In this document: piece by piece, positions 1-64,000 of the stretch | Layout of the letters: every line of letters starts with the position of its first letter | Position numbering within the stretch: the first letter of the stretch is position 1 | Assembly: GCF_002939305.1 (NCBI RefSeq) | Contig: NZ_MVDI01000001.1 | Span: 1 to 64,000, forward strand | DNA: 64,000 bases | From: Chroococcidiopsis sp. TS-821 | GTDB lineage: Bacteria; Cyanobacteriota; Cyanobacteriia; Cyanobacteriales; Chroococcidiopsidaceae | Direction of reading: 5' to 3' | Translations under genes and position numbers: made by a program | Notes under the pieces: generated by a model | The model's database searches: none | Told to the model about the DNA's origin: nothing | Seen by the model: only the letters and a program-made list of their open reading frames with translations

Positions 1-1
1 T

Positions 2-142
2 CGCTTGAAGCGCGATTTACCCAAGGATGCGGTTCTGACTTATGATGATGTGGAATTGCCTCCCGGTCGTCTTTGTGACGAGTTGCGTGCCCAGCAGGAT
101 GCTCACTTTGCTTCTCGCGTTCCTCTTTCTGCTTGTGCCTAA
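2..142 (+). CDS. C-terminal end of a SAF-domain NAD(P)-dependent oxidoreductase (partial)
   Basis: The window opens inside a gene; the last 46 codons are read in frame 2 and end at TAA 140-142. The visible peptide contains LKRDLPKDAVLTYDDVELP followed by a short polar tail. This resembles the C-terminal SAF-like segment of homoserine-dehydrogenase-like NAD(P)-dependent oxidoreductases that often accompany cyanobacterial sugar and polysaccharide genes. The Rossmann domain would lie outside the window, so the assignment rests on the tail only. An intrinsic terminator lies about 175 bases downstream, consistent with this being the last gene of its unit. Confidence 0.5.
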   Translation, partial: RLKRDLPKDAVLTYDDVELPPGRLCDELRAQQDAHFASRVPLSACA

Positions 143-317
143 TTTATTGCATAAGGCGATTAGCGATTAAAGTTATAAATAACAAACTCATATCACAATT
201 TCTAGTTTGATCGCTGAAACTTCTGTGTAAACTGTACAAGGATTACATAGGTTTATTTAAATTTCAATTTCTATCAGTGACAAGAAGGACTTTGTGGAGT
301 ATTATTAATAATTACAT

Positions 318-345
318 CCCTCGATGCTAAAGCGAGGGTTTTTTT
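318..345 (+). terminator. Intrinsic terminator
   Basis: CCCTCG (318-323) pairs with CGAGGG (333-338) and is followed by a run of T residues to 345. It would end the transcript of the partial gene at the left edge. Confidence 0.75.
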
Positions 346-931
346 ATCAGTTATTAAAGTTTTGAATAACTTTTAGGACAATCCTATTTACTTTAAGAGA
401 TAATCAGTAAATAGCTATTGAGTGGATGCTTAAAAACCCTCAAAGCTCAGAATCATCAGCTTAGCTAGCATTTAATCCTGACCTCTAGAAAATTAGTAGC
501 TTGACATACGAAATAGGAACATTTCGCATTCAGATTTATTGAAAATCAGTCTCAGTCATATGAAGACCTAGGTCACTAATAATAAATAATACCAAGTTAC
601 AAATTCAGCTCAGACTGTATTTTTTTATAATTCGCTTTACAATTTCATTACAAAAAACCACCTTTTAAAAAGAAAATATAGAGAACGGGTGAAAAAACAT
701 CCGTATTTTCAACATTCGTCTAATATAAGTACAAGAAGATCAACTTACATTTCAATATCAACAGATTCATTTCCTGAAAGACCATACAAAACATATCTAT
801 CCCCAGCTAGAAATATAACTTCCACATACACAAAGTACTGCGAGCTATAGTCCGAAAAAATGTTGAAGCTTAGCTCCAATACTTGATGTTAGATGATATA
901 AGGCTGTCTAAAAACAGTAAAGGATTTTTCA
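346..931. other. AT-rich spacer upstream of the polysaccharide locus
   Basis: No ORF with a credible ribosome site or recognisable product was found on either strand. The stretch is AT-rich and probably holds the promoter and leader of the gumC-like gene, but no single promoter stands out. Confidence 0.5.
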
Positions 932-2398
932 ATGACTAAAGCTATATCCTCATACTCCCTCTCAAAAACAACGCACAAAAATAATCGTTGGTCCTATTAT
1001 TTATTGATAGCATTAATAGCAAATGCAGCTATTTGGGGTTCTGCATTGTTAGTCGTTAAATTGAAAAAACCTGCATATACTAGCACTTCTATAGCTACCT
1101 TACCGGAAACAAAATCAGCTGCTAATGTTAATCTGCCTAATATTGGGCAAGCTTATTATGAAAACTCTTCACCTTATGCAAATAGCTCCATACAAGACCC
1201 AAGAGAAACTTACAAAATCATTGCTGAAAGCGAACCAGTATTAAGAGCAGCAGCAAGTCAGGTCAATATGCCTTTGGAGGATTTTGGCAAACCCAGAGTT
1301 AAAATTGTCCTGAATACAACTCTGATGACGTTTGACTTTAAAGGAAATACACCAGAAGAAGCTAGAAATAAATCTTTAGCATTTCACCAAGCGTTTCAAA
1401 ATCGACTCAATCAGCTAAGAGCAAAAGAAATTGCCCAACAGGAGATAGGCTTCCAAAGCACACTCGATTCAGCAAAGCAAAAGCTACAAGAGGCACAACA
1501 AAAACTATCAGCATTTAAAGCTAACTCAGGACTAGTATCTAATGAGCAACTAAGAGATCTTTCTGCTAACATCGAACAGTTAAGAAGACAAAAAGCAGAA
1601 GTTTCGGCGCAACAACAGCAGATGAGTTCTCGTGTAGGACAGTTATCAGCTAATTTAAACATATCTTCTCAACAAGCTGCCGACGCTTTTGCATTGCAAT
1701 CTGACCAAATATTTCAGCAGAATTTAAAAGATTATAGTGATGCTAGTGCTTCTTTAACTTTACTCAATGCGAGATTTTTACCCGATCATCCGAGTGTAAT
1801 TGAACAACAAGCAAAACGAGATGCAGCGCGAGAAGCTTTCTTATCTCGCAGTCAAGAGTTATTAGGGCGATCGGTAGATGAACGAGCAGTACGACAATAC
1901 GCACTCAATCAAGCAAATTCACAATCGGCACGGGAAGCGCTGTTTCAAGGGTTAGTTGCATCACAAGCCGAACAGCGAGGACTACAAGCTCAAGCGCAAG
2001 AAATAGATAGACAAATTGCAATCCTTGAAAATAGGCTAAAAAACTTAGCACAGAATGAGTCTATTTTAGATGCCCTCAAGCGAGATGTACAAATTGCAGA
2101 AGCAGTGTTCTCTTCTACTCTAACTAAGCTCGATATTAGCCGCGCCAATGCATTTGGTTCCTATCCTCTCATTCAAATACTCTCAGAACCTACGCTAGCA
2201 GAAAGTCCAAGTGGACCAAGACCTGAGTTAATTTTGTTAGGTGCAGCACTGTGCTCTTTATTTGTTAATACTGGCATAACACTACTATATCTGCGTAAAC
2301 CTAAATCTAAGGCATCTAGAAAAGAGTTAGAAACACTTGAATTACAACAACCTGCTCTAGGTTTCAATGAGAGTAATATCAGCAGTCCTTTTCTATAG
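932..2398 (+). CDS. GumC/Wzz-family polysaccharide co-polymerase (chain-length determinant)
   Basis: The 488-residue protein has a membrane segment near residues 22-44, a long periplasmic coiled-coil rich in Gln, Ala and Glu (about 150-395), and a second membrane segment near 433-455. This is the architecture of Wzz/GumC co-polymerases, which set glycan chain length and link the Wzy polymerase to outer-membrane export. No C-terminal Walker A tyrosine-kinase domain is present; the protein ends soon after the second membrane helix, so any BY-kinase must be encoded elsewhere. AAGGA lies about seven bases before the ATG. It is first in a run of same-strand glycan genes. The family is clear, the glycan specificity is not. 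Confidence 0.85.
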   Translation: MTKAISSYSLSKTTHKNNRWSYYLLIALIANAAIWGSALLVVKLKKPAYTSTSIATLPETKSAANVNLPNIGQAYYENSSPYANSSIQDPRETYKIIAESEPVLRAAASQVNMPLEDFGKPRVKIVLNTTLMTFDFKGNTPEEARNKSLAFHQAFQNRLNQLRAKEIAQQEIGFQSTLDSAKQKLQEAQQKLSAFKANSGLVSNEQLRDLSANIEQLRRQKAEVSAQQQQMSSRVGQLSANLNISSQQAADAFALQSDQIFQQNLKDYSDASASLTLLNARFLPDHPSVIEQQAKRDAAREAFLSRSQELLGRSVDERAVRQYALNQANSQSAREALFQGLVASQAEQRGLQAQAQEIDRQIAILENRLKNLAQNESILDALKRDVQIAEAVFSSTLTKLDISRANAFGSYPLIQILSEPTLAESPSGPRPELILLGAALCSLFVNTGITLLYLRKPKSKASRKELETLELQQPALGFNESNISSPFL

Positions 2399-2445
2399 AA
2401 AAAGTAATTCTACCGCTTTTCGACGACAGCAGATTTTATGTAGAA

Positions 2446-2533
2446 AAAAGCAGGTTGAGGCAGGTAAATAGGAAAAAGCAATTAGCTAATTTTACTATGT
2501 TTTAGTAGTAATGCTAAAACCTGCCCTGCTTTT
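2446..2533 (+). promoter_or_regulatory. Long-loop inverted repeat ahead of the GH5 gene (attenuator or terminator)
   Basis: The left arm (2446-2465, AAAAGCAGG then GCAGGT with a four-base bulge) pairs with the right arm (2519-2533, ACCTGCCCTGCTTTT). The arms are separated by about 53 bases and followed by a T-rich stretch that ends just before the GH5 start. The position suggests a terminator for gumC or a switchable leader for the GH5 gene. Confidence 0.5.
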
Positions 2534-2551
2534 AAGTTTAGTTTGAAGAAA

Positions 2552-3553
2552 ATGAAGAAACTTAAAAAGTACCTGACAATCTTCTTATTAAGCTATCTTT
2601 TTATTATAGGGACGATATTTATATGGTTTGACACCAAATCTTCCGCAGTATCATCTAATCTTTGGCTTCATGTAGATGGTATACATATCAAGGATATACA
2701 TAACAATAAAGTTGTTTTACGGGGTGTCTCAGTTCCTGATTTAGCTCACTATGACTTTAGGGGAAGAACAGGGAAATCTCCTGTGGAACTAATCGAGTTG
2801 TTAACGGATCGTCAACAAGGATGGTACTCTACAGTAGTTAGATTGCCTGTATATCCAATCTGGAAGTTAGGTTATAATTCTAATCCTCAACGATATTATG
2901 AAAACTACATTAAGCCTGCTGTAGAAAAGTGTGTGGAACGAAAAATTTACTGCATCATAGATTGGCATTACATAGATAATCCTGCTAATTTAGATGCCGA
3001 AACACGTGCTTTTTGGACTGATATCGCACCAAAATATAAGAATTATCCTAATGTTCTATTTGAGGTTTTTAATGAAAACTCAACTGACATGAGTTGGGCA
3101 ACATGGAAAAACATTGTTCAACCGTGGGTAGATCTGATCCGTTCTTATGCCCCTAATAATTTAATTTTGGTAGGAGCACCGCATTATGCTCAACATCTTT
3201 ATGATGCTCCCAACAATCCAATTAAAGGTAAAAACATTGTTTATGTGGGTCATATTTATCCTGGATTAGAGCGAAAATTATGGGATCAATGGATTTTTAA
3301 TGTAGCAGATAAAATTCCTCTATTTATTACCGAATGGGGATTTCGTAACGGTGCTGATTACCCTACCAGTGGAACTATAACTAATTTTGGCATTCCCCTG
3401 AAGAAGAAGTTAGAAGAATATAACTTAAGTTGGACTTGTTGGGTTGCTGACCATACTTGGCAGCCAGAAATGTTTGATAAGAACTGGAATCTGTTGGTCG
3501 GTGAAAACTATATGGGTGGATTTGTTAAAGATTACCTTTTGAGCAAGAAGTAA
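2552..3553 (+). CDS. Membrane-anchored glycoside hydrolase family 5 (cellulase-like)
   Basis: From ATG 2552 the protein is 333 residues (a TTG three codons earlier is a weaker alternative). A basic start and one hydrophobic segment at about 6-26 indicate a signal anchor that places the enzyme outside the membrane. The rest is a GH5 TIM barrel. FNE, with Glu near residue 175, is the acid/base after strand 4, and TEWG, with Glu near 261, is the nucleophile. DWHY near 137-140 is another GH5 signature. Known members cut beta-1,4 glucans or related chains. Its place between the co-polymerase and the polymerase suggests trimming or editing of the exported polysaccharide rather than nutrition. The substrate cannot be read from sequence. 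Confidence 0.85.
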   Translation: MKKLKKYLTIFLLSYLFIIGTIFIWFDTKSSAVSSNLWLHVDGIHIKDIHNNKVVLRGVSVPDLAHYDFRGRTGKSPVELIELLTDRQQGWYSTVVRLPVYPIWKLGYNSNPQRYYENYIKPAVEKCVERKIYCIIDWHYIDNPANLDAETRAFWTDIAPKYKNYPNVLFEVFNENSTDMSWATWKNIVQPWVDLIRSYAPNNLILVGAPHYAQHLYDAPNNPIKGKNIVYVGHIYPGLERKLWDQWIFNVADKIPLFITEWGFRNGADYPTSGTITNFGIPLKKKLEEYNLSWTCWVADHTWQPEMFDKNWNLLVGENYMGGFVKDYLLSKK

Positions 3554-3611
3554 GTAGAAAAAAGCTATTACTTCTTAAGATTTAGAAGTTCATTTTTGCT
3601 GAAAAATTCAA

Positions 3612-4910
3612 ATGAAACCACTCAATTTCGAAGAAAAATTAGTTTGGTACACGATTATTGGTACCTATGGCTTATATCTTTTTGGAGCACAGCCTATAGT
3701 CATACCTATAGTAGCTTGGATATTAGTAGGCTATCTTGGCAAGAAAATTTGGCAGCAATCAAAAGATGTTCCTGACAATCGACAAATAACGATTCCTTTT
3801 ACAGCATGGTTATGGCTCATTTCAATGTGCATAATCGTAGTAGCTATAGTCATGGGTAATCTTGACGCTAATGTTGATAATGTTAGATTAATGAAGTCTG
3901 TTTTTAAATGGACTAGAGAACACGCTTTATGGGGTCTGCTGCCCTTAGTTGCTTGTCTTAATATTAGACCTAAATTGCTTTACAGAGCAGTCTGTATTCT
4001 TTGTGCTCAAAGTTTAATTGTCATTCCATTTTGTTACTTGGCATACTTACTACGTCTCCCTAGTAGTAGTTTGTATGTTTCTCCTTTAGCTAAAGTCGGA
4101 GGAAATTCCCCAGATCTTTATAGTGTAGTTTTTTATTTTTTAGACTACGACAGCAATCAAGTTCGCTTAACTTTGTTTGCTCCTTGGGCACCTAATTTAG
4201 CTTTAATATCACTCATTTATTTTTTCATTGCTCGGCAAGAAACAAATAAAACATGGCGTAGAATTGGTATGATAGGCGCGCTTGTCATGGTATTAGTTTC
4301 GGTATCGCGCGCAGCAGTCTTATCCTTTCCAGTGATTTTATTGCTTACTTGGCTTTTGACAAACTTTACTCGACCTGGAATATATTTTGCTACAGGGATA
4401 GGTAGCTTTTTCCTAAGTATTTTTTCAACTCAAATAACTAATTTTGTTAGTAGTTTTACTGAGCAAGTGCATGGTGCTAGAGCAACTTCCTCTGAAGCTC
4501 GAATGAACTTAGTTAAACTATCTTTGAATAAATGGTGGAACGACGCACCTATTTGGGGACATGGATATACTGAGCCTATTGGTCCAGCAATTGTATACTT
4601 TTTACCAATAGGAACTTCGGGATGTGGTACTTGGGTAAACTTACTTTACACTAAAGGGATAGTGGGTTTTATGGCATTTGCTGTGCCATTTTTGTGGAGC
4701 CTTATTTATTTAGTGACTCAAGCGCATAGAAGTGCGATCGCTAAAACAGGATTGAGTATTATATTAGTTTTCTTCTTTTTCTCATTTACTGAAGAACTCG
4801 ACCTTTTAGCTTATCTTTACTGGCCTGGTTTATTAATGTTAGGTCTAGCTTTTAGAGCAGAAGTTCAATTAACTCCTGTCAGCATAAGAAAACCTTTATT
4901 AGAAGGCTAA
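3612..4910 (+). CDS. Wzy / O-antigen-ligase family polymerase
   Basis: A 432-residue integral membrane protein with about ten to twelve hydrophobic segments. A large soluble loop (about 280-345) contains a GHGYTEPIGP stretch and the TWVNLLYTKGIVG region typical of the Wzy_C / O-antigen ligase family. These enzymes join lipid-linked repeat units, or transfer finished glycan to an acceptor, on the periplasmic side. The presence of Wzx and GumC homologues nearby favours polymerase. HpsF of the Nostoc hps locus belongs to the same broad class, so an HpsF-like role is possible but not shown. Confidence 0.75.
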   Translation: MKPLNFEEKLVWYTIIGTYGLYLFGAQPIVIPIVAWILVGYLGKKIWQQSKDVPDNRQITIPFTAWLWLISMCIIVVAIVMGNLDANVDNVRLMKSVFKWTREHALWGLLPLVACLNIRPKLLYRAVCILCAQSLIVIPFCYLAYLLRLPSSSLYVSPLAKVGGNSPDLYSVVFYFLDYDSNQVRLTLFAPWAPNLALISLIYFFIARQETNKTWRRIGMIGALVMVLVSVSRAAVLSFPVILLLTWLLTNFTRPGIYFATGIGSFFLSIFSTQITNFVSSFTEQVHGARATSSEARMNLVKLSLNKWWNDAPIWGHGYTEPIGPAIVYFLPIGTSGCGTWVNLLYTKGIVGFMAFAVPFLWSLIYLVTQAHRSAIAKTGLSIILVFFFFSFTEELDLLAYLYWPGLLMLGLAFRAEVQLTPVSIRKPLLEG

Positions 4911-4951
4911 TTTATAGTTAACCAAAATATTATTTTGAGGTAAAATTTAAA

Positions 4952-5992
4952 ATGAAAAAAGTTTCTGTAATTATTCCAGTATATAATGTAGAACAATATA
5001 TAGCTGAAACTGTAAATTCAGTTCTTCAGCAAACCTATACAAATTTTGAATTACTTCTTATTGATGATGGTTCTCCTGATAAAAGTATAGAGATTTGTCA
5101 AAAGTTTAACGATCCGAGAATCAAGATTATCCGTCAAAAAAATCGAGGAGTAGCAGCTGCCAGAAATACAGGTATTCGTCATAGTCAGGGAGATTATTTA
5201 GCTTTTTTAGATGCAGACGACTTATGGTTGCCGCAAAAATTAGAAAAACACATTGAACATTTAGAAAATTCACCAACTGTTGGCGTCAGCTTTAGCCGCT
5301 CTGCTTTTATTGATGAAGAAGGAAAGCCCTTAAAGCTGTATCAAATGTCCAAGCTTAAAGATATTACTCCATTAGATTTACTATGTCGTACGCCAATTGG
5401 TAACGGTTCGGCAGCAGTGTTTAGAAAAGAAGTTTTTGCAGAAATCAAGTTTCAAGATAATTTTGAAGGTACGACAGAAGATGTTTACTTTAATGAAGAT
5501 AGAAACTTGCATCCTTCAGAAGATGTTGAATGCTGGCTACGAATCGCTATTCAGACTAAATGGCAAATAGAAGGAGTTGCAGCACCACTAACACTCTATC
5601 GAGTCAATCCTCACGGATTTTCGGCACAAATTTTCAAAAAACTGAGATCGTGGGAAACATTGTTGGAGAAAGCTCAAGCATATACACCCATAGAACATAT
5701 GCATCAATGGAAAGCTCCAGCAATGGCGTACCAACTACGACATTTGACTAGAAGAGCAGTAACTTTAGAAGCAAAATCAACAGCAATAGAATTGATACAT
5801 AGAGCTTTACTTACACACTGGCAAATTTTAATTGAGGAGCCGCATCGCACGCTTATGACTTTAGCCGCTGCTTACTCATTATTTTTGTTACCAAAATCCT
5901 TACACTCTCGACTTAAAGACGCAGCAATAAAAATCGTAGGACGAATCCAGAACCATACTCTGATAACAGAAGAGTATCAGCAATCCGTATAA
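4952..5992 (+). CDS. Glycosyltransferase family 2
   Basis: A GT-A fold enzyme of 346 residues that starts with VSVIIPVYNVEQY. It carries the nucleotide-binding LLIDDGSPD motif (about residues 36-44) and the metal-binding DxD-type LDADDLW (about 88-94). The C-terminal half (about 230-346) is helical with no clear membrane segment. It probably adds one sugar to the lipid-linked repeat unit on the cytoplasmic face. GAGG lies about 11 bases before the ATG. The donor and acceptor sugars are unknown. A rho-independent hairpin follows the gene. Confidence 0.85.
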   Translation: MKKVSVIIPVYNVEQYIAETVNSVLQQTYTNFELLLIDDGSPDKSIEICQKFNDPRIKIIRQKNRGVAAARNTGIRHSQGDYLAFLDADDLWLPQKLEKHIEHLENSPTVGVSFSRSAFIDEEGKPLKLYQMSKLKDITPLDLLCRTPIGNGSAAVFRKEVFAEIKFQDNFEGTTEDVYFNEDRNLHPSEDVECWLRIAIQTKWQIEGVAAPLTLYRVNPHGFSAQIFKKLRSWETLLEKAQAYTPIEHMHQWKAPAMAYQLRHLTRRAVTLEAKSTAIELIHRALLTHWQILIEEPHRTLMTLAAAYSLFLLPKSLHSRLKDAAIKIVGRIQNHTLITEEYQQSV

Positions 5993-6021
5993 GTATTGCT
6001 GACTAACATTATATTATTTGA

Positions 6022-6070
6022 GTTAACCCTAATCAGAGTTATCAGAATGTATTAAGGGTTAACTTTCTCT
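6022..6070 (+). terminator. Intrinsic terminator after the first GT2 gene
   Basis: GTTAACCCT (6022-6030) pairs perfectly with AGGGTTAAC (6055-6063), followed by TTTCTCTTTT. It splits the polysaccharide locus into at least two transcription units. Confidence 0.75.
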
Positions 6071-6356
6071 TTTACTTCATTCTCTTTCACGCCTTTAAGA
6101 GAAACAAGTCTTTAAAAGAAGACATAATCCAAAACCATATTATCTGTAAACTAAACTATCAATATTTTTATTTTTATCTGAGTTTAATAAAGAAACTTTG
6201 AAGAAGAGCAAATCAAAATAGATTTTCAGTAAATATCTCTTAAGATTTAATCAAGTTGCTTTTGTTTTAAGTACTACTTCTAAGCTGAAAAGTTATAGTG
6301 TTATCAAAAAATAGCATCTACTCCCTAATCTTATAATATTTAGGCTAAAGGAAATA
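6071..6356. other. AT-rich promoter region of the flippase gene
   Basis: No gene seen. A TATAAT lies at 6332-6337 with no good -35 box. AAAGGA about five bases before ATG 6357 is the ribosome site. Confidence 0.4.
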
Positions 6357-7649
6357 ATGACAATTAGTATCAGAAAAGCAAGGTCAGTAGCTAATAAATT
6401 GAAATGGAAGCTATCCGGTCAATTTGTACGTAACATGGGTTGGCTTGGTGGTGCAGAATTAGTCAATCGTGTTTTTCGTTTAGCTACAACTGTTACTTTA
6501 GCTCGTTTACTGAACTCTTATGATTATGGGCTTATTGCAATAATTTTAATTACACATGATTTCGCAGCACTCTTCTGCTCTGCTATTGATGCAAAAATTA
6601 TTCAAACATCAGATAAAGACATTAAAGATTTATGTAACACAGCTTATTGGATGAATTGGATACTATTTATAGTTATCTTCATACTTCAATGTGCTGCTGC
6701 TTTTCCTTTAGCGTGGTTTTATAAAGATAACAATATAATTTTACCCATTTGCTTTATAGCCTTAAACTATCTTTTATTACCAATAGGAGCTATACAATCT
6801 TCATTGATTAGGAGAGAAAACAGACTTAACATAATAGCTTTGATTAATGTTCTTCAGGGAATCACGCTGAATGTAGCAACTGTTGTATTAGCTTTATTAG
6901 GTTTTGGAATTTGGTCAGTTATATTACCCTTTGGATTAGTCAATCCTATTTGGCTAGTGATTAACCTTAAAAACCACTCCTGGAGACCAAAAGTTCCTTT
7001 TACTCTTTATCGATGGCAGGAAGTTGCAGGCTATTCCATTAATGTCATCGTAGTTGAATTTTTGAATAAATTAAGAGCAAACTTAGACTATTTAATAGTA
7101 GGAAAGTTTTTAGGTTTTCAAGAATTAGGATTGTATTACTTTGCTTTCAATGCTGGCTTAGGAATTAGCATGAATGTGCTGAATGTCATCGTCTCCTCTT
7201 TGTTTCCACATTTATGTGCTGCGCGAAGTAATTTAAATCAACTCAAAGCAAGGTATTCGAGTAGCTTAAAAACTATTGCTTTGATTGTTATTCCTTTAGT
7301 TCTCCTACAATCTAGCTTAGCTCCTTTTTACGTGCCAATTGTTTTTGGTCAGAAGTGGGTTCCTGCAATTCCTATTTTAATACTTATTTGTCTTTCAGCA
7401 CTATCACGCCCTTTTGCAGAAGCCGCGAAACTTTTACTCTTAACTGTTGATAGAAGTCGGATTGCACTTATTTGGAATTTAATTTTTACTTTATTGTTTG
7501 CGCTCAGTTTGATTGTAGCTGTACAGTGGGGAGTTTTGGGAGTAGCAGCAGCAGTTTTAATTACTCACGTTGTATTATTACCTTTGTTTACATGGTGGAC
7601 TGGTAAATATATTTTTGACAAAGATTTACCTATGAGAAATTCGTTATAA
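6357..7649 (+). CDS. Wzx-type oligosaccharide flippase (MOP/PST family)
   Basis: A 430-residue protein with about twelve hydrophobic segments. Its opening, with NMGWLGGAELVNRVFRLATT and VTLARLLNSYDYGLIAI, is typical of the polysaccharide transporter branch of the MATE/MOP superfamily. Such proteins move undecaprenyl-linked repeat units from the cytoplasmic to the periplasmic leaflet, handing them to the Wzy polymerase. The length is at the short end of the normal range. It follows a terminator and probably begins a second transcription unit with the two downstream GT2 genes. Confidence 0.85.
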   Translation: MTISIRKARSVANKLKWKLSGQFVRNMGWLGGAELVNRVFRLATTVTLARLLNSYDYGLIAIILITHDFAALFCSAIDAKIIQTSDKDIKDLCNTAYWMNWILFIVIFILQCAAAFPLAWFYKDNNIILPICFIALNYLLLPIGAIQSSLIRRENRLNIIALINVLQGITLNVATVVLALLGFGIWSVILPFGLVNPIWLVINLKNHSWRPKVPFTLYRWQEVAGYSINVIVVEFLNKLRANLDYLIVGKFLGFQELGLYYFAFNAGLGISMNVLNVIVSSLFPHLCAARSNLNQLKARYSSSLKTIALIVIPLVLLQSSLAPFYVPIVFGQKWVPAIPILILICLSALSRPFAEAAKLLLLTVDRSRIALIWNLIFTLLFALSLIVAVQWGVLGVAAAVLITHVVLLPLFTWWTGKYIFDKDLPMRNSL

Positions 7650-7710
7650 GCTTACGTTTATACAGTTAAATTAGCTATTTTTCTAGAACTTAAAAAATCG
7701 GATATTGGGT

Positions 7711-8748
7711 ATGAATAGCGCAGATGTATTATTAAATTCTCTGGAGCTTATAACAAATCAATGCCCTGTGATTGAATTAGTTAAAGAGGAAAAAAATAGA
7801 CCAATTTGGTCTGTTATGATTCCAACTTATAATCGCACAAAGTATCTTGAACGAACTCTAAAAAGTCTATTAAACCAAGCACCTGCTCCCGAGGTGATGC
7901 AGATTGAAGTGGTAGATAACTGCTCTACAGAAGTTGATATGGAAGCAGTCGTCCAAGATATTGGTCAGGGTAGAATTTTGTTTTATCGCCAGCCTTATAA
8001 TGTTGGCTTAACAGCTAACTTAACAGCTTGTATTCAGCGATCGCGCGGTCATTTAGTGCACATCTTACACGATGATGACGTAGTATTACCTGGATTTTAT
8101 CAACGCTTACAGGAAGCGTTTGAGAGAGAACCAACAATTGGAGCAGCATTTTGTCGATACATCAATGTTGATGAGAACGATCGTCCTGTTTATATACCTC
8201 AGTTAGAGCAAGCTAACGCTGGTATTATTCTTAATTGGATAGAGAGAATCGCGGTGAAACCTCGTATCCAACCTCCAGCACTAGTTGTTAGACGTAGTGT
8301 TTATGAAAAAATAGGTGGGTTTCATCCAGAACTACGTTACACCTGCGATTGGGAAATGTGCAAGCGAATCGCCGCATACTACCCAGTATGGTACGAACCC
8401 CAAATCCTAGCACACTATCGAGTACATTCTGCATCTACAACATCAGACGTTATTAAGTCTGGCGCAAATGTTGCAGATCGACGCAAAGCCATCGAAATTT
8501 CACGCGCGTATTTACCCCCCCCACTGGCGGAGCAGTTGTCGCACAAAGCTGAAGAAGTATCTGCAATCAATACATTAGGTGTTGCACGTCGCGCACTTAG
8601 TAGAGGTGATACTGCTACTACGTTGGTTCAAATTAAAGAAGCTCTTAAATGTAGTTCTTCGCCGAAAATTGTCGGAATACTGACACTTATTCCGATTTTA
8701 GCAGCAATAGAGCGCATGAAGCAGTACAAATTTAAACGAGCTTACTAG
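7711..8748 (+). CDS. Glycosyltransferase family 2
   Basis: ATG 7711 is preferred over a TTG two codons upstream, giving 345 residues. About 30 residues precede the GT-A core, which begins SVMIPTYNRTKYLERT. VDNCSTE is the nucleotide-site motif and HDDDVV the DxD-like metal site near residue 124. GGFHPELRYTCDWEMCKRI is the usual acceptor-side ED-like motif. It is probably one of the enzymes that build the repeat unit for the neighbouring flippase and polymerase. The specificity is unknown. HpsE-type transferases of hps loci are of this family, but membership in that subgroup cannot be told by eye. Confidence 0.85.
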   Translation: MNSADVLLNSLELITNQCPVIELVKEEKNRPIWSVMIPTYNRTKYLERTLKSLLNQAPAPEVMQIEVVDNCSTEVDMEAVVQDIGQGRILFYRQPYNVGLTANLTACIQRSRGHLVHILHDDDVVLPGFYQRLQEAFEREPTIGAAFCRYINVDENDRPVYIPQLEQANAGIILNWIERIAVKPRIQPPALVVRRSVYEKIGGFHPELRYTCDWEMCKRIAAYYPVWYEPQILAHYRVHSASTTSDVIKSGANVADRRKAIEISRAYLPPPLAEQLSHKAEEVSAINTLGVARRALSRGDTATTLVQIKEALKCSSSPKIVGILTLIPILAAIERMKQYKFKRAY

Positions 8749-8826
8749 TGACGCGCGATCGCACTCAGAACAAAACGCACTGTTGCTCTTACTGACAACT
8801 AAGTATCATTTTTACATAGAAAAGCA

Positions 8827-9672
8827 ATGAAGCTGAGTGTCATTATTCCTTGTTTCAACGCAGCTGATACCATAGCTGTTCAACTTGAAGCCCTTTCTCA
8901 TCAATCTTGGCACGAGCCTTGGGAAATTATTGTCAGCAATAACGGCTCAACAGATAACACTGTAGCGATTGTAAAAGAATATACAAAGCAGATTGCAAAT
9001 CTCCGTCTCATCCATGCACTAGCGCGAAAAGGACCATCCTACGCACGTAATATGGGTATATTAGCAGCAACGGGAGATGCTTTTGCTTTCTGTGATGCCG
9101 ACGACGAAGTTGCTCCTGGTTGGGTAGCAGCGATGGGAGAAGCATTGACTCGTTATGAACTTGTGGCTGGTGTTCTGGATTATACAAAACTCAATACTGC
9201 GGCACAAAGGAGAAATCATCAACGACCATCAGGACTTATTTATCCAAAACATCCTCCTTATCTTCCGTTTGCGGGTAGTTGCAATCTTGGCTTTAAACGC
9301 TCGCTGTATGATGCTATCGGCGGTTTCGATGAGTCTTTTCTTTACGTAGAAGATGCTGAGTACTGCTGGAAAGCACAGCTAGCAGGAGCCAAAATTCATT
9401 TAGAACCAAGCGCGCTCGTCTATTACCGCTTTCGTAATTCGTTGCGCAGTAACTATCGCCAAGCGTTGAAATGGTCAAAAGCCTATTTGTTGCTTCGCCA
9501 AAAATACGGTGGCTCATTGAGTACATTTTCTAAATTAAAGTTGTATTTCGGTGGTTGGAGATACTTGACCTTCAATATTCTACAAGTCCGTAATCGCGGT
9601 GACTTGGCAGAATTCGTATGGCAACTTGGATGGAAAATGGGAGAATTACAGGGAGCCATGAGCATGATGTGA
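8827..9672 (+). CDS. Glycosyltransferase family 2
   Basis: A compact 281-residue GT-A enzyme. KLSVIIPCFNAADTI opens the fold, VSNNGSTDNT is the nucleotide-binding motif and CDADDEVAPGW the metal-binding DxD motif near 88-91. GGFDESFLYVEDAEYCWKA is the catalytic ED motif region near 165-183. This is the third GT2 of the locus. It lies 78 bases after the previous gene, close enough for co-transcription. No membrane segment is seen. The sugar is unknown. Confidence 0.85.
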   Translation: MKLSVIIPCFNAADTIAVQLEALSHQSWHEPWEIIVSNNGSTDNTVAIVKEYTKQIANLRLIHALARKGPSYARNMGILAATGDAFAFCDADDEVAPGWVAAMGEALTRYELVAGVLDYTKLNTAAQRRNHQRPSGLIYPKHPPYLPFAGSCNLGFKRSLYDAIGGFDESFLYVEDAEYCWKAQLAGAKIHLEPSALVYYRFRNSLRSNYRQALKWSKAYLLLRQKYGGSLSTFSKLKLYFGGWRYLTFNILQVRNRGDLAEFVWQLGWKMGELQGAMSMM

Positions 9673-10312
9673 TTTGCTAGGCGCCGTGTTCTCAAGGTTA
9701 CATTTGTGGGGCTATTAGGCGATCGCTTTTACTATTGCACGCAGATATAGAACACCACATCTGAATAAAGTTATGTCTGCAACAAAAATCTTGGACTTGA
9801 GTTATAGCTTAAAAAATCTTCCGTATGATAAGTAATAAATTATACATAATAATTTATTGGATATTTTCTGAGAAATAGAAGACAGATAATCATTCAATTT
9901 ACTAATTCAGTTTTATCAAACCAACCTAATTTTGATTATTTAAGTCAAAAAACTTCGTTGCAATCAGCTAGAGTCAATATTTTTATTTATCACTTTTTCC
10001 TCAAAGCTAAATGCTGCATTAACTTAGCTTTACAATAAGTTGATATTGTCTTTATAAAGACTACCTATCATACATAGTATGTATTTCTATTGTGACTGCT
10101 TCATTTTCTTACATTGTTAGCTACAGCCACTTAAGCATAACTTCATTCAATCTTAACATAAGCCTTAAAAAAAACATATAGTTTTATATTTTAAACGGTT
10201 GCTTAACTGAAATGTAAGTATTATTATGTAGATGGTTATAAAAAATAGTTATATCATCGAGCAAAGATAAGATTATAGTGACTTTTTATTCTTAACTTTG
10301 CTGGAGTATGCA

Positions 10313-10393
10313 ATGCGTTTAACTATAAAATGTTTAGCTAATAGCCTAAACATTAAACTGTTAAGTTTTAGGATGGCTTCCCGTCGTGAATAA
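10313..10393 (+). CDS. Possible 26-aa leader peptide
   Basis: A 26-codon ORF starts at ATG 10313 with GGAG eight bases upstream, a better ribosome site than many genes here have. The peptide is basic (starts MRLTIKCLAN) and has no recognised relative. Its stop overlaps the GTG of the next tiny ORF by eight bases, which could allow coupled translation. It may be chance. Confidence 0.2.
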   Translation: MRLTIKCLANSLNIKLLSFRMASRRE

Positions 10394-10514
10394 AGCACTA
10401 GACACTAGAAACTGGTTGCAAGAAATCCGATGCCGAAATCGGGGAAGTATCTATTTGTTTGCTCCAATGGTGGACTTCAATGTCATGTCTGAAGTAGGTG
10501 ACACTCCACCATAA
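10386..10514 (+). CDS. Possible 42-aa small protein
   Basis: A 42-codon ORF from GTG 10386 to TAA 10512-10514, overlapping the previous tiny ORF. It reads VNKALDTRNWLQE near its start, is less AT-rich than the surrounding spacer, and has a balanced amino-acid composition. No family is recognised. Confidence 0.2.
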   Translation: MNKALDTRNWLQEIRCRNRGSIYLFAPMVDFNVMSEVGDTPP

Positions 10515-10769
10515 GTTAGACAAAGTCACTTAAAAATAATTTATGCAGTCGTTGACAAACCTCAGTTTATTAATTGGGGTATATCGATAGTCTTTAAGAA
10601 TAGCAACAAAATCAAATCTGAAATTTGAGCTTCAGTTTTTAGGTTTGAAGATTTTTGCTATTTTAATTGCGACCGCACAACTTTTATTTTAGATGCCTTT
10701 AAACAAATTCATTTTTGTTTTTTGTTAGAGGTGCTTGAAGGTTTTTGTATAACTTGATAATAGGTAGTT

Positions 10770-11516
10770 ATGAATATCAATACAAGTAGCGTACAGCAAC
10801 AGTTTTTAGCTAAGCGTCGAGAAGCATCCTTTTGGTTACGCGCAAAAGAAACTGCAATAATTGTACTGATAGGTTGGATTCCAAAACTTCCAGGTTCTCT
10901 ATTAAGGCAGTTGATATACCGTACTATAATCAAACGAATTGGAAGAGCGGTTTATATTGAATCTGGAGTAGAAATTGCAGGTGCTAATCATTTAGAAATT
11001 GGCAATCAAGTTAAAATTCTCCGTGACGTTCGTTTAACTGCTAGAGAGCAAAATAGTCATATTGTTTTGGGCGATCGCGTATGCATTGAGCGCGGTGTTA
11101 ACATTAGCGTTGTCCCCACTGAAGGTAACTGCCACATAGAAATTGGCGAGCGTACAGTCATTGGTGCATATAGTTGTATTGCAGGTCCTGGTAATATTAG
11201 TATCGGTAAACACTGTTTGATTGCTTCGCACGTCGGAATTTACGCCAACAACCATATTTTTGCCAATCCAGATCGTTATATCTGGGATCAAGGTATAACA
11301 CGCCAAGGGATTACTATTGAAGACGATTGTTGGTTAGGTAACGGTGTCACAGTTCTTGATGGCGTTACTATTGGTCGAGGTAGCGTTATTGGTGCAGGCG
11401 CTGTTGTTACTAAAAATATTCCTCCGTATTCAATTGCTGTCGGTGTTCCTGCAAAAGTAATTGCGCGTAGAGGAGAGCAAAAATCACTTAAAGATGTTCG
11501 ACAACGAGTTATTTAA
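10770..11516 (+). CDS. Left-handed beta-helix acyltransferase (WcaF/CysE-like O-acetyltransferase)
   Basis: The 248-residue protein has about 65 residues of helical N-terminus with a hydrophobic stretch (about 27-46), then hexapeptide [LIV]-G-x4 repeats from about 70 to 230. These include IGAYSCIAGPGNISIG and VTVLDGVTIGRGSVIGAGAV, ending in the family hallmark IPPYSIAVGVPAKVI. ANNHIF carries the His typically used in catalysis. Such enzymes add acetyl or similar groups to sugars, so decoration of the locus polysaccharide is likely. A strong terminator follows only four bases after the stop. Confidence 0.85.
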   Translation: MNINTSSVQQQFLAKRREASFWLRAKETAIIVLIGWIPKLPGSLLRQLIYRTIIKRIGRAVYIESGVEIAGANHLEIGNQVKILRDVRLTAREQNSHIVLGDRVCIERGVNISVVPTEGNCHIEIGERTVIGAYSCIAGPGNISIGKHCLIASHVGIYANNHIFANPDRYIWDQGITRQGITIEDDCWLGNGVTVLDGVTIGRGSVIGAGAVVTKNIPPYSIAVGVPAKVIARRGEQKSLKDVRQRVI

Positions 11517-11519
11517 ATG

Positions 11520-11545
11520 ATTCAGTAAAACAACTGAATGTTTTT
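11520..11545 (+). terminator. Intrinsic terminator of the acyltransferase gene
   Basis: ATTCAGT (11520-11526) pairs with ACTGAAT (11533-11539), followed by GTTTTT. Confidence 0.7.
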
Positions 11546-11570
11546 CATCATCTTAAAAATATATAAAATG

Positions 11571-11597
11571 AATTCTCCTTCATAACGAAGGAGAATT
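11571..11597. terminator. Bidirectional terminator hairpin between convergent genes
   Basis: AATTCTCCTTC (11571-11581) pairs over 11 bases with GAAGGAGAATT (11587-11597) around a five-base loop. It is T-rich on the right (plus strand) and, on the other strand, on the left. It sits between the acyltransferase (+) and the WecG-like gene (-). Confidence 0.7.
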
Positions 11598-11643
11598 TTA
11601 ATTGTCAATAGATAGGCTTTCTTTGGCTATTCAGCGTTTTATC

Positions 11644-12402
11644 TTAATCTATACTTTGGTTAGGCATATTATATAACCTTAGTTTTTGTTTTAAAATTAG
11701 CCAGAAAAATGGTAAATCTTCGAGTAGATATCGCTTCCAAAGCCTTTGGGGCTCAACTAATAGTCTATAGAGCCATTCAAGTCCAGCATCACTCATCCAC
11801 TTTGGCGATCTTTTCACGGTACCAGCTTCAAAGTCAATTGTTGCTCCTACAGCAAGAAATATCTTGATATTCGGCAAGCGATCTTTATATTTTATAATCC
11901 ATTTTTCTTGCTTTGGCGCGCCCACTCCTACTGCTAAAACTGATGCACCAGATTGATTGATTATTTCAATAATTTCTGCACACTCTTGCTCGTCCTTTTC
12001 AAACCCAAAAGAAGGAGAATGAGCACCTATCACTATATTTCTACCAACCTTATTATTAATGCGCTTGGCGGCTCGCTGTGCTACTCCTTGTTTACCTCCT
12101 AAAAGAAAGATTTTGATGTTTGGATTATTTTTATGGTAGGTGTAGAAAGCTGGAAATAAGTCTGAACCTGAAATTTTCTCTTTAATAGGAGTTCCCAAGA
12201 ACCTTGAGGCATAGACCAGAATTTGACTGTCACAAACTTTATAGTCAGCCTGCAAATAAGTTTGCAGAAACTCGCGGTCATATTGCAGCTTAACCATGTG
12301 ATCTACATTTGGTGTAAAGACAACGCCTGATTGGAGTTGTTTGAGTAACTCTACTTTAGATAAGTTATCAAGTGAAATATTAAGGATTTTGACAAATTTC
12401 AT
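11644..12402 (-). CDS. WecG/TagA/CpsF-family glycosyltransferase
   Basis: Read from ATG 12402 (MKFVKILNISLDN) it is 252 residues, the family's usual length. An upstream in-frame ATG at 12498 would add 32 residues that do not look like the family. FTPNVDHMVKLQ holds the conserved TPN(x)xD motif, VGVGAPKQEKW is the central motif near 170, and VGATIDFEAGTVKRSP with the terminal Trp/Tyr-rich stretch is the C-terminal signature. These GT26 enzymes add N-acetylmannosamine-type sugars to undecaprenyl-PP-linked acceptors, an early step of surface glycan assembly. It is convergent with the preceding locus but surely of the same pathway type. Confidence 0.85.
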   Translation of the reverse strand: MKFVKILNISLDNLSKVELLKQLQSGVVFTPNVDHMVKLQYDREFLQTYLQADYKVCDSQILVYASRFLGTPIKEKISGSDLFPAFYTYHKNNPNIKIFLLGGKQGVAQRAAKRINNKVGRNIVIGAHSPSFGFEKDEQECAEIIEIINQSGASVLAVGVGAPKQEKWIIKYKDRLPNIKIFLAVGATIDFEAGTVKRSPKWMSDAGLEWLYRLLVEPQRLWKRYLLEDLPFFWLILKQKLRLYNMPNQSID

Positions 12403-12956
12403 TGTTCTACATGTAGGAAAATAATCAATAGCAAGTTCGTCGCAGGCTGAACTTTGGCTTTCCAAAAAAGGCACAAGATAGTTACCTGAGCTCTGCATTC
12501 AGTACATCTTTTTTAGAGAGCGGCGTAGATTTTCTATGTCTGCGAATACAATGCCTGTGCTTCTTAAAGCACAAACTTTTCTGCTTTACTGTAGATACAG
12601 TAAATTTACGTATTTTGATATCTATTGGTGAAATAGATACTAAATAGATTAATTGGTATTTTCGGGATATGCGGAGATATGCAGTTAAGGTTTATACGAT
12701 CTTTAAGATATGAGAAAGTTCAATGAAATTTACATAAAAAACGTCGAGTTGATAGTCAAAAAGTTATAGTAAAATTACGTAAATAATGATAAGTGAGTGT
12801 ATTGTTTTCTCAACCGTAAATGGTGTTTGTTCAGAGAAAATAGAGGTAGGGTAAACCGAATTGTTGCAGGGGGGCAATTTCTCTGTGTAAGATTACAGCG
12901 ATCGCACTTGATCTGCCTTTATGATCCTGAATGAAGAACCGATGAACTAAATCACC
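12403..12956. other. Divergent promoter region between the wecG-like gene and htpG
   Basis: About 550 bases with no other gene. A weak promoter-like TTGATA at 12749-12754 is followed by TAAAAT at 12770-12775 (15-base spacing). No CIRCE palindrome was found upstream of htpG, so HrcA control is not supported. A HIP1 octamer lies close to the htpG start. Confidence 0.4.
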
Positions 12957-14930
12957 ATGCTGGAACAAGGCACGATCAGTATTCATACAGAAAATATCTT
13001 CCCGATTATTAAAAAATCACTCTACTCCGACCACGAAATATTCTTGCGGGAACTCGTATCCAACGCTGTAGATGCCATCCAGAAGCTAAAAATGGTATCC
13101 CGCGCAGGAGAGTACACCGGCGACGTCGGGAACCCAGAAATTCAAATTGCGATCGACAAAGACAAAAAAACCCTCTCGATCAGCGACAATGGTATCGGCA
13201 TGACTGCCGAGGAAGTCAAGAAATATATCAATCAAGTCGCCTTCTCAAGCGCCGAAGAATTTATCCAAAAGTATCAAGGTAAATCCGATCAACCGATTAT
13301 TGGTCACTTTGGATTGGGATTTTATTCCTCGTTCATGGTGGCGCAAAAAGTCGAGATTGATACACTCTCTTATAAAGAAGGTGCAACTGCTGTACACTGG
13401 TCGTGCAATGGTTCGCCAGAGTTTCGTTTAGAAGATTCACCCCGTACGCAACGCGGTACAACTGTTACGCTGACTCTGCAAGAAGAAGAACAAGAATATC
13501 TAGAACCAGCGCGGATCAAGCAGTTGGTGAAAACTTACTGCGATTTTATGCCAGTCCCGATTAAACTCGATGGCGAGGTACTCAATCGGCAAAAAGCACC
13601 GTGGCGCGAATCTCCGAGTAGCTTAACGAAGGAAGATTATCTGGAGTTCTACCGCTACCTGTATCCTTTTCAAGAAGAACCACTCCTGTGGGTACACCTC
13701 AACACCGATTACCCCTTTATTCTCAACGGAATATTGTATTTCCCCAAATTGAAGCCGGATGTCGATGTCACGCAAGGGCAGATTAAGCTATTCTGCAACC
13801 AAGTGTTTGTCAGCGATCATTGCGAGGAAATTATTCCCAAGTTTTTATTACCAATGCGCGGTGTGATTGATAGCACGGATATTCCGCTGAATGTGTCGCG
13901 GAGTGCACTGCAAATGGACCGCACCGTACGCCGAATCGCAGATTATATTTCACGCAAAGTTGGCGATCGCCTCAAGGAACTCTACCGCGATAACAAAGAA
14001 GAATACATCAAAGCTTGGCAAGATATCGGTACTTTTGTCAAATTTGGCGCGCTCAACGACGAGAAATTCAAAAAACAAATTGAAGACATCATCATCTATC
14101 GCACGACACGCGAAACAAAAGCCAGTGACACCCCAAACGTTGAGGTACAGTCGCAAGAAGGTGATGTTTGGCAAGATGTTACTCCACAAGAATCAGCAGC
14201 AACGACACTTCCCTACACAACGCTGAAAGAATACCTCGAACGTAATAAACAACGCCATGAAAATCGAGTTTATTACTGCACCGATCAGGTTTCCCAAGCT
14301 ACATATGTAGAACTACATAAAAATCAGGGTTTAGAAGTCCTATTTATGGACTCGTTCATTGATACCCACTTTATTACATTCCTCGAACGCGAATATCCTG
14401 ATGTGAAGTTCTCGCGGGTAGACTCAGATTTGGATGAAACGTTACTCGATCGAGATAAAACTGGGGAGATTGTCGATCCTAAAACTAATAAAACTCGCAG
14501 CGAATTGGTTAAAGAACTTTTCCAAAAAGCGCTCAACAAGCCTAAACTCAATATTCGCACTGAAGCACTTAAATCAGACGATCCGCAAGGTACACCGCCA
14601 GCAATGGTGTTGTTACCTGAATTCATGCGCCGCATCCAAGAGATGAACGCATTTATGCAACAGCAAGCCGCGCAGTTTCCTGAGGAACACATTCTGCTTG
14701 TGAATACCGCGCACCCACTGATTCAAAACCTTGTGAGTTTAAATCAAGGTAGTATCGTGCAAGGAGATACGTCGTCTCCTTCAGCCGAGTTAGCGAATAT
14801 GATTTGTCACCACGTCTACGACTTAGCGCTGATGGCACAAAAAGGATTTGATGCTGAAGGAATGAAAGCTTTTGTCGAACGGTCTAATCAGGTCTTGACA
14901 AAACTGACTGAACGTGCTGCTAAGAGTTAG
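12957..14930 (+). CDS. htpG: Chaperone protein HtpG (Hsp90)
   Basis: A full-length 657-residue Hsp90. The N-terminal GHKL ATPase has ELVSNAVDAIQK (Asn and Asp for Mg-ATP), SDNGIGM and GHFGLGFYSSFMVA as the ATP lid. The middle domain carries LNVSRSALQ with the catalytic-loop Arg, and a dimerisation domain follows. It starts MLEQGTISIHTENIFPIIKK, as expected for cyanobacterial HtpG. It is a cytoplasmic ATP-dependent chaperone needed in heat, oxidative and light stress and known to act on phycobilisome linkers and tetrapyrrole enzymes. It is monocistronic, with its own terminator. Confidence 0.97.
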   Translation: MLEQGTISIHTENIFPIIKKSLYSDHEIFLRELVSNAVDAIQKLKMVSRAGEYTGDVGNPEIQIAIDKDKKTLSISDNGIGMTAEEVKKYINQVAFSSAEEFIQKYQGKSDQPIIGHFGLGFYSSFMVAQKVEIDTLSYKEGATAVHWSCNGSPEFRLEDSPRTQRGTTVTLTLQEEEQEYLEPARIKQLVKTYCDFMPVPIKLDGEVLNRQKAPWRESPSSLTKEDYLEFYRYLYPFQEEPLLWVHLNTDYPFILNGILYFPKLKPDVDVTQGQIKLFCNQVFVSDHCEEIIPKFLLPMRGVIDSTDIPLNVSRSALQMDRTVRRIADYISRKVGDRLKELYRDNKEEYIKAWQDIGTFVKFGALNDEKFKKQIEDIIIYRTTRETKASDTPNVEVQSQEGDVWQDVTPQESAATTLPYTTLKEYLERNKQRHENRVYYCTDQVSQATYVELHKNQGLEVLFMDSFIDTHFITFLEREYPDVKFSRVDSDLDETLLDRDKTGEIVDPKTNKTRSELVKELFQKALNKPKLNIRTEALKSDDPQGTPPAMVLLPEFMRRIQEMNAFMQQQAAQFPEEHILLVNTAHPLIQNLVSLNQGSIVQGDTSSPSAELANMICHHVYDLALMAQKGFDAEGMKAFVERSNQVLTKLTERAAKS

Positions 14931-14951
14931 ATACGTCTAATTATGGATGGT

Positions 14952-14975
14952 AGCCCGCATCGACGGGCTTTTTTT
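14952..14975 (+). terminator. htpG terminator
   Basis: AGCCCG (14952-14957) pairs with CGGGCT (14964-14969) and runs into seven T residues. Confidence 0.85.
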
Positions 14976-15020
14976 ATGGTTGGATAATCGCCTGGCGACT
15001 CCCTTCGCGGCTTAAACAAC

Positions 15021-15041
15021 TAAGTCCACCTTCGTGGACTA
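15021..15041. repeat. Short dispersed hairpin repeat
   Basis: AGTCCAC-CTTC-GTGGACT is a perfect seven-base-pair hairpin. Two decayed relatives occur at 25086-25102 and 25124-25142, so it is a dispersed intergenic element rather than a local terminator. Confidence 0.6.
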
Positions 15042-15136
15042 ATAAATTAGGAGATGCGATCGCACTTCTCGCACAGTCATTATGTAATGCGGATACAATA
15101 AGAGATTGCACGTTAATTCATACATGGAGATAGATT

Positions 15137-15373
15137 ATGTCGCGCAAATGTCAGCTAACAGGCAAAAAAGCCAACAATGCTTACGCAATTTCGCACTCGC
15201 ACCGTCGCACCAAAAAGCTACAAGAAGCAAACTTGCAGTGGAAACGCGTATGGTGGGCGCAAGGAAATCGCTGGGTAAGACTGCTACTTTCGACTAAAGC
15301 AATCAAGACTTTAGAACACAAAGGTTTAGAAGCAATGGCAAAAGAAGCAGGAATCAATTTAAATCGCTACTAA
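15137..15373 (+). CDS. rpmB: 50S ribosomal protein L28
   Basis: A 78-residue protein that opens [20 protein letters not shown], the conserved L28 start with its Cys and basic residues. SHRRTKK and [18 protein letters not shown] follow. It is a complete, normal-length cyanobacterial L28 of the large ribosomal subunit. GGAGA lies about seven bases before the ATG. A longer ORF in another frame over the same DNA is a shadow. Confidence 0.97.
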
Positions 15374-15384
15374 TGCGTACTTTT

Positions 15385-15401
15385 GGGGGCATTATTGCCC
15401 C
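15385..15401. terminator. Possible hairpin terminator between convergent genes
   Basis: GGGGCA (15386-15391) pairs with TGCCCC (15396-15401) around TTAT between rpmB (+) and the Rpn-like gene (-). There is no T run on the plus strand, so termination is uncertain. Confidence 0.4.
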
Positions 15402-15422
15402 AGTATGACACGAGGCTCAATC

Positions 15423-16247
15423 TTACTGCTGTGCTACGCGCCTAACTGCTTCTAAATCAACACCAAGCCGCTCTGCAATTTGCTCTATACTCATGCCTAA
15501 TTCCAGCAGTATTGGCACTGCGGTTAGTTTACCTTCTTGGCGACCCTCTTGGCGACCTTGCTCAAGCCCTTGTTCAAGTCCTTCTTCTAAAGCTTCTTGA
15601 TAAACTCTAGTTTGCTTTAGTTCGCTTAATCCCAGCATTTGTTCAATCTCCTCTCTACTCAATTCTGGGAACTTGTAAATAATGACTGTTTCTATTAATT
15701 CTAAAATTTTTTGCCGCTCGGTAACATCAGTAAGTTCGCGCTGCGCTTTCTCAATTATCTGTCTTGCTGTTTCTGGTGCAGTGGCTTCTTTGGCACCGAT
15801 AAGTTGGAGTAAGCCTAACCCAATCGAGATGTCAGTGACTTCTCCTGTAAGTTGATCTAGGTATATGCGTTGCAGACGCGAGCTACTGGCAAAATCTTGG
15901 TAGTGTAATGGTAATCCTGGATCTAGACGACGTTTTGTAAAAACTAGAAGACCTCGCCAATCATTTGCAGGTCGGTAGTCGTTGAGATAAAGAAAAATCT
16001 CGCTAAAGAAACTAGGATAAAGATCGCCGTTTAAATCGCGATAGCCTTGAAACTCAACAAAGTATATGGGCAAATTTGTAGCATAAGGAGGTGGAAGTAA
16101 AATGCCATCAATACGAAAGCTAGTTTGCTTCACTTCTTGAGACAAAAAGCTATAAGTGGATATTCGAGGTGATGAGTCACCAATCAATTCAAACAGAATC
16201 GCGGGATAAATCTGAAAAAGCTGGTAAAACAGGCTATCAGTACGCAA
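15423..16247 (-). CDS. Rpn-family / DUF2887 PD-(D/E)XK nuclease-like protein
   Basis: The 274-residue protein begins MRTDSLFYQLFQIYPAILFE and continues with the nuclease-like core RIDGILLPP and IYFVEFQGYRD. The latter gives the Asp and E-x-Q of the PD-(D/E)XK fold. LLVFTKRRLDPG and a helical region follow. Near the C-terminus a Glu/Gly/Gln-rich tract (EEGLEQGLEQGRQEGRQEGK) repeats a short heptad-like unit and leads into a helix-turn-helix-like end with LGMSIEQIAERLGVD. This layout is common in the multi-copy cyanobacterial 'Rpn/transposase-like' families. DNA cleavage in recombination is known for E. coli Rpn proteins; the role here is inferred. Confidence 0.8.
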   Translation of the reverse strand: MRTDSLFYQLFQIYPAILFELIGDSSPRISTYSFLSQEVKQTSFRIDGILLPPPYATNLPIYFVEFQGYRDLNGDLYPSFFSEIFLYLNDYRPANDWRGLLVFTKRRLDPGLPLHYQDFASSSRLQRIYLDQLTGEVTDISIGLGLLQLIGAKEATAPETARQIIEKAQRELTDVTERQKILELIETVIIYKFPELSREEIEQMLGLSELKQTRVYQEALEEGLEQGLEQGRQEGRQEGKLTAVPILLELGMSIEQIAERLGVDLEAVRRVAQQ

Positions 16248-16364
16248 GAGTTATTAGCTGATATAGTCAAAGTAAACACCATTGTAAACTAAGTGCGATC
16301 GCCACAAAAATTCTAGCGCTGTATCTGTATTGCCCTGCAATCATCAGAATCGCCAGGAGATATT

Positions 16365-16922
16365 ATGATTACTCTCAAACTTCCGCTAACTGATGAAGAG
16401 TTTATGCGTATTGCATCTGAAAATGAGGAGTGGCGCTTTGAAAGCACAAAGGATGGAGAATTAGTTATTATGCCGCCGACTGGGGGAAATACTGGACGCC
16501 GTAACAGTAAAATAACAACTCAGTTGGAGCTTTGGAATAGTGCTAGCAATTTAGGTGAAGCGTTTGATTCTTCTACTATGTTTGTCTTACCAAATGGCGC
16601 GCGACGTTCTCCCGATGCAGCTTGGATTAGACGCGATCGCTGGAACGCACTTACCCTAGAACAACAAGATAAATTTCCCCCACTTTGCCCAGATTTTGTT
16701 ATTGAACTTTGTTCTCCTTCAGATAACATTGAAGACTTACAGCAAAAGATGCAGGAATATCTTGAGAATGGCGCATTATTAGGTTGGTTAATTGACCCAA
16801 AAGCACGACGAGTAGAAGTTTATCGTATAGGTAAAAATAAAGAGGTTTTAGAAAACCCAACAACGCTTTTTGGTGAAGATGTATTACCAGGGTTTGTATT
16901 AGACTTGCAAGCAATTTATTGA
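16365..16922 (+). CDS. Uma2-family endonuclease (DUF820), intact
   Basis: A 185-residue PD-(D/E)XK restriction-endonuclease-like protein. LTDEEFMRIASENEEWRFE gives the N-terminal strand, SPDAAWI holds the catalytic Asp near 85, and PDFVIELCSPSDN holds the E-x-C/S region near 110. WLIDPKARRVEVYR is the family's C-terminal hallmark. Uma2 proteins are highly multiplied in cyanobacteria and their function is unknown. Compare the broken relative at 24444-25010, which belongs to a different Uma2 subgroup (RxELVDGEL type). Confidence 0.88.
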   Translation: MITLKLPLTDEEFMRIASENEEWRFESTKDGELVIMPPTGGNTGRRNSKITTQLELWNSASNLGEAFDSSTMFVLPNGARRSPDAAWIRRDRWNALTLEQQDKFPPLCPDFVIELCSPSDNIEDLQQKMQEYLENGALLGWLIDPKARRVEVYRIGKNKEVLENPTTLFGEDVLPGFVLDLQAIY

Positions 16923-17293
16923 TTTTATGTTTGGAATTGTTCGTTTTTTAAGAATGAGAATTTAAGCGATCGCATTCTAAACAACTATTATTTTACTGAT
17001 TCGTTTCAACACGCGCAGCACATCGTTTTGTAGGTTTAGTATCACAAGTTAATGCTCGGTCGTGATTTTTGTCAAAATTTAGTAATCAATTCTAGAAAAT
17101 GCTTGTTAAAACCTACGTCTTTGTCAAATATTTATCTATTTTTATTTGATTTTCAACAAAGCAAAGTATTGTTTTCCGTAGATTTACTTATTTATAAATA
17201 AGTAAGGAAAATCACTGATGTTGGGGCTAGAAACGCAATGTTATTACAGAAATATTGAATTTATTATATTTGCTTTAATTGCCTCTAACTATT
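16923..17293. other. Upstream region of the first hpsA gene
   Basis: No gene. It contains a HIP1 site and a perfect 22-base palindrome (listed separately) about 90 bases before the hpsA start. The rest is AT-rich with no clear consensus promoter. Confidence 0.5.
17184..17205. promoter_or_regulatory. Perfect 22-bp palindrome upstream of hpsA copy 1
   Basis: TTACTTATTTA is followed directly by its exact reverse complement TAAATAAGTAA, flanked by TTTTCC on the left and GGAAAA on the right. A gapless AT-rich palindrome at this distance from the start is a candidate operator for a dimeric regulator, or a cruciform element. Confidence 0.5.
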
Positions 17294-20200
17294 ATGGTTA
17301 AGCGCAAATTTATTAAAATGCCTATTCGCATTTTGCAGAAATTCGTCAATTTTATACTCTTGACAAAACGAAAGCTGTATTGGCTGTTGCGTCGTTCTTC
17401 AAGCCGTCGCCGACGAAATTTGCAGAGTGGATTTGTGTTACCAACGACAGCAATGCTTTTGTTGGTTGTTACCTTAGTTACAGGCGCTATATTGACTCGT
17501 AGCTTAAATCGCACGACACAAGTAGTAGGAAACTATCAAGCAAAAGAAATATATAATGCGGCTTCTCCTGCGATAGATCGTGCCAAGGCGAAGTTAGAAG
17601 CATTATTTGCTGATACGCGCTTACCAAATGGAGTTCCAGGGCAAGCAGTTTTACAGAGTATGATGCTCAACGATGGTAGTAATGGAGTTGCCGTACAAAC
17701 AGATAGCAACGGTAAGGTAAATGATAAATATACTTTGCCAGGCGAGAAGCGTTTAGATATTAATGGTGATAAAAAACTTGATAATGCTTGGTCTTACCAA
17801 ATAGATAGTAATGGAGACGGTAAACTTGACGGTAAAGATTCCACAATTGCTTATTCGATAATTTTAGAATCTCCAGAGCAAGATAAGCTTGAAGATCAAA
17901 GCGACACTGCCATTAAAGATAAAGCGAAAAATCTTAAAACACGCAATGGTCCATTTAGTGCTACACAAGCTAACCAAGCTTGTCGTCAACTAGAAGCGAA
18001 TAGTGGTAGTACAGCGGTAGAGCAAGGCTGGTTTAATGTTAATGCTGCTACTTTGCGGAAGAACTTTCAAGTTAACGCGGTTGTTATCCCAGGAGAAAAT
18101 CAACGTGCAACTGCGGCTTTAGAATTTCAGCAAGATCGACAACTCGATCGCGGTAATAAGTGGGGTGGATGGTTTCGCGGCGATTTAGAAATTTTTCCAG
18201 GACCATCGTTCAACTGGAATGGCGCTTTGCACACCGAAGGTAGTTTGTTTGTCGGTGGTAATCAAGTTACTGCTTATCTTATCAGTTCGCCGAGTTCTTG
18301 CTTGTATACTCGCGATGCTTCGGAAATTACAGTTACTCAGGTTGTAAATCCAGAAAACAACGCAACAACATTTCAGGGACAAATTGTTAACGGTACAATC
18401 CGAGACAATAACTTCAATGGGTCTTCAGTTTTTCACTTGTTTAACGGTGCTGGTACTGCACCCATTACGAGTGGCAGCAATCCAAACGTTACTTTAAATG
18501 GGACTACACACTCAGTAGTAACTGGTGGTAATCGTACCCCAATTCAAATTTCACTCGATCCTATTGCTTTATATACACAAGATGAGTCAAAAGCTAGAAA
18601 CACCACAGATCCTACTAATACTTCTGTAAGGCGCAGTGCATGGAATACAAGTAGTTTTGTGGAGCATAGAAGAATTTTTAATCAACAAGAACCTAAACCT
18701 TATGTTGATGATACATACCGCGCGGATAATCGTTATGGACCAAGACCTAACTATGGTCGAGATACAAGGTTGACGATTCCTGTTGGTAAAAAAATAGGCG
18801 ATGCAATTGATAATACAATAGGTGCTGAGGCTTTTGACGATCTTACCAAAGACAATCCGAAAAGTAACAATCCAGAAGATTTAGGCTTAGATGGATACTG
18901 GGAACGCCGCGCCCGTCGGGAAGGGTTAAGGATAATTGTTGGGCAACGGTTAGAGTTAGCAAATCCTTTAGGTCAACCTACTACAAACATTACCCATGAA
19001 GCGCGTCAGCGTCGGGCTTTAAGAGATAATTTAGCAGCAGTACAAGCGTCGGCTATTTATCACTACAAATATCCTGATAGGAATATAAATGCTAATAGTC
19101 CAACCCCACATAGTTCTGGATACTTACCTGTAGCTTGTCTAGCAACTACGGCTCATCCTGGTACTGCTACAACGATTAATAACAGTACAACGTTTAACAC
19201 AGTTACTATTAACGGTAATTCTAGAATTAATACAGATTTTCTCACAGGTAATGGCACTAATGGCTGGGAGTTCAATCCACCAGCAGGAGTGACGACAGAT
19301 GCGGCGTTTGCAAATGCTATTGCAGCAGGACAACCTCTGAGAAAAGCATTAACTAATCTTGCCTATTTTGCTGGCGACCCTTTTGGTGCTTTTCCTGCTA
19401 GACAAGATACAACAGCCAGTCCAGCAGTCCCTTCGGCTGGGCGACAAATTCATCCGCATCCTGTTCTAACTCAGTGGGGTAATTTTTCTGAATTACGACG
19501 CGTCGTCGCTTTGCTAGATAGCGGTACGACCTATGCCAATCTTAGCCTTGCTGATAAAACTACATTGCATACCGCTTCCTGCATGATGGGAATGCTGGCG
19601 TATAACTTGCAAAATATCGAAGATGCTTACAGAGAAATTGCGGATGATACATCTGGGGCTACTAGCACGAATGCTTTGGGCGTGCAGTTATCTCAACTAA
19701 TGGATGGTGTTGCGAGTCCTGGAAATCCAGAAATAGGTAGACCAGCTGATGGTACAAATATTTGCACGAGTACAGGAGGAGCAAATTGCCCAAGTAATAC
19801 ATACAATCCTAGCTACTATGCCAACTTTACAGCAGAGGAATGGATTAATGCCTTAGATAACTCTCCTGGATTAGGTGCAAATAAAGCGGAACTACTTCGC
19901 AAAGCACGCATAATATTTGCCCGACAACAAATATTGCGCGATCGCACTTTTGGCTTTCAATTGAGTTCCAACGCTTTTCTTGGAGGGATAGGAGTAGGCA
20001 ATGGTTATAATGCTCAGACTGGTATATATACAATACAACATATAAACGCTGGTCAATTCTCTCCAGGTCAGCAATTTAGAGTAAGCTGCGATCCGAACTC
20101 GTTCCTTGTCAATGGTAGCGGCAACGCTAATGGATTAGAACGGGCAAGGCTGGGTTTAACAATGGCTTTTTGTTCGCAAGCCGAGCAGCCGAAGTATCCT

Positions 20201-21901
20201 TCTTTGTTTTACCTGTTTCCCGTATCAGAACACGATCATCTTGGTGTTGCTTCACCTACTGCACTAGCTGCTAATCCTAGGGCGACTGTAATTCAACCCA
20301 CAAGCGAACCTTACGTTGCCAATGCGTATATCTTTAATCCCAATCCTCTTGTGACTGACGACGTAAATCATAACCGCTTCTACAAAGTCATTGGTGATAC
20401 AAACGGTAATGGTATTGAGAATGGTACGGAAGATAGTATTGCTGCGATCGCGCTTCAGCCAAAAGCCCGAACTAATTGGCTACTTCCCAACACAACGACG
20501 ACTTCAGGTCGCATCAACATCATTAGAGATAACGGTACCTCTGTAGGAATTCCCTTCCTCGACAAAGGAATGTTCAACGGTCGGGAAATGATAAGCGTGC
20601 GGGTTTTAGATATTGATTTGGATCAATTACGTAGGAATACCATTAGAGGAGTGACCGATGATGCTTGGCTACCTAAGGGTGGAATTGTTTATGCCTTCCG
20701 CGAAGATGCTGTAAGAGAAGATGGTATCGCTAGACCCGCAGGACCTGCTAATAGCTTAATGAATGCTAATACACCGCAAGATCCACCAATTACTTCTGCA
20801 AATGGTATTACTACCAAACCAGTAGATTACTATGCCGATCCGGATCGTCGTCCTCATGGTTTCCGTCTGCGTAACGGAACTGATCTGCGGCGAGTGAATT
20901 CCTCTAACAACAGTTTTACTATTCCTGATGATGAAAATATTCGCGGTATATCCTTCATCTCCGACAACCCTGTTTATATTCAAGGTGACTTTAACTTACA
21001 TCAACTTGTTAATACAAACACAAGATTAGAAGAGTTTAGCCAACTGCTACAGGACAACTATAGTAATTTCTATTCCCGCAGCACGCTAGATGCTCGATTT
21101 GCCAGACCGAATACAGATACTTGGCGTCCTACTGAAATTTTGGCAGATGCAGTTACAATTCTTTCCAACAACTTCTGTGATGGCAGTATCGAAGATGGCT
21201 TTGTTACCGCTGGTACTAGTAGTGGTGCTACGGTTCCACTGGCGCAGTATGGTTGTGGTACTGGTAACGGACGTACTTCTTATCTCAACCAAAACCGTCC
21301 TAGAGATAGTCTTACTTCAACTCAGTATTGGCTGAGAGAGAACGACGATTCAACATCTCCTATTAGAGTTTCTCCTAACGGTAACCCAGAGTACTGCGAG
21401 GTTAATACTTCACCTTGTCCCAGTTCTAATCGTAGAGAGTACAACAGCACAAGATATTACCCATTTTCTGAGGCTAAGTCTCGCAACGACTCTAGTAACA
21501 ATATGCGCGTGAATGCCATTATCATCAGTGGCATTGTCCCTTCCCAAGCACAACAATCTTACGGTGGATTGCATAACTTCCCGCGATTTTTAGAAAACTG
21601 GAACGGAAGAAACCTTTATATTTCCGGTGCTTTCTTGCAGCTAAACTTTAGCACCTATGCAACAGGTCCCTTTGACCAAGATGCGTGGGAAACTAATCAA
21701 AATCCTCAAGCTGCTGAACTTATTCAATACTACAACGCACCTAATCGTCGTTGGGGTTATGACGTTGGTTTGCAATATGCGCCTGCGGGTCCTGTATCGC
21801 GGCGGTTTGTAACTGCAAGTGGTACGCGGAGTGAATTTTACCGCGAGTTGAAAATCGACGATCCTTATATTCAACAACTCCGCAACGCCGTGAAAAAATA
21901 A
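17294..21901 (+). CDS. hpsA: HpsA-family giant prepilin-like protein, copy 1
   Basis: ATG 17294 gives 1535 residues (a TTG five codons upstream is less likely). A long basic leader (about 46 residues, RRSSSRRRR) precedes a prepilin-like junction G46/F47 with FVLPTTAML and a hydrophobic helix to about 67. This helix has Thr, not Glu, at position +5. Two EF-hand-like acidic loops follow (about 155-163 and 171-182, DSNGDGKLDGKD), then a very large Asn/Thr-rich exported domain with scattered Cys. The end (NFPRFLENW, YATGPF, NRRWGYDV) matches copy 2. In Nostoc, HpsA belongs to the hormogonium polysaccharide secretion system with pseudopilins HpsB-D. The GspK-like features (large, no Glu5, calcium loops) suggest a pilus-tip subunit; that is inference. 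Confidence 0.85.
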   Translation: MVKRKFIKMPIRILQKFVNFILLTKRKLYWLLRRSSSRRRRNLQSGFVLPTTAMLLLVVTLVTGAILTRSLNRTTQVVGNYQAKEIYNAASPAIDRAKAKLEALFADTRLPNGVPGQAVLQSMMLNDGSNGVAVQTDSNGKVNDKYTLPGEKRLDINGDKKLDNAWSYQIDSNGDGKLDGKDSTIAYSIILESPEQDKLEDQSDTAIKDKAKNLKTRNGPFSATQANQACRQLEANSGSTAVEQGWFNVNAATLRKNFQVNAVVIPGENQRATAALEFQQDRQLDRGNKWGGWFRGDLEIFPGPSFNWNGALHTEGSLFVGGNQVTAYLISSPSSCLYTRDASEITVTQVVNPENNATTFQGQIVNGTIRDNNFNGSSVFHLFNGAGTAPITSGSNPNVTLNGTTHSVVTGGNRTPIQISLDPIALYTQDESKARNTTDPTNTSVRRSAWNTSSFVEHRRIFNQQEPKPYVDDTYRADNRYGPRPNYGRDTRLTIPVGKKIGDAIDNTIGAEAFDDLTKDNPKSNNPEDLGLDGYWERRARREGLRIIVGQRLELANPLGQPTTNITHEARQRRALRDNLAAVQASAIYHYKYPDRNINANSPTPHSSGYLPVACLATTAHPGTATTINNSTTFNTVTINGNSRINTDFLTGNGTNGWEFNPPAGVTTDAAFANAIAAGQPLRKALTNLAYFAGDPFGAFPARQDTTASPAVPSAGRQIHPHPVLTQWGNFSELRRVVALLDSGTTYANLSLADKTTLHTASCMMGMLAYNLQNIEDAYREIADDTSGATSTNALGVQLSQLMDGVASPGNPEIGRPADGTNICTSTGGANCPSNTYNPSYYANFTAEEWINALDNSPGLGANKAELLRKARIIFARQQILRDRTFGFQLSSNAFLGGIGVGNGYNAQTGIYTIQHINAGQFSPGQQFRVSCDPNSFLVNGSGNANGLERARLGLTMAFCSQAEQPKYPSLFYLFPVSEHDHLGVASPTALAANPRATVIQPTSEPYVANAYIFNPNPLVTDDVNHNRFYKVIGDTNGNGIENGTEDSIAAIALQPKARTNWLLPNTTTTSGRINIIRDNGTSVGIPFLDKGMFNGREMISVRVLDIDLDQLRRNTIRGVTDDAWLPKGGIVYAFREDAVREDGIARPAGPANSLMNANTPQDPPITSANGITTKPVDYYADPDRRPHGFRLRNGTDLRRVNSSNNSFTIPDDENIRGISFISDNPVYIQGDFNLHQLVNTNTRLEEFSQLLQDNYSNFYSRSTLDARFARPNTDTWRPTEILADAVTILSNNFCDGSIEDGFVTAGTSSGATVPLAQYGCGTGNGRTSYLNQNRPRDSLTSTQYWLRENDDSTSPIRVSPNGNPEYCEVNTSPCPSSNRREYNSTRYYPFSEAKSRNDSSNNMRVNAIIISGIVPSQAQQSYGGLHNFPRFLENWNGRNLYISGAFLQLNFSTYATGPFDQDAWETNQNPQAAELIQYYNAPNRRWGYDVGLQYAPAGPVSRRFVTASGTRSEFYRELKIDDPYIQQLRNAVKK

Positions 21902-21939
21902 CCATTCGAGTTAATCAAAAGTGAGCATAGGAAAGAAAA

Positions 21940-22659
21940 ATGCGATTGAGATTGTCTCAGTTCATGCGTCGTTCTTCAGATGAAGGACTCACCCTCATTG
22001 AATCGTTAGTTGCGATCGCCATTATTGGTATTGTCTTGGCGGCGATCGCCCCTCCTCTTCTCATCGCCGCAGCTACACGCGTGCAAAATCAAAGAACCGA
22101 ACAAGCAATGCAGATTGCTCACGGTGAAATTAACAGAATAAGACTCATCGTCGAACGCAGAGGAGAACAAGAACTCTATCAAGCAGGAGATCTACCACCC
22201 ATAAGCACTGCTAGTTCACTTCAGGATACGCCAGCACCCAAGAGAGATACAACCGGATTTACAAGCGATCGCAAGCAGTTAACTTCAACCAAAGGTTTAG
22301 CCATTTATGTTAATCGCGATGCGAAAGGTAATCCTCTTGATTGCAGACGCAATGTCAAAAATGAATGTATTCCTGATTTTGTCGTGCAACTCTTCCGCCA
22401 ACCAGGAATAACAGCAGAAGGAGTAGAAAATCCTAGTAATAGTTCTCCACCTCCTAATGCTTTTCGAATGGGAGTGCGAGTTTACGAATATCAAGCTTTT
22501 CTGAGTGGTAACTCTCCCCTAAGTACTCAACGAAATCCTTTAAACTTAACCTCACAAAATAATTTGCAACATCCTCTAGCTGTTGTATATACCACAGTGG
22601 CACGCAGCCAATCTGGTCTTTCTTTAGAGCAATACAGACAACTTTTGGATAAAAATTAA
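21940..22659 (+). CDS. hpsB: HpsB-like type IV pseudopilin, copy 1
   Basis: A 239-residue protein with a short leader and the prepilin peptidase site G16/L17 in DEGLTLIESLVAIAIIG. Glu is at +5 and the usual 20-residue hydrophobic helix follows. The globular part includes FVVQLFRQPG and FRMGVRVYEYQAF, which has a counterpart in copy 2 (LGVRVYRADAF). It starts 38 bases after hpsA and is surely co-transcribed. Processing by PilD and insertion into a pilus-like fibre are expected from the family. By position and size it resembles GspI-type minor pseudopilins. Confidence 0.85.
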   Translation: MRLRLSQFMRRSSDEGLTLIESLVAIAIIGIVLAAIAPPLLIAAATRVQNQRTEQAMQIAHGEINRIRLIVERRGEQELYQAGDLPPISTASSLQDTPAPKRDTTGFTSDRKQLTSTKGLAIYVNRDAKGNPLDCRRNVKNECIPDFVVQLFRQPGITAEGVENPSNSSPPPNAFRMGVRVYEYQAFLSGNSPLSTQRNPLNLTSQNNLQHPLAVVYTTVARSQSGLSLEQYRQLLDKN

Positions 22660-22691
22660 TATTTTTATATTTTGCCTATTAATTTAATCCT

Positions 22692-23696
22692 ATGTTTTCA
22701 TTTTTTGATAAATATCGAGTTAATTTTTTACAATATTTTTTTCGTAGAACCAAAACTAATGGTTTTACATTAATAGAACTGTTAGTATCTTCGGTTGTTG
22801 GTAGTATTGTTGTTTCAGCACTGTTAGGCTTAGTTGTTAACATACTAGAAACCGAACAACAAGATTTAGTCAAAAGTCAAATTCAGCAGGAAATGCAAGG
22901 GGCTTTAGACTACATTAGTGAAGACCTTAGAGAAGCTGTATACGTTTACTCTGGGGAATGTATTCAAGGTAAAGGTAGTACTAGCGATCCAGCTACTTTT
23001 TGTCCAGGTCTTGTTAACCATATTCCTATGTTTGATAAGAGCGTTCCTGTACTAGCTTTTTGGAAAGTAGAAGATTTACCTGAAGGATGCAAAGATACTA
23101 GAGGACAAGTCAACGATCCTTGTAAAGATTTCCGCATAGCTAATCGAACTTTTAGTTTAGTAGTTTATTACCTCAGACAAAATCAAGCAAGCGATACTAT
23201 TTGGCAAGGAAAAGCACGAATTACTCGTTACACTTTAAGTCAACTAAACTCAGATTCTCCTCCCAAGCCAAACAAGGGATACTTCAACCCAATACAAGCT
23301 GGTACCAGTTTTCGCTTTTGGCCCTATGCTCAAAATACTGGAGGTCAACTAGAAAATCAACAGAATTCAGATAATTTTCCTTTAGCTAATGGTGGTAACA
23401 ATCTTGCTTTAGTAGACTTTGTAGATGACACGCCTGATGCTGAAAATAACACAACCGAATGCCCTACTGGTTATGATTTAACACCTAATAATAAAACGCT
23501 GGAAGATAAGGGAATAGCAAGAGTTAGAAGTTTTTATGCTTGTGTGCGAGAGCAGCAAAATCAATATCCCGATGTCATTGTTTACCTCAGAGGTAATACT
23601 CACAGACGACAAGGAGGATACGGTAAAGCGGCACTTGCTGGTTTACAAACCCATGTTCTAGGTAGAGGAGTTGTAGATAAAAACCCTCCTCGCTAG
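22692..23696 (+). CDS. hpsC: HpsC-like type IV pseudopilin, copy 1
   Basis: A 334-residue protein with a 24-residue basic leader, then NGFTLIELLVSSVVGSIVV with cleavage at G24/F25 and Glu at +5. LQGALDYISEDLREAVY-like helical sequence follows, as in GspJ-type minor pseudopilins. The C-terminal FYACVREQ...VYLRGNT is shared with copy 2 (FYACVDS...VYLRGNA). Several Cys suggest disulfides outside the cytoplasm. It lies 32 bases after hpsB. Confidence 0.85.
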   Translation: MFSFFDKYRVNFLQYFFRRTKTNGFTLIELLVSSVVGSIVVSALLGLVVNILETEQQDLVKSQIQQEMQGALDYISEDLREAVYVYSGECIQGKGSTSDPATFCPGLVNHIPMFDKSVPVLAFWKVEDLPEGCKDTRGQVNDPCKDFRIANRTFSLVVYYLRQNQASDTIWQGKARITRYTLSQLNSDSPPKPNKGYFNPIQAGTSFRFWPYAQNTGGQLENQQNSDNFPLANGGNNLALVDFVDDTPDAENNTTECPTGYDLTPNNKTLEDKGIARVRSFYACVREQQNQYPDVIVYLRGNTHRRQGGYGKAALAGLQTHVLGRGVVDKNPPR

Positions 23697-23723
23697 TATC
23701 GAGATGAATTTAAATAATAAAGT

Positions 23724-24275
23724 ATGAAGAATAAAATAATCTTCAAAACACAAATAAGCTCAAATACAGGTTTTACGCTTATAGAAATATTAATTGTTGT
23801 TTTTATTCTTGGAGTTTTAGCAGCGATCGCCGGTCCAACTTGGTTAGAATTTGTGAATGCCCGTCGCCTCAACATAGCACAAGACCAAATCTATCAAACC
23901 ATCCGTACTGCGCAAAATAGAGCTAAACAAGAAAGACAAATTTGGCAAGCTAGCTTTCGCGAAAGAAACAGAAATGGTGTCATTAATTTAGAATGGGCAG
24001 TTCATCCTGCTGACATCGATGTCGATAATGATAATAACGATAGTAATGATTTAGTGAGTTGGAATAGCTTCGATCCAAATATTCGTTTTGGCACTGTAAC
24101 AAGCTTGCAATCTAAAAATAATGTAAGATTTATACAATTTAATCATAAAGGTCACGTCAATGGTTTGCTAAGACGCATAACAGTAAGCACGGAAAACAGT
24201 AATATGAAACGCTGTGTATTTGTCTCTACATTACTAGGTGCTTTACGTACAGCAAAAGACGCTAGTTGTTCGTAA
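23724..24275 (+). CDS. hpsD: HpsD-like / GspH-FimT-type pseudopilin, copy 1
   Basis: A 183-residue protein. A 16-residue leader ends at G16/F17 in NTGFTLIEILIVVFILGVLA, with Glu at +5. RRLNIAQDQIYQTIRTAQNRAKQ continues the N-terminal helix as in GspH/FimT minor pilins. The extreme C-terminus KRCVFVSTLLGALRT plus a final Cys matches copy 2 (RRCVAVRTLLGAMQT plus Cys), indicating a conserved terminal disulfide loop. It ends the first cassette. Confidence 0.85.
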   Translation: MKNKIIFKTQISSNTGFTLIEILIVVFILGVLAAIAGPTWLEFVNARRLNIAQDQIYQTIRTAQNRAKQERQIWQASFRERNRNGVINLEWAVHPADIDVDNDNNDSNDLVSWNSFDPNIRFGTVTSLQSKNNVRFIQFNHKGHVNGLLRRITVSTENSNMKRCVFVSTLLGALRTAKDASCS

Positions 24276-24443
24276 ACTAAGTTGTTATTTGCGCGTATAG
24301 AGTGCGATCGCAAATATACATTTGAAAATCATCTTCTCAAAATATCGACGTTGCAATAGTAAACTCAGGTATGCAAGCTGCGGCTCAAGATTGCACATTC
24401 CAATTAAATTAAAACTAAGTGTGAACTTCATCTAGCACACTCA

Positions 24444-25010
24444 TCAAGTTCTTGGCGTTGCGCTTGGAAATAAATCAGCAACCTTTAAAAGAAAATTTGG
24501 CAGCGCATGAGTACTGATTGTACTATCAACCCAAAAAGTCTGTGGTAAGCGATCGCGCTCAAAAACTGTAACTGCTTGCGCCTTAGTATCTACGATCCAA
24601 ATTTGATCTACCCCAGCAAGTAAATAATCAGTTGCCTTTTGTATCATTTCTCCAAACGCTTGACCAGGAGAAATAATCTCCACAACTAACTCTGGAATTC
24701 CTGGACAAGAACCCCCTGCATTCCAATCAGCTGAAATTCGACCCCATGAAATATATACCAACTCTAGTACGGGCGCCCAGTCAACCCCACGACGTTTGAG
24801 GACAGCAGTCCATTCTGGGTTAACTTCACCCAAATGACTTTGTTCGCACCAATCATCAATCAACCTCAGCAGTCGTTTTTGAACGCGGCTATGAGGAGTC
24901 GTTGGAGCCATTGTAGCAACAAGTTCTCCATCAACAAGTTAAAACCGCTCGTCACTTTCTGGCAAATTCAGAAACTCTTGAAGGCTGAGTTGATTTGCAG
25001 TGCGACTCAT
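24444..25010 (-). pseudogene. Uma2-family gene broken by one in-frame stop codon
   Basis: From ATG 25010 the minus strand reads MSRTANQLSLQEFLNLPESD, then ERF, stop (TAA, 24941-24939), then LVDGELVATMAP, staying in the same frame into the 155-codon open stretch that begins at ATG 24911. The stop falls exactly where Uma2 proteins have Glu in the R[YF]ELVDGE motif, so a single GAA-to-TAA change explains it. The rebuilt protein is 188 residues, the normal family length. It also has PELVVEIISPGQ (catalytic region) and IWIVDTKAQAVTVFE. A restart at 24911 would lack the N-terminal strand. It is inserted between the two hps cassettes in opposite orientation. Confidence 0.85.
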
Positions 25011-25434
25011 AGTTTGGTTCGTGTCATTATTGATACTAATCCAAAGAATGCGTTCGCGAATAAATTCGCAGGCTAAATAAACAATACCCACAAAGGTGGA
25101 CTTACTGGTAAAGCTCTTATTTTAGTGTACGAAGGTCTACTTTGGTTGGATAGTCCCGAAAGGCATCTGCAATTTATGCTGGAGTTCTGATGAGCATTGT
25201 AGTTAAAAACACACTCGCATAGCGAAGTTGCTTGAGTAAAAATACTATTTAAAGATTTTGTATAAATGCGATCGCGCTCACAGCAGTTCTTCGATCGACG
25301 CTACAATAACTGTGTTTTTTCAAGCAAGAATTTATACTGTTCGATGTAAAGCTCAACGTCCTAAGTCGCCTTCTCAACAAACTTGTTTTTAGATTCAGCG
25401 GTAGAATATTTCAGTTTGTGGCAAGGAAGCAGTT
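25011..25434. other. Spacer upstream of the second hps cassette
   Basis: No gene supported. It holds two decayed copies of the hairpin repeat seen at 15021, and a HIP1 site near 25268. The ribosome site of the second hpsA is GGAAG about six bases before ATG 25435. Confidence 0.5.
25086..25142. repeat. Two decayed copies of the AGTCCAC...GTGGACT repeat
   Basis: ACCCACAAAGGTGGACT (25086-25102) and AGTGTACGAAGGTCTACT (from 25124) match the reverse complement of the repeat at 15023-15040 (AGTCCACGAAGGTGGACT) with a few changes each. Confidence 0.55.
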
Positions 25435-28400
25435 ATGTCAACGGGTAAGCACAGCAATACCATCTTAAATCAATTAAAGCACAGGCAACCGCAAAGACAA
25501 TGGCTGCTACGGAATCTGATTGTTCTACGGCAGAATTCTTCTACATCAGGATTCGTCTTGCCAACTGTGGCGATGGTATCGTTGGTGATTGTGCTGCTGA
25601 CAACTGCGATTTTGGTGCGCTCCTTCGATCGATCGCGTACTGCAAGTAACCTAAGAGTGAGTGAAGCTGCACTCAATGCTGCAACTCCTGCACTCGATCG
25701 CGCTAGAGCAAAAATTGATGCTTTACTGCTCGACCAAACTTTACCACAACTTACGCCAACGGATGCCGAACTCGAAAACGCCCTTAACCGCAACAAGTAT
25801 ACTCTCGGCGATGAAACTCGGTTGAAGCTTGCGCAGGATAATAGTTCTGGCAACAATGATACCTTAACAACCGCTTGGAAATTTCCGGTTGATACCGACG
25901 GTAACGGTAAGTTTGATAGCTATACGCTTTATGGCATTTATTTTCGTAGTAATACCGCAGAAGAAGCGCGAAATCCTTTGCAAGCACGAACGCCACCAAT
26001 GCAAGGTGAAGCTTTGGGGAGAGAATGCGAAAATATCTTGAGAAATAGCGATCGCGCGTTAGGTGACTCTGGATGGTATCAATCTGGCGGAAAATTGAGT
26101 AAGAGTTTCTTTGTTTACACTGTAACTGTCCCCATTACAAATCCACCTATTGATAATAATTATGAAGCTTATCGCGGAAATCGCAGCTTTTATGCATTAG
26201 AATTCCAGCAAGATCGCAGTCGCACGCCAATCAGAAATTATGCAGCGCTGTTTCAAAACGACTTAGAAATTACTCCTGATTCGACGTTTCGGATAAATGG
26301 CAGAATTGCGACAAATGGTAATTTATTAGTTGGCAGTCAAAATAACGCAACGACGCAGTTTTATCAAGTTAGTAGTCAATATTCGTGTTTTTATAACGAA
26401 GAAAACGGCAAAATAACCGTCGGGGGAAATGTTGGATTAGGTAACGCAGCAGATACAAGCGATCGCACAGCCGTAAATATCGACTTATTCAATGGATTTG
26501 GCAACAATCCGATAACAGCTGCACTCGATCGCAACATTAAATCGACAACAACAACAGGTGGTGCGCAAGTTAGTTATAACGATACAGCTTACAATCATCG
26601 CCTTGCTTTAATGAAGCAAACAGCGTTGTCTTACCACCCAAATTTTGAGCGCCGCAACACGATTGATGAGATACCCCCTACCGTAGAAAGTGTTGCAGCT
26701 GTGAGACAGTATCCACCAGAAGTCAAAGCAGGATTTGCAGCAGCGATCGCAGATACGAATAATCAGCGCGGGAGTAGTTTGAATGCGTGGGATGTCTTAG
26801 GCGAACAAATCGAGACGTATTTGAGAAACTTAACGCGGCGCGTACCTTATGCAGAAGTGGCGACAAGCGATCGCCGTGCTGCTTTAGAGCGATACGATTT
26901 CGATGGTAATGGTATAGATACAAGTGTATTTCCTTCTGATACAATTGAACCACCGCTAGCGTGGCGCGAACCGACACCGATAAATACCCGATTAACGCTG
27001 AATCCGTATAACTTACCCCAGACGCAACCAGAAAAACAGCAGCAAGAAGGAAAAGAAAGCTACGTAGGCGATCGCATTGCGGTTGGTAATAATCTGCCAA
27101 CTTTCTGGAAAAAGACAGGGAATTTCTTTTTAGGCTTTAACGAAAAGCAATTATTTGATAACGGCGTCAACTGGAATAACCCCAATACTCAACCGCGTTA
27201 TCGCACAAGTCAAACCTTACCACTTCCTGACCGCAGAATCATTGAACGCAATGGATTTTGGGAAAATGCAGCTGCACAGCAACTTTCTACAACATTAACA
27301 GGCGCAGGTGGTTTGCGAATTATCACAGGTGCAGGAATTTACGATCGCGCCGCTTCTTTTTTACCGGAACCAAAATTAGAAGAAGGAGTCACCGAACCAC
27401 CGCTTTTTAGAACGCGTTCGTTTAGTGCTAATCGTAACATTGTGGTGTGGTCTGATGCGCTACCGATGACGGGGGATGCCCAAGAAAGTAAAAAAGGCGA
27501 TCTTCAGATGCGCGCTACCGCTGTCTATCATTACATAGATTCAAGCTACACTGGCACAGACTATGTCGAAAGAACTCCGACAGCGTGTATTAGTAGTTAC
27601 TACGATCCTACAACGGCAACGACTGCCAGGAATCAAGAAGATTTACCCGATGTTAGTGGTGTTATCAGTGGCGCGCAGCCTGCAAATGGCAGATCGAATA
27701 ATGGTGTCGTTTATCCGTCTCCGTATAATGATATCGGCGGTCGAGAAGCAGCGGTTAATCAATTTCGCGAACAACTTAATTTTCAAGCAAGCCTCATTTT
27801 TCCGAATGGGCGCGTTGTCAATCAACCATTGCGCGATGCTTTAGCGAAAATCGATGCGAATCAAACGCGATCGCTAGCGGATAATTCAGCTATAGATACA
27901 GCAATTTGTGCAATCAGAATTTTAGATAATAGTCTTTCTCCTGTTAGTAATCCGATTATTCCGCATGGCGCAATCAAAGAAGCTACTTTTCTAGACGCTA
28001 GAGAAATCAAAGCTATTGATAAAGATAATTCACCGAGTAACTACGACTTAGAACTAGAAAAACGCCAACCTTTAGAAATTCGCGTTACTGATATTGATTT
28101 AGGCTTACTTGCAAAAACAGAAATTGGTAACGAAAGAAATCCGCAAGAATATTTATTACCCAATAGTGGCATTATTTATGCAAGTCGTGACGATGCATTA
28201 GCCGATAGAAGCGATACCAGCATTGAAACTAAACTTCTTAGCCCGAATGATTTTATCCTCGATTCAACGCGTCGTCCAAATGGAATTCGGTTAATTAATG
28301 GTAGTAACTTATCGCGCGATGAAAACTACCGAGAAGTGGAAAAAGGTCTGACTTTTGTTACTAATTTACCTCTGTATATCCGAGGTGACTTCAATTTACA

Positions 28401-30639
28401 TCAACAGCCACTTACGCGAACTCCCACCGAGGAATTTTTAGAACGATTAACGGCAAATTGGACTAATTTTTACACTCGCAATACAAATTTTGATAGAAAC
28501 TTTGGCTGTAGAAAAGGACAGCCAGGCTGTGGTAATAACGGCGATCAATGGCGTCCGGCAACAATCATGTCTGATGCTGTTACAGTATTATCTAATAGTT
28601 TTGTTGATGGGTTTCGCAGTGATGGAGATTACGATTTAAATAATCATATCGGTAATTCAGTTGCTACACAACGCAAGAAAAACGGATTTGTTGATAATAG
28701 CTTTGCTACCAGTGTTGACTCACAAAGAAGTACTGATAGAAATTCTTATTTAAATAATGGTGTCACTCCGGTGCAGCGGCGAACTAACTTTCCTGAGTAC
28801 GTTATGGAAATTTGCCGTAAAATTCCAGTATCAGAATGTAAGCCTAACGATTGGGTAGTTGGGTATGAAGGTAACAAAGATGTCAAAGCTGCAAGTTTAC
28901 CTGATTTACCTGAAAACGCAAAAGCTGATAGGTTAATGGCAGGAACAACAGCAAGACCTGCACTCAATCCTGAAGATAGACGTTATCCTCGGCGAGTTGC
29001 GTTTCAACGTAATGAATTAGGGACGCTGGAACTCTCAGAATTTCAAAATAGCTTGACTCCCATACCTATAGGAGTTAATGCAGCAAATGAAGTTGATATG
29101 TTTCCATATGATACTTACAACACTAAGCGTCCGAAGTCAGTAAGTAATGCTTTATGGTTTAGAACAACAAGTAATGCTGAGCAACCTGATAGTGCGCCTA
29201 GTTATAACAGCGAACAACCTTTAGCATACACGCCAAATACGCAACTTGTCTCGCCATCAACGCCTGATATTGGTACTATTAGTTTGAATTTACCAGAAGA
29301 TAATCCGATTTCTGGCTACACAATTTGTACAACATCAGGTAAATACTCTAAGCAGTATAAGTTTGAAAGTGGAGAAACGCTGCAAGCATTACCTAATGAA
29401 TGCGGAACAGATGTGCGAAACCAAATTCAAACTGTATACGAAGCTTTAAGAAATTTGAACCCAAGTGCTGATACCAATGACGATCTTGTTAAGGCGACGC
29501 AACAGGGAAATTATCAACCCGGACAGGAGACAGTTATCACTGCTAACGATAGTAAACCTATCAATATTGTTGACTTAGACACTGAGAGAATACCTACTAA
29601 TAATGTAGCTGCAACAACAATTAGATTTGTTGGTTCTGAAGAGTCAATATTTATTATTAGAAACACAACAGGTCAATTACAATTTGGTTCAGAAGGCAAG
29701 GATCACTACGGAGTTAATATTGAGTTAGTTGGAGTGAGTCCTAATAATATTTTTTGGGTAATTAATGGAAATCTCACTACAAATCAAGTTGCTGATGATA
29801 AACGTCATTCCTTAGCAGGAACTTTCTTAAATAATGGTCTTGGTATTCCTGTATTAAAAAATGTAGAAATCAATGGTCGTTTACTCGGATTTCAAGATTT
29901 ACCGCAGAAAGGAGGAAATTTTACCGAAGGAAGCAAAATTACAGCAATAACATCTGACGAACAACCTCTATTAATTCCCGTTCTCCAAATTCATAGCCCT
30001 AATGGTTCTCCTGGCGGAAATACTTTAGATCGCGGAAGTGTAGATTTGCAAGATGCGTGGCTGCAAACCCCAGAAGATGATACGACTGTCAATGCTGTCT
30101 TTGTTTCAGGAAATAGCCCTAGTCGTCCAGGAGAAGAACCCGCAGGTTTACCAAATTTTGTCCGATTACTCGAAAATTGGCGAAATAGAACATTAAATAT
30201 TAAAGGTAGTTTTATTCAACTACACCGCAGTGCTTATGCGACAGCACCATTTGCACCAATCTTAGGCAGTAAATCGAGTGCAAATGACGGTAGTTTGAGC
30301 ATTTTTGACTACAGTTTTACACAGTATAGAACGAACAACGGTCAATTTACGGGTACGCTACCTTACTTTGCGACGCCAAACCGACAATGGAGTTTCGATG
30401 TTGCGCTTTTAGCGCAGTCACCAGATTTATTTGCACAAAAGTTTACGCAACCTTTGGCAAATGCGACTAACGAATTTGTTCGCGAAGTCAATCGCGACGA
30501 TCCTTGGATTGAAACGTTGCTATGTGCAGTAGAAGGTTCTGACAATAATTATACCTATGCGGTTGATGCAAGCGATCGCCCCCAGAGTTGTCCCGCGTTA
30601 AATGCTTACCAAGATATCCAAACTAACGTCACGCCATGA
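25435..30639 (+). CDS. hpsA: HpsA-family giant prepilin-like protein, copy 2
   Basis: This 1734-residue protein parallels copy 1. A 39-residue basic leader precedes SGFVLPTVAMVSLVIVLLT, with predicted cleavage G39/F40, Pro at +4 and Thr at +5 in place of Glu. LNAATPALDRARAKID matches NAASPAIDRAKAKLE of copy 1. Acidic calcium-type loops are visible at about 153-161 (DTDGNGKFD) and 488-495 (DFDGNGID). The C-terminus keeps LPNFVRLLENW, YATAPF, NRQWSFDV and a DDPWIE end. It is about 200 residues longer than copy 1, with extra Asn/Thr-rich sequence before the end. The stop overlaps the next start by four bases (ATGA), a sign of translational coupling. Confidence 0.85.
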   Translation: MSTGKHSNTILNQLKHRQPQRQWLLRNLIVLRQNSSTSGFVLPTVAMVSLVIVLLTTAILVRSFDRSRTASNLRVSEAALNAATPALDRARAKIDALLLDQTLPQLTPTDAELENALNRNKYTLGDETRLKLAQDNSSGNNDTLTTAWKFPVDTDGNGKFDSYTLYGIYFRSNTAEEARNPLQARTPPMQGEALGRECENILRNSDRALGDSGWYQSGGKLSKSFFVYTVTVPITNPPIDNNYEAYRGNRSFYALEFQQDRSRTPIRNYAALFQNDLEITPDSTFRINGRIATNGNLLVGSQNNATTQFYQVSSQYSCFYNEENGKITVGGNVGLGNAADTSDRTAVNIDLFNGFGNNPITAALDRNIKSTTTTGGAQVSYNDTAYNHRLALMKQTALSYHPNFERRNTIDEIPPTVESVAAVRQYPPEVKAGFAAAIADTNNQRGSSLNAWDVLGEQIETYLRNLTRRVPYAEVATSDRRAALERYDFDGNGIDTSVFPSDTIEPPLAWREPTPINTRLTLNPYNLPQTQPEKQQQEGKESYVGDRIAVGNNLPTFWKKTGNFFLGFNEKQLFDNGVNWNNPNTQPRYRTSQTLPLPDRRIIERNGFWENAAAQQLSTTLTGAGGLRIITGAGIYDRAASFLPEPKLEEGVTEPPLFRTRSFSANRNIVVWSDALPMTGDAQESKKGDLQMRATAVYHYIDSSYTGTDYVERTPTACISSYYDPTTATTARNQEDLPDVSGVISGAQPANGRSNNGVVYPSPYNDIGGREAAVNQFREQLNFQASLIFPNGRVVNQPLRDALAKIDANQTRSLADNSAIDTAICAIRILDNSLSPVSNPIIPHGAIKEATFLDAREIKAIDKDNSPSNYDLELEKRQPLEIRVTDIDLGLLAKTEIGNERNPQEYLLPNSGIIYASRDDALADRSDTSIETKLLSPNDFILDSTRRPNGIRLINGSNLSRDENYREVEKGLTFVTNLPLYIRGDFNLHQQPLTRTPTEEFLERLTANWTNFYTRNTNFDRNFGCRKGQPGCGNNGDQWRPATIMSDAVTVLSNSFVDGFRSDGDYDLNNHIGNSVATQRKKNGFVDNSFATSVDSQRSTDRNSYLNNGVTPVQRRTNFPEYVMEICRKIPVSECKPNDWVVGYEGNKDVKAASLPDLPENAKADRLMAGTTARPALNPEDRRYPRRVAFQRNELGTLELSEFQNSLTPIPIGVNAANEVDMFPYDTYNTKRPKSVSNALWFRTTSNAEQPDSAPSYNSEQPLAYTPNTQLVSPSTPDIGTISLNLPEDNPISGYTICTTSGKYSKQYKFESGETLQALPNECGTDVRNQIQTVYEALRNLNPSADTNDDLVKATQQGNYQPGQETVITANDSKPINIVDLDTERIPTNNVAATTIRFVGSEESIFIIRNTTGQLQFGSEGKDHYGVNIELVGVSPNNIFWVINGNLTTNQVADDKRHSLAGTFLNNGLGIPVLKNVEINGRLLGFQDLPQKGGNFTEGSKITAITSDEQPLLIPVLQIHSPNGSPGGNTLDRGSVDLQDAWLQTPEDDTTVNAVFVSGNSPSRPGEEPAGLPNFVRLLENWRNRTLNIKGSFIQLHRSAYATAPFAPILGSKSSANDGSLSIFDYSFTQYRTNNGQFTGTLPYFATPNRQWSFDVALLAQSPDLFAQKFTQPLANATNEFVREVNRDDPWIETLLCAVEGSDNNYTYAVDASDRPQSCPALNAYQDIQTNVTP

Positions 30640-31325
30640 TTTCTCGTTCACAAGGCTTTACTATTGTTGATGCTCTAGTCGCGATCGTCGTTGTTGGCAT
30701 TTTGATGAGTGCGATCGCACCTGTCATGGTACTTTCTGTCGGCAACCGCGTACAAGCCCGCCGAGTCGAACTTGCAACCCAAGCCGCAAAAACTTATCTT
30801 GATGGTATCCGAAACGGCACAATTCCACCACCGAATCATACCGTAGTCCTTAACGAAGTTGATACTAGCGCAACTCGCCAATTCAACGCCCAGCGCGTTA
30901 CTTTCGCAAATGCTGCGGTTCCACCTGCGAGTGGTTTAACAAATTGCACCCCCACAACACCTGATTATCCGTACTGTCAAAATTCTGCAAATCTGAGTTT
31001 GTACTGCATTGACTTTGATGCAGAAGCAGGTTGTAGCAGTAACAGCGTTCGCGATCTTGTTGTTCAAGCATTTCGTAGTGTTACACCTACGTCTACCGAT
31101 GCCACAAAAGGTTATTTATTAGGTGTGAGAGTTTATCGCGCTGATGCTTTTAGCGATAGTTTACCCCTCGTTAAAAGTGATGCGGATACCAGACGAACGC
31201 AAGCCACTTTTACCAGCGGGTTAGGCGATCGCAAAGCCCCATTACTCGAAATTACTACCGAAATTAGTACGACAGAAACCCGATTGCAAGATTTGTGCGA
31301 TCGCCTCGGTGGTTGTCAACTGTAG
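30636..31325 (+). CDS. hpsB: HpsB-like type IV pseudopilin, copy 2
   Basis: A 229-residue protein with a very short six- to seven-residue leader and the site SRSQGFTIVDALVAIVVVG (G7/F8). Position +5 is Asp instead of the near-universal Glu, and Ile3-Val4 precede it. The globular part keeps VQAFRSVTP and LGVRVYRADAF, matching copy 1. It overlaps hpsA copy 2 by four bases. The Asp keeps the charge but is rare and may change how the subunit docks in the fibre. Confidence 0.82.
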   Translation: MISRSQGFTIVDALVAIVVVGILMSAIAPVMVLSVGNRVQARRVELATQAAKTYLDGIRNGTIPPPNHTVVLNEVDTSATRQFNAQRVTFANAAVPPASGLTNCTPTTPDYPYCQNSANLSLYCIDFDAEAGCSSNSVRDLVVQAFRSVTPTSTDATKGYLLGVRVYRADAFSDSLPLVKSDADTRRTQATFTSGLGDRKAPLLEITTEISTTETRLQDLCDRLGGCQL

Positions 31326-31361
31326 TAGTAATACGAATGGCAACAAGAGGATAGCTATGCC

Positions 31362-32324
31362 ATGATGAACTCACTTCAACTGCTTCGGTACATCTACACA
31401 AACCGTTTTGACTCGCAATCAAAAGGTGGCTTTACCTTAATTGAACTGCTAGTAGGTATTGTCCTAGCAGGATTAGTCATCACGCCCTTAATGAATTTTA
31501 TGCTCAATATTTTAACAACACAGCGACAAGAGGAAGCCAAAGCTAATACCGATCAAGAATTGCAATCAACGATTAATTATATTACGCAAGATTTAAGGCA
31601 GGCAATTTATATTTATGATGCTGATGGTTTAAATAATACTTCAACCCATACTCAGCCAGGAATTAAAGATCAAATTCCACCGTTAGCACCTGTTCCAGGA
31701 TGCGATGCTAGTACAAATTGTACTCCTATCCTTGTGTTTTGGAAACGCGAGTTTAAACCCGAAATTTTATCTCCCTGTACAAGCGATTCAATCAATTGTT
31801 TAGCTGATACTAAACTAGATGATACTTTTGTTTATTCGTTAGTTGCATATTACTTAATTGAAAATCCAGCAAATACAACTGAATCTAATACGGCGCGGAT
31901 CGCCAGATTTCAAATTAATGATGGCATCAAAGATTCAAGAAATCCTGATAATTATATTGAGCCGCCAGATGATGGTTTTCAATCTTTTAGTTTAAGAACC
32001 CCTGGATTAACGATTAAAGATAAGATGAATCGCTGGCAAAAAGCTAACGAAAACTACACAAATAGCGTTACTACACTTGTAGATTTTATTGATACAAGCG
32101 CTAGCACAAAACAGCAAAATTGTCCAGCCAATATGCAACAAATTCCTGCTGTCGCCAGTGGTTTTTACGCTTGCGTAGACTCAATTAATACAACAGCACA
32201 AGTTTATTTAAGAGGAAATGCGATCGCGCGAATTAGAAATGATGCAACGTGCGATCCTACTTCTGTATATTGCCCTAGTGTCAGCGTTCAAGTTCAAGGA
32301 AGCGGATTACTCAGCCGTAACTAA
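31362..32324 (+). CDS. hpsC: HpsC-like type IV pseudopilin, copy 2
   Basis: A 320-residue protein with a 23-residue leader, then GGFTLIELLVGIVLAGLVI with cleavage at G23/F24 and Glu at +5. QSTINYITQDLRQAIYIYD corresponds to the copy-1 helix. GFYACVDS and VYLRGNA near the end are shared with copy 1. At least eight Cys lie after the helix. AGAGG sits about 12 bases before ATG 31362. Confidence 0.83.
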   Translation: MMNSLQLLRYIYTNRFDSQSKGGFTLIELLVGIVLAGLVITPLMNFMLNILTTQRQEEAKANTDQELQSTINYITQDLRQAIYIYDADGLNNTSTHTQPGIKDQIPPLAPVPGCDASTNCTPILVFWKREFKPEILSPCTSDSINCLADTKLDDTFVYSLVAYYLIENPANTTESNTARIARFQINDGIKDSRNPDNYIEPPDDGFQSFSLRTPGLTIKDKMNRWQKANENYTNSVTTLVDFIDTSASTKQQNCPANMQQIPAVASGFYACVDSINTTAQVYLRGNAIARIRNDATCDPTSVYCPSVSVQVQGSGLLSRN

Positions 32325-32349
32325 TCATATATAAAGCTTACTACTTATT

Positions 32350-32387
32350 GGTAACTAGATACAACCGATTACCAATTACCTATTACC
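32350..32387. repeat. GGTAACTAG...ATTACC dispersed element, copy A
   Basis: GGTAACTAG at 32350-32358 is followed by ATTACCAATTACCTATTACC. The same order of blocks occurs at 53393-53446. The ends are partly complementary (GGTAA/TTACC). Confidence 0.45.
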
Positions 32388-32403
32388 TTTCTACAATTAA
32401 CAT

Positions 32404-32997
32404 ATGTCAAATGAACAATTAGATTCTGGATTTACATTAATCGAAGTTATTGTTGTTACCTTAGTCATCGGAATTTTATCAGCGATCGCCGTACCTTCTT
32501 GGTTAGGCTTTGTGAATCGTCAACGGATAAATACAGTAAACGAATCGATTCTCCGTGCTTTACAAACCGCGCAGCAAGAAGCTAGAAAGCAAAAAATTAG
32601 CTACAGCGTCAGTTTTAGAACTAACAATCAAATTCCTCAAATTGCCATCCATCCTAAAGGAACGACACCTAGTAATACAGATTGGAAAACCCTAGGTGAA
32701 GATTTAGGAATTAACCCACAACAAATTTTGTTAGGAACTAATTTTAACGATCAAAGTGTTGCCACTACGGCGATCGCTTATACAGCTAATACAACACAAA
32801 CAATTAGCTTTAATTTTAAAGGCAATTTAACCGAAGAAGCAAAATTTGCAAACGACAAAGGTTTAATTGTAACAGTAGCTCAACGTCGTAACAATTCCAC
32901 AACTCCCGTTGAGGGAACAAGGCGATGTGTTGCCGTCAGAACTCTTCTTGGTGCAATGCAAACAGGTAGTGAAGAGCAATGCAATCCTAGTGGCTAA
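32404..32997 (+). CDS. hpsD: HpsD-like / GspH-FimT-type pseudopilin, copy 2
   Basis: A 197-residue protein with a nine-residue leader and LDSGFTLIEVIVVTLVIGI, cleaved at G9/F10 with Glu at +5. NRQRINTVNESILRALQTAQQEARKQK matches the copy-1 helix, and the C-terminal RRCVAVRTLLGAMQT with a last Cys matches copy 1. It closes the second cassette. The 79-base gap before it carries a dispersed repeat, so the cassette may be less tightly spaced than in copy 1. Confidence 0.85.
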   Translation: MSNEQLDSGFTLIEVIVVTLVIGILSAIAVPSWLGFVNRQRINTVNESILRALQTAQQEARKQKISYSVSFRTNNQIPQIAIHPKGTTPSNTDWKTLGEDLGINPQQILLGTNFNDQSVATTAIAYTANTTQTISFNFKGNLTEEAKFANDKGLIVTVAQRRNNSTTPVEGTRRCVAVRTLLGAMQTGSEEQCNPSG

Positions 32998-33134
32998 CAC
33001 CAAGGGTATATAGAGTCATCTCGATGGATGCTAGACGGGATTCGCTACCTTGATATTTTGTTACAAAAGTTAAACTTAAACAGTGTATCCCTAAAAAGTT
33101 ACACGGCTGCAACTCCAAAACTGACGAACTATCT

Positions 33135-33392
33135 ATGAACATCCCTAATCTAGATTCTGAAACGATTGACCGGATCGTCGAAATGGCATGGGAAGACCGG
33201 ACTCCGTTTGAAGCGATCGCCCTACAATTTGGGCTAACGGAAAAACAGGTAATTGCCTTAATGAGGCGCGAGATGAAAGAATCTAGCTTTAAGATGTGGC
33301 GCGAACGTGTAAGTGGGCGCAAAACAAAACACCTTAAAAAACGCGACTTTGTTCAAGGACGTTTTCGTTCTCAAAATCAGAAAGGAAGTTAG
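33135..33392 (+). CDS. TIGR03643 family protein (DUF2805)
   Basis: An 85-residue basic protein. ETIDRIVEMAWEDRTPFEAI and QFGLTEKQVIALMRREM form a helix-turn-helix-like core. SFKMWRERVSGRKTKH is the strongly conserved family end. Members are found across cyanobacteria and other bacteria with no proven function; the fold suggests nucleic-acid binding. It stands alone between the hps cassette and the HEAT protein. Confidence 0.85.
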   Translation: MNIPNLDSETIDRIVEMAWEDRTPFEAIALQFGLTEKQVIALMRREMKESSFKMWRERVSGRKTKHLKKRDFVQGRFRSQNQKGS

Positions 33393-33618
33393 ATAGCAAA
33401 TTCAACTCAGGCGATCGCTAAAAATTTTTGAAAGAACTTATTGCAAATGCTCGTGTTGATTGTCATACAAACGAATTGTCAATAGTAGGGCTTATTATAT
33501 CTCCTTACATAGCGACCTACAGCCAAGTGGCAGCAAGCTACGATCAAATTAAATACCACATTGCTGAAATCAAGCTGACTACGCTGTGGTTGTTTGCTTT
33601 GAGCTTAAGGACTAAGCT

Positions 33619-34806
33619 ATGCAACTTCTCTCGATTGAAACCACTCCTAGCCCTAGCTGCATCAAGCTCAATTTGAATGAGTCTATCAGTACCAAAGCCT
33701 TGACGCTACAGCAGGGAGTAGAGCAAAAAGATACTCCAGCATTAGCCCAGCAGTTACTTGCTATTGAGAATATTCAATCGGTCTTTCTGTTTAAGGATTT
33801 CATCACGCTGACGCGGAAGGGAAATGCGGATTGGCAACCGATTCTCAATCAAGCTGTGCGTATTATTGGAGTTGCCAAGGATGCTGATGCCAACAAGCTA
33901 CTCGCCAATGTTGAACAACCGCAGGAGATCGCGGCATCTCATTCAACGAACTTACAGCAGACGTCGCTAGGTCATGTTGAGGTAGCCGTTCAAATGTTTC
34001 GCGGTATTCCTGTGCAAGTTCGCGCGATCGCTTCTGATGGTCAACAAGCACGAGTCGCATTACCAGAGCGATTTAACGAAGCACTCCAACGGGTAATTAG
34101 TGCGACAAAAGCAAATTATATCGCCGAGCGGCGTTGGGAACCTTATCAGTCTCCTGCTGGTGCTTTGAATGAAGTGGCGCAACTTGTTGCAGACGAAATT
34201 GCTAGTCTCATCGACGAAGATGAGTTAGCTCGCATCGCAGCAGCTGCCATTGCTAACGACCGCCAACCAGGGCTAACAAACCAAACCTCACAGCAAGAGC
34301 TTTTAGCTGATTTGCAGCATCCGAACTGGAAACAGCGACTCAAGGCGCTGCAACAAATTGAAGTCACTCCTGAAACATTTTCTCAAGTTGTAGCTTTACT
34401 CGATGACGAACAAAGTACGATTCGGCGCTGGGCAGCGGCGCTTTTGGGTACGAGTAGTGTGGCAATTGCTGTTGAGCCGCTTTGTCGCGTTATTCTCACA
34501 GACCCATCGGCGATTGTTCGTCGCACTGCGGGTGATGCCTTAAACGATTTGGGGGAAAAAAGTGCGATCGCCACAATGTGTCAAGCTTTAGCAGATCCCT
34601 CCAAGTTAGTTCGTTGGCGAGCCGCTCGCTTCTTGAATGAAATGGGCGACCAAAGCGCTATTGCAGCCTTACGCCGTGCTGTCGAGCGCGAAGCTGAATT
34701 TGACGTTCGAATCGAAATGCTGGCAGCGCTAGAGCGCATAGAGGGCGGTGGTGAAACTCAACTACCAATGTGGCAGCGAATTACTCAAGGCGAGCTAACG
34801 GAGTAA
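33619..34806 (+). CDS. NifU-N-like domain plus HEAT-repeat protein (CvfC-like)
   Basis: A 395-residue protein with two parts. Residues 1-85 (PSPSCIKLNLNESI, SVFLFKDFITLTRKGNADW) match the Scaffold/NifU N-terminal (Nfu_N) domain. A middle domain (about 100-200) leads into HEAT-like repeats from about 225, including LLDDEQSTIRRWAAALLG, PSAIVRRTAGDALNDLG and PSKLVRWRAARFLNEMG. The same order is known in 'conserved virulence factor C' proteins of Staphylococcus and cyanobacterial relatives. HEAT repeats usually hold partner proteins, and Nfu_N domains occur in Fe-S carriers, but no Cys pair for a cluster is visible. The role is unknown. Confidence 0.8.
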   Translation: MQLLSIETTPSPSCIKLNLNESISTKALTLQQGVEQKDTPALAQQLLAIENIQSVFLFKDFITLTRKGNADWQPILNQAVRIIGVAKDADANKLLANVEQPQEIAASHSTNLQQTSLGHVEVAVQMFRGIPVQVRAIASDGQQARVALPERFNEALQRVISATKANYIAERRWEPYQSPAGALNEVAQLVADEIASLIDEDELARIAAAAIANDRQPGLTNQTSQQELLADLQHPNWKQRLKALQQIEVTPETFSQVVALLDDEQSTIRRWAAALLGTSSVAIAVEPLCRVILTDPSAIVRRTAGDALNDLGEKSAIATMCQALADPSKLVRWRAARFLNEMGDQSAIAALRRAVEREAEFDVRIEMLAALERIEGGGETQLPMWQRITQGELTE

Positions 34807-34978
34807 CTTTCTGCATGAATCTTAGACGCCCTCTGATTGAAATCAGACTACTATAGCAAAGCGTACCTTCCTCTACTAAAACTAAATTTTTATCAGTAAA
34901 TCCACGGAGTTAATCTTTTTTGTTTAGCTGCGAAATTCTTCGTAAGATCTAGTGCGTGCAGCTACACTTTGTTGATCG

Positions 34979-35003
34979 AGCCCCAGACTTTAGTCTATGG
35001 GCT
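34979..35003. terminator. Inverted repeat between convergent genes
   Basis: AGCCCCAGACT (34979-34989) pairs imperfectly with AGTCTATGGGCT (34992-35003). It lies between the HEAT gene (+) and glgB (-). The T run is weak, so it may be a dispersed repeat that also serves as a terminator. Confidence 0.45.
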
Positions 35004-35017
35004 TTAAACTCATTCAA

Positions 35018-37309
35018 CTATTGACGCAATGCTTGCGCAGTTTTCTCGCGATCGAGTTTCAAAATGAGTACTCCCAAAGGCGGCAGACATAAATCAATTG
35101 AGTAGGGACGATTGTGATAAGACCACTCTTCAGCCCATTTACCACCTAAGTTACCCATATTGCTACCACCGTACTCGCGAGCATCACTATTGAACAGTTC
35201 AGTGTAGAATCCAAACTCAGGTACGCCAATTCGATAATGCGAATGCGGCTGTGGAGTGAAATTACAAACTACAATCGCAAAGTCTTCAGGATCTTTTCCG
35301 CGACGAATGAACGAAACAACACTATGACGGTTGTCGCTACAATCGATCCATTCAAATCCTGCTTGCCCGAAATCTTGCGTGTATAATGCTGGCTCAGCGC
35401 GGTAGAGATGGTTGAGCTCCTTCATGAATCGCTTTAGCTGTTGGTGTGGTTCATACTGCAACAAGTGCCACTCCAGATCGCCCCAAACGTTCCACTCGCT
35501 CCACTGTCCAAATTCCATCCCCATAAACAGCGTTTTCTTGCCAGGGTGCGCGAACATATACGTAAACAAACAGCGCACGCTTGCAAACTTCTGCCAGCGA
35601 TCGCCTGGCATTTTTCCAATGATATTGCTTTTGCCATGCACCACTTCATCGTGTGACAGCGCTAGCATGAAGTTTTCGCTGTGGTGATACCACATACTAA
35701 ACGTCACGTTGTTTTGATGAAACTGGCGGAACCAAGGATCCATGCTGAAATAGTCCAGCATATCATGCATCCAACCCATGTTCCACTTTAAATTAAAGCC
35801 CAATCCACCCGTATATGTGGGCCATGACACCATCGGCCAATCTGTAGACTCTTCTGCAATTGAAAGAATTCCAGGGAAGTAGCTGAAAATGACATGATTT
35901 GTTTGCCGCAGAAACTCAGCGGCTTCTATATTTTCTCGTCCACCGTACTGATTAGGCAGCCATTCGCCTTCTTTGCGGCAATAATCGAGGTACAGCATCG
36001 AAGCAACTGCATCAACTCGAATGCCGTCGATGTGATACTTGTCAAACCAGAATAAAGCGTTGGCAACTAAGAAATTTCTGACTTCGTGGCGGCTATAGTT
36101 AAAAACTAACGTTCCCCATTCTTTGTGTTCGCCTTTGCGGGGATCGGCGTGTTCGTAAAGATGCGTACCGTCAAAAAAAGCTAAACCGTGACCATCTTTC
36201 GGAAAGTGACCTGGAACCCAATCGACAATCACGCCAATACCGTTTTGATGACATTGGTCGATGAAGTACATGAAATCTTCTGGGCTGCCGTAGCGCGAGG
36301 TACAAGCATAGTAACCTGTGACTTGATAACCCCACGAACCATCAAACGGATGTTCGGCAATCGGTAGCAGTTCGATATGGGTGTAGCCCATATCTTTAAC
36401 GTAGGGAATCAATTTTGCTGCAAGTTCCCGATAAGTTAAAAATCGCGCCCCTGGTTGAAGTTCAGACACCACAACAACTGGTTCTGTTTCTCCGTTAGGC
36501 AGTTTAGCTGGTTCTGCGGAGGCAGCGTGTAGCCAAGAACCTAGGTGGACTTCATAAACCGAAATAGGCTGTGTTAAGATATCTGTATGACGCCGCTGCT
36601 CCATCCATTGTGCGTCATTCCAAACGTAAGCATCGAGATCGGCAACAATAGACGCAGTTTTGGGGCGCACTTCTTGTTGAAACCCGTAAGGATCGGATTT
36701 TTCGTAGATGTGCCCGTCAGAGTTTTTAATTTCGTATTTGTAGCGATCGCCAACACCAATTTCTGGAATAAACAACTCCCAAATGCCTGTCACGCCTTTA
36801 CGCATTTGATGCTTTCTGCCATCCCAGTAATTGAAATCTCCCAAAACTGAGACATTGCGCGCATTCGGTGCCCAAACTGCAAAATAAACGCCTTTGATGC
36901 CATCAACTTCGGTAAGATGTGCCCCTAGTTTTTCATAAATTCGGTGGTGGTTGCCTTCTGAAAATAAATGTAAATCAAAATCGGTTAATTTTGGCGAACG
37001 AAAAGCATAAGGGTCGTAAATTACCCGTTCGCGATCGCCTTCTTTAATTTTTAATTGGTAGTTTGTTAATTCAGAAACGTCAATCGTACATTCAAAGAAA
37101 TGAGGATGATGCACCGGATGCATTGGATATTCAATTCGTGCTTCTGGACGAATTACCCATGCTGCACTCGCGTTTGGTAAATAAGCTCGCACCACCCACA
37201 CGGTTTTGCCATCTTGTTCTATGGGATGAGAACCAAGCACTTCAAACGGATCGTCATGCTGATTCCAGACAATGCGCTCAACCTGTTCTGGGGCGATGGT
37301 CATAGACAT
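35018..37309 (-). CDS. glgB: 1,4-alpha-glucan branching enzyme (GH13)
   Basis: Full length, 763 residues. An N-terminal GlgB domain and CBM48 ([20 protein letters not shown]) are followed by the GH13 barrel. [21 protein letters not shown] is an early motif, [15 protein letters not shown] holds the nucleophile Asp, [11 protein letters not shown] the acid/base Glu, and [11 protein letters not shown] the third acidic residue. It makes alpha-1,6 branches in glycogen, the cyanobacterial carbon store. It starts [13 protein letters not shown] and is monocistronic by spacing. Confidence 0.97.
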
Positions 37310-37474
37310 GAAAATACCTTACCTAAAACAAATTTTTTATTTCTACGTCATATTTATACATATTCTTTACATTTATTTGCAATCATTTGCTCGAGCCAAA
37401 CAACCTGCAATTGCATAAGTAGCAGCATCAGGAAGCTGTATTAATAATGATTGCAGCATAGTATTTTTGGAAAT

Positions 37475-37786
37475 TTAAATTGGTAAAAATGGCAGCAACG
37501 TGCGAATGATACGTCGCAGGCGCAAAAGTTGTACAGCTTCTCTCACCTGCGCAGAAAGCGGCGGAGTCACTTGACGACTTTGTAATTGAGCTTGTAATTC
37601 TGCATATTCTGCCGCACTCAGTCGTTTGCCATCAATGGGCGATCGCGCTTCTGTAATAATCTCTGTTCGTAAAATCTCTTCTGGTATATCCTCTGGAGGT
37701 GGTAAAGCCAACGCCGTAGAAGCGTTCCATCCGAAGAAAAGACTTACACTAGCACCCACACTGAATTTATTAATCGCTTTCAGCAT
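37475..37786 (-). CDS. Small secreted or periplasmic conserved protein
   Basis: A 103-residue protein. A signal peptide-like start (basic, then hydrophobic) ends near ALA, followed by LPPPEDIPEEILRTEII, TEARSPIDGKRLSAAEYAEL and a basic, hydrophobic tail LLRLRRIIRTLLPFLPI. The middle segment looks conserved across cyanobacteria to my eye, but no function is known. It lies 165 bases upstream of glgB on the same strand, and co-transcription is uncertain. Confidence 0.7.
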   Translation of the reverse strand: MLKAINKFSVGASVSLFFGWNASTALALPPPEDIPEEILRTEIITEARSPIDGKRLSAAEYAELQAQLQSRQVTPPLSAQVREAVQLLRLRRIIRTLLPFLPI

Positions 37787-38014
37787 AACTATTGACTGTT
37801 TTCGTGCTTACAGTCGCTCGAGGAAATTTAACTTTCTCAACTTATCAGCACGATGTTACGATCCTTGTCAAATTTCAATTCTTATCTTGTCGAGTCTTCT
37901 CAGCACCAAGTCAAATTCAAGATTTATAACTTTATTCTATTGAGAATTATTTAAATTGTTTGTTTTTTAAATCAAATAACTTTTCCGCAGTTAGTTAGCT
38001 GACAAAATAAAAAA

Positions 38015-38101
38015 GCACTCTCCTGCAAAGAAGTCATAATTATCGGCACAAGGGATAAATGCTGCTACCGAAAATAGACGTTTGCCTTTGTAGGAGAGAG
38101 C
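38015..38101 (-). terminator. Long-loop terminator of the small lipoprotein gene
   Basis: On the minus strand GCTCTCTCCTACAAAG (38101-38086) pairs with CTTTGCAGGAGAGTGC (38030-38015) across a loop of about 55 bases, followed by TTTTTTATTTT. One mismatch per arm region is visible. Confidence 0.7.
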
Positions 38102-38146
38102 ATAGCTTGAATCGACGAAAAGTGAGTTTTTAACTACTCTAGATGA

Positions 38147-38317
38147 CTAGGGAGATGGAGATGGAGATGGAGTTGCAGCCGGATCTGTAGCAGGAGCTTC
38201 TGGGGCAGCACCAGGTGCTGTATCGCCCGTGCCTCCAGGACCACCTGGCTCGCATGCTCCCAAGGTAGTGGCGAGCAAGCCTAAAAATAAAGCAAAACCA
38301 AGGATTTTTTTGTTCAT
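38147..38317 (-). CDS. Small lipoprotein with a Pro-Ser repeat tail
   Basis: A 56-residue protein from ATG 38317 with GAGGAG just before it. MNKKILGFALFLGLLATTL leads to a lipobox LGAC with Cys at 22, so signal peptidase II processing is expected. The mature part is only 34 residues, Gly/Pro/Ala-rich (EPGGPGGTGD), and ends PSPSPSP encoded by a tandem six-base repeat. Its strong ribosome site, perfect lipobox and own terminator argue that it is real despite its size. Such proline-tailed mini-lipoproteins occur in other cyanobacteria; the function is unknown. Confidence 0.75.
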   Translation of the reverse strand: MNKKILGFALFLGLLATTLGACEPGGPGGTGDTAPGAAPEAPATDPAATPSPSPSP

Positions 38318-38667
38318 AACTCCTCTTTCACCAATGACAGCAAATAATCTGCTCGTTGATTACAATACCGCATTTGTTGATTTTTTTTACAGAAGTGCAA
38401 TTTTGACTGCATTAGCTTGATAACTTATCACTTTGGTGATACGTCGTCTTCTTTCTTAAGACAGAGCTTTTCAAGCGGTGCTTATCTAACTCTATTCAAG
38501 TCTATTCAGTACAAGCTTTAAACCAATACGGTAGCAATCACATCGTAGATGCTCTGATCGTTTGAGAACGAAAGAAAGTTATCTAAATGATACGATGAGA
38601 GCGACTCGCAGCTTTTAGTAGCTAGCGCTCTCAATACCCAACTAGCTTTCAATTCAGTAATAAATTT
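38318..38667. other. Spacer between the divergent lipoprotein and ftsL-like genes
   Basis: No gene was found. A small inverted repeat TATCAC-TTTG-GTGATA lies near 38428-38443. Promoters for both divergent genes must lie here, but none matches a consensus well. Confidence 0.4.
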
Positions 38668-39213
38668 ATGCGTGCTGCTTATCAATCGAGTGTAACCAAC
38701 AATCAGCGAACAAACGCTTTGAAATCGACATCTGCTGCACATACAAGCGATTCTCATCGCCGAGTGCGACCTACAGAAAACTTCTCCCAAAAAACGACAA
38801 TTCGCCATCAAAGCGTGCCGATTTTACCCAGTGCCAGAAAACCTCACTGGTTAATTCGCCTCAGCATTTTGCAACGCAGTTCTACTGTAGTGCTTTTTTT
38901 CTTGCTCGCGACAGTACTCGCACTCTATAGCGGAACAATTTATTCACAGCGAAAATGGTATCAATCATACCAAAAGCGAGAAAATTTACAACGTCAAGAA
39001 CGGCAGTTCACAACAGCAATTGAAGTGTTGAAAAATAAAATGGCGCAGCAAGCTGAGCAACCTGAAACAGGTTTACTTCCTGCCGATCCCACGCAGGCGA
39101 TTTTCTTGAAATCAGCACCCCAACGCCCCGCACGCTCCGCAGAAACAATTGTATCTGCAACTTCAGTGACGACTCGTAAAAGTCCTCATACTTCAGCTCC
39201 TATAGGTTATTAA
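38668..39213 (+). CDS. FtsL-like membrane protein upstream of ftsI
   Basis: A 181-residue protein. A polar, basic cytoplasmic region of about 70 residues precedes one membrane segment (about 72-92, STVVLFFLLATVLALYSG). A coiled-coil-like stretch (about 97-130, QSYQKRENLQRQERQ) and a disordered Ser/Thr/Pro tail follow. This bitopic layout just upstream of ftsI is that of FtsL divisome proteins, whose sequence is hardly conserved. The assignment rests on architecture and position. Cyanobacterial FtsL-type proteins are poorly annotated. Confidence 0.6.
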   Translation: MRAAYQSSVTNNQRTNALKSTSAAHTSDSHRRVRPTENFSQKTTIRHQSVPILPSARKPHWLIRLSILQRSSTVVLFFLLATVLALYSGTIYSQRKWYQSYQKRENLQRQERQFTTAIEVLKNKMAQQAEQPETGLLPADPTQAIFLKSAPQRPARSAETIVSATSVTTRKSPHTSAPIGY

Positions 39214-39325
39214 GCACAGGTAAACGACGAGTGCACAGTACATCAAGAATGTTTGTCTCAATTTAGAACTTACGTGAAAACTCGCTTCCTTAGCGATCGG
39301 ACATATGCGGATAACATTTAACGCA

Positions 39326-39357
39326 GCACTAGCGCTATGCTAGTGCGATCAATTTTT
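39326..39357 (+). terminator. Hairpin with T run between the ftsL-like gene and ftsI
   Basis: GCACTAGC (39326-39333) pairs perfectly with GCTAGTGC (39339-39346) around GCTAT, followed by GATCAATTTTTT. It could terminate the ftsL-like transcript or act as an attenuator in the ftsI leader, about 90 bases before ATG 39444. Confidence 0.55.
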
Positions 39358-39443
39358 TACAAACTGCGTAAGTTCTGTATCATTGATTCTGCTTACCCTC
39401 GTCTTTTCGACTTGAGTATAGTTAACAACTTAAAACTTGCCCT

Positions 39444-41318
39444 ATGCCTACTTCAGTTCCTCCTGGCTCTAGCTTTGACCGCAAGCGTCGTAGAGTCACA
39501 ACTATGGACGCACCACGCCAATCAACTCGGCAAAAAACTAAGAAACGACTGAGTCAACCGTTAAAACGTTCTTCAGTACCGTATTTTCGGTTGCTTTTAG
39601 TGTGGGGTGTATTGCTGGCTGGTGGTTTAGTGCTAGCGGGGAACTTGTATCATCTCCAAGTTGTGCATTCTTCAGCTTTACTAAAAAGAGCGCAACAGCA
39701 ACAGACGACCTATGTACGTCCTTTTGTGCCTCGCCGTCAAGTCGTTGACCGCAACAATAATGTGTTAGCAATTGATCGTCAGGTGTACACGCTGTACGTA
39801 CATCCTAGGTTATTTAAGAGTGTCGCAGAAGCTGAAGAGGTTGCTCAGAAAGTAGCTGAAATTATCAGTCGTCCGACCATCGACGTTGTTACTTCATTCG
39901 TAAATGGGTACAACAATAATCGCAATCGAGGTATTCGAGTCGCGTCAGCTTTATCAGAAGAAATTGCAGATAAGCTCAAAAACCTCAAAGCAAACGGTTT
40001 AGACTTGGTTCAAGAGTCCTCGCGGTTGTATCCTCAAGAAACGGTTGCTGCTGACGTTGTTGGCTACGTCGATCGAGACCATCGCGGTCAAGCAGGGGTA
40101 GAGTATAGTCAACAACAGTTACTCGAACGCTCAGCAGAACCAGTCAGGTTGCGCAAAGCTCGTCATGGAGAATTATTGAGCGCTTACGTTCCTGAAGGCT
40201 TTGTCCACCGCGATGAAACAAAACTGCAACTCACGATCGATACCCGACTGCAACGCGCTGCGCGCATCGCCTTGCGCGAACAAATGCAAAAGTTCAACGC
40301 CAAGCGCGGTGGCGTAATTGTGATGGACGCACAGGATGGTTCTATTCTAAGTTTGGTTTCTGAGCCTTCTTACAATCCCAATGAGTATTTCAACTTTGAG
40401 CCTCAGTTTTTTAGAAACTGGTTACTGGCAGATCTTTACGAACCAGGCTCGACCTTTAAGCCGATAAATATCGCGATCGCACTCGAAGAGCAAGTTATTA
40501 AACCCAACGATGTCTTCCCCGACCCCGAAGTCATTAAAGTGGGTGGTTGGTCGATTCGCAACGCTGAGAAAGAGAGTAATGTTGCCCTATCAATTACCGG
40601 AATTTTGCAACACTCCAGCAATGTCGGCATGGTACAAGTGATGCAACGCCTCAAACCCGACGTGTTCTATAGCTGGCTGCAAAAGCTAGGCTTAGGAAAA
40701 GCTGTCGGTATCGACCTCCCCTTCGAAGCTCGAGGTCAACTGAAAAATCAAGCCAAGTTTGTTACTTCCCCGATTGAACCTGCAACCGCTTCGTTTGGTC
40801 AAGGATTTTCACTAACACCTATTCAGCTAGTGCAACTTCATGCCGCTTTAGCGAATGGCGGCAAACTCATCACGCCTCATGTTGTACGCGGGTTAATAGA
40901 TAATCAAGGTCAATTGCAATGGCAGCCTAAGTTGCCACAGCCCAGAGCAATTTTTTCGCCACAAACAACGCAGACTGTCGTCAAAATGCTAGAAGCCGTC
41001 GTTCTTGAGGGTAGCGGCAAAGCCTCACAAGTGCCAGGGTACCGCATTGGTGGGAAAACAGGTACAGCACAAAAAGCAAACATCGGCGGACGTGGCTATC
41101 GGCGCGGTGCCGTGATTACAAGTTTTGTCGGCATGATGCCTATAGAAGCACCTCGTTACGTTGTTTTAGCTATCGTTGATGAACCCAAAGGAATTGCCTA
41201 CGGCTCAACCGTCGCAGCACCTATTGTGCGATCCGTCATGGAATCGCTCATTTCAATTGAACGAATTCCCCCCAGTCAACCTATACCTGCGCAAGAGAGC
41301 AGACAAGCAGAGGAGTAG
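39444..41318 (+). CDS. ftsI: Division-specific penicillin-binding protein (FtsI/PBP3 class B transpeptidase)
   Basis: A 624-residue protein. After a basic cytoplasmic start comes one membrane anchor (about 50-68), then a PBP dimerisation domain with RRQVVDRNNNVLAID. The transpeptidase has EPGSTFKP (active Ser of SxxK), HSSNVG (SxN) and GGKTGTAQ (KTG). No glycosyltransferase domain is present, so it is class B. It cross-links septal peptidoglycan in the divisome with FtsW. Its upstream neighbour has FtsL architecture. Confidence 0.93.
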   Translation: MPTSVPPGSSFDRKRRRVTTMDAPRQSTRQKTKKRLSQPLKRSSVPYFRLLLVWGVLLAGGLVLAGNLYHLQVVHSSALLKRAQQQQTTYVRPFVPRRQVVDRNNNVLAIDRQVYTLYVHPRLFKSVAEAEEVAQKVAEIISRPTIDVVTSFVNGYNNNRNRGIRVASALSEEIADKLKNLKANGLDLVQESSRLYPQETVAADVVGYVDRDHRGQAGVEYSQQQLLERSAEPVRLRKARHGELLSAYVPEGFVHRDETKLQLTIDTRLQRAARIALREQMQKFNAKRGGVIVMDAQDGSILSLVSEPSYNPNEYFNFEPQFFRNWLLADLYEPGSTFKPINIAIALEEQVIKPNDVFPDPEVIKVGGWSIRNAEKESNVALSITGILQHSSNVGMVQVMQRLKPDVFYSWLQKLGLGKAVGIDLPFEARGQLKNQAKFVTSPIEPATASFGQGFSLTPIQLVQLHAALANGGKLITPHVVRGLIDNQGQLQWQPKLPQPRAIFSPQTTQTVVKMLEAVVLEGSGKASQVPGYRIGGKTGTAQKANIGGRGYRRGAVITSFVGMMPIEAPRYVVLAIVDEPKGIAYGSTVAAPIVRSVMESLISIERIPPSQPIPAQESRQAEE

Positions 41319-41439
41319 AGGAGCAAAGGAAGAATAGTGGTTTTTATATAACTCACCACTCATCACGCATCACTCAAAACCAACTCCTTTAATGTTGTCC
41401 GCTAGACTAAGCAGTAGGTAGCAAATATGGTAGCTCGCT

Positions 41440-43506
41440 ATGTCTAACCGCCTTGCCCAAGCTCAAAGCCTTTACTTGCGCAAACACGCAGAAAATCCAA
41501 TTGATTGGTGGACTTGGTGTGATGAAGCCTTGGCAACAGCAAAAGCACAAAATAAACCGATATTTCTCTCGATTGGCTATTCGAGTTGCCACTGGTGTAC
41601 GGTCATGGAAGGAGAAGCATTTTCAGACCCAGCGATCGCCGAATATATGAATGCTTACTTTCTCCCGATCAAGGTAGACCGCGAAGAACGCCCCGACCTC
41701 GATAGTATCTATATGCAAGCGTTGCAGATGATGGTAGGTCAAGGCGGCTGGCCTTTGAACGTTTTTATTGCGCCTGACGATCTCGTCCCATTTTACGGCG
41801 GGACTTATTTCCCGGTTGAACCACGCTACGGACGTCCAGGATTTTTACAAGTCTTACAAGCGATACGCCGCTACTACGACACCGAAAAGCAAGACTTACT
41901 CGCGCGTAAAGCCGCAATTTTAGAAGCAATTCAGCAAAGTGCGGTATTACCTAAAACGCAGCAGGCGGGCGAAGACCTACTCAAAAAGGGAATTGAAACC
42001 AACGCTGGTGTGATTACACCGCACGATTACGGTACGCAATTTCCCATGATTCCTTATGCTGACTTAGCGCTACGCGGCACTCGGTTTAACACCTCCACTT
42101 GGCGCTACGATATTCCGCAAGTGTGTCAGCAGCGAGGCTTAGATTTAGCATTAGGCGGTATTTACGATCATGTCGCGGGAGGATTTCATCGCTATACCGT
42201 TGACCCGACGTGGACTGTGCCGCATTTTGAAAAGATGCTTTACGACAACGGTCAAATCGTTGAGTATCTCGCGAATTTGTGGAGTCGTGGCGTCCAAGAA
42301 CCAGCAATCGAACGCGCGATCGCTTTCACAGTTCAATGGCTCAAACGCGAAATGACAGCGCCTGAAGGTTACTTCTATGCTGCCCAAGATGCTGATAGTT
42401 TTACCAACCCCAACGCAGCTGAGCCAGAAGAAGGCGCTTTCTATGTCTGGAGTTACCGCGATTTGCAGCAAATTCTCTCATCAGATGAATTATCGGCACT
42501 CGAGCAACAATTTACCATTACCCCACAGGGCAATTTTGAAGGGCAAAATGTCTTGCAGCGGCAACACTCAGGTCGGTTAAGTGACCTTGTAGAACAAGCC
42601 TTGTCAAAGCTATTTGCTGTTCGCTACGGTACCACACCCGAATCGTTAGACGCCTTTCCACCTGCTAGAAATAACCAAGAAGCAAAAACACAAAATTGGT
42701 CAGGACGGATTCCCCCAGTTACCGACACCAAAATGATAGTAGCTTGGAATAGTTTGATGATTTCTGGGCTAGCACGGGCGCATGCTGTCTTCAAAAAATC
42801 CGAGTACTTAGACATTGCACTAGCAGCAGCACGTTTTATTTTGAATCGCCAGCGCGAAAATGGACGCTTTCATCGGCTCAACTATGAAGGTCAAACGAGT
42901 GTCATTGCGCAGTCAGAAGATTATGCTTTGTTTATCAAAGCGTTGTTAGATTTGCATCAAGTGATGCCACAAGACGCAAATGCGCAACAATTTTGGTTAG
43001 AACAAGCGATCGCCCTGCAAGCAGAATTTGATGAATACTTGTGGAGTAGCGAGTTAGGCGGATACTACAACACTGCAAGTGATGCCAGTCGCGATCTCAT
43101 CGTCCGCGAACGAGGTTATGCAGATAACGCAACTCCCGCAGCCAATGGAGTCGCGATCGCCAATTTAGTACGGCTAGCCCTCCTTACCGAAAAGCTGAGT
43201 TATCTCGACCGAGCCGAACAAGCGTTACAAGCTTTTACTAGCGCCATGGATTCTGCGCCTCAAGCTTGCCCAAGTTTGTTTACCGCTTTAGACTGGTATC
43301 GTAACTGCACGCTATTGCGGACAACGCCAACGACGTTAGAAATTGCTCTCACCAAGTACTTACCCGCAAGTGTTCTCAATGTAGCAACTGATTTACCTGC
43401 ATCAGCAGTCGGCTTAGTTTGTCAGGGCTTAACTTGTCTTTCCCCTGCCCGTACTGCAGCTGAGTTATTTGAGCAAGTCGAGCAAAGTCAAGTGCGGAGT
43501 TTATAG
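41440..43506 (+). CDS. YyaL/SPATA20-type thioredoxin-fold protein (DUF255) with six-hairpin glycosidase-like domain
   Basis: A 688-residue protein. The N-terminal thioredoxin-like domain (about 1-170) starts AQAQSLYLRKHAENPIDWW and carries IGYSSCHWCTVME, a C-H-W-C redox-like pair near 50-53. The remainder has the alpha/alpha-barrel shape of N-acylglucosamine-epimerase-like enzymes, with GGIYDHVAGGFHRYTVDP and VPHFEKMLYDN, both family hallmarks. Relatives are broadly conserved from bacteria to mammals without a settled function. The usual CHWCHVM motif has Thr in place of the second His here. Confidence 0.88.
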   Translation: MSNRLAQAQSLYLRKHAENPIDWWTWCDEALATAKAQNKPIFLSIGYSSCHWCTVMEGEAFSDPAIAEYMNAYFLPIKVDREERPDLDSIYMQALQMMVGQGGWPLNVFIAPDDLVPFYGGTYFPVEPRYGRPGFLQVLQAIRRYYDTEKQDLLARKAAILEAIQQSAVLPKTQQAGEDLLKKGIETNAGVITPHDYGTQFPMIPYADLALRGTRFNTSTWRYDIPQVCQQRGLDLALGGIYDHVAGGFHRYTVDPTWTVPHFEKMLYDNGQIVEYLANLWSRGVQEPAIERAIAFTVQWLKREMTAPEGYFYAAQDADSFTNPNAAEPEEGAFYVWSYRDLQQILSSDELSALEQQFTITPQGNFEGQNVLQRQHSGRLSDLVEQALSKLFAVRYGTTPESLDAFPPARNNQEAKTQNWSGRIPPVTDTKMIVAWNSLMISGLARAHAVFKKSEYLDIALAAARFILNRQRENGRFHRLNYEGQTSVIAQSEDYALFIKALLDLHQVMPQDANAQQFWLEQAIALQAEFDEYLWSSELGGYYNTASDASRDLIVRERGYADNATPAANGVAIANLVRLALLTEKLSYLDRAEQALQAFTSAMDSAPQACPSLFTALDWYRNCTLLRTTPTTLEIALTKYLPASVLNVATDLPASAVGLVCQGLTCLSPARTAAELFEQVEQSQVRSL

Positions 43507-43645
43507 GTAAGGTCGTGCCTTAACTCGTACTAGTAGCTGCGCCGGGAAGCACTCTTAGAAAAATTTTCTCCCGCGCACCTCATACCCTAACTCATTCATC
43601 TTCTCGATAAAATTAAGAAAAGCTAAGATCACGAGCAAATCTAGA

Positions 43646-44254
43646 ATGATTCCTATTGTTATTGAACAATCAGGTCGCGGCGAACGTGCTTTCGATATTT
43701 ACTCTCGATTGTTGCGCGAGCGGATTATTTTTTTAGGACAGCAAATCGATTCCAACTTGGCAAACTTAATCGTTGCCCAACTTTTATTTCTCGATGCTGA
43801 GGACTCTGAAAAAGATATCTACCTGTACATCAACTCTCCTGGAGGTTCGGTGACAGCAGGAATGGGAATTTTTGATACAATGAACCACATTCGCCCTGAT
43901 GTTTGTACGATTTGTACAGGACTCGCGGCGAGTATGGGCGCGTTCCTGCTGAGTGCTGGAGCTAAAGGTAAGCGAATGAGTTTGCCAAATGCTCGGATTA
44001 TGATTCACCAGCCATTAGGAGGCGCGCAAGGACAAGCAACAGATATCGAAATTCAAGCTAGAGAAATTTTGTATCACAAGCGGCGTCTCAACGAGTATTT
44101 AGCTGCCCATACCGGACAACCAATCGAACGAATCGAGCAGGATACAGAACGCGACTTTTTTATGTCTCCAGACGAAGCTAAAGACTACGGATTAATCGAT
44201 CAAGTCATTAACCGTAGCGCTGTTGGAAATCGCCCTGTAGCAGTTTTAAGCTAG
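43646..44254 (+). CDS. clpP: ATP-dependent Clp protease proteolytic subunit
   Basis: A 202-residue serine protease with the complete triad: Ser about 96 in [11 protein letters not shown], His about 121 in [12 protein letters not shown] and Asp about 170. It is therefore a true ClpP and not the inactive ClpR paralogue of cyanobacteria. It starts [20 protein letters not shown], the standard mature beginning. It forms tetradecamers that work with ClpC/ClpX in the cytoplasm. Which of the several cyanobacterial ClpP paralogues it is cannot be settled by eye. Its stop lies one base from the stop of the convergent gene. Confidence 0.95.
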
Positions 44255-44255
44255 T

Positions 44256-45068
44256 TTAGGTGAGATCGTCTTGTGGAGAAGGCTGGGATTCCAAATATTG
44301 CAGGAATTCCAGCAGTTCTTGATGCGTGAGCGAAGTCCGTTTTCGTTTATTGTAGGTTTGGAGGAGATAATCTCTTCCTTTTTGCATGCTCCATTTGAGA
44401 CGCTTCATCTCATCTCCCGTTTTCGCCAGCAATTCTAAATAGTCTTGGAATTCGACAACTTCGGTTTCGGTTAAAAATTGGCGCGATCGCTTTTTATACG
44501 TTCGTTCTAAATACTCGCTTTCGTGCTCAGCACTCCAACCTAACCGCTTGAGCAAAACATCAATTTTGAGCAGCGCGTCTGATAAATCTATCGGCGAACC
44601 GCCCATTATCATATCGGCTGCGGTTTCTAGCTGAAACTCTTGGCTTTGCGAGCGATTAAGCGGTGTCACATTATTCCAGCGATGTTGATTGTCGCTGTCT
44701 GAATTTATGTCGAGGTTTAACTCGGAGTTCGTCACTTTTGCAGGCGGGTTTAAAGCGACGCGATCGCCTTCAGAATTAACTGTTGCCGATCCTGATTGTG
44801 GTGCAGGTGATAAATTGGATAATATCGCTTCAGATTGTTGAGAGGGGGTGGTATCCGCCGCCGCAGGTAACATCAACACTCGCAACGCGCGCTCGCGGGC
44901 TCGATCTTCCGCAAGTTCAATGGTTTCGGCTGCTGCCATGCCTGTAACTTTGGTTATGCCATCGACGTGCGCGGCTACTCGTACGACAAATTTCCCTTGG
45001 TGAATTTCGATTAACTCGGATAAAAGATTGCCCGTTGGATAGCGAGCAAAAAATAATTGTGCCAACAT
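44256..45068 (-). CDS. Cyanobacterial protein with dsRBD-like N-terminus and tandem C-terminal repeats
   Basis: A 270-residue protein. Residues about 10-65 (LLSELIEIHQGKFVVRV, AHVDGITKVTGMAAAE, then a long AEDRARERALRVL helix) follow the beta-beta-beta-alpha logic of a double-stranded-RNA-binding-like domain. The low-complexity middle (about 70-160) is Ser/Asn-rich. The C-terminus has two copies of a 40-residue unit: LGWSAEHESEYLERTYKKRS...FQDYLELL and LKWSMQKGRDYLLQTYNKRK...FLQYLES. No function is known. The RNA-binding idea is inference from pattern only. Confidence 0.6.
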   Translation of the reverse strand: MLAQLFFARYPTGNLLSELIEIHQGKFVVRVAAHVDGITKVTGMAAAETIELAEDRARERALRVLMLPAAADTTPSQQSEAILSNLSPAPQSGSATVNSEGDRVALNPPAKVTNSELNLDINSDSDNQHRWNNVTPLNRSQSQEFQLETAADMIMGGSPIDLSDALLKIDVLLKRLGWSAEHESEYLERTYKKRSRQFLTETEVVEFQDYLELLAKTGDEMKRLKWSMQKGRDYLLQTYNKRKRTSLTHQELLEFLQYLESQPSPQDDLT

Positions 45069-45725
45069 AACGATAATTAACCTACTGCTTGAGGTAGGAT
45101 TGAATTGCAGGTAAATTCATGCAGTGAAACGGATTCAATTAACTTTTTTACCCGCGTCCACTGCTTGCAAGCATTACCCTATTTACTATTGTATTTGGGC
45201 GATCGCGCGAAAAACCCTTTGCCTAAGTACGCTTCTTATTTAAAATATAGTAGGGTTCACTCGCTTGGTGTCCGCTTACTGCTGAAGTTCGCGTTACCAA
45301 TTCTACAAATAAGGTAATGATTTTCAGTGGTAGTCTCACTAAATTCGTAATTACAGCCTAACGAACAGTGACTTGTCTCTAATCAAGTACCGCCAACTCA
45401 CGTTGCAGTTAGGGTTGCTTGCTATCTGTCGATCGGTTCTCTGTAGGTATTGCGGATGCGAATAACAAGTACATTGTTGTAGCATCCAACACGTGAAATA
45501 CCTACTTTAAGTCGCGACTGTACCTGCAGTTCCTCATTAAGAGGAATTGTAAAACCACACAGGCAATTGGGCTGAAGGTGGTAAGGACACTGTATTTATC
45601 AATTTAAGATAGAACGACTGTAGTTTGTTCTTGAGTTCCCTGAATGCTACTACAGTTATGTAGGCAAAAATACATGACACCAAAGACAACACAAATAATT
45701 TTTTGACCAAAGGTCGGTTTTTTCA
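45069..45725. other. Divergent spacer upstream of the RNB-family gene
   Basis: About 650 bases. A 70-codon ORF at 45105-45317 was judged spurious, with no ribosome site and atypical composition. The rest holds no recognised RNA gene. It ends in a small hairpin with a T run right before ATG 45726. Confidence 0.4.
45705..45723 (+). promoter_or_regulatory. Small hairpin plus T run touching the RNB-gene start
   Basis: GACC-AAA-GGTC is followed by GGTTTTTT, two bases before the ATG. It would cover the ribosome site; no SD is visible otherwise. The four-base stem is short and could be chance, or could serve autoregulation. Confidence 0.3.
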
Positions 45726-48119
45726 ATGGAATTTTCAATCGCTACACTACTTGCGAATTTTCATGATGATAAATTAGTCGCAGCCAAGGTACTAGAGAAA
45801 AAATTAGATTGTCTCGAAGAAACGTGTCTAACAAAGTTACATATTGCCTTGGAAGTCCTCGAAAAAATTGGCATCTTAGCTAAAGAACGCGGCAAGTATC
45901 GCCGGATACCCGAAGAAGGCGTTATCGAAGCGAAACTCCGCTGTTCGAGCAAAGGATTTTGCTTTGCGATTCAAGACGAAGAAGGTGCAGAAGATATTTA
46001 CATCCGCGAAAGTCATCTGAGTACAGCGTGGAATGGCGATCGCGTTTTAGTACGACTCACAAAAGAAGGTAGCCGCCGTCGCAGCCCTGAAGGGGAAGTA
46101 CGCTTAATTCTAGAACGGGCAAATCACAGCTTACTCGCGCGGCTAAAGCAAACTGAAAAAGGCTTTCGCGCAGTGCCTTTAGATGACCGATTATTATTTG
46201 AAATTGACTTAGTACCTAGCGAACTCAACTTGGCAGAAGCAATCGAACACTTGATTCATGTCGAAATTTTACGCTATCCGTTAGGACAGTCACCGCCACT
46301 CGGTAGGGTAGTACAAGTTCTCGGCGGTAGTGCAGAAGCAGCTGCGGATATTGACTTGGTTTGCTGTAAGCACGATTTACCACGCGGGTTTAGCGAAAGC
46401 GTACTCGCTGCAGCTGCGAACTTGCCAAGTCAGATCGTCAAGACAGAGATTAAACAGAGGCTCGATCTGCGATCGCTACTTACAATTGTCATCGAAACTC
46501 AAGAGCGCGCTGATGCCGGGTGTATCGAAAATGCGCTGACATTAGAAAAAACTTCTGAAGGTAGGTGGCGCCTAGGGATTCATACAACCGATGTCGCGCA
46601 TTACATCCTGCCAGAGTCCCCGTTAGATAAAGAAGCCCTCAAGCGGGGTAGCAGCGTTTACTTGCGCGATACCGTACTACCACTGTTTCCCGAAGCTGTC
46701 CAACAACGGTGTTCGCTCGTAGCAGGTAGCGATCGCTTAGCGATATCTGTACTGCTCACTCTCGACTCGAATACAGGACAAATCGTCGAGTACGAGATTC
46801 AACCTACGGTGATTGCGGTCGACCAACAGCTCAGCGAACAACAAGTACAAGCAATTATCAACGCACAGCAAACAGCATTGAACGGTCAACAAGAAACTAG
46901 CCAGACGGCAGATGAGTTACCAACGAATATTGTGGAATTGATCCACCAGCTATTGGCAATTAGTCAAGCAGCCCAAACTCAAAGACACCAGCGCGGTAGC
47001 TTTGAACTCAAACTACCTCAAGACGATTATCCGCACTACGATGAGGGAATGCTCGGAGTTGTCAAAGCCGAAAATTCACCAGTCAAATCGTTGTTAACCG
47101 AGCTACTGCTGTTAGGAAATCAAGCGATCGCGCAACACCTACAAATCCTAGAAGTTCCCGCAATTTATCGCAGTCAACCAGCTCCGGATGCAGAAGACGT
47201 GCAGGAGACGATCAAGTTAGCAAGCAACTTAGGCGTAGAATTGCAACTTGAACAAGAAGATACAATTTCACCGGCGGACTTTCAAGCGTTTACCGAGCAG
47301 TTTGCGCAAGTCCCATCAGAGCAAGTCCTCACGTATCTTTTGCAAGCTACGCTCAAGCAAAGTGTTTACAGTGTTACACCCCAACCGCATTTTGGTTTAG
47401 CACTTCCTGTTTACGCGCGGGGCAATTCTCCTTTATGGCGGTATGCTGATTTACTGCTACAGCGCGTGTTACATTTATTGTTCGAGCAAGGACGCGATCG
47501 CCGCACGACTCGCGCGAAAGAACGGGTAAACCTGCGCCATAGTTCAGCGCACGGTAATATTACTTGGAATGTCTTACCGCCAGACATTCAGCAAGAGTTA
47601 GAAACCGAACTCGCTCGACTTGTCGTGCAGCTCAACGAGCGCGAAAAAGAAGTGCAAGAAGCCGAAGCCGATCTCGCCGGGCTACAAAAAGCACAGTTAA
47701 TGAAACAGCGTACGGGAGAAGTTTTTCAAGGGCTGATCACCGGGGTGCAATCCTACGGCTTTTTTGTCGAAATTACCGTTCCAGATGCTAGCGGTAAACA
47801 ACTGCGCGTCGAAGGTTTAGTTCACGTAAGTTCGCTCAAAGATGACTGGTATGAGTATCGCGCACGGCAACAAGCGCTGTTTGGTCGCAAAAGCCGTACT
47901 GCTTATCGCTTAGGCGATCGCGTCGCTGTACAAGTGAAAAATGTCGATTACTACCGTCAACAGATTGATTTAGTCACAGTCAATGGTGATGTCAATGGTG
48001 ATGTTGAAGGCGATTTGCTTCCAGATGAGAGTTTACTAGAAGATAACGACGACGAGTTTAATTCTGATACGGAGGATCTCAATTCCGATTCAGATTTTTA
48101 CCTTGATGATGAGGAGTAA
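45726..48119 (+). CDS. RNase II/R (RNB) family protein, Zam-like, with degenerate catalytic motifs
   Basis: A 797-residue protein. A winged-helix-like N-terminus and cold-shock OB region (about 60-130) precede an RNB domain (about 240-600) and an S1 domain (about 658-745, GEVFQGLITGVQSYGFFVE). It ends in an acidic Asp/Glu-rich tail. The catalytic Asp cluster, normally I-D-x5-D-x-DD, reads VIETQERADAGCIENAL, so two or three Asp are replaced or displaced by an insertion. The normal TSPIRRY is NSPLWRY. Other RNB signatures (HTTDVAHYI, RGSSVYLRD) are intact. Synechocystis Zam, linked to acetazolamide resistance, is an RNB protein of this kind. Nuclease activity is doubtful; RNA binding is likely. 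Confidence 0.82.
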   Translation: MEFSIATLLANFHDDKLVAAKVLEKKLDCLEETCLTKLHIALEVLEKIGILAKERGKYRRIPEEGVIEAKLRCSSKGFCFAIQDEEGAEDIYIRESHLSTAWNGDRVLVRLTKEGSRRRSPEGEVRLILERANHSLLARLKQTEKGFRAVPLDDRLLFEIDLVPSELNLAEAIEHLIHVEILRYPLGQSPPLGRVVQVLGGSAEAAADIDLVCCKHDLPRGFSESVLAAAANLPSQIVKTEIKQRLDLRSLLTIVIETQERADAGCIENALTLEKTSEGRWRLGIHTTDVAHYILPESPLDKEALKRGSSVYLRDTVLPLFPEAVQQRCSLVAGSDRLAISVLLTLDSNTGQIVEYEIQPTVIAVDQQLSEQQVQAIINAQQTALNGQQETSQTADELPTNIVELIHQLLAISQAAQTQRHQRGSFELKLPQDDYPHYDEGMLGVVKAENSPVKSLLTELLLLGNQAIAQHLQILEVPAIYRSQPAPDAEDVQETIKLASNLGVELQLEQEDTISPADFQAFTEQFAQVPSEQVLTYLLQATLKQSVYSVTPQPHFGLALPVYARGNSPLWRYADLLLQRVLHLLFEQGRDRRTTRAKERVNLRHSSAHGNITWNVLPPDIQQELETELARLVVQLNEREKEVQEAEADLAGLQKAQLMKQRTGEVFQGLITGVQSYGFFVEITVPDASGKQLRVEGLVHVSSLKDDWYEYRARQQALFGRKSRTAYRLGDRVAVQVKNVDYYRQQIDLVTVNGDVNGDVEGDLLPDESLLEDNDDEFNSDTEDLNSDSDFYLDDEE

Positions 48120-48750
48120 CCCCAATAATCTTGTGTCTAACCACTCACCCCTGATCTTAGGAGTTTCTGGAGCGTCTGGATTAATTTATGCCGTTCGCGC
48201 GCTCAAGTTTCTCTTGGCAGCTGAATACACCGTCGAACTTGTGGCTTCTAAATCAACATACATGGTTTGGCAAGCCGAGCAAAATATCCGAATGCCTGTG
48301 GAAACTTTACAGCAAGAGCAATTCTGGCGACAGCAAGCTGGTGTAGAAACGCAAGGAAAACTCCACTGTCACCATTGGGGCAATGTGGGAGCTAGTATTG
48401 CCAGCGGCTCGTTTCGTACTCTCGGTATGGTAGTGATCCCTTGTAGTATGAGTACTGTCGCCAAACTTGCAGCGGGTCTAAGTTCAGACTTGCTAGAACG
48501 AGCCTCTGACGTGCAATTAAAAGAAGGACGCAAGTTAGTCCTTGTGCCGCGTGAAACGCCTTTCAGTTTGATTCACTTACGAAACTTAACAGCACTTGCT
48601 GAGGCTGGTGCCAGAATTGTGCCAGCGATTCCAGCTTGGTATCATAAACCACAGACAATTGAAGATTTAGTCGATTTTGTCGTCGCGCGTGCGTTGGATC
48701 AACTCAACATTGATTGTATTCCGATTCAACGATGGCAAGGACGTGATTGA
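48106..48750 (+). CDS. ubiX: Flavin prenyltransferase UbiX
   Basis: A 214-residue protein. LILGVSGASGLIYAVRAL is the FMN-binding N-terminus, ASGSFRTLGMVVIPCSMST and LVLVPRETPFSLIHLRNL are the substrate-site motifs, and TVAKLAAGLSSDLLERASDV is typical. UbiX prenylates FMN for the UbiD decarboxylase, in cyanobacteria for the quinone pathway. The start overlaps the RNB gene by 14 bases. ATG 48106 is used; GTG 48133 (VSNHSPLILG) would fit the family's usual length too, with GAGGAG 16 bases upstream. The overlap suggests one operon. Confidence 0.92.
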   Translation: MMRSNPNNLVSNHSPLILGVSGASGLIYAVRALKFLLAAEYTVELVASKSTYMVWQAEQNIRMPVETLQQEQFWRQQAGVETQGKLHCHHWGNVGASIASGSFRTLGMVVIPCSMSTVAKLAAGLSSDLLERASDVQLKEGRKLVLVPRETPFSLIHLRNLTALAEAGARIVPAIPAWYHKPQTIEDLVDFVVARALDQLNIDCIPIQRWQGRD

Positions 48751-48934
48751 GAAGGGTCAGGGTCGAAGCTCGGAGGAGAAAGTCGATCTTCTGAGGTGAA
48801 AATAGAATGGTATGGCTAATCGTCAATATAATTAAAACATCATCGAGGCTTAAAATCATTGTCTTGTAAAGTTTGTTTAATGATGGAAACCTCAGATACG
48901 CATCTATTTGCTGCTCTAAGTTCAGGTAGCATTC

Positions 48935-48958
48935 CTGACCTCTGACCCCTGACCCCTT
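48935..48958. repeat. Heptad short tandem repeat (TGACCYC type)
   Basis: CTGACCTCTGACCCCTGACCCC repeats a seven-base unit about three times. Related arrays occur at 55995, 57030, 57128 and 61166. These resemble cyanobacterial STRR sequences. Confidence 0.6.
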
Positions 48959-48973
48959 AAACACGCCAAAACT

Positions 48974-49669
48974 ATGCCTGTTTTGCGACTACTTCTGTTG
49001 CTGGTGGTGCTGGGAGGACTAAGTTTGTTACTGTTGCAAAACTGGTCCCCCGTCCTACCACTTGTCTTTTTGGGCGGGCGATCGCTAGCGCTACCATTAG
49101 CTGTTTGGATTTTGCTCAGCATTGCTGCTGGGGCGCTTTCCGCGTTACTTATCGCGGGATTATTCAAAATGTCAAACTATTTTGCCCAAAGTCAAGTTAA
49201 ACGCCGCAGCATTGGCGATCGCACTCCACCACGTCCAAATCAACGCACTGTCAAGCAAGAATATACAACAGCAGCAAGTGCTACTTATTCATCAGCAGCG
49301 GCATCGACAACAAGCGATCCAATTGATGATTGGAGTAGCGATAATACCAAAGATGAAGATTGGGACTTTGAAGAAAACCCAACACCGCCAGGGAACTTTC
49401 GTCCAGAATCAACAATCAATGACTCTAAAACCTACGAATTCAGTCCTGATTCTTCTAAAACTAATCCATCAAGTTCTGTATACTCCTACAGTTCTAGCGA
49501 ACCACGCAATACCAGTGTTGGTAAAACTGAGTCAATTTACGACGCTGACTATCGCGTTATTACACCACCTTATGGCAGTCGTAATACAACTGATGAGGAT
49601 GACGAAGATTGGGGATTTGAGGATGACGAGTTCGATGACGAAGATGACAGTAATTCGCCTCTACGATAA
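48974..49669 (+). CDS. LapA-like (DUF1049) membrane protein with acidic tail
   Basis: A 231-residue protein. Two membrane segments (about 4-22 and 40-66) joined by a short NWSPVLPLVFLGGRSLALP loop match the LapA/DUF1049 two-helix domain. The remaining 160 residues are disordered, Ser/Asn/Tyr-rich, with acidic WSSDNTKDEDWDFEE and DDEDWGFEDDEFDDEDDS blocks. In E. coli LapA takes part in LPS assembly; in cyanobacteria the role is unknown. The acidic WDF/WGF repeats look like binding motifs for a basic partner. Confidence 0.65.
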   Translation: MPVLRLLLLLVVLGGLSLLLLQNWSPVLPLVFLGGRSLALPLAVWILLSIAAGALSALLIAGLFKMSNYFAQSQVKRRSIGDRTPPRPNQRTVKQEYTTAASATYSSAAASTTSDPIDDWSSDNTKDEDWDFEENPTPPGNFRPESTINDSKTYEFSPDSSKTNPSSSVYSYSSSEPRNTSVGKTESIYDADYRVITPPYGSRNTTDEDDEDWGFEDDEFDDEDDSNSPLR

Positions 49670-49776
49670 AGCTTGTCTGTTAATAATGAAACTCGTCAAA
49701 TCGCCATCGCGATCCTAGAGACTTTTAATTTTCTTTAAGTAAGCAAAATTTTTTTAACATTACTTAGGCGATCGCC

Positions 49777-49989
49777 CTAGGTACATTGTTCAATTGCCGC
49801 GTACCCGAACCGCTCGCGCGATTCTTGCTTAACCTTACCAGCCATTGCAGCTTCTTGCAATGCCATAAAAGCATTAAGATCCTCTAAGTCGTAGCGGGTT
49901 GTGAGTAATTGTCGCAGTTGTTCCTCTGTTTCAATCGTTAAATACCCTGTTTTCAGCGTTTTTTGCACTAGTTCGCGAATTAAAGCCAT
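49777..49989 (-). CDS. Small conserved hypothetical protein
   Basis: A 70-residue protein from ATG 49989, chosen because GAGG lies eight bases upstream. An in-frame ATG at 50007 would add six residues without a ribosome site. The protein is all-helical by look: MALIRELVQKTLKTGYLTIE, TEEQLRQLLTTRYDLEDLNAF and ALQEAAMAGKVKQESRE. It is probably one of the short cyanobacterial conserved proteins of unknown function. Confidence 0.6.
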   Translation of the reverse strand: MALIRELVQKTLKTGYLTIETEEQLRQLLTTRYDLEDLNAFMALQEAAMAGKVKQESRERFGYAAIEQCT

Positions 49990-51184
49990 ACGATTAACCT
50001 CATCCATAATATCTGAAGGGTAGAACTACCTACAAGCTAGTGACGAATCCAAGTCATTCATTGCTATTCAATTTAGGCATAGTAGCGTTGACAGCTTGAG
50101 TCATCAAAGGTTGATATTTTGACAGTACGGTAAGCTTTACTATCGTTGTGACGTACAACACTTAAGAAAGTTTCAATATCAATTAAGTCAATGAGAAGTT
50201 AGTTATCTGTAATCTATCACCTTGCCATCGTTATGTAAATCATTGTAGTAGCGCTTTTTAGCATTTATAAAAATAAAACACACTGTTATTATCTAGCAAT
50301 AGAAATTAAGAGTTAATGAAAAACTACTCTTGAAAACAAAGCAAGTAGTGTCAAAATTTACAACGGCGGAAAAACTCTGAAATTGAGAGCAACTGTACTC
50401 GGATTGAGGTTTAACAAAGGAAAGCTACCGAACTGCTATAGACAAATCTTTGTTTAGATGATTACTTTGCTGTTATAATTAGGCAGAAATTCTCAGCATT
50501 TTTTATCAAAAACGTAGTAGCAGCAAGGGGAGAATTCATCTATCAATCTTTAAGTACATCACAGCAACGTCGAATCTTCAAATTAGGGACTTCGTTAAAA
50601 TCCAAAATTCGAGTCGTGTAGCTCAACTGCGAGAAAAAGCTGGATATCGATAACTTAGGTCTCTACGCAACTAGGTACTATCTATCGTCACAATACCCAA
50701 ACGAGATTGAGGAGAAGTGAACAGTGGGCGCTTTGTTGAGCTTCGGTGGAACAGCGTCCGCTGGATAAAAGCGGTTAAAGAACTGAATGTCATTTTCTAG
50801 TTGATTGCTACCCTGCTAACCCTCTATTTGTTGAAATTGCTACAACTGTAATTCAAGATTCATTTGCTAGTAGTGAAAGTCTATACAACATCAAACTTAC
50901 AATCCGCTCTTGTCTTCGACGCTTCAATATTAGAACTCTGGGAAGCGATCGCTGGTTGGCAATGAGGCAACGCTAGTAACTACTATAACCCGCGCACCGA
51001 AAGGGTTTTGTGCCTTAAAACGCTAAATAATTAAGCGATCGCATTTATCAAGGTCAGAGAAATTACCAAGATATTTCTATAGCGCAGTTGGCTAAGTAAC
51101 AAACCATAGAGAGCATAGAAAAAAGAAAAAAAATTATATTACAGTTTTAGTGTTATTTTTAGTAAGTGACTGAACAATAGTATT
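49990..51184. other. 1.2-kb spacer without a supported gene
   Basis: The longest gene-free stretch of the window. It holds one good sigma70-type promoter (50450-50479), a 27-codon ORF with GAGGAG at about 50711, two HIP1 sites, and a weak AACCC...GGGTT hairpin near 50982-51002. No known RNA (tmRNA, RNase P, SRP, Yfr1 motif) was recognised. A small RNA is possible. Confidence 0.4.
50450..50479 (+). promoter_or_regulatory. Candidate sigma70-type promoter in the spacer
   Basis: TTGTTT (50450-50455), an 18-base spacer and a perfect TATAAT (50474-50479). It points to aroK 700 bases away, or to an unlisted small transcript. Confidence 0.45.
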
Positions 51185-51760
51185 GTGAACAAATCAAATA
51201 GGCAAAGCAGTGTATTGAAGGGCGTCAACTTATACTTGATTGGCATGATGGGTACGGGTAAAACAACCGTAGGACGTGCCTTAGCAAATAAGCTTGGCTA
51301 TAGATTTGTTGATACGGATGAAATTATTACCCAAGTCACGCAGCAATCGATTAGTCAAGTGTTTGCAACGAGTGGAGAAGCAGCATTTAGGCAAATAGAA
51401 ACTCAAGTGTTAGCCAAAGTTTGTGCATATACGCATTTAGCGATCGCGACAGGTGGTGGTATTGTTCTGCAACGCGAAAATTGGAGTTATTTGCACCACG
51501 GTTTAATTGTCTGGCTGGATGCGCCAACAGAATTACTCTACACCCGCTTAAGTGCTGATGAAACTCGACCTTTACTTCAAGGTACAGGTGACTTGCGATC
51601 GCAGTTAGAAACTATCTTGCAACAGCGACAGCCGCTTTATTCACAAGCCGATCTCCGAGTTATCGTGACTTCTGAAGAAACACCAGAACAACTTGCTACA
51701 AGGATACTACAAGAGATTCCGCAAGTTTTGAAACCGCCCCGCACAATGCCACAACCATAA
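51185..51760 (+). CDS. aroK: Shikimate kinase
   Basis: A 191-residue P-loop kinase starting at GTG 51185. GMMGTGKTTVGRALA is Walker A, FVDTDEII holds the shikimate-binding Asp pair, and FRQIETQVL and ATGGGIVLQ are substrate motifs. LSADETRPLL is the lid with its Arg. It phosphorylates shikimate in aromatic amino-acid synthesis. The length is slightly above the 170-180 usual because of both ends. It lies 92 bases upstream of argB. Confidence 0.95.
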   Translation: MNKSNRQSSVLKGVNLYLIGMMGTGKTTVGRALANKLGYRFVDTDEIITQVTQQSISQVFATSGEAAFRQIETQVLAKVCAYTHLAIATGGGIVLQRENWSYLHHGLIVWLDAPTELLYTRLSADETRPLLQGTGDLRSQLETILQQRQPLYSQADLRVIVTSEETPEQLATRILQEIPQVLKPPRTMPQP

Positions 51761-51852
51761 TTTTAGATTTCAAATTGTTGCAATTGAGATTGTTGCGAGA
51801 CACAAATTCTTTTAAACTGCTGTGCATACTTTTTGCTTTATAAAAGCTACTC

Positions 51853-52746
51853 ATGTTTAACGATAGCGAATACATTGGAGAAACCGAAGCTACCCGCGTC
51901 CGAGTGCTGAGCGAAGCACTACCTTATATTCAACAGTTTGCCGGAAGAACTGTTGTCGTTAAATACGGTGGTGCAGCAATGAAAGATAGTTCACTTAAAA
52001 ATAAAGTTATTCGCGATATTGTATTTTTATCTTATGTAGGACTAAGACCCGTTGTTGTTCACGGTGGTGGACCAGAAATTAATAGCTGGCTAGATAAGTT
52101 AGGAATTGAGCCGCAATTTAGAAATGGCTTGCGCGTCACCGATGCAGCGACAATGGATGTCGTGGAAATGGTGTTGGTTGGTCGCGTCAATAAAGAAATT
52201 GTTTCCCTAATCAACCGTGCTGGTGGTTCGGCGGTGGGATTGTGCGGTAAAGACGGTAATTTGATTAAAGCACGTCCCCAAGGTCAAGAAGGAATTGGCT
52301 TTGTCGGAGAAGTCACTAACATGGACGTGAATATTTTGGAGGCGTTAGTTAAAAATGGCTACATTCCCGTTGTGTCAAGCGTTGCAGCCGATGAAACAGG
52401 TCAAGCTTACAATATTAATGCTGATACTGTTGCAGGCGAGCTTGCTGCTGCATTAGGTGCAGAAAAGTTAATTTTGCTGACCGATACACCAGGAATTTTG
52501 AAAGATTACAAAGATCCTTCGAGCCTACTGCACAAGTTAGATATTCAACAAGCGCGACAACTTATTGCGCAAGGTGTTGTTAGCGGTGGGATGATTCCAA
52601 AAGTGAATTGTTGCGTGCGATCGCTTGCGCAAGGCGTCCATGCTGCGCATATCATTGATGGTCGAATTCCCCACGCTTTGCTACTAGAAATCTTTACCGA
52701 CAGTGGTATTGGTTCAATGATTGTCGCGTCAGAGTTTATGGGGTAA
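51853..52746 (+). CDS. argB: Acetylglutamate kinase
   Basis: A 297-residue amino-acid kinase. [12 protein letters not shown] is the phosphate loop, [10 protein letters not shown] the substrate site, and [11 protein letters not shown] and GMIPKVNCC the later motifs. An N-terminal helix (about 10-25) is present as in hexameric, arginine-inhibited and PII-activated cyanobacterial enzymes, so PII (GlnB) control is expected. It performs the second step of arginine synthesis; argG lies 7 kb away in the same window. Confidence 0.97.
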
Positions 52747-52832
52747 ACGAAGAATTAGTTTTGAGTTGTGAATTATAAAGACTTGTTTCAACTCAACATG
52801 CAAATATCATTTACAATTTTCCTACTCTGCCT

Positions 52833-53249
52833 TTAAGGGAAAATAATAACGCCTGATGGTACTCGGTTGAAACGCCGATATCCTGAATTGAGAATGACTG
52901 GATTAATTAACGTTGAATCTTGAATTTGGGGATTTACTAAAACAGGATTGATCAACGTAGAGTTAACTACTGTACCACTTCTCCTTGTCGGCGTAGAACT
53001 CCAAGAATTTATTGGCGCACGACGCACAGAAATTCCAGTGACAGGATCTACAGGCATAGGAGTTGGAATCGGGCTACCATAGATGAAGGAACTGACATTC
53101 TGCGGTTGACTAACACTGTAAGAAGGCACCCCTTGACCAATAAATACTGACTGCGCCGCAACTGGTGTTGGTGGTAGTGTCATTAACGCTGCACCAAACA
53201 ATATAGATGTTATGGCACTACCTGCCCTCAATGTTTTTTGATGAATCAT
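52833..53249 (-). CDS. Secreted hypothetical protein with NPV repeats
   Basis: 138 residues from ATG 53249; a GTG at 53273 would add eight residues. A signal peptide ends near VAAQ. The mature part is short, Pro/Ser/Asn-rich, and repeats a unit (STLINPVLVNP, STLINPVILNS) that may form a small beta-solenoid-like segment. Similar proteins are annotated as hypothetical in cyanobacteria. The function is unknown. Confidence 0.65.
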   Translation of the reverse strand: MIHQKTLRAGSAITSILFGAALMTLPPTPVAAQSVFIGQGVPSYSVSQPQNVSSFIYGSPIPTPMPVDPVTGISVRRAPINSWSSTPTRRSGTVVNSTLINPVLVNPQIQDSTLINPVILNSGYRRFNRVPSGVIIFP

Positions 53250-53392
53250 AAGTTTATTGCCAGTAAGTGTCACTAAGTTTTAGGTATAGCCAACTTGTAG
53301 CAATGTTTAACTATATACCTCTGTTACAATTCTATCGGTTTTACTAACGAGAGATATAAATAAGTAAGCAAAAATAACATATCATCAAGACT

Positions 53393-53446
53393 GGTAACTA
53401 GTAATTGGTCATTAGCAAGAATATTTATTACCTGTTACCTATTACC
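53393..53446. repeat. GGTAACTAG...ATTACC dispersed element, copy B
   Basis: GGTAACTAG (53393-53401), then TTACCTGTTACCTATTACC at the end. The arrangement matches 32350-32387. Confidence 0.45.
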
Positions 53447-53487
53447 ACTGCAAATCATGCGTCCGAACGCCCATTAGCCTATATAAA

Positions 53488-55989
53488 CTACGTCAAAATA
53501 GCGCCACCCATTAATTTTTGATAGCGATATTCCAATTCAGCTTTCATCAAACGCCAGCGTTCTAAAGTCGCATCAATTTCGATGACTTTCTCTGCAGCTG
53601 CTCTTGCTAATTCTAAAACTTCTTGATCTTCTACAAGACTTGCTAAAGTAAAATCTGGTAAACCTGATTGTCGCGTTCCTAAAACCTCTCCAGGACCGCG
53701 AAAACGCATATCCATCTCTGAGATAAAAAAGCCGTCCTGCGATTGTTCTAACACTTTTAAGCGAGATATTGCAGTCTCTGCTTTAGAATTACTCATCAAA
53801 ATACAGTAAGATTTTGCTGCACCCCGACCAACACGCCCGCGTAATTGATGCAGTTGTGATAAACCAAAACGTTCAGCATTTTCAATCATCATTACTGTTG
53901 CATTGGGTACATCAACTCCTACTTCAATGACAGTTGTTGAAACTAAAATTTGTGTTTGATTGTCACGAAATTGATTGATAGCGGCGTCTTTATCCGCTGA
54001 ACTCATCCGACCATGAAGTAAGCCTACTTGATATTGCGGAAAAATGCTTCCTTGTAGTCGTTGATGTTCTTCTACCGCAGCGCGTACATCGAGTTTTTCC
54101 GATTCTTCTACTAAAGGTAAAACAATATAAGCTTGGCGCCCTTGCGCAATCTCGCGGTTAATTAAATCATAAGCGTGAGTGCGCTCTTTTGCTGATAAAA
54201 CTGTTGTTTGAATTTGTTGTCTTCCTGGTGGAAGTTCGTCAATTTGACTCACGTCTAAATCGCCATGCAGTGTCAGCGCGAGGGTACGGGGAATGGGAGT
54301 TGCGGTCATTGTCAAGACGTGGGGTGATTCGCCTTTTTGCTGTAACTGCGCCCGCTGTCCCACACCAAAGCGATGTTGTTCGTCAATGACCACTAAACCT
54401 AAGCGCTGAAAGTTGACTTTTTCTTGAATCAACGCATGAGTACCAACTAAAAGCGGTAATTCGCCGGTTTCGAGTTGCGCGTGAATTTGGCGGCGCTTAG
54501 CAGTTTTTGTTGAACCTGTCAACAGTTCTACAGGTAAATGTAATAAATTAAACCAACTGACTAACTTGCGATAGTGTTGTTCTGCGAGTACTTCGGTAGG
54601 AGCCATTAACGCTGCTTGATAGCCTGATTGAATCGCCGCTAGGATGGCGACAACAGCAACAACAGTTTTCCCTGACCCCACATCACCTTGTACCAAGCGA
54701 TTCATCGGTACTGGTTTTTGTAAATCATCGAGGATATCGTTAATGACTCGTAATTGAGCGTTAGTGAGTTGAAAAGGGAGAAGTTGATAAAAACTATCAA
54801 TAAGTTGCCCTGTACGCGTTAAAACAGCACCATTTTGAATTTGCCGTGCTTTGTGCTGGCGTTGGAGTAAACCAAGTTGTAAGTAGAAAAATTCATCAAA
54901 AACTAAGCGACGCCGTGCAACTTCTAACGATGTACTATCTGCGGGAAAGTGAATATTGGCGATCGCTGCTTTTAATTCCATCAAACCATACTTATCGCGC
55001 AGGCGAAAGGGTAGTGGATCTTTAAGATGGACGCACGCAGGTAAAGCCGCAGTCACCGCTTTGCGTACCATATCTGCACCTACGCCTTCCGTTAAAGCAT
55101 AAACTGGTACGACTCGACCGATTGTTAACGAATCGATGGTATCTCCTGGATGTGCTAAAACTTCGATTTCAGGATCTTCTAAGGTTAAACCGTATTTGCT
55201 TTCTTTAACTAGCCCAGAAGCAGCTACGACTGCACCCACAGGGTAGCGGCGTTTTTGCTGTTCTTGCCAACCGCGATGACTATATCGCGCCCCTGCAAAA
55301 AAACGACTAATCCGAATTTGACCAGTGCTATCTTTTAAAACAAGTTCTAAGATCGTTAATTTAGGGTTTCGCGGGCTATTAAAGCAAGTACAGCGCTTGA
55401 CTGCGCCTAGTATCGTGACTGTTTCACCTGCTTGCAGTTCTTTGATGTTGACTTGTCGCGCGTAATCGATGTGGTCGCGGGGATAATAAAATAAAATGTC
55501 GCGTACTGTATACAAACCAAGTCTTGCTAAGTAACTACCTCTTCTTACTCCTACTTCGGGTAAGCTTTTGAGTGGCTGCTCTAAACTTGGTGCGATGTGG
55601 ATTGCGGCTTCTGTTGGTAGCGATCGCGTTACAGGTGTTGTCGGCGGGAGTTTTGTTTTTGTTGAGTATAGCGATCGCTCTTTTTGAGTTGACTCGGTTG
55701 CGACATTTTCCCCGCGCTGATATCGTTGTGTATGATAGATACATCTTCGTGCTTCAGCAACTAGGTGTTGTCGTTCTTCTAGTGGCAATTCGGGATATTT
55801 GGCAAATTGTGCTGCAATTTCTTGCCATCGCCGACGCTCTTCCAAAGGCAAAGTCACTGGAGGCTTACCAAAACTGAGACAGAGAAACTCACTAAAGCGA
55901 TATTGCTTGCCTACTAAATCAGCAAAGCCGCGTTCGGCTTCTACTGCCAAAGCTTTTTGCAATCGCCCTAAATCTAGTGATTCTGTCAT
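53488..55989 (-). CDS. recG: ATP-dependent DNA helicase RecG
   Basis: An 833-residue protein. A cyanobacteria-type N-terminal extension (about 1-140) precedes the wedge/OB domain (about 155-300, LGAVKRCTCFN). SF2 motifs follow: LVQGDVGSGKTVVAVVA (Walker A), VVIDEQHRFGVGQRA (motif II), LTMTATPIPRTLALT (III), and QLHQLRGRVGRGAAKSY (VI). It reverses stalled replication forks and resolves branched DNA. It stands alone by spacing. The upstream neighbour on the same strand is a coiled-coil protein. Confidence 0.96.
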   Translation of the reverse strand: MTESLDLGRLQKALAVEAERGFADLVGKQYRFSEFLCLSFGKPPVTLPLEERRRWQEIAAQFAKYPELPLEERQHLVAEARRCIYHTQRYQRGENVATESTQKERSLYSTKTKLPPTTPVTRSLPTEAAIHIAPSLEQPLKSLPEVGVRRGSYLARLGLYTVRDILFYYPRDHIDYARQVNIKELQAGETVTILGAVKRCTCFNSPRNPKLTILELVLKDSTGQIRISRFFAGARYSHRGWQEQQKRRYPVGAVVAASGLVKESKYGLTLEDPEIEVLAHPGDTIDSLTIGRVVPVYALTEGVGADMVRKAVTAALPACVHLKDPLPFRLRDKYGLMELKAAIANIHFPADSTSLEVARRRLVFDEFFYLQLGLLQRQHKARQIQNGAVLTRTGQLIDSFYQLLPFQLTNAQLRVINDILDDLQKPVPMNRLVQGDVGSGKTVVAVVAILAAIQSGYQAALMAPTEVLAEQHYRKLVSWFNLLHLPVELLTGSTKTAKRRQIHAQLETGELPLLVGTHALIQEKVNFQRLGLVVIDEQHRFGVGQRAQLQQKGESPHVLTMTATPIPRTLALTLHGDLDVSQIDELPPGRQQIQTTVLSAKERTHAYDLINREIAQGRQAYIVLPLVEESEKLDVRAAVEEHQRLQGSIFPQYQVGLLHGRMSSADKDAAINQFRDNQTQILVSTTVIEVGVDVPNATVMMIENAERFGLSQLHQLRGRVGRGAAKSYCILMSNSKAETAISRLKVLEQSQDGFFISEMDMRFRGPGEVLGTRQSGLPDFTLASLVEDQEVLELARAAAEKVIEIDATLERWRLMKAELEYRYQKLMGGAILT

Positions 55990-55994
55990 ATTGC

Positions 55995-56017
55995 AGGGGT
56001 CAGGGATCAGAGGTCGG
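55995..56017. repeat. Heptad short tandem repeat
   Basis: AGGGGTCAGGGATCAGAGGTC is the reverse complement type of the array at 48935. Confidence 0.55.
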
Positions 56018-56167
56018 ATTATAAGTTCTTGATGTTGAATGTGTTGAGATAAAAAGTAAATTTAAAACTCAAAACTTTAATGGTGTTTTAAATTTACTTC
56101 TATTACTATAAGTAATTGGCTGCGCCGGAATCGCCTAATCCCCTTTATAACTTTATAGTACGTACTA

Positions 56168-57016
56168 CTAATCTTCAAACCAGCTTGCCCGCCACGCGGC
56201 TTCAGCTTCAGCAACGGCTTGCTCGCGTTGTTTTTTGTAATACTCTTTTAATAAAGCACGACTTCGGGTCTCTAGCTGGCGAATCTGATTGCGCTTAACT
56301 CTGACTGTTGCATCCGCAAACTCAATCTCGCCTAGCCGTAGATAAATTGCAACAAGCGTTGTCACGCTAGATTCGTCGCGATCGCTGTTGCCTTCTGCTT
56401 CTACTAATAAGTTTAATAAGTTCGGCGGTCCTGCCGTCGCTTCTGCTGGAAGATCGGGAGCGTTTAACGCTGCATCGAGTAATGGAAGTGGAAGATTTTC
56501 TGGTAAAATCTTTGATTGCTGAAGTAGATAGTTAATTTCCCGCGAAATTGTTTTGAGTTGCAGCGCGATCGCCTGCTCTATATTTTGCTGCCACTTAACA
56601 AGCGCAACTGGATTTGCAGGCTGTCTGAGTACTGTGCTAGGACTTGAGGTTTGCGGACTAACTGATTCCAATAACGCCGCTTCAGTGGCTTCTAGGTGAG
56701 TCTCTTCTTTAATTTCTTCTGCTACGTTTTCTTTCTCTTCAACCTGCGCTATGGTCAATAACTGCTCAGTAGCTGCTTGTATAACCTTACGTACATCTTG
56801 CTGCAATTGTTGCCGCTGATTAAAAGATAAACGCAAAAAAGCTTCTGGGTAACCCTGCGTACACAAGTGATAAGTTGCCAAAATTGCTTGCTGTTGTACA
56901 GCTTGCGCTAGGGCTGTAAAGTAACTATTGTAAGCCGCGTGAAGCTCTTCCGCGAGAACTCGACACGCTTGTTCTAAAGCTGCAATCTCCCGTTTGATTT
57001 GTTCGATTGTTGCCAT
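56168..57016 (-). CDS. Cyanobacterial helical conserved protein of unknown function
   Basis: A 282-residue protein that starts MATIEQIKREIAALEQACRV with GAGG four bases upstream. Long helices and a Gln-rich stretch (LSFNQRQQLQQDVRKVIQ) suggest a coiled coil. A central acidic, low-complexity part (about 95-125) precedes more helices and a basic end RNQIRQLETRSRALLKEYYKKQ. No membrane segment or known domain is seen. It lies just upstream of recG on the same strand and downstream of tsf. Confidence 0.7.
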   Translation of the reverse strand: MATIEQIKREIAALEQACRVLAEELHAAYNSYFTALAQAVQQQAILATYHLCTQGYPEAFLRLSFNQRQQLQQDVRKVIQAATEQLLTIAQVEEKENVAEEIKEETHLEATEAALLESVSPQTSSPSTVLRQPANPVALVKWQQNIEQAIALQLKTISREINYLLQQSKILPENLPLPLLDAALNAPDLPAEATAGPPNLLNLLVEAEGNSDRDESSVTTLVAIYLRLGEIEFADATVRVKRNQIRQLETRSRALLKEYYKKQREQAVAEAEAAWRASWFED

Positions 57017-57029
57017 TACCTCAAAAACA

Positions 57030-57157
57030 AGGGGTGAGGGGCGAGGAGTGAGGGGAAGTTTTGAGTGCTAAGTTTTGAATTAGAAAAATCAACTCAAAAC
57101 TAACCACCAGAAACTTTGCACTTCAACCTGACCTCTAACCTCTAAACCCTGACCCCT
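57030..57157. repeat. Two heptad short tandem repeat blocks
   Basis: GGGGTGAGGGGCGAGGAGTG (from 57030) and, inverted, CTGACCTCTAACCTCTAAAC (from 57128) continuing into CCTGACCCCT. They lie between tsf and the coiled-coil gene, and the two blocks are loosely complementary. Confidence 0.55.
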
Positions 57158-57160
57158 ATT

Positions 57161-57820
57161 CTACTTACTACCCATTTGCGCAGCAACTTCTTCGGCAAAG
57201 TTGCTTTCTTGCTTTTCGATACCTTCGCCCAAGACAAAGCGGACAAAACGACGCACTTGGATATTTTCTCCTAATTGCGCGATCGCCTGTTTCACTAAAT
57301 CTTCCACCGAAATGTTTTGGTCGCGAATATAGGGTTGATCCATCAAAGTCATTTCTTTCAAGCGTTTTTCAATTCGACCTTGAACGATCTTCTCTTTGAT
57401 GTTATCTGGCTTTTTCGCCAGATCGTCTCGCCCCATTTCGATTTCTTTTTCTTTCTGGACGATATCAGCTGGGATGTCTTCTACTTTGACATACTCAACA
57501 TTCGGGCAAGCCGCAATCTGCATGGCGATATTCCGCACCAGCGTTTGAAATTCTTCACGACGAGCCACGAAGTCTGTTTCGCAGTTAACTTCTACTAACA
57601 CACCAACTCTACCGCCAGTGTGGATGTAGCTTCCTACGAGTCCTTCTGCTGCTACGCGTCCAGCTTTTTTATCAGCAGAGGTGATACCTTTTTGCCGCAG
57701 CCATTCAATGGCTTTGTCCATATCACCATTATTTTCTTTCAGCGCTTTTTTGCAATCCATCATGCCAGCGCCGGTTCTTTCGCGTAGCTCTTTGACGACT
57801 TGTGCAGATATTTCCGCCAT
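57161..57820 (-). CDS. tsf: Translation elongation factor Ts
   Basis: A 219-residue protein. The N-terminal UBA-like domain [20 protein letters not shown] and the core [17 protein letters not shown] are diagnostic. [15 protein letters not shown] and [11 protein letters not shown] follow. It is the short single-core form expected in cyanobacteria, without the extra S1 domains of plastid relatives. It reloads EF-Tu with GTP. It sits 61 bases after rpsB, the classic rpsB-tsf pair. Confidence 0.97.
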
Positions 57821-57881
57821 CTTGCCTCAATTTCCTACTTAACTAAATTCAAGCTTTTGGGTCACATTCCCGACAGCTATT

Positions 57882-58694
57882 TTATTCTTCTTCGTCGTCG
57901 GCTGATTCTTCCTCATCTGGTAACAGCGAGTCAGTGTATTCAGCTTCGCTTTCGTCGTAATCGAGGTCTTCCTCCGCACCTTCGTAGTCGTATTCCTCTT
58001 CTACGTCTAGCTGACCGTGACGCCCTTCATATATTGCGTCTGCTAACTTACCAACAATCAGCTTGATTGAACGAATTGCGTCATCGTTGGCTGGAATCGG
58101 AACATCGACAACATCAGGATCGCAGTTTGTATCTAACATTGATACAATTTGAATTCCTAGTTTTTGACATTCTTGCACGGCGTTATATTCCCGACGCTGG
58201 TCTACAATGATAACCACGTCAGGGATTTTGCGCATCGTTTTGATTCCGCCCAAATACTTCTGTAGCTTTGCCATCTCGCGGCGCAGTACCGAAGCTTCTT
58301 TTTTAGGTAACAAATCTAGCGCTCCGCTTTCTTCACGGCGCTCTAATTCTTTTAACCGCTCTGCGCGCGTTTTGATTGTTGCCCAATTCGTTAGCATTCC
58401 GCCTAACCATCTTTGGTTGACGTAATACGAACCACAGCGCGTTGCTTCTTGCGCGATGATTCCTGCTGCTTGTCGCTTTGTACCAACGAACAGAAACTTT
58501 TTACCCTGTTCAGCCGCAGTGCGCGTATATTGGTACGCTTCATCCATTAACTGAGCCGTTTGCACCAAGTCAATGATGTGTACTCCGTTACGGGAAGTAT
58601 AGATATAGGGAGCCATCTTTGGATTCCACCGCCGGGTTTGATGTCCAAAGTGAACTCCTGCCTCCATCATTTGCGCCAATGAGACAACTGGCAT
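57882..58694 (-). CDS. rpsB: 30S ribosomal protein S2
   Basis: A 270-residue protein. [34 protein letters not shown] and [15 protein letters not shown] are standard S2 motifs, and [15 protein letters not shown] closes the core. A C-terminal acidic tail of about 40 residues ([19 protein letters not shown]) is typical of cyanobacterial S2. AGGAG lies about seven bases before the ATG. It is followed by tsf. Confidence 0.97.
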
Positions 58695-58810
58695 ATTTTC
58701 TCCTAATTTCGGGTTAATCCTCCATCCAGGTGTATTTCTTTACCAGAAACACCCGAAAAAACTGGATGTGTGATTTTGGTCAACTCTACTAGCATATCAC
58801 ATCAAAAGCA

Positions 58811-59761
58811 CTACTTGGCACGGGAAGCAGACTGCATTTGAGCGTAAGCCGAATAAACTCCTTGAACGTTGTACCAATTTAAAAAAATCCGCGCAATTTC
58901 CAGCGCTAATTGCGGTTTACCTTGGTCAATCAACCACTGAAGTAGTGGAGCTAAGCTACGTTCGTTAAGATGACCACCCAGTGAAAGTAATCCCCAAAGC
59001 AGACGGTGCAACCACGTCATTTGAATCATCATCCGCACTTCCCAAATCGGATGTTTTTGATAAAACAACACGCCCATGCGCCCGCGTTGAATTTCCTTTT
59101 CGATTAAGTTGGGAATCTGCTTAAGGTTAAATGGAGGATGCCAGTGATAACCAACAGCAGCAGGGCATTTAATTAGTTTTAAGCCTAATTGTTTCAAGCG
59201 GACTCCTAATTCCAAATCTTCCCAGCCATAGAGTTGAAATCGCGTATCAAATAACCCTGCTTTTTCTAACCAGTGACGCGCGATCGCAACATTTCCCGTT
59301 GCAAAATAAGCTGCGGAAAAGTCAGTAATTTTGTATGGTTCTGCCGTAGGATCGGCAAAATTGCACGTGTTAATTACAAGACCATAGGTAAAGATACGAT
59401 CGCTACCATAGGTTTTTTGTCCTTGTTGTAGTCCGTCAGCGTGCGCTTGCAGAAAATTTTCTGTAACTACGAGGTCGCTATCAATAAAAATAATCGTATC
59501 GCCTTGCGCGTGTTCTACGCCTAAATTACGCGCGGCTGCTGGTCCTTGGTGGTCTTGTAAAAGCGATCGCACGTGCGGAAACTTTGCAGCATTGTCTTGC
59601 AACCACTCTAACGTGCCGTCTGTCGAACCATCGTCGACGACAACAACTTCATAACCCTCAATGGCGGTATCAGTAGCTAAATTCTGGCGTTCGAGAGCTT
59701 TTAAGCACTTCGCTAAGATTGGCTGACGATTGTAAGTTGGAATCACAACACTAAAAAACAC
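58811..59761 (-). CDS. Glycosyltransferase family 2
   Basis: From GTG 59761 (MFFSVVIPTYNRQPI) the protein is 316 residues. A GTG six codons earlier is possible but the G-rich AGGGGGGAG lies just before 59761. VVVDDGSTDGTLEW is the nucleotide site, FIDSDLVV the DxD motif and YGWEDLELGVRL the catalytic ED motif. The C-terminal part is soluble. It is distant from the glycan locus and next to rpsB; a glycosyltransferase is often found there in cyanobacteria. The sugar is unknown. Confidence 0.85.
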   Translation of the reverse strand: MFFSVVIPTYNRQPILAKCLKALERQNLATDTAIEGYEVVVVDDGSTDGTLEWLQDNAAKFPHVRSLLQDHQGPAAARNLGVEHAQGDTIIFIDSDLVVTENFLQAHADGLQQGQKTYGSDRIFTYGLVINTCNFADPTAEPYKITDFSAAYFATGNVAIARHWLEKAGLFDTRFQLYGWEDLELGVRLKQLGLKLIKCPAAVGYHWHPPFNLKQIPNLIEKEIQRGRMGVLFYQKHPIWEVRMMIQMTWLHRLLWGLLSLGGHLNERSLAPLLQWLIDQGKPQLALEIARIFLNWYNVQGVYSAYAQMQSASRAK

Positions 59762-59964
59762 GCTCCCCCCTAGCACCACCTACAAAAGTCATCATACGAT
59801 TGGCTGTTAGCAATTGGCGATTAGCTGGACTTGTAGCAGATTATCAATCCATAACCACTACGGCTTATGACGGAATAACAAATAAATCTGTGCCATGGCT
59901 GACAAGAATGCGCATAAATTAGTTAGATAATAATCACTCGTTGTTTTGCCAAATCGAGGAATCA

Positions 59965-61167
59965 ATGGGTCGTGCTAATAAAGTTGTCCTGGCATACTCT
60001 GGTGGAGTAGATACTTCCGTCTGCATTCCCTATCTTAAACATGAATGGGGCGTTGCCGAAGTGATTACTTTAGCCGCAGATTTAGGACAGGGAGATGAAT
60101 TAGAGCCAATTAAACAAAAAGCACTGCAATCAGGAGCTAGTGAATCACTCGTTGTTGATGCGCAAGAAAGCTTTGTCAAAGATTATGCTTTTCCGGCAAT
60201 TCAGGCAAATGCCTTGTATGAAAATCGCTATCCGCTTTCGACAGCTTTAGCGCGTCCCTTGATCGCGAAGCTATTGGTAGAAGCCGCAGAAAAGTACGGT
60301 GCAGACGCCGTCGCGCATGGTTGCACGGGTAAAGGTAACGATCAAGTCCGCTTTGATGTCTCTATTGCTGCACTCAATCCAAATTTAAAAGTGCTTGCTC
60401 CAGCGCGTGAATGGGGAATGAGTCGTGAGGAAACGATCGCATATGGAGAGCGTTTTGGTATTCCTGCGCCCGTCAAAAAATCTTCGCCTTATAGTATCGA
60501 CCGTAACTTACTCGGTCGCAGCATTGAAGCGGGACCCCTAGAAGATCCCCGCACCGAACCCCTCGAAGAAATTTATTTGATGACAAAGGCGATCGCTGAT
60601 ACTCCTGATACGCCAGAGTATGTTGAAATCAGCTTTGAGCAAGGTATTCCTACCCAACTCAATGGAGAAGCGATCGCACCTGTAAAACTTATTGCTCAAC
60701 TCAACCAAATCGCAGGTAATCACGGTGTTGGGCGCATTGACATGATAGAAAATCGTTTAGTTGGAATCAAATCACGGGAAATCTACGAAACACCAGCATT
60801 ATTAGTTTTAATTCAAGCGCACCGCGATTTAGAAAGTCTCACACTCACGGCAGATGTGACGCACTACAAGCGCGGTATTGAAGAAACTTACAGCCAAATG
60901 ATTTATAACGGGTTGTGGTACAGTCCGCTGAAAAGCGCGCTTGATGCGTTTGTGCAAAAAACTCAAGAGCGCGTATCAGGTACTGTACGCGTTAAATTCT
61001 TTAAAGGAAACGCAACAATTGTGGGACGCTGGTCGGATAATTCTCTCTATACGCCAGATTTAGCAACTTACGGCGCTGACGATCAATTCGATCACAAAGC
61101 CGCAGAAGGTTTTATTTACGTTTGGGGACTGCCAACTCGAATTTGGTCAAAACAAGTGCGAGGCTAG
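59965..61167 (+). CDS. argG: Argininosuccinate synthase
   Basis: From ATG 59965 with GAGGA five bases upstream it is 400 residues, the usual length; an ORF start at TTG 59941 is not needed. [13 protein letters not shown] is the PP-loop, [17 protein letters not shown] and [13 protein letters not shown] are substrate motifs. It joins citrulline and aspartate in arginine synthesis and is needed for cyanophycin precursors. It stands alone by spacing. Confidence 0.97.
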
Positions 61168-61227
61168 AGGTGAGAGGTTAGGGGTGAGGAGCGATCTGTC
61201 CTCCCCGCTCTCCGACCCCCGATCCCC
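61166..61227. repeat. Heptad repeats forming an inverted pair after argG
   Basis: AGAGGTGAGAGGTTAGGGGT (from 61166) is followed by TCCTCCCCGCTCTCCGACCC (from 61199). The GA-rich and CT-rich blocks can pair around GGAGCGATCTGTCC. It lies between the convergent argG and dedA-like genes and may also end transcription. Confidence 0.55.
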
Positions 61228-61237
61228 AACTCTTTAG

Positions 61238-61870
61238 TTAATCCTCGCTAGCAATTTTCTTGACTTGGCGCGATTCCCACCATATAGGAACAACAATCCA
61301 AGCGATCGCAATAACTAAAGCGAAAATCGCAAATTCACCAACCCAAGAAACTAATTGTTCTAAAGACACAATCTGTCCAACAAAGAAAGCTAAAGTCACC
61401 ATTACTGATGCCCATACAGCTGCTCCCGCTAAGTTGTAGACGAAAAACTGAGCAAAAGACATACCAGCTATTCCAGCTAACAACCCTGAAAAAATGCGCA
61501 ATAAAGCAATAAATCGACCAAAAAAGACCGCTTGGGCTGCATTTTGACTGAATTTGTCTTTCAGTTCTTCTAACCGCACTGCGGGGATGCGAAAAAAGCC
61601 AGCAACGCGCAGAATAAATTCCCAACCAGTGGTTCTGCCAATCCAATACCCAAAAATGCCACCAAGAACCGCACCAAAGATGGCACTACCAAGTACAAAC
61701 CAATAGTTCAGTTCCTTGCTACCAGCTAGAAAACCTCCAATTAACGTTACGGTCTCTCCTGGAATCGGAATCCCTAAGTTTTCTAACAAGATCCCAATAA
61801 ATATTGCCCAGTAGCCGTAATGATGCGCGAACTCCTGAATCTTCTCCAGTGATACAAACTCCAGAGACAT
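61238..61870 (-). CDS. DedA-family membrane protein (VTT domain)
   Basis: A 210-residue protein. ILLENLGIPIPGETVTLIGG is the DedA signature, FGYWIGRTTGWEF and AVFFGRFIALLRIFSG (F/YxRxxP-like region with Arg) follow, and four to five membrane helices are seen. DedA proteins recycle lipid carriers or scramble phospholipids; undecaprenyl-phosphate flipping is known for several. In this glycan-rich window a carrier role is plausible but unproven. It is convergent with argG. Confidence 0.9.
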   Translation of the reverse strand: MSLEFVSLEKIQEFAHHYGYWAIFIGILLENLGIPIPGETVTLIGGFLAGSKELNYWFVLGSAIFGAVLGGIFGYWIGRTTGWEFILRVAGFFRIPAVRLEELKDKFSQNAAQAVFFGRFIALLRIFSGLLAGIAGMSFAQFFVYNLAGAAVWASVMVTLAFFVGQIVSLEQLVSWVGEFAIFALVIAIAWIVVPIWWESRQVKKIASED

Positions 61871-62492
61871 TCCTGCAGCCTTTACAAAGTTTTACACTCT
61901 CTCCATCTTGACGCGGTTTTACATGGGGTGTCAATAAAGTAATTCGCACTAACAGCAGCAAAGTTTAACTTTTATTGAGTTGCTCGTAAAGAGTGAGGAG
62001 AAGGCACAGTCCTTAGTATTGTCCTTGAATACTTTTTATCCCGCAACGACTTCACAAAAACTTTAAAAAAGTACCGCTACCTCATAAAGATTCCGTAAAG
62101 CTCCTCAAAACTACTGAAATCATTTTGTACCAGTGTTTATAGTAGGGTGATTAAAACCTATGTCTGTAGAATTGTTTCAGTTAAAAGGTGCGAGCTATTG
62201 ATGATAACTATTAACCAATACTTCTGATAGTAGAACAGTAGTTGAAGTAATGTTACAAAAATAACAATTTGTTTAGTATTTTCAGTGGCATACTTCATTT
62301 CATATCGTTTAGCTAAAAACCATTCGTTGCTTCTATACAAATAGGCGCAAGCATTAGTTTCATCTGAAGACTGCATCCGTATAAAGAAGCCCATCGGTGT
62401 GGGTATTTTTACAAGTTGCTTTTTCCGAGGATGAAATTTTTTATTTTTTTGAATTCTGCTATTAACTTCTTAATCAAGTAACAACAAAGTAT
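61871..62492. other. Spacer with no supported gene
   Basis: About 620 bases, AT-rich. ORFs at 61719-61961 and 62158-62394 on the minus strand look like chance. No promoter or RNA gene stands out. Confidence 0.45.
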
Positions 62493-62843
62493 ATGAGTAT
62501 TACACACAAAAATGGTCGCGTGATTGTACTTCATCCCCAAGGACGATTGGATTGTGATGGAAGTAAGCAATTAGAAGCTCAATTTACGCGTTTGATGGGA
62601 CAGCGCAATTTACTGTGGGTAATCAACTTATCGCAAGTTGATTTTATGGATAGTGCGGGTTTAGTTGCTTTGATAACAGGATTGAAAGCAGCACGTGAAA
62701 GCAGTTGTCGGTTAATACTATGTCATTTGCCAGAACCTGTCAAACTCATTTTAGAGCTTACTCAGCTGGATTCAGTGTTTGAAATTTGTGAAGACTACAA
62801 TGCCGTTTTGAATTTAACTAAAACTCCCGCTTTGGCTGCTTAA
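62493..62843 (+). CDS. STAS-domain anti-anti-sigma-like protein
   Basis: A 116-residue single STAS domain. VIVLHPQGRLDCDGSKQLEA, then VINLSQVDFMDSAGLVALIT contains the Ser in the DSAGL motif normally phosphorylated by a partner kinase. Length and Ser are typical of SpoIIAA-like antagonists used in cyanobacterial partner-switching networks. No partner kinase or phosphatase lies beside it. The output is unknown. Confidence 0.9.
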   Translation: MSITHKNGRVIVLHPQGRLDCDGSKQLEAQFTRLMGQRNLLWVINLSQVDFMDSAGLVALITGLKAARESSCRLILCHLPEPVKLILELTQLDSVFEICEDYNAVLNLTKTPALAA

Positions 62844-63202
62844 TTGCTTGATGTACTTATAGATGTTGAGAATTTTGCTCTACACGCAGTAGTCATTCAA
62901 GTAAATGTAACCAAAGATATCAGTAACGCTGACCACTTACAGTACGGCTAGTTTTATAGCAGGAGAGGACGTTAACTTAATCAACTTGCTAGTACTGTAC
63001 AATAAGAACGCTGGCAGTTAATGATAACTGCACAGTCCGCTCTCAATCGAACGCGTAAACTTTTTTACTAGTTTGTCGCACCAAATTATTTCACAACTAA
63101 GAAATAGAAGTTCTTGGCGATCGCGCGTCTCAATATTTTATGCTAAGCATCGGCTGTTGACATAAAGATTTTTTATACCTTATGAGGAGCATTAAGACAA
63201 AA
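62844..63202. other. Spacer between the STAS and rpsF genes
   Basis: No gene. It holds a small hairpin CAGTTA-ATGA-TAACTG near 63015-63030. The right end is taken by the rpsF terminator. Confidence 0.45.
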
Positions 63203-63250
63203 TCCCGCTTTTAGCTTTCTACCTCTTTGTGTAGTTTAAGCAGCGGGAAT
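63203..63250 (-). terminator. rpsF terminator
   Basis: On the minus strand ATTCCCGC (63250-63243) pairs with GCGGGAT (63208-63202) over a loop of about 34 bases, followed by TTTTGTCTT. Confidence 0.6.
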
Positions 63251-63275
63251 AATGATGTTGTTGTAGGTACCCCTG

Positions 63276-63620
63276 TCAACTCATGGCTGCGGCTTCTTCA
63301 GGCGAGGAGGCTTGGGACTCTTGGATTTCTGGAGTTTCTTGCTTAATAGTTAGGTAACGAATCACTTCATCACTCAAGCGCATTGCACGTTCAAGTTGGG
63401 CAATAACCGTTCCAGGGGCTTGATAGTTCATTTGAATGTAAATACCTTCACGGTGCTTAGCGATTTCGTACGCCAGGCGACGTTTGCCCCGATTTTGAAT
63501 TTCAACTTGCGTTGCTCCTTGCTCTTGGAGCAGATTTTGGTATCTTGTAACCGCTTGTTCGACCTGCTCTTCTGTCAGATCGGGGCGCAAAATATACATC
63601 GTTTCGTAATTATTTGTCAT
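63276..63620 (-). CDS. rpsF: 30S ribosomal protein S6
   Basis: Start ATG 63620 is chosen because GGAAG lies eight bases upstream and [20 protein letters not shown] is the normal S6 beginning. The longer frame to 63683 is unneeded. 114 residues include [35 protein letters not shown] and the [14 protein letters not shown] core, with a short Glu/Ser-rich tail. It is a complete small-subunit protein and appears monocistronic. Confidence 0.96.
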
Positions 63621-63903
63621 GTGATTAGCTTCCTTATGGACAAAGCGGCTGCATGGGCTTGTAAGCTTGCGAGCTACAACCATAGCAGCAAGGAATTACA
63701 ATTTTAGCAAAGTTAATAACCTATGCTATAACTTTAAGTTTTGATCTTGCAATCGCAGCTAGCAAAAAAAACGAAGTTAATCATAGATGAGATGATATCT
63801 TACAAAGTTGATCGACAGATGCAGTGTATGCTGAAGTGCGATCGACCGATCGCCGCCTATCCTTGGCAGCAGTTAAGCTCAAAACCTAGATTAACAGCAC
63901 TTT

Positions 63904-64000
63904 ATGGCGCAGCGCTACGTCCGAGTTCAAAATCAAGAGGGACGGATTTACTATGGGTTGCTCAAACCTAGCCAAAGCGTTCAGGTTCTTGATGCTCCAC
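63904..64000 (+). CDS. N-terminus of a fumarylacetoacetate-hydrolase family protein (partial)
   Basis: ATG 63904 opens a frame that runs off the window end; 32 residues are visible. MAQRYVRVQNQEGRIYYGLL, then KPSQSVQVLD, match the N-terminal domain of FAA-hydrolase (DUF2437-type) proteins, which act on beta-diketones and related acids. The catalytic core is outside the window. A 76-codon ORF in another frame over this DNA is a shadow. Confidence 0.6.
   Translation, partial: MAQRYVRVQNQEGRIYYGLLKPSQSVQVLDAP

Follow-up and report, generated by a model that had tools for sequence, protein, structure and literature searches.

Minor pilins form a tip complex that is capped by a subunit lacking the glutamate at position 5 (Glu5; PMC10191384). 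Pilins of the GspK family are large and devoid of Glu5, a property restricted to just one of the four or five minor pilins (PMC5207764), and XcpX binds Ca2+ (PMC6211770). Glu5 is dispensable for pilin processing (PMC4471445) and is not required in the first subunit, as exemplified by TcpB (PMC5207764). A tip location has also been proposed for ComZ of Thermus thermophilus, which has a glycine in place of Glu5 and combines a GspK-like pilin domain with a large β-solenoid (PMC6561018). PilA of Streptococcus sanguinis, which carries a proline at position 4 (Pro4) and no Glu5, is processed by PilD and has been modelled as the first subunit at the tip (PMC9934059); the combination of Pro4 without Glu5 is therefore already known. 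In cyanobacteria, Synechocystis possesses a pilA9-pilA10-pilA11-slr2018 operon (PMC5924778), and a 2025 review points out the difficulty of deciding which of the cyanobacterial minor pilins make up the tip complex (PMC12288463).

The hps locus is needed for gliding and slime in filamentous cyanobacteria. In N. punctiforme, production of the polysaccharide HPS depends on pilB and pilQ and motility requires HPS, while its export route is unsettled (PMC12288463). The literature assigns HpsA itself no known function or describes it as a hypothetical membrane protein, and a literature search made outside the founding hps papers found none proposing a role as capping pilin. The analysis of two HpsA proteins of Chroococcidiopsis sp. 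TS-821 presented here makes it probable that both are K/X-type minor pilins of giant size and modular build, each acting as the first subunit of an H-I-J-K set and occupying the tip.

Organization of the two hpsABCD sets

The window, that is, the whole 64,000-nt stretch of TS-821 DNA analysed, contains two hpsABCD sets, in which each hpsA is followed downstream by three small genes for pilin-like proteins, all in the orientation of hpsA:

17294..21901, plus strand: hpsA1, 1535 aa, divergent HpsA-type putative giant prepilin; NCBIfam NF038301, 690 bits, above cut-off
21940..22659, plus strand: hpsB1, I/PilV-type minor pilin; GLTLIES, Glu5; NF038303, 8.6e-23; PilV and GspI models weaker
22692..23696, plus strand: hpsC1, J/PilW-type; GFTLIEL, Glu5; NF038304, 3.6e-50
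23724..24275, plus strand: hpsD1, H/FimU-type; GFTLIEI, Glu5; GspH model 3.3e-8, N_methyl
25435..30639, plus strand: hpsA2, 1734 aa, canonical HpsA; NF038301, 1744 bits
30636..31325, plus strand: hpsB2, I/PilV-type, overlapping the hpsA2 stop; Asp at +5 (GFTIVDALV); NF038303, 294 bits
31362..32324, plus strand: hpsC2, J/PilW-type; GFTLIEL, Glu5; NF038304, 332 bits
32404..32997, plus strand: hpsD2, H/FimU-type; GFTLIEV, Glu5; GspH model 7e-10

Both HpsA proteins exceed the 400-bit cut-off of NF038301, and the difference between their scores designates HpsA1 as a divergent paralogue and HpsA2 as the canonical form. The matches of HpsB1 to NF038303 and of HpsC1 to NF038304 fall under the model cut-offs. 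According to NCBIfam models, HpsD1 and HpsD2 are GspH-like, HpsC is also GspJ-like and HpsB is PilV/GspI-like. The published GspK signature places the gene at the 3′ end of its cluster, whereas hpsA is the first gene of each set. The window closely resembles Gloeocapsopsis crepidinum, at 85% identity between the HpsAs, with which HpsB2 has its Asp+5 in common; HpsB2 is missed by the prepilin model. Upstream, positions 932-12498 hold a polysaccharide cluster that comprises a GNVR chain-length-like protein, GH5, Wzy, three GT2, a Wzx-type flippase, a hexapeptide transferase and a WecG-type protein.

A prepilin-type site without Glu5

The sequence-only reading had recorded that both HpsA proteins read GFVLPT, with Pro at +4 and Thr at +5 in place of Glu, and both open reading frames and the motif were indeed found:

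17429..17446, plus strand: HpsA1 prepilin-type site G|FVLPT, Pro+4 and Thr+5, no Glu5; predicted cut after base 17431
25549..25566, plus strand: HpsA2 prepilin-type site G|FVLPT; predicted cut after base 25551

The arrangement is that of a class III signal, a basic leader ending in Gly followed by about 20 hydrophobic residues. Its conservation was assessed in 71 HpsAs, consisting of the window proteins and those from 386 cyanobacterial genomes, with a site-finder in which the bonuses for P4 and E5 were equal. G-1, F+1 and P+4 are present in 71/71 and L+3 in 70/71, and position +5 is occupied by T in 67 sequences, M in two, L in one and V in one. When the loci of a second collection were added, giving 145 distinct cyanobacterial HpsAs, G-1 was again invariant (145/145) and no sequence had an acidic residue at +5 (0/145; T in 141, M in two, otherwise L or V). 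As this larger set was filtered on P4, its P+4 count was discarded, and the conservation of P+4 is taken from the 71 sequences and from an independent alignment of 32 HpsAs, in which G39, F40 and P43 (HpsA2 numbering) are invariant and T44 is present at 90% or more.

The partner pilins HpsB, HpsC and HpsD have an acidic +5 residue in 299 of 299 cases (E in 296; D in three, one of them HpsB2), counted with no bonus for Glu; a first count of 337/337 was discarded because its score favoured Glu, and this recount replaces it. HpsA is the sole member without an acidic +5 in each A-B-C-D set. The sequence-only reading took Glu5 to be normally needed for assembly; a first subunit such as TcpB can do without it (PMC5207764). 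The window HpsAs match neither the N_methyl nor the TIGR02532 prepilin model, and show no match above cut-off to Pfam T2SSK (PF03934) or PilX_N (PF14341); the T2SSK matches of the TS-821 genome lie outside the window. The genome encodes one A24 prepilin peptidase.

An unusually long basic leader

Both sites are preceded by long leaders:

17294..17431, plus strand: HpsA1 leader MVKRKFIKMPIRILQKFVNFILLTKRKLYWLLRRSSSRRRRNLQSG, 46 aa, basic; ATG at 17294; WLLR at 17381-17392
25435..25551, plus strand: HpsA2 leader MSTGKHSNTILNQLKHRQPQRQWLLRNLIVLRQNSSTSG, 39 aa; ATG at 25435; WLLR at 25501-25512

The lengths of 46 and 39 residues given by the sequence-only reading, as well as its description of the leaders as unusually long and basic, are confirmed, and long leaders are usual in the family. 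The distance from ATG to site is usually 50 (49-51 in 92 of the 140 HpsAs with a scored ATG start), the mean net charge is near +12, and a WLLR-like motif occurs in 99/145 leaders, mostly at -19. Pilin leader length varies (PMC10191384); the two window leaders, like the usual length of 50 in the family, are outside the 6-26 residues given for type IV pilins (PMC4471445). No ATG is found within 25 codons of the site in 120/145 HpsAs. Over 23 independent pairs, selected on the similarity of their leaders, a choice that slightly depresses pN, pN/pS in the leader is 0.27. Judged from these substitution patterns, the leader evolves as protein and under purifying selection.

Relationship with PilX-like and Slr2018-type proteins

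A cyanobacterial PilX-like family of 440-540 aa starts with GFVLPL or GFALPL (Pro4 in 12/15, Glu5 in 0/15). Its helix α1 can be aligned with that of HpsA by ungapped hhalign comparison (E 3e-11, Prob 97.2 with 3 sequences; E 1.4e-9, Prob 96.4 with 15 sequences), against which HpsB, HpsC and HpsD score far lower than HpsA. DUF7305 is found in 13/15 members, and individual members match PilX_N at 5e-4 and, for GspK, NF037980 at 0.0025, so that the family bridges HpsA to PilX and GspK. In one locus (L201), the PilX-like gene adjoins PilV/FimU/PilW-like genes. Despite the α1 match, the frequent Pro4 and the constant lack of Glu5, PilX-like proteins differ from HpsA in that they are three times smaller, have their own operon and accompany either HpsA or the Slr2018 type. 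They coexist with HpsA in 13/386 genomes; in G064, G022, G074 and G231 (loci L218, L236, L215 and L237), genomes that belong to the same order, a PilX-like Pro4 gene lies no more than a few kb from hpsA.

Unicellular cyanobacteria contain proteins of 780-940 aa that we call Slr2018 (PilA12) type, a label given for an operon layout and size matching the Synechocystis operon and not for comparison with the named Slr2018 sequence. All 10 members match NF038301, weakly. In most loci examined their gene ends a pilin set ordered H, V, W, X, and the start is G|YVLV or similar, with no Glu5. The profiles of HpsA and of the Slr2018 type align over the DLEI...GNL region (hhalign Prob 99.9, E 4e-33) and at the C terminus (Prob 98.8, E 7e-17), while the direct match of the N-terminal parts is weak (Prob 59). 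These profile comparisons establish the Slr2018-type proteins as homologues of HpsA. The two share the C-terminal region, the order of motifs and the lack of Glu5, and in both sets one non-Glu5 protein accompanies Glu5-type pilins. They differ in size (780-940 aa versus about 1500), and the Slr2018 type has a start without Pro4, a leader of about 26-35 aa and a gene that comes last. Among the 386 genomes, HpsA is present in 94 (E below about 1e-48), the full Slr2018 type in 13 and both in none; this non-co-occurrence has p = 0.025 by simple draw, a value that shared ancestry weakens further.

The HpsA body

Mature HpsAs span 1327-3102 aa (median 1569), and HpsA is by far the largest subunit of its set. 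GspK is about five times smaller than HpsA. The following features were located in the bodies of the two proteins:

17804..17830, plus strand: HpsA1 EF-hand-like loop DSNGDGKLD, possible Ca2+ site
18182..18193, plus strand: HpsA1 DLEI motif, beginning of the region common to Slr2018-type proteins
20972..20995, plus strand: HpsA1 VYIQGDFN motif, collinear with the Slr2018 type
21575..21850, plus strand: HpsA1 conserved C-terminal region, NFPRFLENW ... WGYDV ... FYREL
25552..26277, plus strand: HpsA2 N-terminal domain as modelled, with helices 2-32 and 38-59 and antiparallel strands 89-95, 103-113, 123-130, 181-194 and 215-224
25891..25917, plus strand: HpsA2 EF-hand-like loop DTDGNGKFD
26260..26334, plus strand: HpsA2 DLEI...GRIATNGNLLVG, within the Slr2018-type-matched region (hhalign 99.9%, E 4e-33)
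29632..29889, plus strand: HpsA2 insertion with weak ice-binding (β-solenoid) resemblance (PF11999, E=0.15, below cut-off)
30154..30489, plus strand: HpsA2 conserved C-terminal region, NFVRLLENW ... WSFDV ... FVREV, collinear with the Slr2018 type (profile 98.8%, E 7e-17)

The EF-hand-like DxDxNGxxD loop is found in the N-terminal domain of 116/145 sequences, compared with 0.24% of shuffles. The HpsA2 insertion has low alignment occupancy and is poorly shared with other HpsAs.

AlphaFold2 modelling of residues 1-242 of mature HpsA2 (pLDDT 76, pTM 0.67) and an AlphaFold model of residues 1-1111 (pLDDT 77, pTM 0.76) both predict a long broken helix followed by antiparallel strands, an arrangement that is pilin-like in outline. 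A Foldseek search of the PDB, run without a positive control, gave no match at E < 0.001 for either model (best E 0.34 for 1-1111 and 0.078 for 1-242), and GspK, ComZ and pilins are absent among the matches listed. This outcome leaves the GspK-like fold that the sequence-only reading had envisaged unconfirmed, neither proving nor refuting it. Searching PDB sequences with the HpsA and Slr2018-type profiles returned nothing relevant.

HpsA as a candidate capping subunit

HpsA resembles GspK, XcpX and PulK in being large, in lacking Glu5 and in occurring once per set together with H, I and J pilins; to the Ca2+ binding of XcpX would correspond the conserved Ca-type loop of HpsA, as deduced from its sequence. 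It is unlike GspK in having neither a Pfam T2SSK match nor a PDB fold match. ComZ offers the likeness of a single atypical pilin bearing a large extra body, although no sequence or fold match links the two in the PDB profile search or with Foldseek. S. sanguinis PilA shares Pro4 without Glu5, but is a 17-kDa, non-modular protein with an 8-residue leader and an I-type fold. The assignment of the GspK role to HpsA is therefore only partly supported. In its favour, indirectly, are the H/I/J-like partners, among which HpsA is the largest and the sole member lacking Glu5, the α1 match to PilX/GspK-like proteins and the K position that the Slr2018-type homologue occupies in its operon; context, conservation and α1 homology make the idea likely. 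Against it are the absence of a significant PDB match for the HpsA models, the first position of hpsA, the missing T2SSK and PilX_N matches and a relation to PilX/ComZ-type pilins that is at least as good as that to GspK. Overall, HpsA conforms to the published rules for tip subunits in everything except gene position.

In the mechanism that we favour, HpsA would be targeted through a class III (prepilin) signal whose basic leader is exceptionally long. PilD would cut after the Gly, and helix α1 would keep the protein in the inner membrane, where HpsA may assemble with HpsB (I), HpsC (J) and HpsD (H) into a priming complex (HpsD-C-B-A). Without an acidic +5 residue, HpsA could serve as the first subunit only, which would place it at the pilus or pseudopilus tip and expose its body of 1300-3100 residues outside, probably in contact with polysaccharide, surface or secretin. 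Since the export route of HPS is unsettled, the contact with polysaccharide is an inference.

HpsA might instead be cleaved like a pilin and serve as an accessory, modular adhesin-type minor pilin, another K-type subunit priming the pilus. Large grafted domains are indeed carried by non-K pilins, S. sanguinis PilB and PilC (PMC9934059), and a PilX-like family accompanies HpsA in 13 of the 386 genomes; nevertheless PilC has Glu5, which HpsA never has, and the search of the TS-821 genome found no PilX-like or Slr2018-type set besides the hps sets. Besides the two hps sets, the pilin model retrieved from this genome three PilA-like pilins and a single isolated small pilin. No further H-I-J set was detected, with the proviso that divergent pilins can be missed, as HpsB2 was. 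We regard the accessory role as unlikely.

A further possibility, to which we give a low probability, is that HpsA is never processed and that its leader and hydrophobic stretch form an N-in signal anchor, tethering to the inner membrane a periplasmic factor for polysaccharide export or assembly. The invariance of G-1, F+1 and P+4 across diverse HpsAs would be unnecessary for an anchor, and the constant company of H/I/J pilins and the α1 match to PilX-like proteins also speak against this reading, even though a leader of about 50 residues exceeds the 6-26 range (PMC4471445), no prepilin model recognises HpsA, its AlphaFold models have no pilin match and an earlier paper termed it a hypothetical membrane protein. 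Conservation of the site in 145 sequences and the pN/pS of the leader leave practically no room for GFVLPT being a meaningless product of chance or of a misplaced start.

Taking HpsA and the Slr2018 type as non-Glu5 capping subunits makes the question of the cyanobacterial tip complex directly testable. If this is true, HpsA would rank among the largest subunits of pilin type proposed and would be relevant to the link between pili and polysaccharide secretion. More speculatively, and with considerable doubt, cyanobacteria might use interchangeable tip complexes distinguished chiefly by how large their single K-type subunit is, with the Slr2018 type in unicellular lines and, in filamentous lines and their relatives, HpsA, which reaches 3100 residues; HpsA would then couple pilus cycling to polysaccharide, and the long WLLR leader would provide cytoplasmic control over release of the first subunit.

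The span 17294-32997 corresponds to a tandem duplication of the entire hpsABCD set, the first copy of which is divergent, and tandem HpsA copies also occur in genomes G005 and G048 (L034). The biggest HpsAs seen have 2812 and 3158 aa (L048 and L050).
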